Below, piece by piece: positions 1-64,000 of a stretch of DNA of 64,000 nucleotides. The translations under genes were made by a program, and so were the position numbers. Origin of the DNA: Gemmatimonadaceae bacterium (GTDB lineage Bacteria; Gemmatimonadota; Gemmatimonadetes; Gemmatimonadales; Gemmatimonadaceae); assembly GCA_020851035.1 (NCBI GenBank), contig JADZDM010000002.1:129995-193994 (forward strand), in the 5' to 3' direction. Each line of letters begins with the position of its first letter. The first letter of the stretch is position 1. The notes under the pieces are model-generated. The model was given only the letters and a program-made list of their open reading frames with translations, was not told the DNA's origin and did not search any database.

Positions 1-553
1 AGTCGACGGTGGCCGACGGGGAGCCGGGCGTGAGTTCCGTCACCGAGTAGCTGAGCGAGTCGCCGTCGGGGTCCGTGGCGCCGACCATGAAGTCCAGCGT
101 GGTACCGGCCTGCACCTGCCGCGCCGAGATGCGGAGCATGGGCGCCCGCTGGGCGCGGTCCACGGTGAGCCGCACCTGTCGACAGGCCACGGTGGCGTCG
201 CCGGCGCGTGCCGCGACGGTGAGGTAGTTGGCGCCCTCCATGCCGCGTCCCGGACGCCAGCGGAAGACGTTGCCGGCGTCCACCACTCCGCGATCAACGC
301 CCATCGCGGCGAAGGAGATGCGACCGGCGGGTGCGTTGTTGAGGGACAGGCCGATGCGGACACTGTCCCCGACGAGGTATCTGACGCCGGGTTCGGCGTC
401 GAGGGCGATGCTGGGTCCGCTGACGCGGATCGAGTCGGGGCCGGCGGCGGGGCACTCCGGCACCGGCGACTGGGCCAGCAGCGCGCCCGGGACGCAGGCG
501 AGGAGCGCAAGGGCGACGGCAGTACGGCGGCTTTCGACACACGAACGACGCAT
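1..553 (-). CDS. Secreted Ig-like/cadherin-type domain protein, 3' end beyond the window
   Basis: The reading frame opens at an ATG at 553 and stays open to the left edge, so only the first 184 codons are visible. It starts MRRSCVESRRTAVALALL and has a signal peptide ending near ALLAQ. The mature part is rich in short beta-strand-like stretches. Near residues 150-175 it has a DPDGDSLSY motif, typical of Ig-like or cadherin-like repeats in bacterial surface proteins. Family knowledge suggests an exported adhesion or scaffold protein; the missing C-terminus could hold the functional domain. No catalytic motif is visible. The start is the first ATG before the signal peptide. The next gene, at 726, is divergent. 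Confidence 0.65.
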   Translation of the reverse strand, partial: MRRSCVESRRTAVALALLACVPGALLAQSPVPECPAAGPDSIRVSGPSIALDAEPGVRYLVGDSVRIGLSLNNAPAGRISFAAMGVDRGVVDAGNVFRWRPGRGMEGANYLTVAARAGDATVACRQVRLTVDRAQRAPMLRISARQVQAGTTLDFMVGATDPDGDSLSYSVTELTPGSPSATVD

Positions 554-725
554 CGAGTCAGAGCCTGTCAGGAGGGAGGGCCATGAGCGGGCAGCGGGCG
601 TTGAGGCCACAAGATAATCCGGCCGGGTGGCGCGGTCCCCTGGTGCGTGCTTGCGGCGGCCGTGGTGGCGCACTTCACTTGGCGAGCGCCCCTGGTGGCG
701 CCCCCTCCCTGCCGGAGCGTCGCGC

Positions 726-1985
726 ATGCGGAACGGACAACGACGGAACGCCGGGCCGGCATCGGCCCGGACGGGACGGCTGCTCTGCAGCCTGGTACTC
801 CTCGGCTGCGCCCGGGTGCCTTCCACGGCGGACTCCCTGGGTCCGCGGCTGGCGCTCGAGGCGCGCGTGGACGTGCAGGGTACCCGCACCCGCGAACCGA
901 TGGTGGTGCAGCACGGGTCAGGGGCGCTGCTGGTGGCTGGCTATGCCGTGCGCACCCAGGCGCTGTGGCGGAGCACCGATGGCGGCGCGCGCTGGGACAG
1001 TGTCGCGATCAGCGACGGGAGCAGCACCGCGGTCGGCAACTCCGACACCGACCTCGCCGTGGCACCGGACGGCACGATCTACTTCGCATCGATGACCTTC
1101 GACCGGAGCGTGGGTGAAGGGCGGCGGATCGCGATCGGCGTGTCGGACGACGCGGGTCGGAGCTTCCGCTGGACGGTGCTCTCCACCACACGGTTCGACG
1201 ACCGTCCCTGGGTGAAGGTGGCCCCCGACGGCTCGGCGCACGTGATCTGGAACGACGGCAGCGGGGTGCGGTATGTGACCAGCCGTGACCGCGGCCGCAC
1301 GTGGACCGACCGGCCGCGCATCAGCGCCCGTGGCGGGTCGAGCCATCTCGCGATCGGGCCCGGGGGCGTGATGGCGGTACGGGTGGCGCCGGTGTCGGCA
1401 TCGGGGAACCGCTTCGATGCGAAGGCCGACCAGCTGCTGGTGAGCAGCGATGGTGGCACGACGTGGGTGGCGCGCATGGTGCCCGGCCGGCCGACGTGGC
1501 GGGCGGGTGACCTCTCGCGCTGGGTGGAGCCGCTGGCGTGGGATGCCCGCGGCGCGTTGTACGCGGCGTGGGCGGAGGACTCGACGCTGTTGCTGGCGCG
1601 GTCGGCAGACCGTGGCAGCACCTGGCAGACCTGGGTGGTCGCCCGTGGCGGCGACACGCCCTACTACCCGTTCCTGATCGCACAGGGAGATGGTGCGCTG
1701 GCCGTGACCTGGCATGCGGGTGAGGGTGAGCGGCTGCGCTGGCACGCCGCCCGCATCGAGGCCGGGGCGCGGATGCGGGCACCGAAGATCCGTCGCTCGT
1801 CGCCGCTGCCGTTGGACGCGTTCCGCTGGGATCCGCAGGCGGCCGGGCCGACGGCGGCGGCGCCGGTGCGCGCGCCGGCGGGGGAGTATCTCGCGGCGGT
1901 ATTCCTCGCGGACGGCGGGGTGGGGGTGGTGACACCGGTGCAGACGCCCACGCGGGACGGGTTCACGTGGTGGAAGTTCCGGTGA
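726..1985 (+). CDS. BNR/Asp-box repeat lipoprotein (sialidase-like beta-propeller)
   Basis: This 419-residue exported protein has a lipobox-like LLGC near residues 33-36 (leader MRNGQRRNAG, then LLCSLVLLGC), so it is probably a lipoprotein. At least five Asp-box motifs of the S-x-D-x-G-x-T-W type recur (STDGGARW, SDDAGRSFRW, SRDRGRTW, SSDGGTTW, SADRGSTW). They mark a sialidase-like six-bladed propeller. I see no clear set of sialidase catalytic residues, so it may bind or process a surface polymer rather than cleave sialic acid. I chose the ATG at 726 because the upstream extension is Arg/Pro/Trp-rich and lacks a signal peptide. It is followed by a palindromic repeat cluster. Confidence 0.7.
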   Translation: MRNGQRRNAGPASARTGRLLCSLVLLGCARVPSTADSLGPRLALEARVDVQGTRTREPMVVQHGSGALLVAGYAVRTQALWRSTDGGARWDSVAISDGSSTAVGNSDTDLAVAPDGTIYFASMTFDRSVGEGRRIAIGVSDDAGRSFRWTVLSTTRFDDRPWVKVAPDGSAHVIWNDGSGVRYVTSRDRGRTWTDRPRISARGGSSHLAIGPGGVMAVRVAPVSASGNRFDAKADQLLVSSDGGTTWVARMVPGRPTWRAGDLSRWVEPLAWDARGALYAAWAEDSTLLLARSADRGSTWQTWVVARGGDTPYYPFLIAQGDGALAVTWHAGEGERLRWHAARIEAGARMRAPKIRRSSPLPLDAFRWDPQAAGPTAAAPVRAPAGEYLAAVFLADGGVGVVTPVQTPTRDGFTWWKFR

Positions 1986-1998
1986 GGTGCTGGTGGGA

Positions 1999-2147
1999 GT
2001 TCAAGGGGACGGGGATCTTGAGTTCAAGGGGACGGAGATCTTGAACCACGTGCCGGTTCAAGGGGACGGGGATCTCGAGTTCAAGATCTCCGTCCCCTTG
2101 AACGGCATCCCCATGGGAAGACGCGTTCAAGATCCCCGTCCCCTTGC
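1999..2147. repeat. Cluster of five 23-nt palindromic repeats (GGGGACGGGGATC family)
   Basis: Five copies of a unit whose core is CAAGGGGACGGRGATCT lie here: three in plus orientation (starting near 1999, 2022 and 2056) and two inverted (near 2084 and 2125). Single units have short dyad arms (TTCAAG/CTTGAA). Copies three and four together form a 20-bp inverted repeat (2056-2075 with 2084-2103, one mismatch) with an 8-nt loop. The cluster fills the gap between two plus-strand genes, so its transcript would fold into a strong hairpin that may end or protect the upstream mRNA. It does not resemble the second repeat family in this window. Confidence 0.85.
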
Positions 2148-2208
2148 ACGGTCTCATTGAACGAACGCCCCGCGACGATCTGCCGGCCCTCCACCCCACC
2201 TCACTCGC

Positions 2209-4944
2209 TTGCGCATGCTCCTCCCGCTGCTCGCGCTGCTCCAGCAGCCTGCTCCCCCGCCGCCGCCCCGCACGGTCACCGACCCGGGCGTCGTGGCCGT
2301 GGGCCAGCGCGTCACCCCCGCCGGGGTGCAGACGGTGTTCGGCGGCCGCGTGGCCTCGGTCCGGTTCGGCGCGACGCCGGGTGAGGTATGGGCCGCCGTG
2401 CCGGGCAGTGCGTGGCGCATGGCGTGGCGGGACAACCGCGTCGTGGCGCGCGCGGAGTTCGCGGGTCGACCGGGCGTACACGGCATCGCGATGGATCCGG
2501 TCACGCGACGCGTGCTCGTGAGCTCGGTGAGCAAGCTCCCCGCCGCCGTCGCCGCCAGCCGCACGCCGGGCGGACCGCCGCTGGAGCGCGCGAAGTCGGT
2601 GGCGCAGCTCGTGGCCTACGACACCGACAGCGCCGCGACGATCACCATGCAATCCGGCCCGCTGGGCGACTTCATGGCTGGTGCACCGGCCATCGCGGCC
2701 ACGCGCGGTGCGGACGGGCATCGCGTGGCCGTGCTGCCACTTCCCGCCGACGACAAGCTGGTCGTGCTCGACGCCGAGAACGGCACCACGCTGCGCACGG
2801 TGGCCCTCGGCGTGCTGCCCATCGCCGCGGTGCTCTCACCCGACGGGGCCGTGGCCTGGGTGAGCGTCTTCGGCGGGCCGAAACCAACGGGGCGGCAGCG
2901 GCGCGCCACGCAGTGCTGCGATCCCGCCGCCGAGCCGGTGCGTGTCGACGCGCGCGGGATCGCGTTGCCCGGCACGGTGGATCGTATCGACGTGACGACC
3001 GGCACCGTCACCCACCGCATTTCGGTCGGGGCACACCCCACCGGGCTGGCCTGGGACGAGGGACGCCAGCGGCTCTACGTCGCCAACGGCAACAGCGATG
3101 CGATCAGCGTGATCGACACCCGCCGCAACACCCTCGTCGCCACCATCGCGATCGCCCCGTTCCGCGAGCGCCGCATCGGCCTCACACCGACGGCACTCGC
3201 GCTCGCGCCGGATGGCGGCACGCTGTACGTGACGCTCGGCGGCGCGAATGCCGTGGCCGTGTACGACGTGCGCGACGCGGGGGCCACGCTGCGCGGCCTG
3301 ATCCCCACCGGCTGGTACCCCAGCAGCATCGACGTCAGCGCCGATGGCACCACGCTCGCCGTCGGCACGCTCTTCGGCGTGGGTGCCGGCACCGGCCGCA
3401 CCGCCGGCCGCGACGGACGCTACGTCTTCGCGGAGCGCGGCTCGCTGAACGTGATCCCGGTGCCGACCGACGCCGCGCTCACCGCGTACACCACCAGCGT
3501 GGCGGAGAACAACCGATTCCACCTCGCCAGCGGGCCGGCGGCGCCGTCGATCACGCCGCGTGCCGGTGTGGTGGCGCGCGCGGTGCCGGAACGGCCCGGC
3601 GAGGCAAGCCTGATCCAGCACGTGGTGTACATCATCCGCGAGAACCGTACCTACGACCAGGTGCTCGGCGACATCGGCAAGGGGGCCAGCGACTCCTCGC
3701 TCACGATGTACGGCCGCGATGTCACGCCGAACACCCATGCCCTCAGCGAACAGTTCGTCCTGCTCGACCACTTCTTCGCCTCGGGCGGCAACTCCGCCGA
3801 CGGACACAACTGGCTGACGCAGTCGCTGGAGACGGCCTACCCGATGTGGCCCCTGTACTCCGGCCGCAGCTACCCGAGCGAAGGCAACGACCCCCTCACC
3901 TACTCGTCCGGCGGCTTCCTCTGGGAATCGGCGATGCGACTGGGACAGCGCGTGGTGAGCTTCGGCGAGTACGCGCCGGCGCCCAGCGATTCCGTGCCGG
4001 CGATGCGCGCGCGGCTGATGGCGATGTTCCGCGATTCGACCACGTACAGCGCCGCGCTGGCCCGGCGCACCCTCGCGCGCACCTACACCACCCGCAGCGA
4101 GATCCCGAGCCTGGACCGCATCCTCGTGCGCGAGTATCCCGGGTGGACGCAGGAGGTGCCCGACGTGGTGAAGGCGGACGTGGTGCTCGAGCACCTGAAG
4201 GAATGGGAGGCGGCGGGGCGGATGCCGAACCTCTCGCTGATCATCCTGCCGAACAACCACACGCAGGGCACGAGCCCCGGCTGGTGCACGCCCGCCGCCT
4301 GCGTCGCCGACAACGACCTGGCACTCGGCCGCCTGGTGGACGCGCTCAGCCACTCGTCGTTCTGGAAGTCGATGGCGATCCTCGTGGTCGAGGACGACGC
4401 GCAGAACGGCGTGGACCACATCGACGGGCACCGCACGGTGGCACTCGCGATCAGTCCATACGCGCGACGCGGCGTGATCGACAGCACGTTCTACAGCCAG
4501 CCCAGCATGGTGAAGACCATCGAGCTGATGCTCGGCCTGCCGGCGCTCACGATGTTCGACCTCGTGGCCACCGACATGCGCGCGAGCTTCATCGGTCCCG
4601 GCGAGGCGCCCGACTTCACGCCGTACCGGGTGCGGCAGCCGCGCCAGTCGCTGTACGACGTGAACCTGCGGGTGGGCGAGATCACCGGACCCGATGCCGC
4701 GGCCCGTCGTGCCGCTGCGGTGGCCAGCGCGCGGATGAACTTCCGCGAGCCTGACGCCGCGCCGACGGAGCGGCTGAACCGGATCCTGTGGGCCGAGTCG
4801 AAGGGGTGGCGCGTGCCCTATCCGGAGGTGAAGCGGTCGCTGTTCTTCCCGCTGGCGGTGGACATCGAGGATGAGGACCGCGAGGAGCGTGCGGAGCGGC
4901 GCGCCGTGCGACCGGTCCGGAAGCCGGCGCGTGACAGGCGGTGA
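2209..4944 (+). CDS. Bifunctional YncE-type beta-propeller / phosphoesterase (alkaline phosphatase superfamily) protein
   Basis: This is a 911-residue secreted protein. A short signal-like segment (MLLPLLALLQQ) is followed by a YncE/SMP-30-like propeller at about residues 25-440, with repeats such as LYVANGNSDAISVIDT. A phosphoesterase of the acid phosphatase/phospholipase C type (PF04185-like) follows from about residue 468. Metal-site signatures are visible: ENRTYDQ, GGNSADGHNW and EDDAQNGVDHIDGHR. Families with this two-domain order are known from Bacteroidetes and related bacteria, probably acting on phosphate esters outside the cell; the substrate cannot be read from sequence. The listed start is a TTG (2209); an ATG two codons later (2215) is equally likely. 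It converges with the SusD-like gene. Confidence 0.82.
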   Translation: MRMLLPLLALLQQPAPPPPPRTVTDPGVVAVGQRVTPAGVQTVFGGRVASVRFGATPGEVWAAVPGSAWRMAWRDNRVVARAEFAGRPGVHGIAMDPVTRRVLVSSVSKLPAAVAASRTPGGPPLERAKSVAQLVAYDTDSAATITMQSGPLGDFMAGAPAIAATRGADGHRVAVLPLPADDKLVVLDAENGTTLRTVALGVLPIAAVLSPDGAVAWVSVFGGPKPTGRQRRATQCCDPAAEPVRVDARGIALPGTVDRIDVTTGTVTHRISVGAHPTGLAWDEGRQRLYVANGNSDAISVIDTRRNTLVATIAIAPFRERRIGLTPTALALAPDGGTLYVTLGGANAVAVYDVRDAGATLRGLIPTGWYPSSIDVSADGTTLAVGTLFGVGAGTGRTAGRDGRYVFAERGSLNVIPVPTDAALTAYTTSVAENNRFHLASGPAAPSITPRAGVVARAVPERPGEASLIQHVVYIIRENRTYDQVLGDIGKGASDSSLTMYGRDVTPNTHALSEQFVLLDHFFASGGNSADGHNWLTQSLETAYPMWPLYSGRSYPSEGNDPLTYSSGGFLWESAMRLGQRVVSFGEYAPAPSDSVPAMRARLMAMFRDSTTYSAALARRTLARTYTTRSEIPSLDRILVREYPGWTQEVPDVVKADVVLEHLKEWEAAGRMPNLSLIILPNNHTQGTSPGWCTPAACVADNDLALGRLVDALSHSSFWKSMAILVVEDDAQNGVDHIDGHRTVALAISPYARRGVIDSTFYSQPSMVKTIELMLGLPALTMFDLVATDMRASFIGPGEAPDFTPYRVRQPRQSLYDVNLRVGEITGPDAAARRAAAVASARMNFREPDAAPTERLNRILWAESKGWRVPYPEVKRSLFFPLAVDIEDEDREERAERRAVRPVRKPARDRR

Positions 4945-4974
4945 CCGTGACACCCACGCACGGCCCCGATACAG

Positions 4975-5010
4975 GCGACGCCCCGAAGCCGTGAAGCTCC
5001 GGGGCGTCGC
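4975..5010. terminator. Bidirectional hairpin between convergent genes
   Basis: A perfect 11-bp inverted repeat (GCGACGCCCCG with CGGGGCGTCGC) with a 14-nt loop sits between the ends of two convergent genes at 4944 and 5040. There is no T-run, so the terminator role is inferred from position and stem strength. Confidence 0.6.
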
Positions 5011-5039
5011 ACTGCAACGGACGGGGACGTGCGATGCGG

Positions 5040-6434
5040 CTACGGATTGCGATCCGTGCACCCCTTGAAGTTCGGGTTGTTCCGCTCGTCGGTGACGACC
5101 GGCAGGTTCACGTCCACGCCGTAGCTCCCGCCCTTGTAGTGCACGCCTTGCGGGAAGGTGCTGGCGGCCGTGCGGCCATACTGGCGGATGAGGCGGCGCA
5201 GGTCACCGAGCCGCTGGCCGCGCGAGAAGGTCCAGAAGGCCTTCTCGCGGAAGAGCAGTGCGAGCCGTGCGTCATCGGTGCCCGGGTCGACCAGCGCCGG
5301 CAACGCCGCCGGCGAGACCTCGCCGAGCTTCGGCGGGGCAGCGCGCAGGGCATTCAGGATCGTCAGCCAGCTGCCGCTGCCGTTCTTGAGTTCCACTTCC
5401 GCCTCGACCAGCCGGGCATCGATACCGTTCGCCACGTCCACGGAGGTGAGCTGTCCGTAGATGGTGGTGGTGCGGGCATACGTCTGCCCATCCTGGCCGT
5501 TGATGGCGCCGGTGGTCGGGATGGTGGTGGGAATGCGCGGATCGCGCGACGACGCGAAGGGCAGCGCATTGGCGACGGGGATGTTGCGGGCATTCCCCTC
5601 CACGCTGTCACCCACGCTGTAGCGGCGTGAGCTCAGCCCCTGCCCCCAGAGTGTGTTGGTGCCGGTGGTGAGCGAGAACGTGTGCTGGTAGGCGAACGCC
5701 GTCGGGATGCCGGCGACGAAGGTACCGGCGCCGGTGAAGTCGGCGACGGCCAGCGCCACGCGCGCACGCGCCACGCGGGAGGCCCGGTTGATCAGCGTGC
5801 TCTGGGCGTCGGTGCCGTTCGCGAACGCGATCGCCGAGTCGAGGGACGCCGCGGCCAGCGCGAAGACCGCCGCGTTGGACAGGGGTGCGCTGTTCTCGGG
5901 CGGGATCCCGCCGGTGGCCCCGATCGGGATGCCGTTGCAGAAGTCGAGCGCGAGCTGCATTTCGGAGTAGCCCCGGGCGAGGTACATCTCGGCGATGCTG
6001 GCACGGGCCGTCGGGTTGAACTGCGTCAGCGCCTCGAGCGCGGCGTTGGCGCGGGTCCGCACGCGATAGAGCACGCGCAGCTGCGTGGTGACGGACCCGT
6101 TCTGCTCGCGGATGCGCCGCTGGTCGGTCTCGTCGTTCTCGATGAAGGTGGAGCTGGTGGCCCACTCGTCGGCCAGCAGGCCGCCGAAGAGCCAGGTGCT
6201 CTCGCCGGCGCCGGTGCTGGTGCGGAACGTGGCCACCGCACCGTTGGCCAGCGCGTTGGCGGCTTCCAGCGAGTTGACGTTGGCCGGGATGATGATGTCC
6301 GGGTCGGTGACGGAGAGCAGGCGGTCGTTGGCCGCCTGGCAAGCGGTGAGCGAGAGCAGGACAGCGGCCGCGGTGCCGAGGCGCACCCGCGAGGAACGCC
6401 GGCCCGTCATGTTCGTCGTGTTGATGAGAGACAT
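5040..6434 (-). CDS. SusD/RagB-family nutrient-binding outer-membrane lipoprotein
   Basis: This 464-residue lipoprotein has a lipobox (LLSLTAC near residue 32). The body is the helical, TPR-like SusD fold, with typical repeats of A/L-rich helices and a C-terminal segment (REKAFWTFSRGQRLGDLRR) common in this family. It caps the SusC-type transporter encoded just upstream and captures oligomeric substrate at the cell surface. The start is supported by an AGGAG that begins in the SusC stop codon and lies 9 nt before the ATG; the two genes are 12 nt apart and surely co-transcribed. The neighbouring S9 peptidase suggests a peptide rather than a glycan substrate. Confidence 0.88.
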   Translation of the reverse strand: MSLINTTNMTGRRSSRVRLGTAAAVLLSLTACQAANDRLLSVTDPDIIIPANVNSLEAANALANGAVATFRTSTGAGESTWLFGGLLADEWATSSTFIENDETDQRRIREQNGSVTTQLRVLYRVRTRANAALEALTQFNPTARASIAEMYLARGYSEMQLALDFCNGIPIGATGGIPPENSAPLSNAAVFALAAASLDSAIAFANGTDAQSTLINRASRVARARVALAVADFTGAGTFVAGIPTAFAYQHTFSLTTGTNTLWGQGLSSRRYSVGDSVEGNARNIPVANALPFASSRDPRIPTTIPTTGAINGQDGQTYARTTTIYGQLTSVDVANGIDARLVEAEVELKNGSGSWLTILNALRAAPPKLGEVSPAALPALVDPGTDDARLALLFREKAFWTFSRGQRLGDLRRLIRQYGRTAASTFPQGVHYKGGSYGVDVNLPVVTDERNNPNFKGCTDRNP

Positions 6435-6446
6435 GGGTCGTGGCTC

Positions 6447-9400
6447 CTAGTAGCCGAGATTGAAGCGGAACGTGAAGTAGCTCGGCGGGGCGATGGTCTG
6501 GAACTCGGACGGCGCATCGGTGCCGCTGGTGGTGTTGAAGCCCGACTCCGGGTCGGCGCCGCGGTACTTGGTCCAGAGGCGCAGGTTCCGGCCGGCGAGC
6601 ACCACCGACAGGCTGCGGGCCTTCAGCAGGCGTGAGGCCAGCGCAGGCGAGAACGTGTACTCGAGCGAGGCCTCGCGCAGCCGGACGAAGCCGCCCTGCT
6701 GCAGGAAGCCGTCCAGCGAGCGCACGACATGCTCGTTGGCCGCGATGTTGGTGGCCTGGTCGATGAGGTCCGCGTCCAAGTTGTTGCGGCCGCTGCAGTT
6801 CGGGCGGGTGCAGCGGATGCGATCGGTGTTGTTGTACCACAGGTTGCCGCGCCGGATGTCCCACATCGTGTTGAAGCGCAGCTTGTGGTTCAGGAACTCG
6901 AAGCCGTTGGTGACGGTGGTGTTGTAGCGCGGCGTGGCATAGCCGCGGAACACCGACGTGTCGGCCACGAACACCTCGTTCCGCGCGGTGTCGGCATAGT
7001 AGGTGAGCAGCCCGTCGCCATTCTTGTCCTGCCAGCCGAGGATCGGCTGCGCCCAGTAGCCGGCGATGGGATAGCCGGCCACGGTGCGGGTCACGGTGCC
7101 GATCTGTGGCGGCGTGTCACCCAGCGACTGCACCACGTTGGCGTTGCCTGACGCGGAGACGTTCACGTCCCACGTGAAATACGACCGGTTCATGATCTGC
7201 GCCGTGACGCCCAGTTCCCAGCCGCTGTTCTTGACCGAACCGAGGTTGCGGAGCTGGGTGGTGACCGAGCCGTACGACGGCGGCAGCACCGCGGCGATGA
7301 GGGCGTCCTTGGTGATCTTGTGGTAGTACGTGACGTCCAGGCTGAGGCGGCTGTTGAACATGTTCGCCTCGAACCCGGTCTCGTTCTCCGTCGAGCGTTC
7401 CGGCTTCAGGTCCGGGTTGCCGAGCGCCGACTGCACCAGGGTGGGCTGGTCGGCGTTCTGCAGGTTGGTGGTGCCAGCGCCGAAGAAGAGGAGGGCGTCG
7501 TTCGGGCCCGGCTGCACGCCGGACTGCCCGTACGCATACCGCAGGCGCAGCGACGTGAGCCACGAGGGCGACTTGAACCAGTCCTCCCCGGAGATCAGGT
7601 ACGATGCAGAGGCCTTGGGATAGACGATGCTCTGGAAGTTCGTGCCGAAGGCCGAGTTCTGGTCACTGCGGACGGCGGCAGTGAGGAAGAGCCGGTCATT
7701 GATGGAGAGGGCCTGCTCCACGAACACACCGAACGTCTTGGTGATCGTGGTGGCCTCGGAGACCGACGGCGACGTGCCGGACCCCACGTTCTGCGACGCC
7801 GGCGCGAGCTGCGTGGAGCCGGTGGACGCGAGGGCACTGCGGAATCCGATGTACTGCGCACCGGCGGTGGTCTTGTGCGACAGGCCGAACAGCCGGTACT
7901 GCGCCGTCGAGCCGACATCCACGGTGAGGTTGTTGGTGGACACCCGGCCGATGCCGCGCGAGCCGAGCCGCGTGGTGGCCGTCAGCGGCGGTCCCTCACC
8001 GCGATAGAGCAGGTTCTCGTCACTGAGCGAGGTGAAGTCGTTGCCGACCGTGGCGCGGTTGGCGAGCCAGGTGAACGGCCGCCAGTTCGCCTGCGCCGAC
8101 CAGATGAACCGGTTCACCGCCTGGGCCGTGTTCTCCTGCCAGGAGTAGCCGGGCGTCCAGGCGCGATAGCCGTTGAGTGGGGTGCCCAGGCCGCTGACGG
8201 TGCCGTTGGCGCGGGTGCCCGGCCCGCCGAACACCTGCGAGCCCAGCCCGGCGGTCGCGTTCGACTCGAGCGAGTACCGCTGCGCGATGTTGATGAAGTT
8301 GGTGGCCATCCCCAGCTCGAGCTTCGGCGAGATGGTCGCGTTCAGGTTTGCACGCAGCGAGCGCCGGTTCATCTGGTTGGGTCGGTCGGTCCACGAGCGG
8401 ATCGGAAGGCCCACCGAGTCGAAGCGCGCGCGCTCGAACTCCGGGAGTTCCAGCACGCCGACCTCGTGTTCGTCCTCGGCGGCCACGAAGTAGCGCACCG
8501 CGTCGCTGCCGCCCGAGACCTGCACGCCCACCTGGCGGCGGTTGCCGGTGGAGAGCGGCGTGAGGTCCTTCTCCTCGAAGATGTTCAGCGAGCTGGTGGA
8601 ATCGGCCAGGCACTCCCCGGTGCCGACGCGCTGCAGGTTGCAGAACGCCCGCGACGAGACGGTCTCGGTGGGACGTTTGCCCCAGAGGCTGTAGGCGGTT
8701 GGATAGGTGTTGCGATCCACGACCGTGCCGCCCTCGCTGTACACCGACCAGCGCGGGGCGCCGGCGCGGCCCTTCTTGGTCGTCACGAGGATCACGCCGT
8801 TGGCGGCGTCGGTGCCGTAGAGCGTGGCGGCCGACGGACCCTTCACGATCTCGATGCTCTCGATCTCGTCGGGGTTCAGGTCGCCGATCCGGCTGGCGTT
8901 GTTGCCGCCGGTGTTGCCGCCCACGCCGTTGCCGGTGGGGGCGTTGAAGTTCTGGTTGGTGCTGGTCATGCGGATGCCGTCGATGATCCAGATCGGCTCG
9001 TTCGACAGGCTCACCGAGTTGCTGCCGCGGATGCGGATGCGGGCACCGGTGCCGGTCTGCGTGCCGCTGGTCACCGTGACGCCGGGCGCGCGGGAGTTCA
9101 GCAGGTCGTTGAGGTTGGCCACCGGAGCCGACTCGACGAGGCTGGCCACGTCGATGTTCGCGGTCGCGTTGCCGATCTCCTCGCGCCGCTGCTCGCCGGT
9201 GGCGGTGGTGACGACGGCAGCGAGTGCGATGGCCGCCTGGTTCATCGCGACGTCCACCGTCGCGGTGGCGCCGGCGGTGACGGTCACGCGGCGCGTCTGC
9301 TCGGCGTACCCCACGCGCAGCACGCGGACGGTGTAGGTGGCCGGCGCCACGTTGCGGAAGGTGACGCGGCCGTCGGCCAGCGTCTGGTTGGCGATGTTCG

Positions 9401-9563
9401 TGTTCAGGATGAACACACGCGCAGACTCAACCGGTCGCTGGTCGGCCGCACTGGTGACCCGCACGACGACGGTCCCGCCCGCAGGTTGCTGCGCGCGCAC
9501 AGGGAGGGCGGCGAGCGCCAGCAGCGCCGCCAGCGCCGCGGAACGGCGCCAGTAAGTGGACAT
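6447..9563 (-). CDS. SusC/RagA-family TonB-linked outer-membrane transporter
   Basis: This 1038-residue protein starts at ATG 9563 (GGAG about 8 nt upstream) with a clear signal peptide ending ALPVRAQQ. Next come a carboxypeptidase-regulatory-like domain (about 25-100) that ends in the connecting VTTATGEQRREE segment, a TonB plug (about 110-220, with IEIVKGPSAATLYG) and a long beta-barrel ending FTFRFNLGY with a terminal aromatic. It imports substrates delivered by the SusD partner, using TonB energy. An in-frame start 15 codons upstream (9608) has no signal-like sequence and is rejected. Order on the minus strand is peptidase, SusC, SusD. Confidence 0.92.
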   Translation of the reverse strand: MSTYWRRSAALAALLALAALPVRAQQPAGGTVVVRVTSAADQRPVESARVFILNTNIANQTLADGRVTFRNVAPATYTVRVLRVGYAEQTRRVTVTAGATATVDVAMNQAAIALAAVVTTATGEQRREEIGNATANIDVASLVESAPVANLNDLLNSRAPGVTVTSGTQTGTGARIRIRGSNSVSLSNEPIWIIDGIRMTSTNQNFNAPTGNGVGGNTGGNNASRIGDLNPDEIESIEIVKGPSAATLYGTDAANGVILVTTKKGRAGAPRWSVYSEGGTVVDRNTYPTAYSLWGKRPTETVSSRAFCNLQRVGTGECLADSTSSLNIFEEKDLTPLSTGNRRQVGVQVSGGSDAVRYFVAAEDEHEVGVLELPEFERARFDSVGLPIRSWTDRPNQMNRRSLRANLNATISPKLELGMATNFINIAQRYSLESNATAGLGSQVFGGPGTRANGTVSGLGTPLNGYRAWTPGYSWQENTAQAVNRFIWSAQANWRPFTWLANRATVGNDFTSLSDENLLYRGEGPPLTATTRLGSRGIGRVSTNNLTVDVGSTAQYRLFGLSHKTTAGAQYIGFRSALASTGSTQLAPASQNVGSGTSPSVSEATTITKTFGVFVEQALSINDRLFLTAAVRSDQNSAFGTNFQSIVYPKASASYLISGEDWFKSPSWLTSLRLRYAYGQSGVQPGPNDALLFFGAGTTNLQNADQPTLVQSALGNPDLKPERSTENETGFEANMFNSRLSLDVTYYHKITKDALIAAVLPPSYGSVTTQLRNLGSVKNSGWELGVTAQIMNRSYFTWDVNVSASGNANVVQSLGDTPPQIGTVTRTVAGYPIAGYWAQPILGWQDKNGDGLLTYYADTARNEVFVADTSVFRGYATPRYNTTVTNGFEFLNHKLRFNTMWDIRRGNLWYNNTDRIRCTRPNCSGRNNLDADLIDQATNIAANEHVVRSLDGFLQQGGFVRLREASLEYTFSPALASRLLKARSLSVVLAGRNLRLWTKYRGADPESGFNTTSGTDAPSEFQTIAPPSYFTFRFNLGY

Positions 9564-9635
9564 GACTGAGTCTCCAGGGTGGGTGGGAGCGCCCGGTGTG
9601 GTGGCCACCGGGGTGCAGCAGGACCTCGACCTTCC

Positions 9636-9652
9636 GACGCCGTCACGGCGTC
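9636..9652. terminator. Small hairpin downstream of the S9 peptidase gene
   Basis: GACGCCG and CGGCGTC form a 7-bp stem with a 3-nt loop in the 152-nt gap between the peptidase and SusC genes. It could be a weak or attenuating terminator; no T-run follows on the minus strand. Confidence 0.3.
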
Positions 9653-9715
9653 ACGTGCACCTGCACGACCACGTTCACAGGCACGAGCACCGACCGGTCG
9701 CCGGGCAGCCGCGCC

Positions 9716-12124
9716 TCAGGGCACTGCCGCCGCCGGACGCGCCGGCGTCGGTTCCTCCACCGTGCGCAGCACGTCGCGCCACGCGAAGCGATGCCCGGAG
9801 TTCCGGACCCAGTAGTCCATCCACGCCATCTCGGCCGTCGCCTTCAGCAGCTGGTTGCGCGCATCCGGGATGCCGTGCGTGTTGCCGGGATAGACGTAGA
9901 ACTCCGTCGGCACGCCAAGGCGCTTGAGTGCCATGTGCAGCCCCTCGCTCTCCGGGCGTGGTACGCGCGGGTCCCCGTCCACCACGTGGATCATCGTCGG
10001 CGTCTTCGCGTTCCGGATGTACGCCGCCGGCGACTGCTTCCACCAGTGCAGCATGTCGTCCCAGTACATCTTGTCGCCCAGGTACCACTGGCGCCCGCGC
10101 TGCGTGTCGCTCTCGCCGTACATCGAGATCCAGTTGTAGACGCCGGCACCGGTGGAGATCGCCTTGAAGCGGGTGGTGTGCGTCAGGATCCAGTTGGACC
10201 AGTGGCCACCGGCGCTCCACCCCAGCACCCCCATCCGCGTACTGTCCACCAGGCCGCCGCGGATCAGGTGGTCCACCCCGGCCATGATGTCCTCGTAGCC
10301 CTTCGTGAAGTAGTCACCCTGGCTCTCGATCTCGAACCGCTGACCGTAGTTGGTGCTGTTCCGGTAATTGGGCAGCAGCACCATGTAGCCAGCGCCGGCG
10401 TACACCTGCGAGCCGTATCCGCCGTTGAACGTGAGCACGTCGGCGGACTGCGGCCCGCCGTGGATGGAGACGATCAACGGGTAGCGCGTGCCAGCCTGGT
10501 ACCCCACGGGCTTCACCAGCACCCCACCCACCGGCGTGCCATCCCTGCCCCGCCAGGTGATCTCCTCGGCCGCGCCGAGAGCACGGTCGCGCACCCACGG
10601 ATTCGCGTCCGTGAGCTGGACCCAGGTGCCGCGCTCGGCGATGGCCCGGGACGAGGGCACTGCGAAGATCGTCGCCGGCATCCGCGGATCGCTGCGCGTG
10701 ATGAAGATCCGGTCGGTGTCGTCATCCTGCGTGGCGCGCAGGCTCGCCTGCTCCGCGGTGAGCGGCGTCACGCGATTGGCGGCGATGTCCAGCGCGGCCA
10801 CCTGGTCCGTCGCCTTGATCCCGACGTTGAAGTAGATCGTGCCGCCGTCAGGCGCCCAGAAGCCGATCGTCACGGGCCCGTCGAACCCGGCGCCCAGCTT
10901 CCGGAACGCGGCGCCCTTCGCGGCGACCTCGCGCAGGTACACGCGCAGGTTGTGGCGCATGATGAAGTCGTCCGGCGCCGAGAACGCCACCAGCCGACTG
11001 TCCGGCGAGAAACTCACGCTGCTCTCACCGATCTCGCGGTTGGTGGTCAGTCGCTCCACCACACCGGAGGACACGTCCAGCAGGTACAGGTCAGCGAAAC
11101 CGTTCTGCTCGAGGATGTTGCGCTCGAACCGGCTGGTGCTCAGGCCGTGGAAGCCGATCCAGCGTCCATCCGGCGACAGGCTCATGTCGCCGACGCTGTA
11201 GGTCGAGTCACGCGTGAGCCGCGTGGTGCGCTGCGTCTCCACGTCCAGCGCCCACAGGCTGTAGAGCGGGGTCTCCGCGTTCCGCACCCGCACGTCGAAG
11301 CGCTTCTCGAGGCGGAGCCGCTCGTCGCCGTCCACGGTGTCGGGCGCCGCGTAGAAGATCCGGCGTCCGTCGGGCGAGAAGCGCCACAGGCCCACCCCGG
11401 TGGGGTGCCGCAGCAGCGGCGTCGCGGCAACCGGCGAGCCGGCCAGCAGCGTCGAGACAGGCAGCACGAAGAGCTGTTCCTGGGTCGCGATGCCGGAGCG
11501 ATAGGCCAGCCACTTCCCATCGGGCGAAAAGGCGAACGTAGTCACGCCGTCCTTCGCGTCGGTGATGCGGCGCGCCTCGCCGCCGTCGGGGCGCATGAGG
11601 TACAGCTGCGATGACGCGCCACCCATCCCGCCGCCAGCTGCCGGCGGCGGATACTGCATGCCCGGACCCGCCGTGGGGAGTGTGCTGCCCCGCGGCGCGC
11701 CGCCACCGCCGGCCGGTGCATCACGGTCGGAGAGGAAGACGAAGAAGCGCCCGTCCCTCGACCAGGCGGGGTTCGTCTCGTTCTTCTCGGCGGTGAAGGT
11801 GAGCTGGCGTGCGCTGGCAATGCCTTGCGAGAGCGACACGAGGTGGAGATCCGACTGACGACGCGCCTCCTTCCAGTCGGGCGTGCTCGTCACGTACACC
11901 GCCCACTTGCCATCCGGGCTGGGCACCGGCACCTGCACCTGGCGCATGGACTGCATGTCCAGCCAGGTCATCGGGCGCGGCGCGGGCGCGGCACCCTGCT
12001 GCGCCGCGAGAGCGGCCGGCACGAGTAGCGCCCCGGTGTGCAGCGCGGCGGCGCACGCGGTGTGCGCGACACGGAACGACCAGCGTGAGGGCGTGCGCGA
12101 TGGAGCGGTGCGCTGCGATTGCAT
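9716..12124 (-). CDS. S9-family serine peptidase (prolyl oligopeptidase type)
   Basis: This 802-residue exported peptidase has a signal-like segment around residues 15-45 (ending AALAAQ). A seven-bladed WD/PD40-like propeller follows (repeats such as SPDGKWAVYV, SPDGKWLAYR, SPDGRRIFY), then a C-terminal alpha/beta-hydrolase catalytic domain. The nucleophile is in GWSAGG, the Asp is in VDGDPRVP and the His is in PGNTHGIP, so the triad is complete. S9 enzymes cut short peptides, and the downstream SusC/SusD genes on the same strand suggest uptake of the products. ATG 12124 is preferred over in-frame ATGs at 12160 and 12229 because it leaves a shorter n-region, but no strong ribosome site separates them. 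Confidence 0.85.
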   Translation of the reverse strand: MQSQRTAPSRTPSRWSFRVAHTACAAALHTGALLVPAALAAQQGAAPAPRPMTWLDMQSMRQVQVPVPSPDGKWAVYVTSTPDWKEARRQSDLHLVSLSQGIASARQLTFTAEKNETNPAWSRDGRFFVFLSDRDAPAGGGGAPRGSTLPTAGPGMQYPPPAAGGGMGGASSQLYLMRPDGGEARRITDAKDGVTTFAFSPDGKWLAYRSGIATQEQLFVLPVSTLLAGSPVAATPLLRHPTGVGLWRFSPDGRRIFYAAPDTVDGDERLRLEKRFDVRVRNAETPLYSLWALDVETQRTTRLTRDSTYSVGDMSLSPDGRWIGFHGLSTSRFERNILEQNGFADLYLLDVSSGVVERLTTNREIGESSVSFSPDSRLVAFSAPDDFIMRHNLRVYLREVAAKGAAFRKLGAGFDGPVTIGFWAPDGGTIYFNVGIKATDQVAALDIAANRVTPLTAEQASLRATQDDDTDRIFITRSDPRMPATIFAVPSSRAIAERGTWVQLTDANPWVRDRALGAAEEITWRGRDGTPVGGVLVKPVGYQAGTRYPLIVSIHGGPQSADVLTFNGGYGSQVYAGAGYMVLLPNYRNSTNYGQRFEIESQGDYFTKGYEDIMAGVDHLIRGGLVDSTRMGVLGWSAGGHWSNWILTHTTRFKAISTGAGVYNWISMYGESDTQRGRQWYLGDKMYWDDMLHWWKQSPAAYIRNAKTPTMIHVVDGDPRVPRPESEGLHMALKRLGVPTEFYVYPGNTHGIPDARNQLLKATAEMAWMDYWVRNSGHRFAWRDVLRTVEEPTPARPAAAVP

Positions 12125-12384
12125 CGGCGGGCGGGAAGCGGGGAGGCGAGCAGCCGGCATCGACGGGTGACCTGCGGCGCGAGGGAGGCGCGCCCTGACG
12201 AACCTGCGCGAACCGGTCACGTCGCGCAAATGGGCAACGCGTGCCCTCCCGAAGTCGTTGGTGCCGTCGGCTGCCCCCCGCCTGTCATGGCAATGGCGCC
12301 GCCGCCCCGGGCGCGACGGCTGACCCCGGCGTCGCTCGCCCGCTAGGATTCAGCTTCGCCGATCACCGTCGCCCACCCTGCTCC

Positions 12385-12918
12385 ATGCCCTCTCGCTCCA
12401 ACCCGAAGCCCGCCGCGCACCCGAAGCCGGCCGCCGCCGCACACGCGGCCGCGAAGAAGGCACCCGCTGCCAAGCGGTCCCGCTCACGCCGCGGACGCGG
12501 TGGCGGCGGTGGGGCCGCCAGCCAGGAAAGCGCGCTGTCGTCGATGCCCACCGGCCGCGCGGCGTATGCCGAGACGCGGCGCTGGCTGGTCGCGCGGCAC
12601 GGCAACACCTGCGCCTACTGCGCCCGCAAGGTGCGCGCGCAGGAGATCACGCTCGACCACGTCGCGCCGCGCCGCGGCATGACGGCCTATGACCGACGGG
12701 ACAACCTCGTCCTCTGTTGCCTCGCCTGCAACATCGCGAAGGCCGACAAGACGACCATGGCATGGCTGCTCGCCAAGCGCAACCGTGCCGTGCAGCTCAT
12801 CCGCTTCGGCGGCCACCTGAGCGAGGGACTGGTGGAGATGGCCCGCGACCTCGCCGGTCCCGAGGGCGTGGCCCTGGCCGAGCGGCTCTCCGATCCCGAC
12901 TATCCGTACTCGGACTGA
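12385..12918 (+). CDS. HNH endonuclease
   Basis: This 177-residue protein has a Lys/Ala/Pro-rich, then Arg/Gly-rich disordered N-terminal tail (residues 1-50) before the HNH fold. The nuclease shows two zinc-binding pairs, CAYC and CLAC, around the LDHVAPRRG core and an N in CNIAK. This arrangement is typical of stand-alone HNH proteins related to McrA-type and 5-methylcytosine-dependent or phage nucleases; the basic tail probably binds DNA. A longer frame begins at 12241, but ATG 12385 comes right before the basic tail and is the better start. It is monocistronic, divergent from the S9 peptidase, and a strong hairpin follows. The biological target is unknown. Confidence 0.8.
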   Translation: MPSRSNPKPAAHPKPAAAAHAAAKKAPAAKRSRSRRGRGGGGGAASQESALSSMPTGRAAYAETRRWLVARHGNTCAYCARKVRAQEITLDHVAPRRGMTAYDRRDNLVLCCLACNIAKADKTTMAWLLAKRNRAVQLIRFGGHLSEGLVEMARDLAGPEGVALAERLSDPDYPYSD

Positions 12919-12925
12919 CAGCACA

Positions 12926-12963
12926 GCGGGGTCGCGCGGCGGCTGGCTGCCACGCGACCCCGC
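12926..12963. terminator. Bidirectional hairpin between HNH and MCP genes
   Basis: A perfect 11-bp inverted repeat (GCGGGGTCGCG with CGCGACCCCGC, 16-nt loop) lies between convergent genes ending at 12918 and 12985. There is no T-run; the assignment rests on position and stability. Confidence 0.6.
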
Positions 12964-12984
12964 CGTGCCGCCCTGCACCGCCCG

Positions 12985-15129
12985 CTAGAAGGCGCTGAGG
13001 GTCGACGAGTCGTCGTCGTCGAACGGGATCAGGTCCGCGGCGCGGCCGGCCTTGCTGCCGGACAGCGCCGGCTCGGACACCGGCATCGGGTTCCGCCGGC
13101 CTGCTCCACTGCGCGGAATCGGCGGCGCCGGTCGCGCCTGCGACGGACGGGGACGCACCACCGGTCGCGCCGACTCGCGCACCGGATCACGGCCCGCCGC
13201 GCGCGTGAGTGTGAACTCCGACACCGTGTCGCGCAGGGTCTGCGCCTGGCTCTCGAGCTCGGTCGCGGCGCTCGCGGATTCCTCCGCGTTGCTCGCGACC
13301 TGCTGCGTGACACCACTGATCTGGTCCACGGCCTGCTTGATCTGCGACACCCCCTCCACCTGCTGCTCGGTGGCGGCGGAAATCTCGGCCGTCACCAGTG
13401 CCACCTTCTCCACCCGGTCGTTGATGCGGTGCAGGCTCTGCATCACCTCGCCATTGATCGCCACACCCCGATCCGCGCTCATCTGGCCCTGCTCGATGAG
13501 GGTGGCGGTGTTCTTCGCGGCTTCCGCGGCCCGCAATGCCAGCGAGCGCACCTCCTCGGCCACCACCGCGAAACCGCGTCCGGCGTCACCCGCACGCGCC
13601 GCCTCGACGGCGGCGTTCAGCGCAAGCAGGTTAGTCTGGAACGCGATCTCGTCGATGGTCTTGACGATGCGCGCAGTGTCCGCGCTGGACTTGCGGATCT
13701 CCTCCACCGCCTGGGTGAGCCGCTCCATCCGTGCCGTGCCCTCGGCCGTGTCACTCTTCGCACTGGCCGCGAGCGCGCGGGCCTCACCGGCGTTGGAGGC
13801 ACTCTGCTGCGCCATCGACGCGAACATGTGCACGCTGGCCGACACCTGCTGCAGGCTGGCCGCCTGCTCACTCGCGCCGCTGGCCAGCGCCTGCGCGGCG
13901 CCGGTGATCTGCCCGCCTGCCGACGCCACCTGCTCGGCGGCCGCGTTGACCTGCACCAGTGTCTGATCGAGGTTCTCGACGGCGGAGTTGACGGCCGACT
14001 TGATCGCCGCGTACGCGCCCTGGTAGTCGCCGGTCATCCGCACGCTCAGGTCCCGCTCCGCGACACGCGCGAGCACGGCCTGCACCTCACCGACCGGCGC
14101 TGCCACCGCGTCGAGCGTGCCGTTCATGCCGGCGACCAGGTCGCGGAACGCGCCGGCGTACTTCATGGCGTCGGCACGATCGTTCAGCGCACCGGCCTGT
14201 GCCCCAGTGGCGAGCGTCTGGGTCTCCGTGACGAGGTCGCGCACCACCGACTGCGTGCCCTGCAAGGCGGCCATCGTGGCCTGCATGTCGCCGAGCATCA
14301 GGTCCACGCTGCGTGAGAGGTCACCCAGCTCGTCACGCCCGGTGTCGCGCAGCGGCTCGACGTGCGCCGTGACCGTCGCCGTGAGGTCGCCCTGCGCCAT
14401 GGACTCCAGCGCGCGACGCATCCCGGTGAGCACCTTGGACTGCACCTCGGACGCCAGCGTGGCCACGCCAGTGACCGTCCGGCTGATCCGCGAGGCGATC
14501 GAGAGCGAGATCACCACGCCGAGGACGATGCAGACGGCGATCAGCGCGATCACCGTGAGCCGGCCGGCGTGGAAGGTGCTGGTGGCCTCGGCGGTCGAGG
14601 CCGCCGCGCCGTCGTTGTTGAACTTCACGATCGCAACCAGCGCCGTGTCCATCGCATAGAAGAGCGGACGCGACTCCGTCACCATCCGTGCCTGCGCGAT
14701 GTCGAGCTGCCCGGAGGAGCGGATGAAGGTGAGCTGGTCCCAGTGCTTCTCGAGCACCGCCAGCCGCTGCGTGAAGAGCGCATAGTTCGCGCTGTCGGCC
14801 GTCGTGACGATGGTCGGCTCGTACTCCTTCATCGCGGCGCCGAGCGCGGCACGCGCCTCCTCGAGCTGCGCGACGCCGATCTTCTCGCCGGCCTCCGAGG
14901 AATCGGCGAGGAAGCGGAACTGCGCGATGCGGAACTCCAGCGCGGCGGTCCGGATGTCGCGCGCCGCGTCCACGCTCGGCATCCAGTAGGTCGTGATCCG
15001 CTCCGTGGCGCCGTTCATCGTCGCCATCTCGTAGACGGCGAAGCCGCCGAGCAGGGTCGTGAGGGTGAGCACGCCGCCAAAGGCCACCAGCAGCCTGGCG
15101 CGAAGCTTCAGGTTCGAGAACCACTGCAT
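12985..15129 (-). CDS. Methyl-accepting chemotaxis protein
   Basis: This 714-residue receptor has one transmembrane helix at about residues 12-35 ([17 protein letters not shown]), a periplasmic four-helix-bundle-like sensor (about 36-190), a second helix ([18 protein letters not shown]), HAMP-like segments and a long cytoplasmic coiled coil. The conserved hairpin tip is intact ([20 protein letters not shown], continuing to a GRGFAVVA segment). The C-terminus ends in an acidic [11 protein letters not shown] tail instead of an obvious CheR-binding pentapeptide. It senses a ligand and signals to CheA. ATG 15129 begins directly before the first membrane helix; the upstream extension to 15306 has no signal and would nearly reach the next gene's stop. 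No other che gene is present in the window. Confidence 0.9.
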
Positions 15130-15302
15130 CAAGATCGTCTCCGGACGACGGGTAGGTGGCCGACTGCACTGCCGGACGGCCTGTCTCAATTGTCGGCGCC
15201 CGACGGGCGAACTTGAGGTCGTCACATCGCCCCCAGCGGGGGGCGGACGTCGCGTGCGAGGCACGTGCGCCATGCGTTTCGCATGGCGGTGCCAGGCTGC
15301 CA

Positions 15303-18300
15303 TCACGGCCGAGCGGACAGGGACCGGAAGTACTCGTCCACCATCGCCCGGTACCGGGCCGGCACTCGGCCCGACCCGCCGAGCGCTGGCCCGCCGGCGT
15401 CCGGGGCGCCGAGCTTGCGGCGCAGGGCGAATTCGAAGGCCTTCAGGTTCTCGACCACCCCTCCGCGCAACTGCGCCAGCGCGGCGGAGTCGCCGAGCAC
15501 CTGCGCGCCGTCCAGGGCGTCGAGGCGCGTGATGGCGCGATCCAGCTCACGGGTGTCGGCGCCGGTACCCTGCAGCGTGCGACGAAGCTGCCGTGCCGCC
15601 GCGCCCTGCGCCGCCAGCTCGCGCGAAAGCTGGCGCGCGTCATCCGACAGGCGTCCCGCGCCGCCACCGCCACCCGGGGCGCCCTGCCCGGCACCGCCAC
15701 CCTGCGCGGAGCGTCCCTCCGGCGCGCCGCCGCCGGCGGTACCCTCAGCCGGTGCAGCAGCGCCGGGTGAGCCAGCGCGGGGTGAGCCAGCGCGCTCACG
15801 CACGCGATCGTCGAGTGAGCTGAGGCCGCGCACGAGGTCTCGCGCCTGCGCCAGCGCCCGCGTTGACCGCTGCGACGAGTCGCGTCCCTCGCGCGCGGCC
15901 ACCGCGGCACCGGCCACGCGCTGCTCGAGGCTGTCCAGGTCCTGCTGGATCGAGCGCTCCAGGTTCCGCGCATACTCACCCGAGCCGCGGGACCGCAGCA
16001 CGTCGCGCGAGAACCGGATCTTCTCACCTACGCGCGATGACCGGATCGAGGCCGCGGCGTCCTGCGCGGCGCGGGCGGCACGGGGATTGGCGCGACGGTT
16101 CTCACGTGCGAGCCGGTCGAGATCAGCCGCGAGCGCAGTCACGCCGGCTTCCATCTCCTGCTTCCGTGCATCGAGTGTGCGCTGCTGTTCGACGCGCGTC
16201 GTTCCCGTCGCGGCCATGTCGCGCACGTCACGCTGCACTGCGCGCTGCGACTCGGCCAGCGCGCGCGCACGATCGGTGGCGCCGCCGATCCCCGCGCTGG
16301 CGGCCGCACCACGTGCGGACTCCAGCGCGCGCCGTGCGGACTCGAGCCGCTCGGCCGCTGCCTGTGCCGCGGCGCCGCCCTGCGTGGCACCGCCGCCGCT
16401 GCCACCCGATGCCGCCGAACGGCGCATCGCGTCAGCCGCCTGGCGCATCTCCTGCGCGGTCTGTGACAGCGCCGGCGACTGCTGCTCGCGCGCGAGTCGC
16501 TCCAGTTGACGGGCGGCAGCCTCCGTCTCCTCGGCGAGCTGGCGCTGCGACGCACCACCCGCACTGCCCTGCTGCCCCTGCGATGCGCGCTGCCGCGCCA
16601 GTTCCTGCTGCTGCCGCGCGGCGAGCCGCTTCAGCCGTTCCAGCGTCTCGTCGGCCTGCCGCGCGCCACCCTCCTCACGGGAGCGCTGCACCTGGTCGTA
16701 CTGGTTGCGCATCTTGTCGGTCTGCAGCTCGAGCAGGTCGGCCAGGTCCGAGGCGTTGCCGCCTCCACCGCCGCCGCCACCGCCCTGCTGCTGCATGCTC
16801 ACCTGCACCTCGCGGAAGGCCGCCTCGGCCTTCTCCAGCCACTGCAGCGCGCGCTGTTCCGGTGCCAGTGCGTCACCGGTGCGGCCCTGCACCAGCAACT
16901 CCTCGGCCGCCTTCATCTCGGTGCCCGCCTTCGGCAGCACGTCGGCCAGCACACGGAAGTTGCTGTCGGCCGCCTGCGCCGCCGGACGCGCCACCCGCCG
17001 CAGCAGCGCCTCGAGCTCCGCCCGGAGACGCCCCTGCGAGAGGTGCAACGTGCTGAGGTCACCGCGCAGCGCGGACGCGCCGGCGGTGGCGCGATCCCGT
17101 TCCGTCCGGAATGTGGCCGCCACGATGTCGCGCTGCCGCTGCACGAGTGAACCCGGATTCATCTCCTGGGGCCCGCCGGCCTCGCCGCCGCCGCCCTGCT
17201 GGTTCTGGCGATAGTCGCGCCGGAACGGCCGGATGGTGAGGAACTGGATGTCGCTCACGCCCGCCTTCGGGCGTGGACGCTGGTCGTTGTCCAGCACCCG
17301 CGCGTAGTAGCTCACCACGTCACCCGCCGCGAGCGACATCTCCTCCAGGAACAGCGTGTGTGCCGCGATGACGTCACGCGGGCGCACGCCGGTGCCGCCG
17401 GTGAGCGTGACCACCGTCTCGGCGCCACCGTTCACGCGGTACAGCAGCTCCAGCCGCCCGACACCATAGTCGTCGGACGCCTCGACCTGGATGAAGACCT
17501 CGTCCACACTGGTCGGGCGGAGGTCGCGGCCCGGCTGCCGGATGCGGACCTCGGGCGCCGCGTCCTCGAGTGCGTCCACGATGTACTCGACCGTGCCCCG
17601 CACCACGGTGCCATCGGGCGCCGTGAGCTCCACGCGGTAGAACCCGTCGCGGCGCACGCCGAACTGCGCGGTCACGGTGGAATCGTCCAGCCGCGTGAGC
17701 GGCACCGGCGGGCCGGCGTCGAACACCAGCACACCGGCCGACACGGGACGCGTGACGTGCACCTTCAGCAGCGCCGTCGCACCGGCCGGCGCGGCGATGT
17801 CGCCGCCGTCGTCCGTGACGGATGGCTCCAGGTTCATATAGCCGGGGAATCGGAGCTCGACGCCGATGCGCTCCACACCGGGCAGGTCCTTCACGATCAG
17901 GCGGCCCATCGTGGACCGTACGCCGGCGGCCTCGACGTGGAACTCCGCATCCTCCGTCACATCGAACAGGCGGACGACATGCGCCCCCGGCGCAGTGCCC
18001 GCGCCCATGGCGATCCGCTCCGGCACCGTGTCGGCACCGCGGCGGATCACCAGCTCCACGAGTTCGGGACGGAAGCCCGCGAGCACCGCACCGAGTTGCA
18101 CGTCGCTGCCGCGCGGCACCACCAGCGAGTCCGGGGTGAGCGCGATGTGATAGACCGGCGTGAGCGCCGCCGCCTGCGACGGCGACAGCAGCCGGGTGGC
18201 ACCGAGCCGCAGGTACGGTGGCCCGAAGTGCAGCAGGAGCGCGAACACCAGCACTGCGCCAGCCGCACACGCGAGCGCGCGCAGCGTGGCGGGGCGTTCC

Positions 18301-18737
18301 AGCGAGCGCACGGCTGGCGACGCATCGAGCCGACGCGTGGCATCGGCCACCAGACCACGCTCGAGCACGGCCGAGTGGCCGGTCGTATCCCGGGAGCGGA
18401 GCGTGGCGGCGGTGAGTACGGCACCACCGAGCAGCGGCACCCGCTCCTCCAGGTACAGCGCGAGCCGGTCGTCCGGCAGCCGCCTGACCAGGGGCCAGAG
18501 CATCCACCGCGCCACGGCGATGGCCGTGACGATGCCGAGGGCGATCCGTGCCCACGTGATCGACGCCGGCGTGAAGCGGGCCGCCTCCAGCACCAGTGCG
18601 CCGATGCCGAGCACCGTGCACACTGCACCGGCCGTGATCGCGACACCGACGGCGAGGTGACGCAGGCGCCAGCGGCGCCGCGCCTGCCGCAGCAGCGGCA
18701 CGAGTGACGCCGGCGAGGTCACCGGCTGCGCGCTCAT
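15303..18737 (-). CDS. DUF4175-type membrane protein with long coiled-coil tail
   Basis: This 1144-residue protein closes the eight-gene operon. Three hydrophobic helices lie in the first 180 residues ([53 protein letters not shown]). A beta-rich middle (about 190-520) follows, and then a Gln/Arg/Ala-rich, charged and strongly helical C-terminal half, interrupted by a run of nine glycines. DUF4175 proteins commonly sit beside MoxR-BatA genes; their function is unknown. The ATG at 18737 overlaps the stop of the preceding BatA-like gene (ATGA), implying translational coupling. The helical tail could form long filaments or bind a partner in the periplasm. Confidence 0.78.
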
Positions 18738-20836
18738 CGCGAGCGCCCCGCCGGTGCCGGCGCCACTGCCCCGCGCTCGATGTCGTCTGCCATCGACGAC
18801 GTGAGCACGGTGCGTGCGACGAGGCCCTCCACCACCAGCAACAGTGCGGCGGCCGCGAGCAGGTACCACCAGCCCGACTGGCGCGCCTCGCGGTCCGCGG
18901 GCGACTCCTGCAGTGCCTCGGCCCGGGTCGCCGACGTTGCCGCAGGTGCGCCAGCCAGGGCGGCCGGAAGGCGAGCGCCATCGAACGACGCGAAGTCGAG
19001 TTCCGCCGGTGCGATGTTGGCCGCCACCAGCACCGGCCGTGCGCCGGGACTGCCACCCGGCCGGAGCGCGAACACGCCAGCCTCGCGAGGCTGGAGCACC
19101 GCCGCCGCGCCGGCACCGCCGATCGTCGTGCGCGCGCCGGAGGGTGCGGTGACGCTCCAGCGGGCGACACCCGCGCCGGCCGCACCAGCCAGGTCGGCGG
19201 GCCGCACGCTCGCCCCGATTTCCATCGCCCGCGGCGCCTCGCGCCAGGCCGCGGCGTGCAGCGCGAGTTGCTGCACGAGTGGCAGGAATGCCGGCTGGCG
19301 CGGGAGGTCGTTCCAGCGGCCATCCAGCGACGACGCGAAGGTGAGCACGCGTCCGCGTCCCACTGCGTGTTCGGTGAGTGCGACCGTGCCGTCGTCGAAC
19401 CGCGCCAGCACGCCGGCGGTGGTGTCGATGGCGCGCACACGCTGGAAGCGCGCTGCCGCGAGGTCGCCGGCACGCGGGCCGGCCAGCAGCGCCAGCGCGG
19501 GGTGGCGCGCGTCGAGGGATGCGAGCACGGCACCGCCCGACGCGCTGTGGTCGGTGACGCGCCCGATCGCGCCGGGGAGCAGGCTGCGCGCCGACGCAGG
19601 CCAGCTCCGTTCCTCCGCCGCCGCGCCACGCGCGACGAGCAACCCGCCACCGTTCCCGACGAACGCCGTCAGCCGCACTGCCCCCAGCCCGGATGGGAAC
19701 GCCCCATCCGGGAGCACGACCAGGGCACGGCCCGCCAGGTCCGCGGCGCTCACGCGCCCGGGCGTCCGCACCGTCACGTCGAAGCGCGGCATCTCACCGA
19801 TGGAGAGGGCGCGGGTGAGGAACGGGCCAGGATCCTGCGCCACCACCAGCACCGGCACCACCGCCTCCTGCTGCAGCAGGAAGTGGAAGGCATCGTCGCC
19901 CGGCAGCGCATCGGGGGCCAGGCGCACGCGTGCAGGCACCACCTCCGGCGTCACCGGCACGGCGTCGAAGGTGACGGTGGTGCCACCGTCACGCGGCAGG
20001 CTCACGGTGCGCTGCTGCACCACGCGACCGCCCACTTCCAGCGTGACCGCGATGTCGCTGACGGCCGCGCCCTGGTTCGAGAGCCGCGCGCCGACCACCG
20101 CCTCCATCCGCGATTGGTTGCGCACCATCCGCACCTCCACGGCGCGCACCGCATGGTCCGGCACCGGCGCCGCGCCGGCCACGTCCACCGGCACGATCTC
20201 CGTCGCAGGCGCCAGTCGTGCATCCTCGGTGAGGTCCCAGCCGCTGCGCTGGAAGTCCGACACCACCACCAGCACCTTGCGCGGTGCGTCACCGGCATCG
20301 AGTCGCTGGCGCGCCACCGCCACGCCGGCGGCGAGGCGCGTCGACTCATCCGTCGGTGCGAGTGTCGCGAGGGCGGCGCGCAACACCGCTGCGTCACCGG
20401 TGGCCGGCGTGACGGCGATCGCGAGCCGGTCGAACGGCACCAGCGTCATGCGATCGGCGGGTGTCAGCGTGCCGATCACGCTGTCCACCGCGGCCCGTGC
20501 CGCCTGCCAGCGCGCGCCCGCCCGCATCGAGAACGACCGATCGAGCAGCACCACCACGTCGCGCCGGCGCGGGTCCACGCCGGCGCCGGCGGCCCGGCGG
20601 CCCAGCACGGGGCGTGCGAAGGCCAGCGCGAGCGCGACCAGGGCCAGCACGCGCAGCAGCAGCAGCCAGGGGTTGCGCAGGTGGCGCCGTGCCGAGACGG
20701 GCGACGGGGTGCGATCGAGGAACATGAACGACGGGAACGCCGTGGGCTCGTGCCGCTCGCGCTGCACCAGGTGCACCAGCAGCGGCACGACCACGGCGCC
20801 GAGGCCAAGCAGGAAGAGCGGCGCGAGCACCGGCAT
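18734..20836 (-). CDS. BatA-domain / vWA membrane protein
   Basis: This 700-residue protein opens with the BatA-type N-terminus: two membrane helices (PLFLLGLGAVVVPLLVHLV and LLLLRVLALVALALAFARP) separated by a HEPTAFPSFMFL segment. A von Willebrand A-like region follows (VVVLLDRSFSMRAG, a DxSxS variant reading DRSFS), then glutamine-amidotransferase-like and beta-rich parts, and a C-terminal membrane helix near 670-690. These proteins are partners of MoxR ATPases and DUF58 proteins in envelope-stress or maturation systems. It overlaps its upstream gene by one base and its downstream gene by four. The MIDAS motif is present but slightly degenerate, so metal binding is probable, not certain. 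Confidence 0.82.
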   Translation of the reverse strand: MPVLAPLFLLGLGAVVVPLLVHLVQRERHEPTAFPSFMFLDRTPSPVSARRHLRNPWLLLLRVLALVALALAFARPVLGRRAAGAGVDPRRRDVVVLLDRSFSMRAGARWQAARAAVDSVIGTLTPADRMTLVPFDRLAIAVTPATGDAAVLRAALATLAPTDESTRLAAGVAVARQRLDAGDAPRKVLVVVSDFQRSGWDLTEDARLAPATEIVPVDVAGAAPVPDHAVRAVEVRMVRNQSRMEAVVGARLSNQGAAVSDIAVTLEVGGRVVQQRTVSLPRDGGTTVTFDAVPVTPEVVPARVRLAPDALPGDDAFHFLLQQEAVVPVLVVAQDPGPFLTRALSIGEMPRFDVTVRTPGRVSAADLAGRALVVLPDGAFPSGLGAVRLTAFVGNGGGLLVARGAAAEERSWPASARSLLPGAIGRVTDHSASGGAVLASLDARHPALALLAGPRAGDLAAARFQRVRAIDTTAGVLARFDDGTVALTEHAVGRGRVLTFASSLDGRWNDLPRQPAFLPLVQQLALHAAAWREAPRAMEIGASVRPADLAGAAGAGVARWSVTAPSGARTTIGGAGAAAVLQPREAGVFALRPGGSPGARPVLVAANIAPAELDFASFDGARLPAALAGAPAATSATRAEALQESPADREARQSGWWYLLAAAALLLVVEGLVARTVLTSSMADDIERGAVAPAPAGRSR

Positions 20837-21732
20837 CAGGCGGCCGTGCGCAGGAACTCGCGCCGCAGGAGGTAGTCGAACAGCACCCGGTCGAGGGGCA
20901 TCGAGGTGTCGACGAGGGAGTAGTCGACGCGCGCGCCACCCAGCCGCGCACGCATCGCCGCGACATGTGCGTCCATCGCCGCCACGTACCGCGCCCGCAG
21001 CGCGGCGGGGCTCACCGCCATGCGCTCGCCGCTCTCGAGGTCGCGGAACGTCGTCGCCCCGTCGAAGGGAAAGGAGCGCTCGGCTGCATCCAGCACCTGC
21101 ATCACGATCACGTCGTGGCCGGCGCCCGTGAGCGGCGCGAGCGCGCGCGAGACGTCATCGACCGGCTCGTAGAGGTCCGACAGCAGCACGAACACCCCGC
21201 GGCGCGGCTGCGACTGCGCGACGGTCAGCAGCGGTCGCGCGAGCGTCCCCCTGCCGGACGCGGTCGCGCGCCCGAGCGCGTGGAGGATGTTCGGCAGGTG
21301 CCGCGCCGCCGGCGGCACGATCTCGCGCAGGGCATCGCCGGCGAAGGTGACCAGGCCCACGCGGTCGCGCTGCCGGCGCGAGAACCAGGCCAGCGTCGCC
21401 GCCACCAGGCGGGCATACGCCAGCTTCGTGATCCCGCCGTGCCCGAACCCCATCGACGCCGACACGTCGAGCAGGATCGTGAAGTTGGTGTTGGTCTCCG
21501 ACTCGTAGGTCTTGACGTAGGTGCGTTCGGTGCGCGCATACACCCGCCAGTCCACGCGCCGGATGTCGTCCCCCGGGGCATACGGCCGGTGCTCGGCGAA
21601 GTCGGTGGACACGCCGAGGTGCGGGGAGCGGTGCAGCCCCGCGATGAACCCGTCCACGACCCAGCGCGCCACCAGCTCCAGGTTGCCGATGCGCGCCAGC
21701 GTGGCAGGATCCATCTGCAGCGGCGTGCTCAC
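20836..21732 (-). CDS. DUF58 domain protein (vWA-like MoxR partner)
   Basis: This 298-residue cytoplasmic protein carries the DUF58 signature around residues 40-70 (HRPYAPGDDIRRVDWRVYAR) and a vWA-like MIDAS loop (ILLDVSASMGFG, an exact DxSxS). DUF58 proteins are the usual partners of MoxR AAA+ ATPases and are thought to bind metal or client proteins during chaperoning. The gene overlaps the MoxR gene by four bases upstream and the BatA-like gene by one base downstream, so all three are translated together. Length and domain content match the family norm. Confidence 0.88.
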   Translation of the reverse strand: MSTPLQMDPATLARIGNLELVARWVVDGFIAGLHRSPHLGVSTDFAEHRPYAPGDDIRRVDWRVYARTERTYVKTYESETNTNFTILLDVSASMGFGHGGITKLAYARLVAATLAWFSRRQRDRVGLVTFAGDALREIVPPAARHLPNILHALGRATASGRGTLARPLLTVAQSQPRRGVFVLLSDLYEPVDDVSRALAPLTGAGHDVIVMQVLDAAERSFPFDGATTFRDLESGERMAVSPAALRARYVAAMDAHVAAMRARLGGARVDYSLVDTSMPLDRVLFDYLLRREFLRTAA

Positions 21733-22760
21733 GCCACGCCCGCCCGCGGCCGCGGCACCGACGCCAGCAGGATCTCGACCAGTGCGTCGGTGGTGACCTT
21801 CTCGGCCTGCGCATGGAAGTTGAGCAGGATGCGATGCCGCAGCACCGGTGCCGCGAGTGCGGCGATGTCGTCGAAGCCCACATGGTAGCGGCCGTGCATC
21901 AGCGCCCGCGCCTTGCCGCCGAGCACGAGGTACTGCGCGGCCCGCACCGACGCGCCGTAACTCACCCAGTCGCGCACCTGCGGCGGGGCCAGCGGCGACT
22001 CCGGGCGCGTCGCGCGCACCAGGTGCACCGCGTAGCGCGCCACCGCCTCCGCCACCGGCACCCGCCGCACGAGCTGCTGGTACGCCACGATCTCCGCCGC
22101 CGTCATCACGCGCCGGAAGTCGTGGCGCTGCACGGCGGTCGTCTGCTGCACCACGGTGAGCTCCTCGTCCTCCGTGAGGTAGCCCACCATCACCTGGAAC
22201 ATGAAGCGGTCGAGCTGCGCCTCGGGCAGCGGGTAGGTCCCCTCCAGCTCGATCGGGTTCTGCGTCGCGAAGACGAAGAACGGCGGCTCGAGCGGGTACG
22301 TGCGGCCCTGCACCGTCACGCGCCGCTCCTGCATCGCTTCCAGCAGCGCGGCCTGCGTCTTGGGTGGCGTGCGGTTCACCTCGTCGGCCAGCAGGATGTT
22401 CGTGAACAGCGGGCCGGGCACGAACGCCATCCGCCGCCGCCCGGTCTCGGCATCCTCCTGGATGATGTCGGTGCCGGTGATGTCGCTCGGCATCAGGTCC
22501 GGCGTGAACTGCACCCGCGCGAACTGCAGGTCCAGCACCTGCGCCAGCGTGTGCACGAGCAGCGTCTTGGCCAGCCCGGGCACGCCGATGATCAGGCAGT
22601 TGCCGCCGGCGAAGAGGGCGATGAGCGCCTGCTCGATCACCGCCTCCTGCCCCACGATCAGCTTGCGCAGCTCGGCCATGATCGCGGCGCGGCCGTCGCG
22701 CAGGCGGGCGGCAAGAGCGATGTCGTCCACGGGGGTGGCGTCGGTGCGAGGGACGGTCAT
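21729..22760 (-). CDS. MoxR-family AAA+ ATPase
   Basis: This 343-residue ATPase has a Walker A variant typical of MoxR (GVPGLAKTLL), a Walker B (ILLADEVNRTPPKTQ), sensor 1 (FVFATQNPIELEGTYPLPEA) and a C-terminal lid. MoxR proteins assemble as hexamers and act as chaperones for vWA-domain clients; the client here is very likely the DUF58 and BatA/vWA proteins of the same operon. It follows the DUF4159 gene by 2 nt and overlaps the DUF58 gene by 4 nt. The family assignment is firm; its physiological task in this organism is inferred. Confidence 0.93.
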   Translation of the reverse strand: MTVPRTDATPVDDIALAARLRDGRAAIMAELRKLIVGQEAVIEQALIALFAGGNCLIIGVPGLAKTLLVHTLAQVLDLQFARVQFTPDLMPSDITGTDIIQEDAETGRRRMAFVPGPLFTNILLADEVNRTPPKTQAALLEAMQERRVTVQGRTYPLEPPFFVFATQNPIELEGTYPLPEAQLDRFMFQVMVGYLTEDEELTVVQQTTAVQRHDFRRVMTAAEIVAYQQLVRRVPVAEAVARYAVHLVRATRPESPLAPPQVRDWVSYGASVRAAQYLVLGGKARALMHGRYHVGFDDIAALAAPVLRHRILLNFHAQAEKVTTDALVEILLASVPRPRAGVA

Positions 22761-22762
22761 GG

Positions 22763-23515
22763 TCAGTGAGTGAGGGCGTAGACGACGTAGTTCACCGCGA
22801 GCTTGTACGCCTCGTTGGTGAGCGAGACCGGGAGCAGGCCTTGGTCGGAGAACTCCATGTAGTCACCGATGTCGTTGTTGAAGTTGGCCACCATCACCAG
22901 CCGCTTCGACGGGTCATTGTCCTCGTACGCCCCCCAGAACTCGGAGGCCACGCCGAAGTTCGGGTGCGACATCTCGAGTTTCTCGATGCGGAAGAACGAG
23001 TCGAAGATCGCGTGCGACGCGTCGAGCTTCACCGGCACCAGCGTCGGGAACGCCTCGCGCCACTTCTCCTCGAAGTTCTGCCAGTGCCGGCCCGCGAAGT
23101 CGTCGAAGATGATGAAGCCGCCCTTGTGCACGTACGCGCGCACCCCGGCCAGTTCCGCCGGCGTCATCGTCCAGAAGCCCGGCTCCGACACGTACGCCAC
23201 CGGATAGGTGAAGAGCGCCGTGTCGGCGAACGAGAGGATGCTGGTGCCCTCGAGCTGCGGCCGGATCGTCGACACCTCGTCGAGGATCTTCATCAGGTGC
23301 GTCTCGGAGGTGGGATAGTCGTGGTCCCACTTGAGGTCGCGCCCGCCGCCGAGGGGCGTGAACTTGACGCGCAGGAAGGTGAAGCGGCCGGTGTACTGGG
23401 CGTTCTTGCTCGGCGTCTCCCCAGGCGAGCCGCGGCGGAACCGCTGGGCCGGCAGGGCCAGCAGCGGCAGCACCAGCAGGCCGGCGATCCACCAGCGCAG
23501 GCGGCGACGGGTCAT
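22763..23515 (-). CDS. DUF4159 domain protein, exported
   Basis: This 250-residue protein has an N-terminal membrane/signal helix (WWIAGLLVLPLLALPAQRF) followed by a DUF4159 domain that resembles a class I glutamine amidotransferase-like or ThuA-like fold. Diagnostic segments include DHDYPTSETHLM, GGFIIFDDF and NFNNDIGDYMEFS. No catalytic Cys is seen in the expected nucleophile elbow, so it is probably a binding or scaffolding module. DUF4159 genes are frequently linked to MoxR operons. It overlaps the upstream TPR gene by 4 nt and lies 2 nt before moxR. Confidence 0.85.
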   Translation of the reverse strand: MTRRRLRWWIAGLLVLPLLALPAQRFRRGSPGETPSKNAQYTGRFTFLRVKFTPLGGGRDLKWDHDYPTSETHLMKILDEVSTIRPQLEGTSILSFADTALFTYPVAYVSEPGFWTMTPAELAGVRAYVHKGGFIIFDDFAGRHWQNFEEKWREAFPTLVPVKLDASHAIFDSFFRIEKLEMSHPNFGVASEFWGAYEDNDPSKRLVMVANFNNDIGDYMEFSDQGLLPVSLTNEAYKLAVNYVVYALTH

Positions 23516-26193
23516 GGGGCCCTCCCGGGGGCGCGGAGACGGAGCAGCAGGTCCTGGGCTGCCTCGAAGGTGGGGGCGAGGTCGAGGGCGCGCAGCACCT
23601 CGCGTCGCGCGGCGGTGCGGTCGCCTGCCCCGTCGAGTGCCAGTGCCAGCTGATAGTACGCACCGGCGCGATCGGCGGGACCGAGTGCCAGCACGGCGCG
23701 CCGCGCACGGATCGAGGCGGGCCAGGCGGCGCGGGCGTAGGCCAGCGAGCCCAGGTGCACCTGCGTCGCCGCATCGAACGGGTCGATGGCCGTCGCGCGT
23801 TCCAGCGCCGCCACCGCCAGGGCGGTGTCGGCCGTGGCCTCCGCCAGCCGGGCGAGGGTCAGGTTCTCCTCGATCGCATCGCCGTTCTGCTCCGTGAGGC
23901 GCGTGAGTGTCCGGATCGCGGCGGCGGTGTCACCGAGTGCAAGGCTGGCGGTGGCCAGCAGGTGGTATCCGCTCCCCGCGTCCGCCCAGCCCGGGAAGAG
24001 GCTGATGGCACGGGTGGCGGCGGGCACCACGGCGTGCCAGTCGCGGCGCTGGGCGGCGGCGGCGGCGGCCGTCATGACCTCGCGGAACGTCCCGCCGACA
24101 CTGAGTGCACTGTCACCGGATTCGTCGGGAATGAGTGCACTGTCACCGGTTTTCGCAGCGGGATCGCGAGGGGTGGCCTGCACGGCGCCGAACTCGCGGG
24201 CGAACTTCGCGCGGAACCAGCGGTCGAAGGTGGCGTCGAGCGAGTCGGGGGTGAGGCCGTACACTGCCTGCATCAGCGCCGGCGTGGCGCCGCCGGCGCG
24301 GTAGCCGGTGAGCAGCGCACGCAGGCCATCCACGCCGCGCCGCTGCTCCAGCATCTCGAAGACGTACGCGGACAGGGCGTACGACAGGATCACTTCCTCG
24401 CCGAAGCGGGGGTGCACGAAGCCGTCGTTGAGGCGGCTGACCGGCTGCAGCCGGCCGGCGGCGTAGGCGGCGATGAGGGTCGGCGTCGCCCCGCCGCCCC
24501 AGTCCGGCCGCGCACGCCGTTCCTCGTGCACCGAGAGCCCCTCCGACACCCAGCGCGGCACCCGGTTCGCGGTGGCACCGAGCGTGATGGTGTGCGCGAA
24601 CTCGTGCCAGAGCACGGCGCCCCAGTTGAACGCACCGCGCGGCCGGGCCGGCGGCGCGTCGATGGCGAGCACGTTCCCGAAGGCCACGCCGAGGGCACCC
24701 AGACCAGCCAGCCCCACGGCGCGCACGCTGAAGTCGGCGTGGCTCCGGAAGAACTCCACACGCACCCGGCCGTCGGGCTGGAAGCCGTAGCGGGACGTGA
24801 GCGCCGCGTATGCCGCCTCCGCCAACGGCGACGCGTAGAGTGCCATCAGCTCCGCATCGTCCCGCTCGACCACCAGGTCGAAGTGCGGCGTCGCGACAAT
24901 GCGGGCGGTCGCGAAGGCATCCAGCAGGTCGAGGGTGTTCTTCACCCACACGTCATACGGATCCAGCGCGAAGGCCCGGTCGAGCGCCGCGCGCCCCGCC
25001 ACCACGTCGCCGGTGCGCAGCAGGTTGATGCCGAGCAGAGCGAGGGCGCGGGCATCGCGCGGATCGCGGGCCACCCCCGCGCGAGCGAACGTCACCGCAT
25101 CGGCATACAGCCGGTTGCGTGCCGACACCTCCGCCAGCTCCACTTCGGCCGCGGCCGACCCGGGCAGCCGCCGGTGCGCCTGCGCAAGCGCCACGCGGTG
25201 GCCCACCGTGTCGTTCGCGATCCAGCGCGCCGCCGCGATCGCCACCAGCGGCGCCGGCGCCACACTGTCCAGCACCAGCCCGCGCCGCGCCTGCGCCACG
25301 GCATCGTCGTACCGCTCGGCGTCGACCAGGCGGCGTGCCGCAAGCGCGTGCCCCACCGCACTCGACGGATTCACCGCCAGCAGCGTGGTGAGTGGATCGC
25401 GCGGCGTGCGACGCCCGTCGAAGGCGTCCAGCCGCACCAGCGCGGCCAGCGCGCGAGGATGGCGCGGATTCATGGCCAGCACCTGCTGGAGCGTCGCGCG
25501 CGCCTCGGCGCTGTTGTACTTCTCGAGGAACAGCTCAGCCAGCTCGGCACGCGCGTCCTGGCGCGCCGGCTCCAGTGCCAGCGCCCGATCGTAGAGCCGC
25601 AGCGCATCCTTGAAGCGCGGCGGGTCGGTGCGACCCAGCAGGCGCGCAGCGGCGGCCAGCGCATGTGCCTCGCCCGCCGTGCGCGGCGCCCCGCGAGCCT
25701 CCGCGACCGACAGCACACCTCGCAGCCGTGCGAGCGTGCTGTCGCCACCGCCACGTGCGTACTGCAGCCGCAGGCGTTCCACCCTCGCACGCAGCGAATC
25801 GGCCCCGCGGCCCGCGACGACCCACGAGGCATCCGCCGCGTCCAGGTCGCCCGTCTCCTCGTGCGCCATCCCGAGCGCACCAGCCACGGCGGGATCGCCG
25901 CGCCACCGCGCGCTGCGCTCCACCGCCTCATGGGCGCGCCCCAGCGCCACGAGCGCACGCACGAGCACCACGGCGTGCGCAGGCGTCAGCGCCGTGCCAC
26001 CGGGCCCCGTGGCTGCGGCAGCGACGGCCGCGGTGTAGTCACCGCGCCCAAGCAGCGACGTCGCATCGGTGCGCGGCGCCGCCGTGGTGCGCACTGCCGG
26101 CTGCGCGACCAGCGGCGCGGCGACGATCGACGCACACCACAACACCCATGACAGGCATGCGATCTGCCCCGCGTGCTGCACGGGCTGCCTCAT
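23512..26193 (-). CDS. Exported TPR protein with a gluzincin-type (HEFAH) peptidase domain
   Basis: This 893-residue protein starts with a signal peptide (LSWVLWCASIVAAPLVAQ). TPR-like helical repeats cover about residues 40-440. A peptidase-MA-like domain holds HEFAH (HExxH) near residue 530, and a downstream E in WVSEGLSVHEE could be the third zinc ligand. A second TPR block forms the C-terminus. Between peptidase and C-terminal TPR, around residues 680-700, the frame reads through two copies of the dispersed GTGACAGTGCAC repeat, giving GDSAL twice at a 10-residue spacing. The gene overlaps both neighbours by 4 nt, inside the MoxR operon. It probably trims or recognises envelope proteins; the substrate is unknown. 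Confidence 0.8.
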   Translation of the reverse strand: MRQPVQHAGQIACLSWVLWCASIVAAPLVAQPAVRTTAAPRTDATSLLGRGDYTAAVAAAATGPGGTALTPAHAVVLVRALVALGRAHEAVERSARWRGDPAVAGALGMAHEETGDLDAADASWVVAGRGADSLRARVERLRLQYARGGGDSTLARLRGVLSVAEARGAPRTAGEAHALAAAARLLGRTDPPRFKDALRLYDRALALEPARQDARAELAELFLEKYNSAEARATLQQVLAMNPRHPRALAALVRLDAFDGRRTPRDPLTTLLAVNPSSAVGHALAARRLVDAERYDDAVAQARRGLVLDSVAPAPLVAIAAARWIANDTVGHRVALAQAHRRLPGSAAAEVELAEVSARNRLYADAVTFARAGVARDPRDARALALLGINLLRTGDVVAGRAALDRAFALDPYDVWVKNTLDLLDAFATARIVATPHFDLVVERDDAELMALYASPLAEAAYAALTSRYGFQPDGRVRVEFFRSHADFSVRAVGLAGLGALGVAFGNVLAIDAPPARPRGAFNWGAVLWHEFAHTITLGATANRVPRWVSEGLSVHEERRARPDWGGGATPTLIAAYAAGRLQPVSRLNDGFVHPRFGEEVILSYALSAYVFEMLEQRRGVDGLRALLTGYRAGGATPALMQAVYGLTPDSLDATFDRWFRAKFAREFGAVQATPRDPAAKTGDSALIPDESGDSALSVGGTFREVMTAAAAAAQRRDWHAVVPAATRAISLFPGWADAGSGYHLLATASLALGDTAAAIRTLTRLTEQNGDAIEENLTLARLAEATADTALAVAALERATAIDPFDAATQVHLGSLAYARAAWPASIRARRAVLALGPADRAGAYYQLALALDGAGDRTAARREVLRALDLAPTFEAAQDLLLRLRAPGRAP
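24103..24152. repeat. Two in-frame copies of the GTGACAGTGCAC repeat inside a coding gene
   Basis: Two 20-nt copies (cores at 24105-24116 and 24135-24146 in inverse form, GTGCACTGTCAC) lie exactly 30 nt apart within the TPR-peptidase gene. The spacing keeps the frame and gives two GDSAL-containing peptides in a predicted linker. Confidence 0.9.
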
Positions 26194-27173
26194 GGTCTGT
26201 CCACCGGAGCCGCGCGCAGCACGCGCGTCCGTTCCACCAGCTCCACGATCAGCGGCTCGAGGGCATCGAGGTAGACCTCCTCCGTCATCGTGGCCCGTCT
26301 CGCGCGCAATGCGTCGATGCGCGCCTGCACCTCGGCACGCGCCGCGAGCGCGGCCGCGACGGCCGGGCTCCCTCCCGCGCGGGCCGCCGGTCCGGCGGCA
26401 AGGAAGAACCCACGCGCCCGGGCGCCATCGGCACCATCCTCGAGCAGGGCGTGTTCCGTCGCCAGGAGCCCGCCACTCGTGAACACCTGCTCCACCTCGT
26501 GCGTCGCATACGTGTAGGCCTCGAGCAGCGACACGCGTCCATCCTTGTCGGCATCGGCCACGTCGGTGGTGAGCGCACGCACGAACGGGCCCGGGAAGAG
26601 CGTCTCGTTCTGCTCGCGCGCGCTCTTCGTGGCGGTGAGGATGATGCGGCGGGGGCCGGCAAGCTCGGTGGCGAACTCCCCGCTGGCGCTGCCCGTGTGC
26701 ACGAAGACCAGCTGCGGCGCCGACGCCGGACCCAGCACCCGCGCGAAGTCGGCGGGCGACATGTCCGGCCCCGGCAGGTTCACCCGGGTGTCACCGGTGA
26801 GCGATGAGCCGTGCGCCATCAGCACCACGACCAGCCGGTCCGCCGCGGTGAGCCGGCGCGCCAGGGCACCGAGCACCCGCTCGATGGTGGCCCGCGTCGA
26901 GCGACCGTGCACACGTCCGGCGTCGCGCAGCGAGTCAGCCTCCAGCACCACCACCCGTGCGGCAGGAATGCCATGGCGTTCGGCGGCCGCCGTGGCGAGC
27001 GCCATCGCCATGCCGTGCCATTCCGTGACGATGCGCGCCTCACCGCCAAGGCCCGCGATGATCACCAGGTGCGTCTCGCCGGTGGCCTGCGCCCGCAGCG
27101 GGTGCCCGGCTGACAGCAGCGCCAATACCATGGCGAGCGGGCGCAGGCGTCGGCGCGACGGCGCGCGCGTCAT
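26190..27173 (-). CDS. Caspase/legumain-like fold protein lacking the catalytic cysteine
   Basis: This 327-residue exported protein has a signal peptide (LAMVLALLSAGHPLRAQ). It has the layout of clan CD (caspase or C13) domains: a central strand with the His motif (VVLMAHGSS) and a following strand (QLVFVHTGSASGEF) where the nucleophilic Cys would normally sit. There is no Cys anywhere in the sequence, so it cannot act as a cysteine peptidase. An EF-hand-like calcium loop follows (DADKDGRVSLLE). It is probably a binding pseudoenzyme. ATG 27173 overlaps the upstream vWA gene's stop (ATGA); the longer frame to 27203 is rejected for lack of a signal-like start. Confidence 0.68.
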   Translation of the reverse strand: MTRAPSRRRLRPLAMVLALLSAGHPLRAQATGETHLVIIAGLGGEARIVTEWHGMAMALATAAAERHGIPAARVVVLEADSLRDAGRVHGRSTRATIERVLGALARRLTAADRLVVVLMAHGSSLTGDTRVNLPGPDMSPADFARVLGPASAPQLVFVHTGSASGEFATELAGPRRIILTATKSAREQNETLFPGPFVRALTTDVADADKDGRVSLLEAYTYATHEVEQVFTSGGLLATEHALLEDGADGARARGFFLAAGPAARAGGSPAVAAALAARAEVQARIDALRARRATMTEEVYLDALEPLIVELVERTRVLRAAPVDRP

Positions 27174-29464
27174 GCCAACCCCCGGCGGCGCCGCAGGACC
27201 CACTCCCCGGACAGCAGCAGCAGCACGAGCAGGAACACGGCCGGCGCATCCCAGAGATCCAGGCGGCGCACCTCAGTGGCGCCAGCGCGGCTGTAGGCCA
27301 GGTCCCGCGCCACCTCGGCGGCACGCGCCGGGGAGTAGGTGCGGCCGCCCGTCTCGCGCGCGAGCTGCTCGAGCAGCGCATCCCGTCGCTCGGCGCCGAA
27401 GTACTCGTCGATCGGCTCGGCAACGTTCACCCACGCCGGCGCGGCGCTCACCGTGTCGCTGCCGGACGCGGACGCGATGCGGATCGTGTGCAGCCCCGAC
27501 GCCGCCGGGATGAACGACGCGGCATACTCGCCATCCCGGTCGCCGGTCCAGTCGAGCGCGACCGACTGGCTCGCTCCGTCGGGTGCCAGCACCGTGGCCG
27601 TCACCGTGGCACCGTTGCGGCGCAGGAAGCCGCTGTCGCGCACGACGGCGCGCAGCGGGATGGCCTCGCCGGGCACGCCCTCGTCATCGGTGACGGGTTC
27701 CACCCGGTCCGGCACGTCGTTCAGCAGCCAGCGCAGCATCTGCCTCCACAGCACCTCGTGCGTGGAATCCTCCACCGCGATCGCGGCGTGCATCTGCCAG
27801 AGCCAGTCATCCTGCGACCCCAGCGCCAGCACGCGGCCCCGCCCGTAACGCTGCGCCACCAGCAGCGGGCGCGTGAGGCCAAGCTCCTCGGCACGTCCCT
27901 GCAGCAGCACGGTGGCACCCGGCTTGGCGCGCGTCAGCAGGTTGACGGTCGTCAGTGGTGGCAGCGTGCGCCAGCGTGCCGACACCAGCGAGTCGGAGCC
28001 CGAGAGCTGGAGCGCCGGATGCCGCAGCCCCTCGGCCGTCGCGATCGCCTTCATCTCGACCAGCCTGTCGTTCTCGGCGCGCGTGCTGGCCTCGATGTCC
28101 ACGGGCGAGACGTCCGCGAGGGCGGTGCCGGCATAGCCCCCCTCGCCGAACGACGCGCGTCCGCCGAGCAGCAGCAAGCCGCCGCCACGTTCTCCGACGA
28201 ACTCGCGCAGCATCTGCATCTGGTCGCCGCTGAAGAACGAGGCTTCGATGGAGCCGAGCACGATCGCGCGGTACCGGAACAGCTCCGCGCGCGACGACGG
28301 GAAGCCGTTCACCAGCTCGAGCGAGTCGTCCACGCCAAGCCGGAGGTACTTGTCCCGCGCCGATCGCAACAGCGTCACGAGCTGCAACTGCCGGTCGCCG
28401 TCCACGGCGCGGCGTGCGAACTTCAGCTCCGGCCGCGGCTCCCCTTCCACGTACAACACCTTCTCGCGCCGGTCATTCACCGAGACCATCGTCCGCCGCG
28501 CGTTGTTCTCGGCCACCAGCTCACCGGCCTGCGGCGGCACGCGCACCGTCAGCACACGGGCGCCGGGTTCGGGCACCGGCACGCGCAACCGCACCGGCGT
28601 CGCCTCGCCATCACGCGAGAGGCGCACCGACGCCGTGGCGACGACCCGCGCCGAGTCTTCCACCACCACCGGCAGCACCACGCCACTGTACCCCCGGTGC
28701 GTGATCACCACGTCCACCAGCACCGTGGCGTTCCGCAATGCATGGCGCGGTGCGGCCACCTCGGCCACCTCGATGTCGCGCGCGAACCGCGTGCTCCCGA
28801 GCCCCACCGGGTAGACCGGCACGCCGCGGGCGCGCAGCGTCGCGAGCTGGTCGGCGATGGATGGCGCGCCCGAGACGGTACCGCCGTTCTCTGCACCATC
28901 GGTGAGCACGACCACGCCCGACAGTGGCGTGCCGGCGAGGTCGTCCTCCACCCGCGCGATGGCGGCGAGGAGCCGTGTGCGCGTCCCGTCGAAGGCGAGC
29001 GCCGCGACGGATGGCACGCGCCCCGTCCCGCTGGTGCGGTACACGCGCACCTGGTTGCGCGCCGCGAGCGCGCGGAGGAGGGCGCTGTCCGGACCGCCGG
29101 CCAGCGTGCGGACCTGTGCCGCGCGCGCGCCATCGTTCACATCGGCAATCCGCATCGAGCGGGAGTCGTCCACCAGCACCGCGACCACGTTGCGCTGCGG
29201 AAGCGCCTCCGCCACCACCAGCACCGGCCGGCAGAGGCACCAGGCCAGCACCGCCACTGCCCCGGTGCGCAGGCCGGCGAGGGTGAGCCGTGTACCGAGC
29301 GGGATCGCGCGACCCGGGCGCAGTGAGACCGCGACGGCCAGCCCTGCGGCGAGCACCGCTGCGATGACCACCACCCACGCCGGTATCACCGGGTCGAACG
29401 CCACCGCACCACGCTCGAACGCGGCCGGCCGGTACTTGAGCAGGAACTCGACGACCGCGTCCAC
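27170..29464 (-). CDS. vWA-type membrane protein heading the MoxR operon
   Basis: This 764-residue protein has two N-terminal membrane helices (WVVVIAAVLAAGLAVAVSL and AGLRTGAVAVLAWCLCRPVL), a vWA-like domain with an altered MIDAS loop (VAVLVDDSRSMRIAD) and VVVLTDGAENGG, a beta-rich middle, a glutamine-amidotransferase-like region (about 360-480, with GGGLLLLGGRASFGEGG), and a final membrane helix (AVFLLVLLLLSGEWVL). Such proteins often precede BatA/DUF58 systems. It is the first gene of the overlapping set running to 15303. No promoter can be called with confidence in the 102-nt gap to the upstream metallo-hydrolase gene. Confidence 0.75.
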   Translation of the reverse strand: MDAVVEFLLKYRPAAFERGAVAFDPVIPAWVVVIAAVLAAGLAVAVSLRPGRAIPLGTRLTLAGLRTGAVAVLAWCLCRPVLVVAEALPQRNVVAVLVDDSRSMRIADVNDGARAAQVRTLAGGPDSALLRALAARNQVRVYRTSGTGRVPSVAALAFDGTRTRLLAAIARVEDDLAGTPLSGVVVLTDGAENGGTVSGAPSIADQLATLRARGVPVYPVGLGSTRFARDIEVAEVAAPRHALRNATVLVDVVITHRGYSGVVLPVVVEDSARVVATASVRLSRDGEATPVRLRVPVPEPGARVLTVRVPPQAGELVAENNARRTMVSVNDRREKVLYVEGEPRPELKFARRAVDGDRQLQLVTLLRSARDKYLRLGVDDSLELVNGFPSSRAELFRYRAIVLGSIEASFFSGDQMQMLREFVGERGGGLLLLGGRASFGEGGYAGTALADVSPVDIEASTRAENDRLVEMKAIATAEGLRHPALQLSGSDSLVSARWRTLPPLTTVNLLTRAKPGATVLLQGRAEELGLTRPLLVAQRYGRGRVLALGSQDDWLWQMHAAIAVEDSTHEVLWRQMLRWLLNDVPDRVEPVTDDEGVPGEAIPLRAVVRDSGFLRRNGATVTATVLAPDGASQSVALDWTGDRDGEYAASFIPAASGLHTIRIASASGSDTVSAAPAWVNVAEPIDEYFGAERRDALLEQLARETGGRTYSPARAAEVARDLAYSRAGATEVRRLDLWDAPAVFLLVLLLLSGEWVLRRRRGLA

Positions 29465-29566
29465 GGGGATGGAGAGACCTCGGGTTGGGCTGCTGTGTCT
29501 ACCGTGGGGGAACGCGGAAACGGCCGGCCGGGGTCCAACGCGGCCGGTGACGAAGGTTCCGACCCG

Positions 29567-30460
29567 TCAGCGCTGCGTCAGTTCCTCGTAGACCGCCCGG
29601 ATGAAACGGTCATGCCCGCCCGGCCATTCCTGCTGGTAGGCGGCGGCCAGCTTCATCGCCAGCACGGCCTCGACCGTGCGGCCGGCGCGCACCTCGCGCT
29701 CGACGGCCGCGCGCACGGTGAAGATCGCGTCACGCCACGCCTTCAGGCGCTCGCGATCGGTCACCTGGCCGTGCCCGGGGATGATGCGCGTGGCCGCGTT
29801 GCTCATGGCGTACACGTTGTCGGCCGTGACGATGATGCCGTCGACACTGCCGCCGCTCGCGCGGTCGATGAACGGCAGGCCGGTGTTGTTGAACACGTCG
29901 CCCATGTGCACCGCGTTGGCGCGCGTGAAGTGCACGATCGCGTCACCGTCGGTGTGGGCGGGCGGCACGTGGATCACCTGCACCGAGTCTCCGTTGATGT
30001 GCAGTGTCACGGACTGCACGAAGGTGATCACCGGCAGGGCGGCGCGCGGCGTGGCCCGCGCGGGCTGGTTCACGGCGGCGTTGAACTGCGCCACCGACAT
30101 CCGCTTCCGCACGTTGGCGTGGGCCATGATGATCGCGCCGGCGTTGCCGCAGTTCTCGTTGCCGCCGGTGTGGTCGCCGTGGAAGTGCGTGTTGAAGACG
30201 AACTTCACCGGCGTCGGCGTGATCGTCCGGATCGCGGCCACGATCTTCGCGGTGAGCGGCGCGAACTGGTCGTCGATGATGTACGTGCCGTCCGGCCCGG
30301 TGGAGACGCCGATGTTGCCTCCGGCCCCGAACAACACGTGCAGCGTCGGTGCCAGTGCCGTCACGCGCACCTGCACCGTGTCGAGGTTCGCCTGCGCAGG
30401 GAGCTGGGCGGCACGGGCCGCGGTGGCGGCAGCGAGGATCACGACGGCCAGGGGACGCAT
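29567..30460 (-). CDS. Exported MBL-fold metallo-hydrolase
   Basis: This 297-residue protein carries a signal peptide (LAVVILAAATAARAAQ) and the metallo-beta-lactamase metal motif THFHGDHTGGN (HxHxDH), plus later metal-site candidates (VIHVPPAHTDGDAIVHF and PGHGQVTDRERL). The family covers lactamases, quorum-quenching lactonases and other hydrolases; nothing here fixes the substrate, so a beta-lactamase role should not be assumed. ATG 30460 is chosen because it starts the signal peptide; an upstream ATG at 30493 gives a non-signal extension. The gene is divergent from the next protein gene and 102 nt upstream of the MoxR operon. Confidence 0.82.
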   Translation of the reverse strand: MRPLAVVILAAATAARAAQLPAQANLDTVQVRVTALAPTLHVLFGAGGNIGVSTGPDGTYIIDDQFAPLTAKIVAAIRTITPTPVKFVFNTHFHGDHTGGNENCGNAGAIIMAHANVRKRMSVAQFNAAVNQPARATPRAALPVITFVQSVTLHINGDSVQVIHVPPAHTDGDAIVHFTRANAVHMGDVFNNTGLPFIDRASGGSVDGIIVTADNVYAMSNAATRIIPGHGQVTDRERLKAWRDAIFTVRAAVEREVRAGRTVEAVLAMKLAAAYQQEWPGGHDRFIRAVYEELTQR

Positions 30461-30663
30461 GGGTCTGTGGGGCAGGTCGAGGGAAGCAGGCATCGGGACA
30501 ACGTGATTCGGGAATCTGGGTGGGCGGCACCGCCCCGCGCACCTGCCCGGCCGTCCGCCTCACCGGTCCGGCCGCCGCCGCGCTCGAGCCGGGCTGCCGA
30601 CGCACCGTGGCGACGCGCCTGCATCGCTTACTCTTCGCCACGCCCCAACCCCGAGTTCACCCC

Positions 30664-31266
30664 ATGCGACAGATCCCAGCCCTGCTCATTCTCGCCAGCC
30701 TCGGCGCGCTCCATCCCCTCGGCGCGCAGGGCGGCATGACCCACACGCCGGGCATGCAGCACACGCCCGGCATGGAGCATCCGGCCGCACCGCCACAGCC
30801 AACCCAGTCCGGCCAGGCCGTCTTCGCCGCCGTGACCGAGATCGTGACGCTGCTGGAGGCCGACTCCACCACCGACTGGACGCGGGTGGACCTCGAGGCA
30901 CTCCGCCAGCACCTGCTGGACATGGACAACGTGACGATGCGCGCGCGCGTGCGGCCGACGCTGACTGCGGGCGGCCTGGTGATGGACGTCACCGGCGATG
31001 CCACCGTGGCGGCCTCGATCCGTCGGATGGTCGGTGCGCATGCACCGATGCTGCAGTCGCTCGGCGGCTGGCGCGCCAGCACCGCACCGATCGCCGGCGG
31101 CTTGCGCTTCACCGTCGTCGCCCGGGACGCTGCCGACAGTGCCACCGTGGCCCGGATCCGCGGGCTGGGCTTCATGGGGCTGCTGGTGCAGGGGGCACAC
31201 CACACGCGGCACCACCTGATGATCGCGCGGGGCGCGGGCGCGTCGGCCCACACGCACGGCATGTAG
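30664..31266 (+). CDS. Secreted His/Met-rich protein of unknown function
   Basis: The 200-residue product has a clear signal peptide (ALLILASLGALHPLGAQ). A Met/His/Pro-rich low-complexity stretch follows (HTPGM twice and a nearby GMEHP), and the C-terminal helix ends in a His-rich motif (HHTRHHLM, then AHTHGM). Such composition suggests copper or other soft-metal binding, as in periplasmic metal carriers, but no recognised domain is evident to me. The ATG at 30664 precedes the signal peptide and is the obvious start; frames upstream are Pro/Arg-rich noise. It is monocistronic and followed by an 18-nt tandem repeat. Confidence 0.7.
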   Translation: MRQIPALLILASLGALHPLGAQGGMTHTPGMQHTPGMEHPAAPPQPTQSGQAVFAAVTEIVTLLEADSTTDWTRVDLEALRQHLLDMDNVTMRARVRPTLTAGGLVMDVTGDATVAASIRRMVGAHAPMLQSLGGWRASTAPIAGGLRFTVVARDAADSATVARIRGLGFMGLLVQGAHHTRHHLMIARGAGASAHTHGM

Positions 31267-31362
31267 GCGCCACCGCGGCGCCCTGCATCAGCGGCATCGG
31301 CCAACGATGCCACGGCGCAGGCGCCGATGAGCCCGTTGCTCCAGGCGAGGGTCACGCGTGTT

Positions 31363-31415
31363 TGCGCGTGATACGGTGAGTGCGCGTGCTACGGTGAGTG
31401 CGCGTGATCCGTGAG
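31363..31415. repeat. 18-bp tandem repeat, nearly three copies
   Basis: A unit beginning TGCGCGTGATACGGTGAG is present at 31363-31380 and 31381-31398 (one substitution), with a shortened third copy to 31415. It lies between the His/Met-rich gene and the micro-lipoprotein gene and could affect transcription of the latter; no function is evident. Confidence 0.75.
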
Positions 31416-31491
31416 AAGGACCGCGTCCTCCGTGGCGTCTCTACCAGCATCACCCGCTCGTCACGCGCCACTCCCCAGGAGAACTCCACCC

Positions 31492-31647
31492 ATGCGCACC
31501 AACGCCTTCCGCCTCGCCGCCGCCCTGCTGCTGCTCGCCGCCTGCGACAAGAAGAAGCAGCCCACCGAAGTCGACGCCCGGACCGCCGAGCCCGCCGCAA
31601 ACGTTGGGGTCACGACGCCCCTCGTCGGGACCGGCACCCTGTCCTGA
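31492..31647 (+). CDS. Micro-lipoprotein with AACDKKK motif, copy 1
   Basis: This is a 51-residue predicted lipoprotein. The leader is MRTNAFRLAAALLLLAAC, with the lipobox Cys followed at once by DKKK and then PTEVDARTAEP. A ribosome site (AGGAG) precedes the ATG by about 11 nt. The mature peptide is only about 34 residues, like small entericidin-type or lysis-type lipoproteins, but I recognise no known family. A paralogue lies at 37646 with the same LLLAACDKKK-PTE core and a similar upstream sequence. Lys after the lipidated Cys-Asp may affect sorting. Function unknown. Confidence 0.68.
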   Translation: MRTNAFRLAAALLLLAACDKKKQPTEVDARTAEPAANVGVTTPLVGTGTLS

Positions 31648-31665
31648 CGGGAAGCCGCGCTGGCC

Positions 31666-31686
31666 ACCCGGTGCCGGACACCGGGT
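31666..31686 (+). terminator. Hairpin after micro-lipoprotein 1
   Basis: ACCCGGTG pairs with CACCGGGT around a 5-nt loop, 18 nt past the stop codon. It is probably part of a larger GC-rich fold (further stems at 31654-31660 with 31700-31706). No T-run is present. Confidence 0.45.
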
Positions 31687-31936
31687 AGCCGGGCGCCCGG
31701 CGCGGCAGTGGGTCCGAAGGCAGGACGGCGCTGGAGTCGCGACGTCCCGGCCGCGGCACCGCGTCTCCGTCACGCACGCGTCACCGTGCGGGTGATGTGA
31801 TTGACGCGCTGATGCGCATGCAGGCAAGTTCGATGTGCCTCTCCGCATCGGTTGGCTCCCTCCCTCGTGATCGTCACCGTCTGTGCCGTCCCGCACCACC
31901 CCCCACCGCGAGGCAACGCAGGGCACGGCCACTGGC

Positions 31937-32692
31937 ATGCGCTACGCCCTCATCTCGGACATCCACGCCAACCTGCACGCCCTCGACGCCGTGCTGGCGG
32001 ACATCGACGCGCGGGGCGACACGGACACCATCCACCATCTTGGTGATCTCGTGGGCTACTCGGCGCACCCGAACGAGGTGGTGGAGCGGCTGGCCGGGCG
32101 CGGCATCACCGGCATCGCCGGGAACTACGACTCCACGGTCGCGACAGACTACCAGCATTGCGGGTGCCGCAGCGAGACCCCGCGCCAGGAAGAGCTGGCG
32201 CACATCAGTTACGAGTACACGCGCCGCACCGTGAGCGCGTCCACGAAGCGCGCACTCGGCGCCCTGCCCTTCTCGCTGGACATCCGGCCGCATGGCGGTC
32301 ACACCGTCGGACCGCGCCTGGTGCTGGTGCACGGCACACCGACGCTGAACACGCTCTACTGGACCGAGGACCGCAGCGACGACTTCTGCCTCAAGATGGC
32401 CGCCGTGGCGGGCTTGAAGGCGGGCGACGTGATCGCATTCGGGCACACCCACAAGCCGTGGCTCCGCGAGGTGGACGGGATCCACTTCATCAACACCGGC
32501 AGTGTGGGGCGCCCGAAGGACGGTGACTGGCGTGCCGGCTACGTCCGCCTGGCGTTCACGGCGACGGGGCCGGCGGTCGAGTTCGTGCGCGTCGCGTATG
32601 ACGTCGAGGCGGCAGCGCGCGGCGTCGTGGCCGCCGGCCTGCCCGAGGAGTTCGCGCAGTTCCTTCGGAGCGGTGGCAAGCCGGCTGCGTGA
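31937..32692 (+). CDS. Metallophosphoesterase (YfcE/MJ0936-like)
   Basis: This 251-residue cytoplasmic protein has all the calcineurin-like motifs: ISDIHANLHAL, HHLGDLVGY, GNYDS, LVHGTP and FGHTHKPW. These bind two metals and hydrolyse phosphodiesters; the family covers broad-specificity phosphodiesterases and nucleotide hydrolases. ATG 31937 gives the start MRYALISDIHAN expected for the family, whereas the longer frame from 31883 adds an unrelated tail. It stands alone between the micro-lipoprotein and a gene-free stretch. Confidence 0.85.
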   Translation: MRYALISDIHANLHALDAVLADIDARGDTDTIHHLGDLVGYSAHPNEVVERLAGRGITGIAGNYDSTVATDYQHCGCRSETPRQEELAHISYEYTRRTVSASTKRALGALPFSLDIRPHGGHTVGPRLVLVHGTPTLNTLYWTEDRSDDFCLKMAAVAGLKAGDVIAFGHTHKPWLREVDGIHFINTGSVGRPKDGDWRAGYVRLAFTATGPAVEFVRVAYDVEAAARGVVAAGLPEEFAQFLRSGGKPAA

Positions 32693-33055
32693 CTGCGCGG
32701 TGGACCCCGCCAATGACGCATCCGCACGGTCGTAACGGGAACGGTGCCGGCACTCCATCCTGACGGATGTCGTGCACCGAGCCGCATGCGGCGGCGGTCG
32801 GCGCATCGCGCATCGGGCAGGTCACCGCGACGCCGGAACTCAGTTGACATTCAGTAGCCTCAGCCGTGCGTCGCGACCGAACTGTACTGTTCTCGGTTCC
32901 TGTCGTACTGCCGTCACGTCGACCTGACCGGCACCATACGGAAGGCTGAGGCTGCATTCGCGCGAGACTGTGCGATCGAGTTCGACGTCACCTCAATGCG
33001 CAACAACTGCGTTGCGCAGAAGAGGTATGGCGGAACACTCACCCACGAGGACGCG
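32693..33055. other. Intergenic region, no gene seen
   Basis: This 363-nt gap is visibly less G+C-rich than its neighbours. It contains one TTGACA (32844-32849) without a convincing -10 at 16-18 nt. Short frames crossing it look non-coding. Confidence 0.4.
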
Positions 33056-34957
33056 ATGCGCACGGTCACGAGGGTCACTGCCCTGGCAGCGATGGCGATG
33101 CTCGCCGCTGCGACGACGATTGCCGACGCACAACCGCGTCGAATCCCCAAGCGCAGCTTCACGATTCACGGGCCCTGGTTCGTGCCCGGCAACGCACTTG
33201 GCACTCCCGACGCGAACGACCCCGTCCGCGCCCAGATCGTGACGCCGCAGGCGGCGCAGCCGAACGACGTGCGCACGCCGCCACCGTTCTCGGTGTTCGT
33301 CGACACGGCGAAGCTCGGTGGCATCGACCCCGGCATTGCTGCGGGCAGGCACTTCGTGCTGCTCAGCGACAACGAGAACGGCATTGCCGTGTACCGGCGG
33401 GACGGCACGCTCGTGCAGCGCGGCGTCTTTCCGCTCAAGATCAGCATCAGCAGGCTGTTCCGGCAGGCGAAGGATGATGCCAACACGCACCTCAACATGC
33501 CGGCGAACGTGCCGGCAGAATTCGACAAGGGCATCGTCGGATACGGCGACGTGCGCGTGGCGTACGACGGATATCGCGGCCGGTTCTGGGTCTATGCCAG
33601 GTCGCGGAACCTGCGCCCCGACACCGGGACGCAACTGGTGCAGTTTCCGATCCTCCGCGTGACACGCCGGAACAAGTCGATGGTGGCCGTGTCTCGATCG
33701 GAGGATCCGCGAGACGGATTCATCACCTACTGGTGGGACGAGACGTACCGCAATGGATCGTGCAACGTCGCGCAGCCCTGTGGAGATGCAGACTATTCCA
33801 TCTCGGGTGAAGGCGGCGACTATCCGAGCATCGCGATCGCGCAGAAGACGTTCACGGTGACGGCGGCGGTGAACCACTTCAATCCCGCATTCGATGTCTC
33901 CACCCTGGCCAAGGCCGAGCGATGGCGTGGATGCGAGACCGGCTTCATCCACCACGGGACATTCTCGAAGTGGTGCGGCCCGTTCTACTCGCATCTCATG
34001 CTGATCGACGCGAACAAGCTGGCGGCGGGCTGCGATTCGGTCTCGCGCGGGCGAGGGGGCGTGGCGCACTGTCCCACGGGGCGATCATTCGGCCTGTTCA
34101 TCGACCACGACAACTGGGTCACCGACTGGGCGGACAATGCGAGGACGGATTTCGCCCATGGCATGGCCCGCGGGGTGCGGCCGGTCACGATGTACAACCC
34201 CCACGTGCGGCTCTCCGACACGCCACCATTTGCAGAGGCGTTCTTCGTCACCTCGTACATCGACCGCTCGCTCGTCGCCGGCATCAACTTCCTGACGCTC
34301 TACACGTACATGAACGATGCGATCACGGTGACGCGCTACCCGATCCTGCCGAAGGCGTATCATGACTGGCAGTGGCCGATGAGCGCGGTCTACCGTGACG
34401 GCATGATCTGGGTGGCGCATCACGACTGCTGGCCGGGGCAGCCCGGCTGCCTGACGTCGATCCGGCTGACGCGCATCAACCTCGCCAAGGGGAAGGTCGA
34501 CATCGATCGTCGGTTCGGCCTGCGATCCGAGGTCGAGGACGGTCCGACGGCGCGATTCGTCTATCAGTTCCCGGCGCTCGCGATCACCGCGGCGGGCGAT
34601 CTCGTCGTCAGCTACGTGCGCCACCCCGCGACGGATTCGACGTGGCAGGAGGTGCGCTACAGCGTCTGGTATGCCGGCGAGGACGACCTGCGCTCGAGTC
34701 GCCTGCTCAAGTCCGGGAGCGGACGGTGGACAGGACTGACCACCGACATCGGCGGCATCAGCCTCGATCCCGCAGGCACGTCGGTGTGGCTGGCGCACGT
34801 CTTCTCGACCTCGACCGTCAAGCGCCGCCTGGCATTCGGCCAGTTCGTGGCGAGGCCGACAGGCGCCGTGCCACGCTCGACGACGATCCCGGCGCGCTTC
34901 GAGCGATCGGTGAACCTGCTCACGCCAGCGCCAGTCGAGCGACCGAGGCCGGAGTGA
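33056..34957 (+). CDS. Large secreted protein of unknown function, probably beta-propeller
   Basis: This 633-residue protein has a signal peptide (VTALAAMAMLAAATTIADAQ) and no membrane anchor. The mature part has many short strand-like segments and repeated Y/W/G-rich patterns (YGDVRVAYDGYRGRFWVYA, ISLDPAGTSVWLAHV), which suggests a propeller. Cys pairs (SCNVAQPCGD, DCWPGQPGC) could form disulfides. I recognise no catalytic signature. ATG 33056 has GAGGA 7 nt upstream and begins the signal sequence; an in-frame ATG at 32996 is less likely. Codon use looks somewhat less GC-extreme than in the operon genes, which would fit horizontal acquisition but is not proof. Confidence 0.6.
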   Translation: MRTVTRVTALAAMAMLAAATTIADAQPRRIPKRSFTIHGPWFVPGNALGTPDANDPVRAQIVTPQAAQPNDVRTPPPFSVFVDTAKLGGIDPGIAAGRHFVLLSDNENGIAVYRRDGTLVQRGVFPLKISISRLFRQAKDDANTHLNMPANVPAEFDKGIVGYGDVRVAYDGYRGRFWVYARSRNLRPDTGTQLVQFPILRVTRRNKSMVAVSRSEDPRDGFITYWWDETYRNGSCNVAQPCGDADYSISGEGGDYPSIAIAQKTFTVTAAVNHFNPAFDVSTLAKAERWRGCETGFIHHGTFSKWCGPFYSHLMLIDANKLAAGCDSVSRGRGGVAHCPTGRSFGLFIDHDNWVTDWADNARTDFAHGMARGVRPVTMYNPHVRLSDTPPFAEAFFVTSYIDRSLVAGINFLTLYTYMNDAITVTRYPILPKAYHDWQWPMSAVYRDGMIWVAHHDCWPGQPGCLTSIRLTRINLAKGKVDIDRRFGLRSEVEDGPTARFVYQFPALAITAAGDLVVSYVRHPATDSTWQEVRYSVWYAGEDDLRSSRLLKSGSGRWTGLTTDIGGISLDPAGTSVWLAHVFSTSTVKRRLAFGQFVARPTGAVPRSTTIPARFERSVNLLTPAPVERPRPE

Positions 34958-35075
34958 CATGACCGGCGTACACGAGGATGAGCCCTGAGAGCGATGGCTG
35001 ATTCGCGCACGCATCCGTAGCGTGCATGGTGCGACAGGAGTCCGGTGTCGCACACATATCACAACCGGAGCTCAC

Positions 35076-35438
35076 GTGTCTCTGCACAGATCGTTTGGCG
35101 CCATGGCCGCGCTGACCGCCATCGTCATCGCCTCGCCGCTCGCAGCGCAGTCGCGCAGCATCGTCGATGCCGGTACGCTCGACGCGGCCATGTCCGCCCG
35201 CCCCGACTCGAATCGTGCGGCAGTCACCGCCATCCTGACCACTCCTCGCGCCCGTGCTGCCGCCGCGACGCTTGGCCTTGGCCCGGAGGCTGTCGCCGCG
35301 CGTCTCGCCACGCTCGACGACGCCGGCGTGAGGCAGGTTGCCGACCAGGTGCTGGCCGGCGGTGAGTCCACCGTCGTGATCAGCACCACCGCCATCATCA
35401 TCGGCCTGCTGCTCATCCTCGTGCTGACGCGCGCCTGA
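35076..35438 (+). CDS. PA2779-like small exported protein
   Basis: This 120-residue protein starts at GTG 35076, with GGAG 6 nt upstream. It has an N-terminal hydrophobic signal (GAMAALTAIVIASPLAAQS), a helical middle with GLGPEAVAARLATLDD, then VRQVADQVLAGG and a C-terminal membrane helix (VVISTTAIIIGLLLILVLT). That order, a degenerate repeat ending in an A/PAGG-like turn and a final helix, matches the PA2779 family of Pseudomonas, normally encoded next to a PA2778-type cysteine peptidase. That is exactly the neighbour here, 17 nt downstream, so the two are surely co-transcribed. Function is unknown in the family. Confidence 0.68.
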   Translation: MSLHRSFGAMAALTAIVIASPLAAQSRSIVDAGTLDAAMSARPDSNRAAVTAILTTPRARAAAATLGLGPEAVAARLATLDDAGVRQVADQVLAGGESTVVISTTAIIIGLLLILVLTRA

Positions 35439-35455
35439 CGCTGCCGGGCCTGCAC

Positions 35456-37522
35456 GTGCGCCGCCGCCCGTGGATGATCACCGGGTTGGCGGCGCTGTGT
35501 GCGTCCTGCACCACGACGCGGTTGCGGCTGCCCGAGGCGGTGCCTGCAGCCGCCGCCCCCGCCGTCGCGCTGCAGGTGCCGTACCTCGCACAGACGGTGC
35601 TGCTCTGCGGTGGCGCTGCCGCCGCGATGGTCGAGCGCTGGTGGGGCCGGCGAGGCGTGTATGCCGAGCAGTTCGCGTCGCTCGTGCGAGTCGACGAGGG
35701 TGGCATCCGCACCACCGACCTCGCGCGCGTGATGCGTGAGCGGGGATGGACCGTGTCGGCCGCCGCGATGGATGCCGCAAGCGTGCAGATGCTGCTGGCC
35801 GACAGCGCCCCGGTCATCGCACTCATCGAGGTCAGGCCACGCCGGTTCCACTACGTCGTCATCACCGGCTGGCATGACGGCGTCGTGATCTACCACGACC
35901 CGGCCGCGTCTCCGTTCGTGCGGGTGGACAGCGCCACATTCCTGCGCCGCTGGTCGGGAAGCCGGAACTGGGCGATGGTCGTGCAACCGTCCGCCGCAGC
36001 CATCACAGCGCCGGTCCCGCGGCCCACCGGTGACCGCAGCGACGGCCCGGTCACCGACGCGCTGCCCTGCCGCCCCTGGCTTGACCGTGCGGCAGACGCC
36101 GCTGCCGGTGCGCGCCTGGCGCAGTCCGAGGAGCTGCTCGCAACCGCCGCCAGACTCTGCCCCGATGAGCCGGTCGTGCTGCGCGAACTCGCCGGTGTGC
36201 GATTCCTCCAGGGCAGGCACGTCGAATCCGGCTTGCTCGCCGCCGAGTACGCACAGCGCGTACCCGGTGACGCGCGCGGCTGGCAGGTCCTGGCCGCCAG
36301 CCGGTACCTGGCGGGCGACGAGGCCGGTGCGCTGCGCGCCTGGCGAGCCGTAGGCAAGCCCGTCACGGACCTGCTGCGCATCGATGGCAGCCGGCGGATC
36401 CGGTTCCGCGTGCTTGCTGATGCCATCGGCATCACGCACGGGCGAGTGCTGACCAATGCGGCACTCGCACTCGCCGCGCGCCGCCTGGCTGACGTGCCGG
36501 CGCTCGACGGCGCGCGCGTGGGCTACGCCGCGGTCGCGGGTGGCGTGGTGGAAGTGCGCGCTGCGGTGACCGAGCGGCCGCTCGTCGATCCCCTGCCCCA
36601 GCTTCTGGTGCTCGGCATCGGTGGTGCGATCATCCGCCGCGATGCCACGTTCGTGGTAGTCTCGCCGCTGGGCGCCGGCGAGACATGGTCGGCGCAGTGG
36701 CGATGGCAGTCCTCGGACCCGCGCCTGGCCCTGCGGCTCTCGATCCCCGTCAGGGTCGGCGCACCGGCCGTGCTGCACGTCGAGCGGAGCTGGGACCGGT
36801 TCCGCTTTCCCGCCGGCTTCGGTGAGGAACGGCGCAGCAGCACCCAGGCCAGCCTCACCGGCTGGATGGCGCCCGCGATGGAGGGGCTGGCCGGCCTGCG
36901 GCACGAGCGGTGGGCAGATCGCGGCGAACGCCTCGCGCTGCTGCTCGGCGTCGGTGTGCACGACCGCCGCGATCGCACGGTGTGGGTGCTGTCGGCGGAG
37001 CATGCCGCGCCGGTCGGCCGCGGGCGTTGGTACCGGCGCCTCGACACGCGTGTCACACTCAACCCGCCTCCCGATCGCTGGGCCAACCGCTGGGCGCTGA
37101 GGGCTGGCGGCGCCTGGACGAGTGGTGACACGCCTCGAGGGCTGCAACCTCTCGCCGGCGGCGACCTCCTGCGTGACATCCCGTTGCGTGCCCATCCGTA
37201 CAACGCCGGCGGCGTACTCCCCGCCACACGCATCTCGCATCGGGTGCTGCACGGGGGTGCCTCGGCCGACCGCACCATCACCACGCGCGGCCCGCTGTCG
37301 ATCGGGGCCGGAATCTTCGTGGACGCGGCCGTGCTCGCGCCGGCGAGCGCCGCGCATCGCGTCTATGTGGATGGCGGCGCCGGCCTGCGGTTCGGGCTGG
37401 CAGGACTGCGCAGGGCGGCGATCCGTGTGGACGTCGCACGCGGGCTCGTGACCGACCGCCGCTGGGGGCTGCACGCCGGCCTCGCGCAACCCATCCCGCT
37501 GCGGATCCGGCGCGCGCGCTGA
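35456..37522 (+). CDS. PA2778/C39-like cysteine peptidase fused to TPR and a probable outer-membrane beta-barrel
   Basis: This 688-residue protein starts at GTG 35456 with a lipobox-like leader (LCASC, Cys18). A papain-like C39 domain follows: Gln46, Cys51 (AQTVLLCGGAAAAM), His132 (FHYVVITGW) and Asp148 (YHDPA). About residues 205-310 are TPR-like. From about residue 335 onward there are alternating hydrophobic strands and Omp85-like features (GIFVDAAVLAP and VYVDGGAGLRFG, then IRVDVARGL), ending LAQPIPLRIRRAR. PA2778 relatives are only about half this length, so the barrel is an added module. A cell-surface or periplasmic proteolysis role is inferred. Confidence 0.68.
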   Translation: MRRRPWMITGLAALCASCTTTRLRLPEAVPAAAAPAVALQVPYLAQTVLLCGGAAAAMVERWWGRRGVYAEQFASLVRVDEGGIRTTDLARVMRERGWTVSAAAMDAASVQMLLADSAPVIALIEVRPRRFHYVVITGWHDGVVIYHDPAASPFVRVDSATFLRRWSGSRNWAMVVQPSAAAITAPVPRPTGDRSDGPVTDALPCRPWLDRAADAAAGARLAQSEELLATAARLCPDEPVVLRELAGVRFLQGRHVESGLLAAEYAQRVPGDARGWQVLAASRYLAGDEAGALRAWRAVGKPVTDLLRIDGSRRIRFRVLADAIGITHGRVLTNAALALAARRLADVPALDGARVGYAAVAGGVVEVRAAVTERPLVDPLPQLLVLGIGGAIIRRDATFVVVSPLGAGETWSAQWRWQSSDPRLALRLSIPVRVGAPAVLHVERSWDRFRFPAGFGEERRSSTQASLTGWMAPAMEGLAGLRHERWADRGERLALLLGVGVHDRRDRTVWVLSAEHAAPVGRGRWYRRLDTRVTLNPPPDRWANRWALRAGGAWTSGDTPRGLQPLAGGDLLRDIPLRAHPYNAGGVLPATRISHRVLHGGASADRTITTRGPLSIGAGIFVDAAVLAPASAAHRVYVDGGAGLRFGLAGLRRAAIRVDVARGLVTDRRWGLHAGLAQPIPLRIRRAR

Positions 37523-37645
37523 CCCGCATCCGCAGGACGCGCGCGGCCGGGCCCGCATGCAGAGTGAGAAGAACCCGTGCCGCCTGCGCGTCATTCGCAG
37601 GTACGCCACCTGTTCGAGCATCCTACCCACCGAGGAACTCTCCCC

Positions 37646-37774
37646 ATGCGCAAGTCTGCCTTCTGCATCGCGGCCATCGTCCTGCTCCTCGCTGCCTGTG
37701 ACAAGAAGAAGCCGACGGAGCCCGGCTACGGCGTCACGTCGGTCGCCACCGCCACGGCCCGCGCGCTCTCCTGA
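37646..37774 (+). CDS. Micro-lipoprotein with AACDKKK motif, copy 2
   Basis: This 42-residue lipoprotein begins MRKSAFCIAAIVLLLAAC, with DKKK directly after the lipidated Cys, then PTEPGYGVTSV. GAGGA lies 9 nt before the ATG. It shares the leader, lipobox, DKKK and PTE with the 51-residue protein encoded at 31492, including a similar upstream sequence. Its mature chain is only about 25 residues. It lies 123 nt after the peptidase-barrel gene and may share its transcript. The stop codon lies within a predicted pseudoknot stem. No known family recognised. Confidence 0.65.
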   Translation: MRKSAFCIAAIVLLLAACDKKKPTEPGYGVTSVATATARALS

Positions 37775-37826
37775 CCGGGCAGGACCTGATGGCGCCCGGC
37801 CCGCCTCCCACGGTCAGGGCGCCATC
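37771..37826 (+). other. Candidate H-type RNA pseudoknot over the micro-lipoprotein stop codon
   Basis: CTGACCG (37771-37777, containing the TGA stop) can pair with CGGTCAG (37811-37817). GATGGCGCC (37788-37796) can pair with GGCGCCATC (37818-37826). The two perfect stems (7 and 9 bp) cross each other, and their 3' strands are adjacent, which is the classic pseudoknot topology. The 9-bp stem alone would also act as a terminator hairpin. Confidence 0.45.
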
Positions 37827-37974
37827 GGCGTGAGGTGCCTGGCGCGCCCGTGCGATTGCTGGTTGACGTCGCGATACATGTGCTCGCTGCAGGTGCCGTC
37901 CTGTCACTCCCGTTCCAGGGCAGGTCGCGGCCCTGCACGATGCCCGTGTGCATCGCGCAAATCGATGGCGCAAT

Positions 37975-38191
37975 CCGGTGACAGTGCACTCGGGAAATCC
38001 GGTGACAGTGCACTCGGGAAATCCGGTGACAGGGAAATCCGGTGACAGTGCACTCGTTGCGAGCGCCCATCCGGTGACAGTGCACTCGGGGGAAATCCGG
38101 TGACAGTGCACTCGGGAAATCCGGTGACAGTGCACTCGTTACCTGCCATTCGTGCACTGTCACCGAATTCATGTCATTCGTGCACTGTCAC
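37975..38191. repeat. Main tandem array of the GTGACAGTGCAC repeat with an orientation switch
   Basis: Eight exact cores occur here. Six are forward (37978, 38002, 38042, 38074, 38100, 38124) and two inverse (38152, 38180), plus truncated units. Neighbouring forward units are spaced 24 nt, with the linker TCGGGAAATCCG. The switch in direction is near 38140-38150, where forward units meet TTACCTGCCATTCGT. Further partial inverse units (with CCGAATTC linkers) continue to about 38240. All frames lack stops over much of the array on both strands, which explains long spurious reading frames here. Confidence 0.92.
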
Positions 38192-38240
38192 CGAATTCAT
38201 GTCACCGAATTCGTGTTACCGAATTCACGTGTCACCGAAG

Positions 38241-38277
38241 TCACACCGCGCCAAGCCATCCCGTGATCTTCTCGGGC
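38241..38277 (-). pseudogene. Duplicated 3' tail of the thioredoxin gene
   Basis: About 37 nt here match the last codons and stop of the thioredoxin-like gene at 39134 (a shared stretch is AGCCATCCCGTGATCTT), with three or four substitutions. The tail is joined to the same repeat units that follow the intact gene, so gene end and repeats were copied together. Confidence 0.75.
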
Positions 38278-38294
38278 AATCCGGTGGACAATCC

Positions 38295-38374
38295 GGTGAC
38301 AGTGCACCCATTCCGGGTCCACCGCTCAGGCACAAATCGGTGACAGTGCACTCGTTCCGGGTCCACTGCTCAGC
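38295..38374. repeat. 44-nt direct duplication carrying one repeat core each
   Basis: Two units (cores at 38296 and 38340) share GGTGACAGTGCAC followed by TTCCGGGTCCAC-type sequence and CTCAG, offset by 44 nt. Downstream, the minus strand reads a short HTH-like fragment with no start codon. Confidence 0.8.
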
Positions 38375-38587
38375 CTTCCGCAAGCGCTCCAGCGGGCTCG
38401 CATGCGCCGCGAAGCAGCGCTTCCCCAGGGCCACCAACTGCGGTTCGGTCGGCGAGTCCACGGTCTCCCAACCCGCCAGCACATGCGGCGTGACACCGAG
38501 CTCTTTGGCGCACCCTCGTCACGCGTCGTTGATTGCATGCGATGGTGGCACCATCCGCCACCGTCGTCCTCACTTCCGGTAACTGTC

Positions 38588-38980
38588 ATGCTCGGATTCG
38601 TCAGGGACCTCGGCGCCATCGCCGAGGCGAACACCGACTTCCGCCAGGTGCTCTACACCGCGACGCACTCGCAGCTCGTCGTGATGTCGATCCCGCCACA
38701 CGGCGAGATCGGGTCCGAGGTGCACCACCTCGACCAGTTCTTCCGCGTCGAGGCCGGGGTGGGCGAGGCGGTCCTGGATGGTGTGACGACGGCCGTGCGC
38801 GAGGGCTTCGCGATCCTCGTGCCGGCGGGCACGACCCACAACCTGGTCAACACCGGTGCGGAGCCCCTCAAGGTGTACACGGTCTATTCCCCGCCGAACC
38901 ACCGTGACGGCGTCCGCCACCACACGCGCGCCGACGCCGAGGCGGACACGGAGACCTTCGCGGGCATCACGACGGAGTGA
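38588..38980 (+). CDS. Small cupin-domain protein
   Basis: This is a 130-residue single-domain cupin. Motif 1 (GEIGSEVHHLDQFFRVEAG) has an HH-x-D-Q arrangement, and motif 2 is VPAGTTHNLVN, with His and a hydrophobic environment for a metal. The conserved Glu of motif 1 is not obvious, so metal specificity is uncertain. ATG 38588 gives the expected length; the extension to 38402 runs through repeat DNA and is rejected. The gene sits between two near-identical repeat blocks (about 38098-38277 and 39009-39170), so it looks like an inserted or excisable cassette. Confidence 0.78.
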   Translation: MLGFVRDLGAIAEANTDFRQVLYTATHSQLVVMSIPPHGEIGSEVHHLDQFFRVEAGVGEAVLDGVTTAVREGFAILVPAGTTHNLVNTGAEPLKVYTVYSPPNHRDGVRHHTRADAEADTETFAGITTE

Positions 38981-39008
38981 GTGCCGGGTGGGAAGTCGGT
39001 GGGCAATC

Positions 39009-39120
39009 CGGTGACAGTGCACTCGGGCAATCCGGTGACAGTGCATTTCTTGCCTGCCATTCGTGCACTGTCACCGAATTCTATTCGTGCACTGTCACCG
39101 AATTCATGTCACCGGTTTCA
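39009..39120. repeat. Second array of the GTGACAGTGCAC repeat, next to the thioredoxin gene end
   Basis: Forward units (exact core 39011, variant at 39035) are followed by inverse units (39063, 39087) with CCGAATTC linkers. This is the same order as at 38098-38240, and over about 170 nt the two blocks are near-identical with small gaps. The array touches the stop codon of the thioredoxin-like gene. Confidence 0.9.
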
Positions 39121-39133
39121 CGTGTCACCGAAG

Positions 39134-39373
39134 TCACACCGCGCTGAGCCATCCCGTGATCTTTTCGCGCGACGGCACGCCGCCGGCATGCACCACCGTC
39201 TCGTCGATCACGACCGCCGGGGTCGACATCACGGCGTAGCGCGCGATGTCCTGGAAGTCCTCGACCTTCTGCACGGTGACGGACTTGCCGGCAGCCCGGG
39301 CCATGTCCTCGATGAGCGTCACCGTCGCCTTGCAGCTCGCACAGCCGCTGCCCAGCACCTTGATCGTCGTCAT
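39134..39373 (-). CDS. Small thioredoxin-fold redox protein (MTH895-like)
   Basis: This 79-residue protein starts at ATG 39373 and has the active-site motif GCASCK near residue 10, typical of the small redox-disulfide proteins encoded beside ArsP/YraQ-type permeases. A cis-Pro motif (STPAVVID) near residue 50 supports the thioredoxin fold. It lies 17 nt after the permease gene and probably shares its mRNA; it may reduce or deliver substrate to the permease. Its 3' end abuts a repeat array, and a copy of that tail occurs 0.9 kb away. Confidence 0.82.
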   Translation of the reverse strand: MTTIKVLGSGCASCKATVTLIEDMARAAGKSVTVQKVEDFQDIARYAVMSTPAVVIDETVVHAGGVPSREKITGWLSAV

Positions 39374-39390
39374 GCCTGCCTCGTCGGTGC

Positions 39391-40425
39391 TCAGAGCACC
39401 GCGTTGAAGATGTATCCCACGGCGAGAATGCCGCACGCCACCACCCCGACGAAGGTGAGGATCAACCGGACCTTCAGCACCTTGCGCAGGATGATCATCT
39501 CGGGAAGCGACAGCGCGATCACGCTCATCATGAACGCGAGCACGGTCCCGAGTGCCGCGCCCTTCGCCAGCAGCGCCTCGACGATCGGGATGATGCCGGC
39601 GGCGTTGGCATACATCGGAATCCCGGCCAGCACGGCGAGCGGTACCGACCACCACGCGTCACGCCCCATCCGGCGCGCCATGAACTCCTCGGGCACGTAG
39701 CCGTGGATGACCGCACCGACGAGGATGCCGCCCAGCACGTACGGCCACACCTTGCCCACGATCTCCCGCACCGCCGCGAACCCTGCCTCGATGCGATCGG
39801 CCAACGTGAGGACGTCGTGCACGGCGGTCGCCCGGGTCCGCGGCATCTGCTGCACCCAGTCCTCGAGCGAACCTTCCATCCTGAGCCGCCCGATGACCCA
39901 GCCCGCGAGGATCGCGATGCCGAGCCCGAGGCCGAGATAGAGTGCGGCCACGCGCACCCCGAACATCCCGAACAGCAGCGTGAGCGCAATCTCGTTCACC
40001 ATCGGTGCCGCGATCAGGAACGAGAACGTGACCCCGAGCGGCACACCGGCCTGCACGAACCCGATGAACAGCGGCACCGCTGAACACGAACAGAACGGCG
40101 TCACGATGCCGAGGACGGCGGCGAGTACGTTGCCGACCCCCTCCGACCGGCCGGCAAGCAGAACTCGCGTCCGCTCGGGCGTGAAGTACGAGTTGACCAT
40201 GCCCATCACCATCACGACACCGGCGAGGAGGAGCAGCACCTTCGGCGCGTCGTACAGGAAGAAGGTGATCGACTCGGCGAGGTGGCTGCCCGATGCCACC
40301 GGCAGCGACGCGACGAGCGCCGTCGCCAACGGCGCCAGCGCCCGGTAGGTCGCGAACCAGAGGACGATGGCCACGCCGACGAACAGCCGGGGGCTGCGCC
40401 GCGGGAAGCCGAGGACGACGTTCAC
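39391..40425 (-). CDS. ArsP/YraQ-type permease
   Basis: This 344-residue polytopic protein has about eight to ten hydrophobic helices and the hallmark FCSCSAVPLF metal-thiol motif, followed by MVNEIALTLLFG. The family exports organoarsenicals or, in other members, unknown substrates. The GTG at 40425 overlaps the ArsR stop (GTGA), so it is translated with the regulator; the longer frame to 40551 would run inside arsR and is rejected. With ArsR and the thioredoxin-fold protein it forms a typical three-gene operon. Substrate assignment as an arsenic compound is inferred. Confidence 0.82.
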   Translation of the reverse strand: MNVVLGFPRRSPRLFVGVAIVLWFATYRALAPLATALVASLPVASGSHLAESITFFLYDAPKVLLLLAGVVMVMGMVNSYFTPERTRVLLAGRSEGVGNVLAAVLGIVTPFCSCSAVPLFIGFVQAGVPLGVTFSFLIAAPMVNEIALTLLFGMFGVRVAALYLGLGLGIAILAGWVIGRLRMEGSLEDWVQQMPRTRATAVHDVLTLADRIEAGFAAVREIVGKVWPYVLGGILVGAVIHGYVPEEFMARRMGRDAWWSVPLAVLAGIPMYANAAGIIPIVEALLAKGAALGTVLAFMMSVIALSLPEMIILRKVLKVRLILTFVGVVACGILAVGYIFNAVL

Positions 40426-40772
40426 GACGCGACCTGGATTGCCGTGCGCGTGGGACGCCCCTCGAACCGGTGCAACCGGGCCCGCGCCCGCACGACATGG
40501 TCTGCTGGCACGCCACCCTCGGCACAGCCGCGGACGACCAGGAGGGCCCACGCTGGCAGCGCCGCCGGGAGGCGGTAGAACATCCGTCGCCCTTCCCTGC
40601 GCCCCTCCACCCAGCCTGCCTCGCGCAGCAGGGCGAGCTGCCTGGACACGACCGGCTGGATCAGGTCGAGCGCCGCCTCCAGCTCACAGACACACAGCTC
40701 ACCTTCGAGTCGCAGCAGCGCCAGGATCGTGCGCCGCGTGGCGTCGGCGAGTGCGTTGAAGTCGGGGGCCAT
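40422..40772 (-). CDS. ArsR-family metalloregulator
   Basis: This 116-residue winged-helix repressor has a metal-binding ELCVCEL motif in the recognition region and the HTH pattern IQPVVSRQLALLREAGWVEGRREGRRMFYRL. Loss of DNA binding upon metal or metalloid thiol binding is known for the family. It is the first gene of the permease/thioredoxin operon and has its own AT-rich promoter directly before the ATG at 40772. The start is unambiguous. Confidence 0.9.
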   Translation of the reverse strand: MAPDFNALADATRRTILALLRLEGELCVCELEAALDLIQPVVSRQLALLREAGWVEGRREGRRMFYRLPAALPAWALLVVRGCAEGGVPADHVVRARARLHRFEGRPTRTAIQVAS

Positions 40773-40777
40773 GCCAA

Positions 40778-40806
40778 TACATATACCTTGTTATATATAT
40801 TGTCAA
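40778..40806 (-). promoter_or_regulatory. Promoter for arsR with AT-rich operator; likely leaderless transcript
   Basis: On the minus strand TTGACA (40806-40801) is followed by 17 nt and TATGTA (40783-40778). The ATG starts at 40772, so the transcription start would fall at or within a base or two of it. The spacer reads ATATATATAACAAGG and contains an ATATA-TATAT dyad, a plausible ArsR operator. Confidence 0.65.
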
Positions 40807-41053
40807 GCGTATGATTCTCGCGGATGCCGTCCCGTGCTCGGTGTCGCTGCGCTGTGGTCATATCGCCTCGGCCGGGACGTGCGGTACCACCGTCGGGAAC
40901 TGTCGCCCAGCGCACCCAGCGCGTGCGCCGGGAACGATGGGCGGCGGGCGCGTCCAGTCATCGTCTCACACGTCGAACACACTGCGGGGACACTCCGGAC
41001 CGAGCGATGGCCGACTCGCATCACGCCTGTGTCAGCCGTCGTATGTTCACCAC

Positions 41054-41653
41054 ATGACCACGGCACTGATCACCGCCCTGCCATCCTTCGAAGCCGTCAC
41101 GCTGCCGCTCCTGCCCGAGTTGCTGCGTTTCGCGCGGTCCCTCACGCGCGACCAGGCCACGGCCGAGGATCTCGTGCAGGACGTGTACCTGACCGCGCTC
41201 CGCAGCTGGGACCAGTACGACCCGGGGTCCAACTGCCGGAACTGGCTCTTCACGATCTGCCGGCACCGGTTCTATCGCATCAGTTCGCGGGCGCAGCGCC
41301 AGGTGCCCGTGGATGATGCAGAGCTCGAGTCACTCGCCGTCGGCGCACTCACGGCGTCCGGGACACCGGGGCACTTCGTGGAGCTGCTGGAGCGCGACGA
41401 CCTGCGCGAGTCGATTCGTCATGCGATGGTGACCCTGCCCGAGCCGTTCCGGGACGTTGCCCTGCTCGTGGACTGGCACGAACTCACCTACGACGCGGCC
41501 GCGACGGTGCTCGGCGTCCCGGTCGGCACGATCCGCTCACGGTTGTTTCGCGCGCGGCGCATCCTGCAGCAACGCCTGATCGAGCATGCGCGCGATGCCG
41601 GGCTCGCCGCCGTCGCCACACCCGACGTGCCGAGGGAGGACCTCCGTTCATGA
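41054..41653 (+). CDS. ECF-type RNA polymerase sigma factor
   Basis: This 199-residue sigma factor has region 2 (TAEDLVQDVYLTALRSW and NWLFTICRHRFY) and a region 4 HTH (TYDAAATVLGVPVGTIRSRL with RARRILQQRL). It lacks region 3, as ECF factors do. ATG 41054 gives the family-like start. Its stop overlaps the ATG of the zinc-finger anti-sigma gene (ATGA), the usual arrangement in which the pair responds to an envelope or redox cue. The regulon is unknown. Confidence 0.9.
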   Translation: MTTALITALPSFEAVTLPLLPELLRFARSLTRDQATAEDLVQDVYLTALRSWDQYDPGSNCRNWLFTICRHRFYRISSRAQRQVPVDDAELESLAVGALTASGTPGHFVELLERDDLRESIRHAMVTLPEPFRDVALLVDWHELTYDAAATVLGVPVGTIRSRLFRARRILQQRLIEHARDAGLAAVATPDVPREDLRS

Positions 41654-41901
41654 TGACGTCGATGCTGGACTGCGAGACGGTGATGCGTCGCCTGTGGGAC
41701 TACCTGGATGGTGAGCTGACGGTCGAGCGGATGCGCGAGATCGAGCTGCACCTGGCGCACTGCGAGCGGTGCCGGCCGCACGCCGAGTTCCGTCGCGCGT
41801 TCCGGGGCGCGGTGGCAGGGGCTGGCAGTGCGAGTGACGACACGGACGCGCTGAGCCGCCGGGTCCGTGCGGCGCTCCAGGCGGCGGCGGGCGGCGGGTG
41901 A
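41650..41901 (+). CDS. Zinc-finger anti-sigma factor (zf-HC2 type)
   Basis: This 83-residue protein has the H-x3-C-x2-C zinc motif (HLAHCERC) and the preceding WDYLDGELTVERM helix typical of ZAS anti-sigma factors. There is no membrane helix, so it is a soluble redox- or metal-type anti-sigma factor. It is coupled to the sigma gene by a 4-nt overlap. Just after its stop, a beheaded PLP-enzyme gene begins. Confidence 0.85.
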   Translation: MMTSMLDCETVMRRLWDYLDGELTVERMREIELHLAHCERCRPHAEFRRAFRGAVAGAGSASDDTDALSRRVRAALQAAAGGG

Positions 41902-41932
41902 TCGTCGGCGCGGCGATGGTGAACGGAAGCGA

Positions 41933-42685
41933 GGCGCCTTCACCGCCGCGCTGGGCGTCGCGCCGACGGCCCTCGTGTGGATGGAGACGCCTTCCAACCC
42001 GCTCGTCCGCGTGGTGGATGTGCAGGCGATCTGCGACGTCGCACACGCGCATGGCGCGCTCGCGGTGGTCGACAACACCTGGGCGACGCCGGTGCTGCAG
42101 CGCCCACTGGAACTCGGCGCGGACGCCGTCATGCACTCTGCGACGAAATACATCGGCGGCCATTCAGACATGATGGCTGGCATCGTCCTGCTGCCGCACG
42201 CATCGGCGCTGGAGCGGCCGTTGCGCATGGTGCAGCATCACAAGGGCAGCGTCCCCTCCCCCTTCGACTGCTGGCTCGCACTGCGTGGCATGCAGACGCT
42301 GCCCGTGCGCGTGCGCGCGCACTGCGGGGGTGCACAGCTGGTCGCTGAGTCGCTCGAGCGGAACGCGTCGGTCGAGCGGGTACTGTATCCGGGGCTGCCC
42401 AGTGATCCGGGTCACGCGCTCGCGGCCCGACAGATGACCGGCTTCGGTGGCATGCTGTCGTTCATCGTGCGCGGTGGGGCACCCGCCGCCATGCGCGCGG
42501 CGAGTCGCCTGCAGCTGGTGACGCGTGCGACGAGCCTTGGAGGCACCCACTCGCTGATCGAGCATCGGGCGTCCGTGGAAGGGCCGCAGACGATGGCGCC
42601 CCCCGGATTGCTGCGGATGTCGGTGGGGCTCGAACATCCGCAGGACCTCATCCGGGATCTGGAGCACGCCGTGCAGACTGCCTGA
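41933..42685 (+). pseudogene. N-terminally truncated cystathionine gamma-synthase/lyase-like gene
   Basis: About 250 residues match the C-terminal two thirds of Cys/Met-metabolism PLP enzymes (VWMETPSNPL, VVDNTWATPVLQ, SATKYIGGHSD with the PLP lysine, GMQTLPVR, SLGGTHSLIEHRA). Roughly the first 130 residues, including the N-terminal arm and phosphate-binding region, are missing. No start codon with a ribosome site precedes GAFTAALGVAP. The break is about 30 nt after the anti-sigma stop. It is very probably inactive, a relic of a deletion or insertion. Confidence 0.75.
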
Positions 42686-43016
42686 GTCCTGCGAGCGCCG
42701 GCGGAACGTGCCGACCGCGTCGGGCGATGGGCGGCGGGCACCTTCAGGTGACATTCCGCACTCAATGCTATCGTGATGTCGGTCACCGTTCGCAGGGTAT
42801 CTGGAACATCACGACCGGCGAGACGGCTTGCCGCACTATTGCTGCAGAGGCGGTTCCCGCGGATCGGGATCTGCCCAACCGCCCGCGGGTTGAACGTCCG
42901 GCTGTTCGATTCCACGTGGCGCGATCCGGCCCACACTGGCACGCCGAGCAGCTCTGGCTGGGTCCTCCCCGGCGTACGATGGGCGGGTTCGCGGCAACGC
43001 TCGTCCCAGGTTTTAA
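42686..43016. other. Intergenic region, no gene seen
   Basis: This 331-nt stretch between the truncated PLP-enzyme gene and the RAYT-linked repeats has no convincing coding frame, hairpin or promoter. Confidence 0.4.
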
Positions 43017-43121
43017 TCCGGTGACAGTGCACTCATTTCCGACGCGTAGGGCGGCCGGGGCCCTTCGTATTCCGGTGACAGTGCACTCATTTCCGACGCG
43101 CGGGGCGGCCAGGGCCCTTCG
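43017..43121. repeat. Repeat cores plus a duplicated RAYT gene tail
   Basis: Two 51-nt copies spaced 54 nt apart (43017-43067 and 43071-43121) share CCGGTGACAGTGCACTC and then a stretch that, in the second copy, is the last 35 nt of the RAYT gene. The first copy therefore carries a pseudo-tail of that gene. Exact cores are at 43021 and 43075. Confidence 0.88.
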
Positions 43122-43749
43122 GTGCGAGCCCTCGGCCGGTCAGAGCCTCGAGCCGGCGCACGAACTCGGGCGACCCCACCGGCCGGCCGATCGTGGACGC
43201 CGCACGCAGGCCTGCCACCCGCTGCGCGTTCGGCTCATCGCCCAGATACGTCGCCACATTACCGATCATGCGCAGCAGACGCCGGGGATGCGTCAGCCCA
43301 TCATCTGCGCCGGTGAGGTACGCCCGCGCGCTCGACCAGCGCCATTCGGCGGCCGTCTGTGCCAGGCTGGCGCGGACTGGGTTGAGCAGCACGTAGCGCA
43401 ACGCCTCGTACAGGTGTGCGTCATCCATCGGCACTGACCCATATCGTCCCTGCCAGAAGTGCCCGGTCACACCGTGGCGCGCGTTGCTGCGCTGCGCGTA
43501 GCGCTGGTGGACGACCGCGAGGCTGCGTCGCAGCCCGTCGCCGGTGGCCGGCTCGAGAATCAGGTGCACGTGGTTGGGCATCAGGCAGTACGCGAGGCAG
43601 GTGACCTTCTGTGCCGCGCACGCGCGGCGCAGAAGGTGGAGATACTCGAGACAATCCTCAGCGGAGTGGAACGTGCGTTGGCGCCCATTGCCACGCTGGG
43701 TGACGTGATGGGCGAGGCCGGGGATGACGACGCGCGCGATACGGGCCAT
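43087..43749 (-). CDS. REP-associated tyrosine transposase (RAYT, Y1_Tnp type)
   Basis: This 220-residue protein starts at ATG 43749 (MARIARVVIPGLAHHVTQRG) with all RAYT/IS200-like signatures: the HVTQRGNGRQ start, the HUH pair in MPNHVHLILEP, FWQGRYGS and YVLLNPVRA. In the family a catalytic Tyr attacks DNA at the palindromic REP sequence. Both gene ends are flanked by copies of the GTGACAGTGCAC repeat, in opposite orientations, which is the normal RAYT arrangement. A longer frame to 43908 is rejected because it runs into repeat DNA. It may be single-copy and domesticated. The basic C-terminal tail (GPGRPARRK) is intact. Confidence 0.9.
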   Translation of the reverse strand: MARIARVVIPGLAHHVTQRGNGRQRTFHSAEDCLEYLHLLRRACAAQKVTCLAYCLMPNHVHLILEPATGDGLRRSLAVVHQRYAQRSNARHGVTGHFWQGRYGSVPMDDAHLYEALRYVLLNPVRASLAQTAAEWRWSSARAYLTGADDGLTHPRRLLRMIGNVATYLGDEPNAQRVAGLRAASTIGRPVGSPEFVRRLEALTGRGLAPKGPGRPARRK

Positions 43750-43783
43750 GGCGGGTTTCGGCTGGACGCTGCGTGAGCAGCCG

Positions 43784-44080
43784 CACGGCGGCTGCGGCGG
43801 GCATGCCCACCATGCGGGTGTCCCGCTCCGCGGACCAACTCGAAAGCGTGCACTGTCACCGGTTTTCGTGCATCGGGCAGGCGCGTCGCCGGCAGCGTGC
43901 CTTGTCACCCGCTTGGCGTGATGGCCACATGCCGGAAGGGGCGGGCTGTCACCGGACTTCGCGGAAACGGTGCACTGTCACCGGATTTCATCGGATTTCG
44001 CGGAAACGGTGCACTGTCATCGGATTTCCTTGTCACCGGATTTCCTGTCACCTGACGTCCGCAATGGTGCACTGTCACCG
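43784..44080. repeat. RAYT upstream block with inverse repeat units
   Basis: Three exact inverse cores (43848, 43970, 44067) and a one-base variant (44010) lie here in the form GTGCACTGTCAC. The unit at 43964-43989 folds as CGGTG-CACTGT-CACCG, with outer GAAA/TTTC arms interrupted by GA. The first 205 nt recur at 59159-59363. Confidence 0.9.
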
Positions 44081-44431
44081 AACTTTCGAAGTGACAGGCA
44101 TCATCACGAAGGTGCGGGATGCGGTCGACGACCGGTGAGTCGTCTATCGCCTGAGCGCGACGGGCATCGCCCGCGCGCCGATGCCCGTCGAGCTCGTGCT
44201 ATGGTCAGCGGAGCACGAAGACACTGATGCCCCTGCCGCGATGCCACCATGATCCGCAGGAAACGCGCGCTTTTCCTGCGCCGTGTTCGCGCAGAGTGGC
44301 ATCGAAGTGGCACTCGAGTAACTTGACGCCGTCGTCGCCGGGTGCCCACGCCCGGTTCGGTGCGCCTGCACCAAAAAGGCCCCAGGCTCGGGAATAGTCA
44401 GGAGTACAAGGCGGCCCCGCGTCTCGAGGTG
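44081..44431. other. Intergenic region, no gene seen
   Basis: Beyond the last repeat unit there is no coding frame with supporting features. The sequence between about 44100 and 44400 is unremarkable, and the next gene ends at 44432 on the minus strand. Confidence 0.4.
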
Positions 44432-44749
44432 TCAGAGCCGGCTGCGCGCGTCCTCACGTTCCGACGCGCAGCTCGCGCCGACCTTGCGCGGTGCGCCTGC
44501 ATCGAGCGCGGCGAACCGCTCGGCATCACGCTGCACACCGCAGTGCTCGGCGCTCTGCATCGCGGCTCGTCCCAGCGTGGCGCCGGCGACGAACAGCGCG
44601 CCGGAAGCGATGATCGCCAGCTTGAACACTGCCAGATCGATCCACGCCGACGGCAGGACGCTCGGCTTGTAGCCCAGCGCCATGCCGACGCAGACCGCGA
44701 AGCCCACGATGCCGCCGAGCATCAGGCAAAGATTGGCAATCCGACGCAT
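44432..44749 (-). CDS. Small two-helix membrane protein of unknown function
   Basis: This 105-residue protein starts at ATG 44749, with GGAG 7 nt upstream. Two hydrophobic stretches (ANLCLMLGGIVGFAVCVGMAL and FKLAIIASGALFVAGATLG) predict membrane helices with a short loop, followed by a hydrophilic, charged tail. I recognise no family. It is divergent from the Na+/H+ antiporter gene at 44955. Confidence 0.5.
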   Translation of the reverse strand: MRRIANLCLMLGGIVGFAVCVGMALGYKPSVLPSAWIDLAVFKLAIIASGALFVAGATLGRAAMQSAEHCGVQRDAERFAALDAGAPRKVGASCASEREDARSRL

Positions 44750-44954
44750 GAGGTCGCTCCGGTTTCGGCCAGTGACACGATGCACGTTCAGCGGCGCCGA
44801 GCGGAAATCTTCGCCATTCCGTGCGCGCGACCGCCCCGCGAATCAGTAAATTAGCTGCAGAACGCTCGACCGCGCAGGGTGCGGACCTCGCCAGGAGCGC
44901 GCCTGGCTCGAGCAGACGGAGTCGACCGTCTCCCCGCCTTCCAGCTACGCCATC

Positions 44955-46214
44955 GTGCTCGAAATCGTCTCGATTCTGCTGGCCGTCACCGCCGTCCTCG
45001 CGTTCGTCAACACGCGCTTCCTGCGGCAGCCGCCCGCAATCGGACTGCTGATCACCGCGCTCGGCAGCGCCCTCGTCGTCAAGGCGCTGGGTGTGCTCGG
45101 CCTCCTGAACCTGGATCCGATTCTGGCGCTGCTGCGCGAGCTCGACTTCCGCGCAGCGCTCCTCGACGGCATGCTCGGCCTGCTGCTCTTCGCTGGCGCA
45201 TTGCACGTGGACCCAGCCCAGCTGCGGGCACAGGTCAGGCCCATCGCTGCCCTTGCAACACTGGGCACACTGATCAGCGCGGTGCTCATTGCGACAGCGG
45301 TGGTATGGATCGGCAAGGCAATCGGGACACCCGTCCCAGTCATTTGGGCTCTCGCGTTCGGCGTCCTGATCGCGCCGACGGACCCCATCGCGGTGGCGGC
45401 GCTGTTACGCAGCGCAGGCGTTCCCAACGCGCTCCAGAAGACGATTACCGGCGAGTCGCTCTTCAACGACGGCATCGGCGTGGTCCTGTTCCTCGCCGTC
45501 CTGACGACGATCGAGCAGGGCGTCGTCCCTGGTGCGGGCGAGATCGCTCGCCTGCTCGGCGTCGAGATCGTCGGTGGCCTGGCGTTCGGGCTGGGGCTCG
45601 GGTGGGTTGCCGTGCGTATGCTGCGCCAGATCGACGAATACCAGACGGAAATCCTGCTCACGCTCGCCTTCGCATTCGCAGGCTTCACCCTCGCGCGGTA
45701 TCTCCACGTCTCTGGTGTCCTCGGTATGGTGGTACTGGGTCTCGTGATCGGGCGGCAGGGTGGCGACGACGTCATCTCGACAAGGACCAAGCAGCGACTT
45801 GACGACTTCTGGGAGTTGATCGACGAATTTCTCAACGCCGGGCTGTTCGTCCTCATCGGCGTCGAGATCCTCGTCATCGATGTACGCCCCGCTGCGCTGC
45901 TCCTCGGGCTCCTCTTGATCCCGGTGATCGTGGCCGTGCGCTGGATCTCGGTCGCCGGCGTCGTCTGGCCGATGCGGCACGCGCTCCAGTGGCCCGCGGG
46001 AAGCATCGGCCTGGTCACGTGGGCGGGAGTCCGCGGCGGTATCTCGATTGCCCTGGCCCTCGCGCTTCCGGCGAATCCGTTGCGGACGACGCTACTCGCG
46101 GCGACCTACGTGGTCGTCTGCTTCTCCATCGTCGTTCAGGGACTGTCGGTCGGCTGGGTCGCACGCCGACTCCTTGGGGCGACAGCACAAGGCACCGACA
46201 CGGCGCACGACTGA
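44955..46214 (+). CDS. CPA1-family Na+/H+ antiporter (NhaP/NHE type)
   Basis: This 419-residue protein has about 12 membrane helices. It contains the CPA1 motifs APTDPIAVAALL and ITGESLFNDGIGVVLFL, which carry the acidic residues needed for ion exchange, and a C-terminal GVRGGISIALAL segment typical of NhaP. It exchanges Na+ or K+ for H+ across the inner membrane. The start is a GTG at 44955 with no strong ribosome site; another start could be nearby. It begins a stretch rich in osmotic and ionic stress genes. Confidence 0.88.
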   Translation: MLEIVSILLAVTAVLAFVNTRFLRQPPAIGLLITALGSALVVKALGVLGLLNLDPILALLRELDFRAALLDGMLGLLLFAGALHVDPAQLRAQVRPIAALATLGTLISAVLIATAVVWIGKAIGTPVPVIWALAFGVLIAPTDPIAVAALLRSAGVPNALQKTITGESLFNDGIGVVLFLAVLTTIEQGVVPGAGEIARLLGVEIVGGLAFGLGLGWVAVRMLRQIDEYQTEILLTLAFAFAGFTLARYLHVSGVLGMVVLGLVIGRQGGDDVISTRTKQRLDDFWELIDEFLNAGLFVLIGVEILVIDVRPAALLLGLLLIPVIVAVRWISVAGVVWPMRHALQWPAGSIGLVTWAGVRGGISIALALALPANPLRTTLLAATYVVVCFSIVVQGLSVGWVARRLLGATAQGTDTAHD

Positions 46215-46216
46215 TC

Positions 46217-46233
46217 CGCCGTCCGCCACGGCG
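46217..46233 (+). terminator. Small hairpin after the CPA1 antiporter gene
   Basis: CGCCGT and ACGGCG form a 6-bp stem with a 5-nt loop, a few bases past the stop codon. No T-run is present, so the terminator role is tentative. Confidence 0.3.
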
Positions 46234-46368
46234 AACATCCTCCGAGCACCGGCGTTGATCGTCACCCTTTCGGGAAAGCCGCCACATCTGTGCGGCCCAC
46301 GACCGGCCACAGCCAACCGCGACCGACCGCGTTCGGGTCAACGGGGTCGGCTCTGGCCCCTTCGGCGC

Positions 46369-48156
46369 TCAGAAGGCCCGCTCCCACGGGATCGAAAGCC
46401 GCAGCGCTGAGCTGATCAACCCGACCATGCTGTACGTCTGCACGAAATTTCCCCACTGCTCGAGCGACACCGGATCGATGTGCTCCGCCAGCAGGCCATG
46501 CGGGTTGCGGCACGCCAGTACGTGTTCGAACAGCTCACGCGCCTCCAGTTCGCGGCCGATGGCTGCCAGCGCGTTGATGTACCAGAAGGTGCACGCCAGA
46601 AAGGCGTTCTCCGGCTTGCCGAAGTCGTCTTCGCCGACATACCGGTAGATGAAGTGCCCGCGCAGCAGCTCGCGCTCGATGGCATGCACCGTGGCGACGA
46701 AGCGGACGTCGTCCGCCGACACAAAGCCGACGTCGTGCATGCGCAGCAGCGACGCGTCGAGTGTGCTGCCGTCCATCGTGGCCACGAACGTGTGCAGTTC
46801 TGCGTTCCAGCAGCGGCGACAGATCTCGATGTGCATGCGATCGGCTGTCTCGCGCCAGAACGTGTACCGATCGCGGAGGCCAAGCTGCGCTGCGATCCGC
46901 GCCAGCCTGTCGCAGCCCGCCCAGCACATGACGCTCGAGAACGTGTGAACATGCGTGCTTCCACGCAGCTCCCAGATTCCAGCGTCGGGCTGGTCATAGC
47001 AGGCGGCAGCACGGTGCCCGATCTGCTCGAGGCGCTCGAAGAGCGCGACGTCGCCGCGCTGCTCGAGCCGCCGGTCGAAGAAGATGTGCGTGGCGGCCAG
47101 GATGGCGGCGCCGTACACGTCATGCTGCACCTGCCGATACGCGTCGTTGCCAACCCGCACGGGCCCCATGCCGCGATACCCCGGCAGTGACTCCACGGTG
47201 CGTTCCTCGATGTCCGGCCGCCCACTGATGGTGTACATCGGCTGCAGCTCCCCGTGCTCCGCACTGGCGATCACATTCATGATGTACGCAAGGAAGCGCT
47301 CCATCGTGCGCGTCGCGCCAAGCCGGTTCAGTGCGTCGACGACGAAGTACGCGTCGCGGATCCAGCAGTAGCGATAGTCCCAGTTACGTTCGCTTCCGGA
47401 GGCCTCAGGGATCGACGTCGTCATGGCGGCAATCACCGCGCCCGTGTCCTCGTGCGCGTTGAGCTTGAGCGCGATGGCGGAGCGAATCACGACATCCTGC
47501 CACTCGAACGGAATCGCCAGCGCGCGCACCCAGTCGCGCCAGTGTGCCACCGTCTCCTCGAGGAAGCGCCGGCCGACGATCCCGGCCGACTCCGTCACCG
47601 TCTCATCGGCGCCAAGGATCATCGTCACCGTGCCGTCGAGAAAGAACGGCAGTTCCTCGACGATCGGGGTGAGCGGCGCATCGGTCGTCAGGCGCAGCAC
47701 GACGTCACCGCCGATGTAGCGGACGTGATTGCTGCCCATCGTACGCTCGGCCGGATAGCGCCCGTACTGGCACATCGGTCGGAGCCGAATCCGGATGCGG
47801 GGGTGACCCGCCACGGCGGTCACGCGACGCACCAGCGACATGGGACAGAAGAAGCGCCCGTACTGCTCGAATCTCGGTGAGAAATCGACGATCTCGACCA
47901 CGCCGCCAGAGGCGTCGTGCAGCCGGGTCACGAGGACGGGGGTGTTCTCGAGCACGGACTGCTCGGTGCGCACACACTCGAGCACCTCGATGCCGAAATG
48001 GCCGCCCGCCTCCGGCGCGTCCGTCCCGTTCAGCAACGAGCAGAACGCGGGATCTCCGTCGAAGCGCGGGAAGCACGCCCACGTGATATCCGCGTCGGGC
48101 GTGATGAGCGCGCTGATGGTGCCGTTCCCGATCAGGGCCAGGTTCAGTGAATTCAT
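46369..48156 (-). CDS. Glycoside hydrolase family 15 enzyme (glucoamylase/trehalase type)
   Basis: This 595-residue protein has the N-terminal beta-sandwich and the GH15 (alpha/alpha)6 barrel. Family signatures are NWDYRYCWIRDAYFVVDAL, IWELRG with a Glu at the catalytic-acid position, MCWAGCDRL, and LLAEHIDPVS with the second Glu before EQWGNFVQTYSMVGL. GH15 includes glucoamylases and, in actinobacteria, trehalases. Its ATG overlaps the otsB stop (ATGA), so in this operon trehalase is the more likely activity, giving turnover of the trehalose made by OtsA/OtsB. No signal peptide is seen, so it is intracellular. Confidence 0.82.
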   Translation of the reverse strand: MNSLNLALIGNGTISALITPDADITWACFPRFDGDPAFCSLLNGTDAPEAGGHFGIEVLECVRTEQSVLENTPVLVTRLHDASGGVVEIVDFSPRFEQYGRFFCPMSLVRRVTAVAGHPRIRIRLRPMCQYGRYPAERTMGSNHVRYIGGDVVLRLTTDAPLTPIVEELPFFLDGTVTMILGADETVTESAGIVGRRFLEETVAHWRDWVRALAIPFEWQDVVIRSAIALKLNAHEDTGAVIAAMTTSIPEASGSERNWDYRYCWIRDAYFVVDALNRLGATRTMERFLAYIMNVIASAEHGELQPMYTISGRPDIEERTVESLPGYRGMGPVRVGNDAYRQVQHDVYGAAILAATHIFFDRRLEQRGDVALFERLEQIGHRAAACYDQPDAGIWELRGSTHVHTFSSVMCWAGCDRLARIAAQLGLRDRYTFWRETADRMHIEICRRCWNAELHTFVATMDGSTLDASLLRMHDVGFVSADDVRFVATVHAIERELLRGHFIYRYVGEDDFGKPENAFLACTFWYINALAAIGRELEARELFEHVLACRNPHGLLAEHIDPVSLEQWGNFVQTYSMVGLISSALRLSIPWERAF

Positions 48157-48944
48157 GACGGGACCGCTCCACCGGCACTCGCGGCGACGGCCTGGCTGAG
48201 CCAGCGCCGCACGGCACGGACGTCCCGCATGCGCCAACCTGCCGTCGTGCGTCCCGGGCCCACCTTCACCGAGATTCCATCCAGTTCGTTGATCACCGCA
48301 AATCCGTACTCGTCCGTCATGTCGTCCCCGATGAAGACGGGCCGTCGCCCTCGGAATGGCGCTTCCGTCAGGAAGGTGCGGATGGCCGTGCCCTTGTCGC
48401 GTCCCGCCAACTTCAGTTCGACGACGCGCTTGCCGCGCTGCACGCAGAACTCCGCGCCAGCCACGTCACCGACCTGCCGCATCACGCGATGTGCATAGCT
48501 TGCAAGCGCCAGCGCCTGACGGTAGTGCAGCGCGAGCGATAGCCCCTTGTCCTCGAGCAGGAGGCCGGGGTGACGCTGGACGACGTCGCGAAGCCGGGTA
48601 CGGGCGAGATCGAGCGCCGGGAGCGGCGGCGAGCACCGCGTGACATGGCCGTTTGGCGCTCGCCGCTCGAGGCCGTGCTGCCCGGCAACGGGCAGGTGCA
48701 GCGCCGGAAAGAGCTGGTCGACCTCGGCCACCGGGCGGCCCGTGATGATCGCGACCGCACCGCCGGTGAGCGTCGTGAGCGCGGTGATCGTCGCCCGGAG
48801 TTCCGCGTCCACCTGTACGTCGCCCGGCCGAGGGGCGATGTCGAGCAACGTGCCATCGAGATCCACGAAGTACGCCCACTCCGGAGTCGGTGACGGGACG
48901 CCAGCCGTGCGCCGTCGTCGCGACGCAGGCATTGTCGCGGTCAC
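48153..48944 (-). CDS. otsB: Trehalose-6-phosphate phosphatase
   Basis: This 263-residue HAD-superfamily phosphatase has the DxDGTLL motif (FVDLDGTLLDIAPRP), a central ITGRP motif, the Lys of EDKGLSLALHYR and a VFIGDDMTDEYGF motif, all typical of OtsB. It removes the phosphate from trehalose-6-phosphate. Its start overlaps the OtsA stop by 4 nt, and its stop overlaps the GH15 start. A Met/Arg-rich N-terminus of about 20 residues is probably a short unstructured tail. Confidence 0.9.
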   Translation of the reverse strand: MTATMPASRRRRTAGVPSPTPEWAYFVDLDGTLLDIAPRPGDVQVDAELRATITALTTLTGGAVAIITGRPVAEVDQLFPALHLPVAGQHGLERRAPNGHVTRCSPPLPALDLARTRLRDVVQRHPGLLLEDKGLSLALHYRQALALASYAHRVMRQVGDVAGAEFCVQRGKRVVELKLAGRDKGTAIRTFLTEAPFRGRRPVFIGDDMTDEYGFAVINELDGISVKVGPGRTTAGWRMRDVRAVRRWLSQAVAASAGGAVPS

Positions 48945-51226
48945 GCGCTCGCCTCCCGACGGTCAGGGGTCGCGACGAGACGGGGGCGCAGGCCGGCCGG
49001 GAATTCGAAGCGGCGGATGAGGCGTGTCCGGCGCCGCACGCTGGCGGCATCCAGCATCATGCGCCCGGCCCAGCGGTACACGTTGAACTCTCCCACGAGG
49101 CTGCGCATCAGGCGCATGCGCGCGCGCTGCTCCTGCGGCGGCATGGTGACCGCCTGGAACAAGGCCTCTGCACACTCTTCCGCGTCGTACGGGTTGACGA
49201 CGATGGCCTCCGGCAGTTCTCTGGCCGCACCGGTGAACTGACTCAGCACGAGCACGCCCCGCTCGTCGTCGCGCGAGGCCACGAACTCCTTCGCCACGAG
49301 GTTCATCCCGTCATGCAGGCTGCTGACGAAGCAGACGTCGGCGCCCCGGTAATATTCGTAGACCTCGCGAGGTTCGTGGTGCTCCGCGTGCAGGATGATC
49401 GGGGCATGCGCGGCGGCAGAGAACTGCGTGTTGATCCGCATGGCCAGCGCACGCACCCGCGCTTCGTACGCCTGGTAGTGCTCGATGCTCGAACGCGTCG
49501 GGGCGGCGATCTGGATGAAGGAGAACCGGCCCACCCACTCCGGGTGGATCTCGAGAAAGCGCTGCACCGCGCGGAAGCGTTCCTCGATGCCCTTGGTGTA
49601 ATCGAGGCGATCCACACCGACGCCGATGACATGCCCTTCCGGCAGCTGATGATGGTGCCGGACGTCCGCCCGGCACTGCTCCACTTGCTTGGCCAGCATC
49701 GGCGCCGCCGGCGGCCAGTCGACCGAGATCGGGTATCGCTTCACCGCGGTCGGCTCACCGTGATAGGACACGGTGAATGATTCACGATCCACCCGCGCCT
49801 CGAGCAGCCGATCCACGGTGTCGACGAAGTTGTTGCAGTGGAACTGTGTGTGAAAGCCGAGGATGCTGCTGCCCAGCAGTCCATCGAGCAGCTCCTCACG
49901 CCACGGGCAGATGCTGAACGCCTCAGGGTTCGGCCACGGGATGTGCCAGAACGTGATGATCGTGGCGTTCGGCAGGAGCTCGCGGACGTATCGCGGCAGG
50001 AGCGCAAAGTGGTAGTCCTGCACGAGCACGATGGGGTCGCTGGACGTCGCCTCGCGCACCACGGCCTCGGCGAACTTCCGATTCACCGCGACGTACTGCG
50101 CCCAGTCGGTGGCCCGGAACGTCGGTCGCACGTGTGCATTGTGGCAGAGAGGCCAGAGCCCCTCGTTCGAGAAGCCGTAGTAGTACCCGGACTCCTCCTG
50201 CGCCGACAGCCAGACCCTGCGGATCTGGTACGCAGGCGTGTCGACGGGCACGCCGACCCGATCATGGCGGTCGACGACTTCCCGGTCGGCGGTGCCGGAG
50301 CCGTGTGCGATCCACGTGCCGGAACAGGCACGCATGATCGGCTCCAGCGCCGTCACCAGCCCGCTCGCCGGCTGCTTCACGACAATCTCGTCGCCCTGAA
50401 ACATGTGCATGTACGGCTCGCGGTTCGAGACCACGATCACCTCCTGCCCACGCAGGTCGCCATCGAGAATCGCCTTCAATGCGGCCGCATCCCACGGCGC
50501 CTGATGCTCTTCCCGGGCGCGATGCTCCGACTGGATATCCTGAATCAGCGCGCGGAGATCGGCCGCAATGGGCCGCAGCTCCGGCCGGTCATGCTTGTCA
50601 GTGGGGCGCAGGATACCTTCGCCCCGCATGAGCGCCCGGAGGCCCTGTTCCCATCCACGCCAACTGAGCTGCGCCACCGCCACCGTGATCATCGACACGG
50701 TCAGGCCCAGGGCCGCGAAGACGTAAAACAGGTACTTCCGCGTCTCCTCGCTTCGGCGTCCGACGAAGCTCATGTCATGCACCAGGACCAGCTCACCAGA
50801 TGGAGCACTGTCGCTCGCCAGCGAATGCACCGACACGAGCAGCGGACCGCGCGCACTGCTCAGAACGTGCGTTGCCGGATCCTCGCCGGTGAAGCGGGCG
50901 AGGCTGTCACACGCCACCTCCGCCGGCAATGACGGGGTCGCAATCGGCTTCGAACCGGGCGCCGCGCAGTACCCCATCGCGAACAGGCGCTCATCCTGGG
51001 TGATCTTTGCGAACAGCTGGCGTACCCTCGCCTTGTTGTCAACCTGCACCAGGTCCTGCACGGCATCTTCGACCGTGGTCGCCACCAGCTTGGCGCGAAT
51101 GTCGAGGTCGCGCGTGAACCACCGCACCGTCAGGGTGTCGACGAGCGGGACGACGGCATAGGCGACTCCGGCGAGCACGAGCAGCAGCGGAATGATGAAT
51201 CGGAGCGAGAGTCGCATGGGCCTCAT
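48941..51226 (-). CDS. otsA: Trehalose-6-phosphate synthase fused to a membrane sensor module
   Basis: This 761-residue protein has an N-terminal extension of about 260 residues before a GT20 domain. The extension has one membrane helix at about 10-32, a periplasmic segment (about 35-165), a second helix (about 172-188) and a HAMP-like, charged linker to about 250. The GT20 part has [55 protein letters not shown] and [13 protein letters not shown]. coli OtsA has about 474 residues and no membrane part. It makes trehalose-6-phosphate from UDP-glucose and Glc-6-P, perhaps gated by an osmotic or chemical cue. OtsB next door supports the trehalose assignment. Confidence 0.85.
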
Positions 51227-51283
51227 CGGGTCGTGCGTGAATCCAGGGGACGGAACCGTGGTCGTCGTGCTGATGGCGTCGGC

Positions 51284-52444
51284 TCACGACGCGTCGGCGT
51301 ACTCCCGGGCACGCAGCTCGCGAGGTGCGGCACGCTGCAGCAGCAACGTCTGGGTTGGATAGGCGAACTCGATCCCGGCGTCCTCGAACTGCGCGTGTAA
51401 GGACAGGTTCACCTGCTGCTGGATGTCCATATACTGGTTGTAGTCAGCAGAGTTCACGAAGTACACCACCTCGTAGTCGACCGCGAAGTCGGCGAACGAG
51501 GCCAGATGCGCGCGGTCAAACCGCACCGGTGACTGGCGCTCCACCGCATCGCGCAGCATACCGGGAATCTGCTCGAGCAGATCCCTTGGCGTCTGATATG
51601 TCACGCCGACGTGAAATACCACGCGCCGCTCCTGCATCCGGCCGTAGTTGCGAACCCGACTGTCGAGCAGGTCGCCGTTCGAGAAGATGAGCTGCTCCCC
51701 GGACAATGCCCGCAGACGCGTCGTCTTCAGCCCGACGCGCTCCACCGTGCCCATCAGCTCGCCGACCGCGATGAAGTCACCAATCACGAACGGCTTGTCG
51801 AGCACGATGGCGAGCGACGCGAAGAGGTCACCGAGGATCTTCTGCGTCGCGAGTGCAATCGCGACGCCGCCCACGCCGAGACTCGCCACGAACGCAGTGA
51901 TGTTGACGCCGAGGTTGTCGAGTGCCAGCAAGAGTACCACTGTCCAGATCACCACCTGCACGGCGACCTGCAGCGCGGCGAACATGGTGGATGTGCTCCG
52001 GTCCTCCGCCGGCCGCCGACTGCGGTGAACGGTGATCACACCGCGGGCGGCCGCCGTAGCCCACAATCCCACCTGCGCCAGGAGGGCGAGCGCGGCCACC
52101 CCGCTCACCCACCGCTCGCCAGTTGACGAGAGCGGCAGCGAGCGCAATCCGACGAAGAGACCGCCGACGACGACGAGCAGCGTGCGCGTGCTACGGACCA
52201 CGCTCACCACCACGTCGTCCCAGGGATTCGTGGTGCGCTTCGACAGCACGGCGAGCCGGTTTGCGGCGACGGAACGCATGAGCAGTCCACACGCCACCAC
52301 CGCCGCCGACAGTGCTGCCGCGCGCAGCAATACCACGGTAGACACGTCTGCAAGAACGACCGATTCGGGGAGCACGAGTCTCCTCCCGCCGACCTGCAAC
52401 CGCAGGCCAGCCCATCGAATCACAAGTGGGAGCCGGCTCGGCAT
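51284..52444 (-). CDS. MscS-family mechanosensitive channel
   Basis: This 386-residue protein has three to five N-terminal helices and the MscS pore/beta-domain signature (LGVGGVAIALATQKILGDLF) followed by GDFIAVGELMGTVERVGLKTTRLR. The C-terminus has the mixed alpha/beta vestibule. The channel releases solutes upon hypo-osmotic shock, which complements the trehalose synthesis genes just downstream. ATG 52444 is chosen over an upstream TTG at 52480. It lies 57 nt upstream of otsA, on the same strand. Confidence 0.88.
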   Translation of the reverse strand: MPSRLPLVIRWAGLRLQVGGRRLVLPESVVLADVSTVVLLRAAALSAAVVACGLLMRSVAANRLAVLSKRTTNPWDDVVVSVVRSTRTLLVVVGGLFVGLRSLPLSSTGERWVSGVAALALLAQVGLWATAAARGVITVHRSRRPAEDRSTSTMFAALQVAVQVVIWTVVLLLALDNLGVNITAFVASLGVGGVAIALATQKILGDLFASLAIVLDKPFVIGDFIAVGELMGTVERVGLKTTRLRALSGEQLIFSNGDLLDSRVRNYGRMQERRVVFHVGVTYQTPRDLLEQIPGMLRDAVERQSPVRFDRAHLASFADFAVDYEVVYFVNSADYNQYMDIQQQVNLSLHAQFEDAGIEFAYPTQTLLLQRAAPRELRAREYADAS

Positions 52445-52637
52445 GCCGTCCGGACCATCGAGCGGTGCCGCTGCGTGCAATCAGCACTGCGGCAGGAACA
52501 ACCGACGCGGGCCCTGATCGAACACTCAGGATTCCACGACGCGAGAGCTGTCCTTTACATAGACACAAATATAGTATTCGATGACGCAAGCGGCGGCAAC
52601 CCACGCGCCTCACTTCCCGATCACGCCGGAGGCTCAC

Positions 52638-53201
52638 GTGCTGAATCGACTGCTTCTCGTGCTCGACGAATTCGATCCGTCCGAGATCGCGATCATGGAA
52701 GCCTTGCATCTCGCCGGCGAGCACGGCAGTGCCGTGCTCTTCGTCGGCATCGTGCCGACGCTGACGGTGCCACCCTTCGAGGTGCCCAGCATCTCGGTGC
52801 TCAGCACCGCGCGCCGGCAGTCCACCGCCGAGGCGACCGTGAGAAGCCGGATCGAACGCGGCGTCCGCGAGGCGTCGCGTCTCGGGCTGCGAAGCGCATT
52901 CCGCCTGTTGGACCCGCCGCGGAGTGCCAAGATGGTGGTCGCTGTCGCGGAAGAGGAGGGGTGCGACACGATCATCATCGCGTCCGACGGTCGGTCCGCG
53001 CTGGGTCGCCTCATCGCGGGGAGCCTGATCCCCGGCCTCATCACACACGCCCCGATGCCCGTGATCGTCTGTAAGGCGAACCGGGATGTCGTGCCGGCAC
53101 CCGTGACACGCACGCCGCCGACGCGAGATCCGGCCCCCGTGCTGACTGTCGTCGCGCGAGGGCGCCCAACACGCTGCGGGCTCACCGGCGTGCCAGCGTG
53201 A
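52638..53201 (+). CDS. Universal stress protein (UspA family)
   Basis: This 187-residue protein starts at GTG 52638, with GGAGG 5 nt upstream, and has the UspA Rossmann-like fold. The nucleotide-binding region reads DTIIIASDGRSALGRLIAGS, then PGLITHAPMPVIVCK; the G-x2-G-x9-G(S/T) pattern is only approximate, so ATP binding is uncertain. It overlaps the MarR gene by 4 nt (GTGA). An AT-rich stretch just upstream (52550-52580) probably holds its promoter, shared with the divergent MscS gene. Confidence 0.82.
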   Translation: MLNRLLLVLDEFDPSEIAIMEALHLAGEHGSAVLFVGIVPTLTVPPFEVPSISVLSTARRQSTAEATVRSRIERGVREASRLGLRSAFRLLDPPRSAKMVVAVAEEEGCDTIIIASDGRSALGRLIAGSLIPGLITHAPMPVIVCKANRDVVPAPVTRTPPTRDPAPVLTVVARGRPTRCGLTGVPA

Positions 53202-53704
53202 TAGACGTGCCTCCGCGACGCCGGCACATTGACGAACCGGACTCGCGTGCCACGCCTGACACGGTGCTGCAGCAGTTTCGGGTCGTCTTCACGGCCATCA
53301 AGACGCACTTTCAGCAGTTGGAACGACAGGCAGGCATCGGTGGGGCACAGGTCTGGGCGCTCGCCACGATTAGGGACCACCCGCGGATCAGCATCGGCGA
53401 ACTCGCCGTCGCGCTCAGCGTGCGACAGCCGACGGCGAGCAACCTGGCCCGCAGTCTCGCCGAGCAGGGGTGCATCACTCACGAGCGCCGCACGGACGAC
53501 CGACGTGGTGTCGCCCTGCGCATCACGCGAACAGGACTGGCGATGCTCGCGCGTGTGTCACCGCCCTACGAGGGGGTCTTGCCGGCCGCCCTGGGAAACC
53601 TCGATCCGGACACGCTGCACAGGCTCGATGCGGACCTGCGCGCACTCATCAGTCATCTCAACGCGGACGACAGCGCACGCCTGCGTCCACTCGCCTCGCT
53701 GTAG
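53198..53704 (+). CDS. MarR-family transcriptional regulator
   Basis: This 168-residue winged-helix protein starts at GTG 53198, overlapping the UspA stop. The HTH reads ISIGELAVALSVRQPTASNLARSL, with the wing CITHERRTDDRRGVALRITRTG, which matches MarR. N- and C-terminal helices serve for dimerisation. Its target may be the uspA operon or the adjacent stress genes; nothing in the sequence identifies the ligand. Confidence 0.87.
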   Translation: MIDVPPRRRHIDEPDSRATPDTVLQQFRVVFTAIKTHFQQLERQAGIGGAQVWALATIRDHPRISIGELAVALSVRQPTASNLARSLAEQGCITHERRTDDRRGVALRITRTGLAMLARVSPPYEGVLPAALGNLDPDTLHRLDADLRALISHLNADDSARLRPLASL

Positions 53705-53730
53705 CGCCGACACCGATGGGCGACGGCGCA

Positions 53731-55119
53731 CTACCGCCGCTCGACGTTCGTCAGCTCGACGGAGTCCACCTTCAGGCGCGTCGTCAGAAAGGCTCGCAAT
53801 CGGGTCGAGGCGGTGCGATCCGGCGAACGGCGCCACCTTGCCACTACGGCGACACGAGCACCGAGCGCCGGTGTGGCGGCGGTATCGACGTCGGACACGA
53901 TGTAACCGACCGCCAGCGACAGCAGCCCCGGATTGAGTGCGCGTACCTCCGAATACAGGCTCCGGGACGGCAGTTCCGCCGCCCGCAGGCGGATGACCTC
54001 CGCCTGCAGCGCCGCCGCACGTTGCGCATCGGCCGACGGCGCCTTCGCATCGCGCATCGTCATCTCCTTCAGCGCCTCCTGCCGCAGCACATCGGCGAGT
54101 TCCTCCAGCGACGGTTGATGCCCGAGCGGCTGTCGCAGCACCAGCCGCGTCTTCGCGAGTCCATACGCGGAAAGGCGCTGACGTACGCTGTCAACTTGCG
54201 CGACGGGGACCGGTTCACCGATCAACGTCGCCTCGATGGTGGAGGAATCGCGAGCATATCGGAACGCCGTGTTCAGGACGCTTCGGTCGGCGAACACCAG
54301 GTTCTCCGCAACGAAGCGGCGCGCGGCCCCCTTGAACCGTGTTTCCTGCACGACGTTCCAGCCGGTGTAGATGCTCGGCAGGACGAGGACGAGCGTCAGG
54401 ATCACGATGACAGTGCGCACGCGCCCACGCGTGGTCGACTCCGGCACGGCGACCCGCGGGAAGTGCATCAGTCGCACGAAGCCGAGCGTCGCGAGGCAGA
54501 TGAAGAGCGCATTGATCAGGAACAGATGCATCGCGCCGAGGAAGAACCAAAGATCGCCGTGGGCGAGACCGAAGCCTGCCGTGCAGAGCGGCGGCATGAG
54601 CGCGGTGGCAATCGCGACGCCGGGAAGCACCTGACTCTTGTTCGCCTTGCGCGTGACCGCGACGATGCCAGCCGCGCCCCCGAACAGGGCGATCAGCACG
54701 TCGAACAGCGTCGGTCGTGTCCGCGCGAGGAGTTCGGACTGCGCCTCCGCCAGCGGCGAGATGAAGAAGAAGAACGTCGACGCCGCGAGTGCGATGGCCG
54801 TCGCGAACACCAAGCTGCGCACGCTGCGGCGCAGGAGCAGGACGTCACTGGTCCCGAGCGCAACCCCCATGCCGACGATCGGTCCCATGAGCGGCGAGAT
54901 CAGCATGGCACCGATGATGACCGCCGTGGAATTCACGTTCAGTCCGACTGACGCGATCAGGATCGCGAACACGAGCGCCCAGGCTCCCGTGCTCCGCAAT
55001 TCCACGTCTGAGCGAACGTGCTCGATGCTGGCGACGTAGTCGGTCTCCTCCCGGAGCGACAACGCCGATCGGGCGCGATTCCAGAGCTGTTCAGGGAGCA
55101 CGAGACGATCCTTCGGCAA
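53731..55119 (-). CDS. DUF389 (TIGR00341-like) membrane protein
   Basis: This 462-residue protein has five to six membrane helices with the family's conserved signatures NSTAVIIGAMLISPLMGPIVG and ATALMPPLCTAGFGLAHGDL, then a soluble C-terminal domain with beta/alpha repeats. The function of DUF389 is unknown; homologues occur next to transport and stress genes. It converges with the MarR gene, with a 26-nt gap. Confidence 0.87.
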   Translation of the reverse strand: MPKDRLVLPEQLWNRARSALSLREETDYVASIEHVRSDVELRSTGAWALVFAILIASVGLNVNSTAVIIGAMLISPLMGPIVGMGVALGTSDVLLLRRSVRSLVFATAIALAASTFFFFISPLAEAQSELLARTRPTLFDVLIALFGGAAGIVAVTRKANKSQVLPGVAIATALMPPLCTAGFGLAHGDLWFFLGAMHLFLINALFICLATLGFVRLMHFPRVAVPESTTRGRVRTVIVILTLVLVLPSIYTGWNVVQETRFKGAARRFVAENLVFADRSVLNTAFRYARDSSTIEATLIGEPVPVAQVDSVRQRLSAYGLAKTRLVLRQPLGHQPSLEELADVLRQEALKEMTMRDAKAPSADAQRAAALQAEVIRLRAAELPSRSLYSEVRALNPGLLSLAVGYIVSDVDTAATPALGARVAVVARWRRSPDRTASTRLRAFLTTRLKVDSVELTNVERR

Positions 55120-55495
55120 ATGGTGACGGCGTCTCCAGGGCGCACGCTCTCCGGATGTTCGTCGATCTCATGCTCACGCACAAGGTCCTGACGCAGGTCT
55201 GGGACGACGTCCAACCGCAACGCGCTGACGCCCAGGGCGCATGTGCTGGCGCGGGAGGGCCACAGGCGCTGTGAATTCGGCGGACGCGCTCCGATGGGAC
55301 CCGTGCCCGCCACGCTTCGCCGCGTCGACAACAGGCCGCACCGAGCGCGTACAGCACGATCCCAATCCGAGACTGGCCGAGTTGTCGTACGGCGAATAGC
55401 TTCGTCACGGCACGACAGGCGTCTTGCACCAGTGTCCAGGCTACGACCACCGTGTGCCGCGTACACGTTCGCCATTCCGCTCCCATCGGCCGAGA
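55120..55495. other. Intergenic region upstream of the APC permease, no gene seen
   Basis: This 376-nt region separates the divergent DUF389 and permease genes. Frames crossing it are Arg/Pro/Ser-rich shadows. It probably holds divergent promoters, but no confident -35/-10 pair is visible. Confidence 0.35.
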
Positions 55496-57367
55496 ATGCA
55501 CGACGAAGAACCCGAGCCGTCGCGCCGGGCACGCACACTACCAGCCTGGCAGTTTGCCGGCTGGGGCGAGGTTGACCGACTCGACCTGACGGCCACCGGC
55601 TCCGGTGCAGCGGAGCCGATCCGCCACCTCGATCAGCCGAAGCGCCACCTGCTCGGCGAGTGGAGCGCAACCGCCATCTGCGGCAATGACATCACCTCGA
55701 GCGTGCTGTACGTATCGGCGCTCTGTGCCGCACAGGCAGGAATCCTCGCGCCCATCGTCCTGTTGCTCGTCGCCGGGGTGCTCTACCTCTTCCGTGGGAT
55801 CTACGCGGAAGTCGGCAGTGCGTTGCCGCTCAACGGGGGCACCTACACCGTACTGCTGAACACCACCAGCAAACGGCTGGCCGCTGGCGCCGCATGCCTC
55901 ACGCTTCTCTCGTACATCGCGACGGCGGTGATCAGCGCAAGTGAGGCGATGCACTATGCGCACAACCTTGTGACCGGGCTGCCAGTCCTCGCGTCCACAA
56001 TAGCCGTCCTCGCCATCTTCGCAGCACTCACGATCCTCGGCGTCGGGGAGTCGGCGATCGTCGCCATCGGCATCTTTCTGCTGCACATGGTGACACTCGT
56101 CGTGCTCGTGATCGGCGGCATCATCAGCGTGGTCCACGATCCGTCGCTGCTGATGGCCAACATCGCCCTGCCCTCACCGCGCGCGTTGATGCCCGCGCTC
56201 TTCTTCGGATTTGCCGCCGCGATGCTCGGGGTGAGTGGATTCGAGAGTTCGGCAAACTTCATCGAGGAGCAGCGCGTCGGCGTGTTTCCCAAGACGCTGC
56301 GGAACATGTGGCTTGCCGTGGCGGTGTTCAATCCGCTCGTCAGCCTGCTCTCGCTCGGGCTGTTGCCGCTGGCGCAGCTGCGCACCGTCCCGCCCGACAT
56401 GCTCGCACGGATGGGTGATCGCGCCGTCGCGCCCTGGCTTGGCACCGCCGTGAGCATCGATGCCGTGCTGGTGCTATGCGGCGCCGTGCTCACGAGCTAT
56501 GTGGGCGTCATGGGCCTGGTGCGCCGGATGGCACTTGATCGCTGCCTGCCGCAATTGCTCCTGCGCGAGACACGCCGCGGCACGAACCACTGGATCGCGA
56601 TCGCCTTCCTCGTGCTCTGTGTGTCGATCCTCTGGGCGACCGCGGGTGACCTTTCGACGCTGGCTGGTGTCTATGCGTTGTCATTCCTCAGCGTCATGGC
56701 GCTCTTTGCGATCGGCAACCTGCGCCTCAAGCAGGCGCGGGGCCGGCTCCCGCGGGCGGTCACGGCGTCGCGCACAGCCATCGCGATTGCGCTCGTTGCC
56801 GTTGCGGTCGCGCTGGTCGGCAATGTCGCGCTCTCGACGCGCAATGCAGAGGTCTTTCTCGCGTATGCAGGTATCGCACTGCTGGCTGTGGCCGCGATGC
56901 TGTTCCGGATCCGCGTCCTGAGTTTCGTCCTCAATGCGTCCCGCGCCGTTGCGGACCGGGCGATCGGCGTGAATCGCTGGATCCGCGAGCGCGTGATCCG
57001 CTGGATCGAGCAGATCAACAGCGTGTCGGTCGTCTACTTCACCAAGGGTGACAGTGTCGAGATCCTCCGCCGCGCCGCTGAGTATGTGCTCCAGAACGAG
57101 CAGACGAATCGGATGACCGTCGTTCACGTGTACCACGACGAGCACGATCTTCCCGCGGGTCTGGCCGGATCGCTGGCACTGATCGATCGCGAGTTTCCCC
57201 GCCTGCGCATCGACGTCCTTTTTGTCCGCGGCCGATTCGCGCCGGAGCTCGTCGAGCAGCTGTCGCTCCATCTGGGCGTGCCGAAGAACCTGATGTTCAT
57301 CGGCACGCCCAGTGATCACTTCCCGCATCGGATCGAAGCGCTCGGCGGTGTTCGGCTCATCCTGTAG
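55496..57367 (+). CDS. APC-superfamily permease with a C-terminal cytosolic domain
   Basis: This 623-residue protein has about 12 membrane helices. The first region reads WSATAICGNDITSSVLYVSA and includes a substrate-binding GGTYTVLLN motif, typical of amino-acid/polyamine/organocation transporters. The last 120 residues are hydrophilic and alpha/beta (TVVHVYHDEHDLP, PKNLMFIGTPSDHFP), resembling a regulatory, USP-like domain. ATG 55496 is chosen over an in-frame ATG at 55424. It converges with the CPA2 gene 28 nt downstream. Confidence 0.82.
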   Translation: MHDEEPEPSRRARTLPAWQFAGWGEVDRLDLTATGSGAAEPIRHLDQPKRHLLGEWSATAICGNDITSSVLYVSALCAAQAGILAPIVLLLVAGVLYLFRGIYAEVGSALPLNGGTYTVLLNTTSKRLAAGAACLTLLSYIATAVISASEAMHYAHNLVTGLPVLASTIAVLAIFAALTILGVGESAIVAIGIFLLHMVTLVVLVIGGIISVVHDPSLLMANIALPSPRALMPALFFGFAAAMLGVSGFESSANFIEEQRVGVFPKTLRNMWLAVAVFNPLVSLLSLGLLPLAQLRTVPPDMLARMGDRAVAPWLGTAVSIDAVLVLCGAVLTSYVGVMGLVRRMALDRCLPQLLLRETRRGTNHWIAIAFLVLCVSILWATAGDLSTLAGVYALSFLSVMALFAIGNLRLKQARGRLPRAVTASRTAIAIALVAVAVALVGNVALSTRNAEVFLAYAGIALLAVAAMLFRIRVLSFVLNASRAVADRAIGVNRWIRERVIRWIEQINSVSVVYFTKGDSVEILRRAAEYVLQNEQTNRMTVVHVYHDEHDLPAGLAGSLALIDREFPRLRIDVLFVRGRFAPELVEQLSLHLGVPKNLMFIGTPSDHFPHRIEALGGVRLIL

Positions 57368-57394
57368 GCTGGCGCCAGACTGGACCGAGCGCCG

Positions 57395-58654
57395 TCATGT
57401 CACTGGAGGATCAAGCGGCGCGTAGCCATGTGACGCGACCGGCGTTCCGACCTCGCTCAGGACGTCCAGTTCCGGAACCCCACGACCGAGCAGGAATCCG
57501 GGCAGGATGGTATTCACGACGGTGTACACGATCAGCGCGCCGAAGACGAAGTCGGGGACCGCGAACTGATCCCGGAGGATCTCCGCGATGACCAGCGAGA
57601 AGACGAGCGTCGGTGCGAGGGCGATTGCGATCGGCAGGCCGCTCTGCCACGACTCACCCATCGCATGGCGCCGATGCACGACGACCATCGCGATGCGGGC
57701 CGGGACGCACACCACCACGGCACCGAGACCGAACCAGATCGCCTTCGCGGTGAAGTCCTCGGCATGCAGGTGCAGCCCGGCATTGAAGAAGTAGAACGGG
57801 GCGAAGACGGACGCGAACGCCTCCACCGCGTGCAGCGTCCGCTCGGACGACATGGCTGGCAGGCGCGTGCGAAACGCCTGAGCCGCGATGCCGACCATGA
57901 ATGCGCCCACGAGGTAGTACACGCCGAGAGCACGCGTGATGTAGGCGCTGACCACCGCCAGCATCAGCAGGAAGGCGAACTCCGACTTCGGTGCGTACGG
58001 TGCGATCCGTGCCGCAAAGAACCGGAACAGCAGTGGCAGCACGAGGACAAGGGCGAGCAGCGCAGCAGTCGCGACGCCGAGTCGCTCTCGCGACGTGGAC
58101 TGCAGGGCAATGAACAGCACACCAAGCGCGAGCAGCTCGGTGGCGATCGCCTTCGACTTGATCCAGAATCGCTCCCGCGGCTGCAGACCGAGGGAGTCGA
58201 GCGAATCAAGGATGAATCCCGTTGACGGCGTGAAGAGGGCCAGCGCGATGAGCGCGCCGATTCGGTAGGAGAACTGCATGCTCATGGCGATCACCACACC
58301 CGACCCGAGGATCACGAGCAAACGCACCGCAACATGCTGCGCGATGACCCTCGCTCCCTCCCGCAGGTCAGCGCCGTTCACCTCCAGCCCGGCGGTGAGG
58401 AACATCGCGACGATGCCGAATGTGGCAAGCAGACTCAGCGTCGGGTCCTGCGTCAGGATCCCGCTGGCAGACGCCGCTGCACCCAGCAGAAAGCTCGTGA
58501 TTGCGCTGGGCAGGCGGAAGCGCTGCAGCGCTCGAGGCACGACGAACAGCGCGAAGAGCAGCAGGATGTACGTGAGATCTTTCGGCACGCGATGACGTAA
58601 GAGGGCGACGTTCGTACGATGGATGAACTGAGCGATCTGGCTGCCGGGGATCAC
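57395..58654 (-). CDS. CPA2-family cation/proton antiporter (KefB/GerN type)
   Basis: This 419-residue membrane protein starts at GTG 58654 and has about 12 helices. It shows the CPA2 patterns LPSAITSFLLGAAASASGI and FLTAGLEVNGADLREGA, then FYFFNAGLHL near residue 300. No RCK/TrkA domain is present, so it is the short form. It exchanges K+ or Na+ for H+. Together with the CPA1 gene at 45 kb, the region encodes two unrelated antiporters. Confidence 0.87.
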   Translation of the reverse strand: MIPGSQIAQFIHRTNVALLRHRVPKDLTYILLLFALFVVPRALQRFRLPSAITSFLLGAAASASGILTQDPTLSLLATFGIVAMFLTAGLEVNGADLREGARVIAQHVAVRLLVILGSGVVIAMSMQFSYRIGALIALALFTPSTGFILDSLDSLGLQPRERFWIKSKAIATELLALGVLFIALQSTSRERLGVATAALLALVLVLPLLFRFFAARIAPYAPKSEFAFLLMLAVVSAYITRALGVYYLVGAFMVGIAAQAFRTRLPAMSSERTLHAVEAFASVFAPFYFFNAGLHLHAEDFTAKAIWFGLGAVVVCVPARIAMVVVHRRHAMGESWQSGLPIAIALAPTLVFSLVIAEILRDQFAVPDFVFGALIVYTVVNTILPGFLLGRGVPELDVLSEVGTPVASHGYAPLDPPVT

Positions 58655-58898
58655 GTGAACCGGAACAGTCCACCCCGCGGCGGGTAGTGTCCAGTGAACA
58701 CGTCAGAGGCGGTCGAAGCAGACGGTTCCGCATACCGGGCACAACTTAACGCCAGTCGCCACACGCGACGTCCCGCCCTAGAGGCAGCGGCACACGGGCG
58801 ATCCATCTGTGCGTCGTCCGCTCGATGCACCGTCCAGATCGCCATGCGACAGCGGGCACAGCACCGGCTTGATTCGCGGCTCCTCCGGGGAAGCGGAC

Positions 58899-59158
58899 AT
58901 GGCGTGCCGCCAGGGTCGTCTCAGCGATGCCGAACGTATGGAGCCGGCGCCAGGGGGGCTGGAGTTCCTCAGGGACGCCGAACCGCGCTCGCGCCCGGCC
59001 ATTGCGCCTTTCGACGTCGACATCGCACGCGTCCTGTCGCTCGCACTGGTGAACGAGGGTGCAAGCACCGAGTCACAGTTCGACCGCATGGTCAAGCGGA
59101 GCTTCGTGACAGAACCATGCGCACTGCAAGAGATGCTCGATCACATCCCAAAGGCCCA
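58899..59158 (+). pseudogene. Possible truncated gene fused into repeat DNA
   Basis: A plus-strand frame from ATG 58899 gives about 87 residues with coding-like composition (FDVDIARVLSLALVNEGAS, EMLDHIPK) before entering the 205-nt RAYT-flank copy at 59159. It could be the start of a gene whose end was replaced by the repeat block. I recognise no family. Confidence 0.25.
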
Positions 59159-59363
59159 CACGGCCGCTGCGGCGGGCATGCCCACCATGCGGGTGTCCCG
59201 CTCCGCGAACCAACTCGAACGCGTGCACTGTCACCGGTTTTCACGCATCGGGTCGGTGCGTCGCCGGCAGCGTATCTTGTCACCGGCTTGGCGTGGTGGC
59301 CACATGCCGGCAGAGGCGGACTGTCGCCGTATTTCGCGGAAATTGTGCACTGTCACCAGATTT
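59159..59363. repeat. Second copy of the RAYT upstream block, without transposase
   Basis: This 205-nt block aligns without gaps to 43784-43988 at about 90 percent identity by hand. It includes one core at 59223 and another at 59345. The sequence to its left has no RAYT coding remnant. It is therefore a solo flank, not a full element. Confidence 0.88.
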
Positions 59364-59545
59364 CCCCTGTGCACTGCCACCGGATATCCGGAAATTGTGC
59401 ACCGTCACCGGATTTCCCCGGATTTCCCGGAAATGGTGCACTGTCACCGGATTTCCCCTGTGCACTGTCACCGGATATCCACCCACTGTCACCGGATTGC
59501 CCACCGGATTGCCACTGTCGCCGGACTTCCACCGGACTTCCATGT
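59340..59545. repeat. Dense degenerate array of the GTGCACTGTCAC repeat
   Basis: Exact cores occur at 59345, 59436 and 59460, and one-base variants at 59370 and 59397. Linkers are CGGATTTCCCC, CGGATATCC and similar. The right side decays into shorter CACCGGATT units up to about 59545. No gene is present. Confidence 0.88.
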
Positions 59546-59739
59546 CCAGACTGCACGGCATGCCACGCGCCATCGAGCGATCTCCCGGCGGCCGCGACGG
59601 AGCCCATGACGGCCTGCGCGGTGATATGTCGTGCGTGGGAGTCATGCAGAGCACGCCAGGGTGCACCCGTGATCGGGAACGTCTGGGCGCAGCGGGGGCA
59701 CACCACTCGCACGATCACCTCTCTCAGCGAGTGTCAGGC

Positions 59740-60042
59740 ATGGCGGACGACAAGCACACATACGCGCACGACTCGAGCGACAAGAAGCTGGACCGGGCGG
59801 CAACCGAGGCGGACGCCGCTCGGGAAAAGGCGGCGGCGAAGCCGCACGCGGGCCATGACGCCGAGCAGGTGCGCAGGCACGACGACACCGGAAAGGATCG
59901 CCTCTTCGAGGGCCGCATTCAGCACGACGATGCGGACAAGCAGAGCGACCGCAATCGCCTGGAGAAGGACGCCGCTCGTCACCATCACACGGATGATGAG
60001 ATCGGGACGATCTCTGATACCGACACGCGCGTCAAGAAGTAG
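59740..60042 (+). CDS. Small hydrophilic charged protein, His-rich
   Basis: The 100-residue product (start MADDKHTYAHDSSDKKLD) has almost no hydrophobic residues and is dominated by D, K, R, A and H, with an ARHHHTDD cluster. Such composition suits hydrophilins or stress-induced disordered proteins. There is no known domain. The start has only a weak ribosome site, and part of the upstream sequence is repeat DNA, so this is a modest-confidence gene. It precedes a strong hairpin. Confidence 0.5.
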   Translation: MADDKHTYAHDSSDKKLDRAATEADAAREKAAAKPHAGHDAEQVRRHDDTGKDRLFEGRIQHDDADKQSDRNRLEKDAARHHHTDDEIGTISDTDTRVKK

Positions 60043-60111
60043 TCTGCGCGCGAGCCCGGGGTGACGCACGGGAGCGCCAGCGCCCGAAGCGTGCCGCGGG
60101 GCGGGATGCGG

Positions 60112-60149
60112 AACGACGAACGGCGCCCACACAGGCGCCGTTCGTCGTT
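60112..60149. terminator. Perfect 16-bp hairpin
   Basis: AACGACGAACGGCGCC pairs perfectly with GGCGCCGTTCGTCGTT around a 6-nt CACACA loop. On the plus strand it follows the small hydrophilic gene. On the minus strand it lies right after the tRNA fragment and would be the natural tRNA terminator. Confidence 0.75.
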
Positions 60150-60160
60150 GAATTTCCTCA

Positions 60161-60201
60161 TCGGGACGGCGGGATTCGAACCCGCGATCCCTGAACCCCA
60201 C
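60161..60201 (-). other. tRNA 3'-end fragment (probably tRNA-Pro), possible att remnant
   Basis: On the minus strand the sequence runs from an anticodon-loop-like TGGGGTTC through a perfect T-arm (GCGGG-TTCGAAT-CCCGC) to CGTCCCGA, the 3' acceptor arm. The 5' half of a tRNA (acceptor CGGGACG and D-arm) is not found upstream. A break in or near the anticodon loop is typical of tyrosine-integrase attachment sites. CGGGACG/CGTCCCG pairing is usual in tRNA-Pro, but the identity is tentative. Confidence 0.6.
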
Positions 60202-60524
60202 ACTGCTGTTCGGCAGCGCAAGCCAGTCCGGCACATGGGGTTACGACGTCATAACGTGGAAGCGCGGCGCAAACTCAGGGGATCGCCGGCTCGCGGTGGA
60301 CAGCTTCAGGGACAAGACGTCGCCCGCACTGGCGCGACAGACTTCAACGGCCAAGCAGCGCCCATCTTGACTCAACGGTCGCCCTGGTACGGCTTCGCAC
60401 GGCAGTGACTGCCCTCCGCGAGGAGGACGAGCGATGCCGCCGGACCTGCGCGCCGCGGCAGGCCCGCCACCGGCCAGGCCGCTTCGAGATGCGTGCGAAC
60501 ACGCCGGACTTCGTTCCTGCGGGT
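60202..60524. other. Gene-free stretch next to the tRNA fragment
   Basis: This 323-nt region between the tRNA fragment and the epimerase gene has no supported gene, repeat or clear promoter. It may be a decayed end of an integrated element. Confidence 0.3.
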
Positions 60525-61424
60525 TCACGTGTCGTCGACCGTGAATGCACTCGAGCGACTCAGGTCGTCGATGAATGTCCCCCGCTCAGTAGGTGCCCAG
60601 CCCAACCGCTCTCGCGTGAACGTGCTCGAAGCTGGAGCATCCATCGCCGCCGGAAACGCGAGCCATCCGAAGTGCGCCGCGCCCGCGTCGGGCGACAACG
60701 AGACCGCAGGAACGCTGAGTCCGCGACCAATGGACTCAGCGATCTCGCGCAGCGGGAAGCCCTCCTCCGCGACAGCCTGATAGGACATCCCGATGACGCC
60801 ATGCTCGAGCGCGCGCACGTACGCCCGAGCGGCGTCGAGACGATGCACCGCCGGCCATCGATTCGTTCCCTCATCGATGTAGGCCGAGATGCCTTTCTCC
60901 CGGGCGACCTGGATCAGGTAACTGCCGAGTCCGTGCTTGTGCCGGTCGTGCACCTGCGGCATCCGCACGACGCGCGCGTGTACACCGCGTGACACCAGTC
61001 CCAATGCCGTCTGCTCCGACACTCTCGGGCTTCGTCCGGCGCCTGCCGGTGCCGTGTCATCCTCCGTCGTCACTCGGCCGGGTGCGTAGGGAATTCCTGC
61101 CGTCACGATGAGTGGCCGCGCCGATCCGGACAACGCGTCGCCGAGCGCGAGAATGGCCTGGCGATCCGTTTCACAGTTCTCGACGAACTTCGAGAAATCG
61201 TGATTGAAGCCCGCGTGGATCACAGCATCCGACAGCGAGGCGGCACGGCGCAGGGTGCCGAGATCTTCGAGGTCACCCCGATGGACTTCCACCCCCTCCA
61301 CGCTCAGCGCCTCGGCTGCGCCTTCAGACCTGGCGAGTCCCAGGACGTCGTGTCCCGCCTCGATCAGTTCACTCACGACGGCAGAGCCGACGAAGCCGGT
61401 CGCGCCAGTAACGAATACTTTCAT
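60525..61424 (-). CDS. Atypical extended SDR / NAD(P)-dependent epimerase-like protein
   Basis: This 299-residue protein has an N-terminal Rossmann fold with the TGATGFVGS dinucleotide-binding motif. The usual YxxxK catalytic pair is replaced by VSEQTA, as in atypical SDRs with a GVHARVVRMPQVH segment and a conserved NRWPAVHRLDAA. It is likely to use NADPH for a reductive or epimerase-like step of unknown substrate. It belongs to the three-gene set under the TetR gene (SDR, hydrolase and this gene, all minus strand). Confidence 0.8.
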   Translation of the reverse strand: MKVFVTGATGFVGSAVVSELIEAGHDVLGLARSEGAAEALSVEGVEVHRGDLEDLGTLRRAASLSDAVIHAGFNHDFSKFVENCETDRQAILALGDALSGSARPLIVTAGIPYAPGRVTTEDDTAPAGAGRSPRVSEQTALGLVSRGVHARVVRMPQVHDRHKHGLGSYLIQVAREKGISAYIDEGTNRWPAVHRLDAARAYVRALEHGVIGMSYQAVAEEGFPLREIAESIGRGLSVPAVSLSPDAGAAHFGWLAFPAAMDAPASSTFTRERLGWAPTERGTFIDDLSRSSAFTVDDT

Positions 61425-61518
61425 GCGAGAAGGGGTTCAGGAGGGTGTGGTACATCGGCAGCACCGGCGGCCGCGCGATCCCGGTGCGCGGACTGTCGAT
61501 CCGTGAGCAGGCATCGGC

Positions 61519-62475
61519 TCACTTTGACTCGACGCGCCCAGGCGCGCCTGCGTGTTCCATGACGTCCACGGCCGACGGCCAGGCAGTGTCATCGATCGTC
61601 AGCGCAGTGCGCAGATAGGCCAGCGTGATGCGTTGAACGACAGCGACGCGCTCAGGGTTTTCGTCGGTCGTCTCGGCAACGTCGTATCCAGACACTCCAC
61701 CAAGACCGTGCTCGCCACCGAACAGCGTGAGCAGGGATTTCGGCCCTGGACTCAGCCGATACGCGTCCGCGTGCCAGTCCGCACCGCGCACAGTCAGGTG
61801 CGGCGAGACGTCAGCATCCCCGACGACTATGAGCGCTGGTGTGGACATCTGGGCGAAGCTCGGCCGCGAGAAGAACGCGTAGTGCTCTGCTGCAGCGGCG
61901 CTGAGGTCGGCGCCGCCGCTACCGGGTGCCGCGAGCAGCACACCGGCTTTGATTCGGGGCTCCTGCACGCTGACTTCCGCGCCGCTCTCCGGGTCGACGA
62001 GGCGCATGCCCAGGAGCATGCTCGCGGTGTGCCCGCCCATCGAGTGACCGGCGACGGCGATTCGTGTCACGTCGATTCGACCAGCGAGCAGCGGCGTCGC
62101 GGCCTGAATCGCATCCAGCTCGTCGATGATCCGGGACATGTCAGCAACGCGCGAGCGCCAGAAGAGTGGCGCGTCGGGCCCGTCGAGGCTGAGCGTCTTC
62201 GAACTGAGGTGGGTTGGTTGGACGACGACGAAGCCGTGCGCAGCCCAGAAGTTTGCGAGTGGCGCGTAGCCGTGCAGCGACGAAAGGTGATTGGAGCGGC
62301 CGTGGCCGTGCGACAGGAGAATGACTGGGAGGTCAGCCCCGTTCAGCGGTGCCGAGACGCGCAGCTGGAGATCGACAGCGCGTCCTGCCGCCGGCAGCAC
62401 CACTGGGCTGAAAGACACTACTGGCGACGGTGCGCTCAACGGGATGCGCTCGGCGAAACCGATGATCGACTTCAT
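61519..62475 (-). CDS. Alpha/beta-hydrolase (chlorophyllase/PAF-acetylhydrolase-like)
   Basis: This 318-residue protein has the hydrolase core: an oxyanion-hole strand (VILLSHGHG), the nucleophile elbow AGHSMGGH, an Asp in IVVGDADVS and a His in GGEHGLGG. The N-terminus reads MKSIIGFAERIPL from ATG 62475; the longer frame from 62616 is Arg/Cys-rich and unlikely. It hydrolyses an ester or similar bond. Downstream and upstream genes on the same strand suggest joint detoxification or catabolism under TetR control. Confidence 0.78.
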   Translation of the reverse strand: MKSIIGFAERIPLSAPSPVVSFSPVVLPAAGRAVDLQLRVSAPLNGADLPVILLSHGHGRSNHLSSLHGYAPLANFWAAHGFVVVQPTHLSSKTLSLDGPDAPLFWRSRVADMSRIIDELDAIQAATPLLAGRIDVTRIAVAGHSMGGHTASMLLGMRLVDPESGAEVSVQEPRIKAGVLLAAPGSGGADLSAAAAEHYAFFSRPSFAQMSTPALIVVGDADVSPHLTVRGADWHADAYRLSPGPKSLLTLFGGEHGLGGVSGYDVAETTDENPERVAVVQRITLAYLRTALTIDDTAWPSAVDVMEHAGAPGRVESK

Positions 62476-62527
62476 CGCAGGGTATCCGGCGTGTATTGCG
62501 CGAGCGGAGCAGGCGCAGTCGTCGTGC

Positions 62528-63277
62528 TCACCACGGCACCGGCCCGTTCTCGTCGGAGAAGGTACCCGTTGGGCCATCGGCGCCGATGAGCGCGAGCCGC
62601 ACCGGTTCGCGTGCACCTTCCTGGACGCTGCGGGTGCCGCGAAAGTTATTCAACGCGGTTGCGGTGAAGCCCGGGCAGGCTGCATTCACCTTGATGCCGC
62701 TGGGTTGCAGCGCCAGCGCGAAGGCGAGGGTGACCGCATGGGACGCCGATTTCGACACCGAGTAATTGCCGAACATCGCGCGGTGCGGGTTTGCCGGATC
62801 GGAATTCAACGTGAGGGATCCACCCGAGCTTGCAATGTTCACGATGCGGGCTGCCGGCGACTCGCGCAGCAGTGGCAGCATCGCTTGTGTGACCGCGATG
62901 ATGCCGAAGACGTTTGTCTCGAAGACCGCCCGGACATCGTCGAGGCGCGCAAGTGTCAGCAGCCCGGACTGGGCCGTCGCCGGGAACTCGGCGTCGTCCC
63001 TGGGGACATGGGAGATCCCGGCGTTGTTCACGAGGACGTCGAGCCGGCCGAACTCACTCCGGATGCGCGTGGCCGCCGCATCGACGGACGGCTCGTCGGT
63101 CACGTCCAGCTGGATCGCATGTGCCCGGGGGCCAATGCCTTCCGCCGCGACCTCCCCGTCCACCAGACGTCGCGAGCCGACCAGCACGGTGAGCCCGTGC
63201 GACGCGAGCTCCCTGGCGATCTGCTGGCCGATTCCCTTGTTTGCACCTGTTATCAGGGCGACCCGCGTGTCGGGCAT
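62528..63277 (-). CDS. Short-chain dehydrogenase/reductase (classical SDR)
   Basis: This 249-residue enzyme starts at ATG 63277, with GGAG about 6 nt upstream. The classical motifs are all present: TGANKGIG, NNAG, the catalytic Ser in IASSGGS, and the YSVSK dyad with Tyr and Lys. It oxidises or reduces an alcohol or carbonyl with NAD(P)H. The gene is divergent from the TetR regulator, with two operators in the gap. A longer frame to 63481 covers the TetR start and is rejected. Confidence 0.88.
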   Translation of the reverse strand: MPDTRVALITGANKGIGQQIARELASHGLTVLVGSRRLVDGEVAAEGIGPRAHAIQLDVTDEPSVDAAATRIRSEFGRLDVLVNNAGISHVPRDDAEFPATAQSGLLTLARLDDVRAVFETNVFGIIAVTQAMLPLLRESPAARIVNIASSGGSLTLNSDPANPHRAMFGNYSVSKSASHAVTLAFALALQPSGIKVNAACPGFTATALNNFRGTRSVQEGAREPVRLALIGADGPTGTFSDENGPVPW

Positions 63278-63341
63278 ATATTTCTCCGGAGTTATGGGGT
63301 CAACCGGCCCGGTGAGACCGGACCCGCGGCCCCAATAAAGA

Positions 63342-63386
63342 GGAACAGTGTTCCATCTATATACGGAACAGTGTTCCGTTTGGCAA
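63342..63386 (-). promoter_or_regulatory. SDR-operon promoter with two TetR operators
   Basis: On the minus strand, TTGCCA (63386-63381), a 17-nt spacer and TATATA (63363-63358) form a promoter for the SDR gene. Two copies of GGAACAGTGTTCC occur, at 63342-63354 and 63365-63377. The second, extended to ACGGAACAGTGTTCCGT (63363-63379), lies almost exactly in the spacer; the first overlaps the expected start site. Binding there by the divergent TetR would block transcription. Confidence 0.8.
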
Positions 63387-63402
63387 GGCGGAGGAGTCAC
63401 GG

Positions 63403-64000
63403 GTGGCCAGGAAAGGAGCGCGGAGCGCGGCCACACGCGCCACAGACGTTTCGGTGCCACGCACCGTGCGCGTTGACGCACAGCGCAACATCGACACGTT
63501 GCTCAAGGCCGCAGCGTCTGTTTTTGCGAAGGCCGGCGTCGATGCGCCGGTACGGGACATCGCCGACGCAGCGGGCGTCGGCATCGCCACGATGTACCGG
63601 CATTTCCCGCAGCGCACGGACTTGATCGTCGCGGTCTTTCGACGCGAGGTCGACGCGTGCGCCGCCGCCGCAAGTACGCTGGCGGCGACCCATACGCCCG
63701 GAGATGCGCTCACGCGGTGGATCTTTCGCTACATGGACTTCATCGCTGCGAAACGCGGACTGGCTGCGGCGCTGCACTCGGGGGAGGCCGCGTTCGATTC
63801 GCTGCCGGCCTACTTCAAGGCGCACCTCGAGCCTGCGCTGCGGTCCCTACTCGACTCGGCGGTCGCTGCGGGAGCGGTGCGGGACGGGGTCGACGCGTTC
63901 GACTTGTTGCAGGCGGTCGCCAGCTTGTGCACGCCGTCTCGCGACGGCTCGACTGACCACGCCCGGCGCATGGTCGGACTGCTGGTCGATGGCTTGCGGT
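63403..64000 (+). CDS. TetR-family transcriptional regulator, 3' end beyond the window
   Basis: The frame begins at GTG 63403 (GGAGG about 10 nt upstream) and runs past the right edge, at least 199 residues. The N-terminal HTH is typical of TetR (FAKAGVDAPVRDIADAAGVG, then IATMYRHFPQRTDL), and the C-terminus is the helical ligand domain. It very probably represses its own gene and the SDR operon through the two palindromes upstream. The ligand is unknown. Confidence 0.85.
   Translation, partial: MARKGARSAATRATDVSVPRTVRVDAQRNIDTLLKAAASVFAKAGVDAPVRDIADAAGVGIATMYRHFPQRTDLIVAVFRREVDACAAAASTLAATHTPGDALTRWIFRYMDFIAAKRGLAAALHSGEAAFDSLPAYFKAHLEPALRSLLDSAVAAGAVRDGVDAFDLLQAVASLCTPSRDGSTDHARRMVGLLVDGLR

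Follow-up and report, generated by a model that had tools for sequence, protein, structure and literature searches.

Why would a trehalose-6-phosphate synthase be built like a membrane receptor? OtsA, which works in the synthesis of the stress protectant trehalose, is usually regarded as soluble, with expression and metabolites controlling it. The locus analyzed here, within a 64,000-nucleotide stretch of DNA from a Gemmatimonadaceae bacterium (hereafter the window), encodes a membrane-anchored, OtsA-like GT20 protein. We assessed whether its N-terminal module is genuine, how widely it is conserved, and what it may do.

Architecture of the OtsA-like protein

The initial annotation described a two-helix module with a periplasmic domain of about 130 residues ahead of a complete GT20 domain. 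This arrangement is present in the open reading frame, which was confirmed at 761 aa (Table 1). Hydropathy is maximal at residues 11–29 and 166–184, with ∼130 residues in between, and the GT20 domain matches Pfam model PF00982 with 407.5 bits (cut-off 32.5) over model positions 2–469 of 473. Residue numbers take the ATG at 51226 as the start. Alignments to most relatives begin at residue 4, with MRLSLRF, so the true start is likely the ATG at 51217, which would give a protein of 758 aa.

Table 1. Features of the locus, with positions given in the window
Feature	Position	Strand	Basis
Whole gene, OtsA-like GT20	48941..51226	-	ORF, Pfam, alignment of relatives
TM helix 1 (TM1), residues 11–29; predicted helix extends to residue 61	51140..51196	-	Hydropathy, AlphaFold2
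Periplasmic Cache-like domain (predicted), residues 31–160	50747..51136	-	AlphaFold2 pLDDT mostly >90; structural matches
Cys87, conserved periplasmic cysteine	50966..50968	-	Conservation
Cys106, partner of Cys87	50909..50911	-	Conservation
TM helix 2 (TM2), residues 166–184; predicted helix 153–200	50675..50731	-	Hydropathy, AlphaFold2
Cytoplasmic linker, residues 185–258: TM2 helix end, loop, helix 218–240, helix 247–256	50453..50674	-	AlphaFold2
GT20 trehalose-6-phosphate synthase domain, residues 262–725	49052..50443	-	PF00982 E=1e-121
otsB, trehalose-6-phosphate phosphatase	48153..48944	-	PF02358 E=9.6e-35; TIGR00685 154 bits vs cut-off 68
GH15 enzyme, probable trehalase	46369..48237	-	PF00723, PF19291 TREH_N
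MscS-type mechanosensitive channel gene, upstream	51284..52480	-	Pfam

An AlphaFold2 run on residues 1–270, with 65 sequences, gave a mean pLDDT of 85.5, and values above 85 across most of residues 11–180. The model contains helices at 3–61 and 65–79, strands at 83–87, 121–124, 127–136 and 144–151, and a helix at 153–200. The predicted periplasmic fold thus consists of a long first helix and a PAS-like sheet leading directly into TM2. Among the structures ranked highest by Foldseek and VIA-align 2, nearly all were extracytoplasmic Cache/PAS receptor domains, including those of WalK, LuxQ, DctB, CitA, PctA and TlpB. VIA-align Z scores were 11.6 for WalK in the integrative model 9a5d and 8.8 for the WalK crystal structure, and 9.6, 9.3 and 8.7 for LuxQ, DctB and CitA, respectively. 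An extracytoplasmic sensor (Cache/PAS) fold is accordingly the predicted one. A long N-terminal helix is a Cache feature absent from PAS domains (PMC4822843).

Sequence profiles were less informative. No Pfam Cache or PAS model scored above cut-off for the periplasmic domain of the window protein or of 65 relatives. CHASE4, the best model of the Cache clan, matched 7 of these 65 below cut-off (best E 0.0028), and hhalign of the domain against six CHASE4-matching sequences was not significant (E 0.19). sCache_2 found no match in the genomes of 60 relatives and so yielded no set for comparison; aligning the periplasmic domain's sequence with solved structures gave nothing useful. Pfam matches to PAS_10, DUF7437, Adeno_E3B and CHASE4 were discarded as lying below cut-offs or spreading across helices. 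Because sequence profiles support no named Cache family, we refer to the domain as 'Cache-like'.

The segment between TM2 and GT20 had been described as a HAMP-like linker, a description that is only weakly supported. HAMP model PF00672 matched none of the 65 relatives, and a scan of the organism's own genome found 16 other HAMP domains, none of them at either of its two OtsA loci. When the linker was aligned with those 16 by hhalign, 46 columns fell in a plausible register, at a weak probability of 21%. In the structural model the TM2 helix is followed by a loop of low confidence and a helix at 218–240, and confidence in the linker is low overall. A true HAMP linker is not supported, given the missing PF00672 matches and the weak profile alignment; the segment is possibly HAMP-like at best.

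Relatives and spread of the module

To gather relatives, GTDB species genomes were scanned with motifs from the GT20 domain only, and the best 80 named relatives by full-length match were kept. Each of the 80 has a pair of hydrophobic helices, identically placed and flanking a domain of ∼130 residues, and nearly all align from the N-terminus on. Ranking by full-length match makes these 80 uninformative on absence of the module further out, which the phylum and order scans below address. Their record labels include Beta- and other Proteobacteria, Gemmatimonadetes, Acidobacteria, Nitrospira, Geobacter, Deltaproteobacteria, Bdellovibrio/Oligoflexia, Planctomycetota, Verrucomicrobia and Cloacimonadota, about ten phyla in all, with the caveat that many of the 80 are MAGs whose individual labels may be wrong. 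The closest named relatives are Gemmatimonadota records.

In 298 genomes of the phylum, GT20 matches divide sharply: at 45–100% identity they carry the module on every contig of sufficient length, and at 44% identity or less they start at about residue 213–264, without it. The order of Sulfurisoma, covered by 300 genomes, gave 20 matches of at least 60% identity, none with a frame shorter than 745 aa; two further matches, of 47–51% identity, either are soluble or have no module. In a maximum-likelihood tree built from the GT20 domain, 30 membrane-type proteins share one branch (support 100/100, length 1.06), and the clade has its own NREPY motif. This single clade implies an early origin of the module and its retention across phyla. 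Once L135, a deep membrane-type member, was added along with two soluble sequences, the soluble pair fell inside the clade (quick method, SH-aLRT only), which suggests one early gain of the module and later loss in that pair.

Reduced forms were seen as well. Two soluble Burkholderiales relatives (L170, 4189–5673, minus strand; L169, with GT20 inside the frame 3086–6844) have seemingly lost the module and kept a short helix before GT20 and an otsB neighbor. A clade member on Aminobacter plasmid pANY103b (L172, 3962–5782) has a single N-terminal helix, lacks the periplasmic domain, and adjoins GT4 and amylo-alpha-1,6-glucosidase genes. Aminobacter relatives are annotated publicly just as trehalose-6-phosphate synthase. 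The single-helix and soluble forms indicate that some lineages can do without the sensor.

Among 12 other genomes examined that carry the membrane type, 9 have no other GT20. In the organism's own genome no soluble GT20 was found: only two GT20s score over the cut-off, both of membrane type. TreS and TreY models likewise gave no match over their cut-offs in this genome, which is 95.7% complete. The second membrane-type OtsA (L002, G000:C2:412594-416988; 1429–3762, minus strand, 777 aa) is 47–49% identical to the window protein, the 49% value spanning residues 5–736 of the latter, and has its own otsB (610–1428, minus strand). The periplasmic domains of the two proteins differ strongly, and may answer different signals.

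Possible roles of the membrane module

We favor the reading that the Cache-like sensor gates a membrane-tethered trehalose-6-phosphate synthase through TM2 and the linker, and give this explanation as a whole a probability of roughly 0.55. The two-helix receptor module would tether the cell's synthase to the inner membrane, with both protein ends in the cytoplasm and the single Cache-like domain in the periplasm. That domain, probably stabilized by a disulfide, would respond to an extracytoplasmic cue, and a shift of TM2 would be relayed, most likely in a dimer, via the helical HAMP-like linker to the strand that opens the N-terminal Rossmann half of the GT-B enzyme, the half joined to the linker. 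Catalysis by OtsA needs a large closing movement of this half (PMC6879718); the relayed shift would alter the enzyme's readiness to close over its substrates, and hence its rate. OtsB would then produce trehalose, which the adjoining GH15 enzyme would degrade. We infer the periplasmic orientation, disulfide, dimerization, ligand binding and activity control, as well as each step from ligand to rate. Osmotic control of the enzyme is one possibility among others, and nothing points to osmolarity.

The main rival, unlikely on balance but serious, is anchoring without sensing. In that case the module would hold trehalose-6-phosphate synthesis at the inner membrane, close to a channel, to OtsB or to the making of envelope glycans; the Cache-like domain would have no sensing role left or would serve dimerization. 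That the Aminobacter proteins keep one helix without the periplasmic domain suggests that membrane position may matter alone. Moreover, this domain is the least conserved part: mean identity of the 80 relatives to the window protein is 62% for TM1, 39% for the periplasmic domain, 56% for TM2, 44% for the linker and 67% for GT20. Yet the domain is kept in all 80, and near-invariant residues (W36, D40, R44, D78-E79-R80, C87, P101, C106, G127, D151 and R158) stand out in an otherwise variable periplasmic and juxtamembrane part, as expected of a sensor. Exactly two periplasmic cysteines, C87 and C106, occur in 80 of 81 sequences, with none in the exception. Such paired presence or absence is as expected for a disulfide outside the cytoplasm, and a C87–C106 bond is probable. 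TM2 and the linker, too, are conserved beyond an anchor's needs; in the TM1 region, F10, P13 and P27 are invariant or nearly so. For the membrane module, dN/dS is about 0.07 in the closest pair, at high dS. The module is thus under purifying selection, which argues for a function without telling which.

The surrounding genes speak to trehalose metabolism. otsB lies downstream, with a 4-base overlap at the OtsA stop, and the GH15 gene overlaps otsB in turn; the GH15 product best matches trehalase TreH1 among NCBIfam models, below the cut-off. The initial annotation cited MscS, OtsB and GH15 together as fitting a membrane sensor coupled directly to the synthase. All three are present, and two of the linkages are conserved: 59 of the 76 testable relatives have a trehalose-phosphatase gene next door, and a GH15 homolog lies near 38 of 57 testable named loci. 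The MscS linkage, by contrast, is confined to the genus, and is therefore weak evidence for osmotic sensing. An MscS homolog lies near just 5 of the 57 named loci and, among the phylum loci examined, only at the same-genus locus L137 (congener G001), where MscS and DUF389 genes lie upstream in the same order; MscS was rejected as a conserved partner outside the genus.

Several further features of the region were recorded. The DUF389 membrane protein gene of the window (53731–55119, minus strand) lies upstream of MscS, and DUF389 homologs occur near membrane-type otsA at the congener locus and at two Geobacter/Geobacteraceae loci (L051, L080). Two genes of the Na+/H+ exchanger family flank the cluster (44955–46214, plus strand; 57395–58654, minus strand), and a homolog of the second is found near L137. 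An IS200-like (Y1) transposase family protein is encoded nearby (43087–43908, minus strand). With the probable trehalase co-encoded with the synthase, trehalose synthesis and breakdown share one cluster; the GH15 gene of other phyla is placed upstream or divergently instead.

It is also conceivable, at low probability, that the protein is a signaling scaffold, a receptor whose GT20 domain informs partners or acts by the trehalose-6-phosphate level, as opposed to simple osmolyte supply. However, the conserved otsB and trehalase neighbors fit ordinary trehalose turnover, and the portion of the source available on the comparison OtsA does not mention a membrane module.

Similarly improbable is a GT20 domain with another product or donor, such as one using a different sugar-phosphate acceptor, or one that has lost its activity. 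The protein scores 417.7 bits against the OtsA equivalog TIGR02400, below the NCBIfam cut-off of 564.85, so we file it as an OtsA-like GT20, outside the equivalog; the long branch of the clade and its private motif also speak for this alternative. Against it, the donor and acceptor contacts of Mycobacterium thermoresistibile OtsA (Arg18, Gly39, Tyr90, Asp144, His168, His199, Arg286, Lys291, Arg324, Asp385 and Glu393; PMC6879718) are all kept in an alignment to solved OtsA, as R269, G289, Y349, D404, H428, H459, R540, K545, R578, D639 and E647. The sole listed contact changed is Gln146, replaced by His406. Judged by these residues, the GT20 domain is apparently catalytically competent. We infer its donor and its product, trehalose-6-phosphate, with the adjacent otsB in support.

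That two neighboring frames were joined by sequencing or assembly error can be dismissed, as the same architecture recurs in paralog L002, the genus, the phylum and the 80 named genomes or MAGs, each of the 80 carrying the N-terminal module in one frame. The initial annotation had raised this concern, together with the prospect that relatives have separate genes; the module was seen as an intact gene of its own in no relative. A phylum search returned two partial module matches, one at a contig end (G290, L131) and one a deletion fusion (G048, L132), and an origin from separate genes was rejected. In L132 (G048:C33:37000-47000, 4681–5613), a single frame joins the initial ∼218 residues of the module to the GH15 protein's C-terminal end. 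The arrangement looks like a deletion of GT20, otsB and most of GH15, or else an assembly error in the MAG.

Together, the predicted fold, the contact residues and the conservation support the core of the original proposal, namely a membrane module with a predicted sensor fold, fused to an apparently competent GT20 domain and kept by selection. A whole enzyme clade, often a genome's only GT20, is built like a membrane receptor. If the sensor does gate the enzyme, the cell surface would be linked to osmolyte synthesis directly, without kinase, second messenger or transcription. We hold more tentatively, at a little under even odds, the broader claim of a one-protein receptor-enzyme: a Cache-type sensor outside the cytoplasm would act directly as the switch of a primary biosynthetic enzyme and provide about ten bacterial phyla with a post-translational, transcription-free route from outside cue to compatible-solute synthesis. 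The architecture makes testable how bacteria start trehalose synthesis fast after drying or salt shock.

Comparison with known systems

In the open-access literature, we found no description of a membrane-bound, HAMP-bearing or sensor-bearing trehalose-6-phosphate synthase; the membrane-anchored form of OtsA is widespread and apparently uncharacterized. The protein shares with the OtsAs of E. coli (1GZ5) and M. thermoresistibile (5JIJ) the full GT20 domain, the substrate-contacting residues and OtsB as genomic partner. The bacterial OtsAs with solved structures are chains of ∼450–500 aa without such a module and match only from residue ∼256. The OtsA-like protein has 260 additional N-terminal residues, comprising the two helices and the periplasmic domain, and belongs to a separate clade.

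Clusters of the otsA-otsB-GH15 type have been described before. In Ramlibacter tataouinensis, the same three gene functions are grouped as an otsA-otsB-GH15 trehalase cluster (Rta_36480-36500; PMC3164672), and the part of that report available to us mentions neither TM helices nor a sensor domain. The membrane-type OtsA does occur in other Ramlibacter species (L091, L107). In Thermoproteus tenax, the msc-gt-tpsp operon places a mechanosensitive channel gene beside a trehalose-6-phosphate synthase gene, and the synthase is activated through complex formation with a separate glycosyltransferase (PMC3634074). That archaeal enzyme is a synthase/phosphatase fusion without a receptor module, whereas here the MscS linkage is genus-confined; the operon is a parallel, not a case of system homology.

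The closest likeness of the module itself is to the Cache (PDC) domains of WalK, CitA, DctB and LuxQ, which share a long first helix continuous with TM1, a PAS-like sheet and a last strand running into TM2. In the 2016 survey, Cache domains were joined to known signal-transduction outputs (PMC4822843). Here, the output is instead a biosynthetic glycosyltransferase and, if the Cache-like sensor gates it, the outputs of Cache domains would extend beyond the signaling proteins listed so far.
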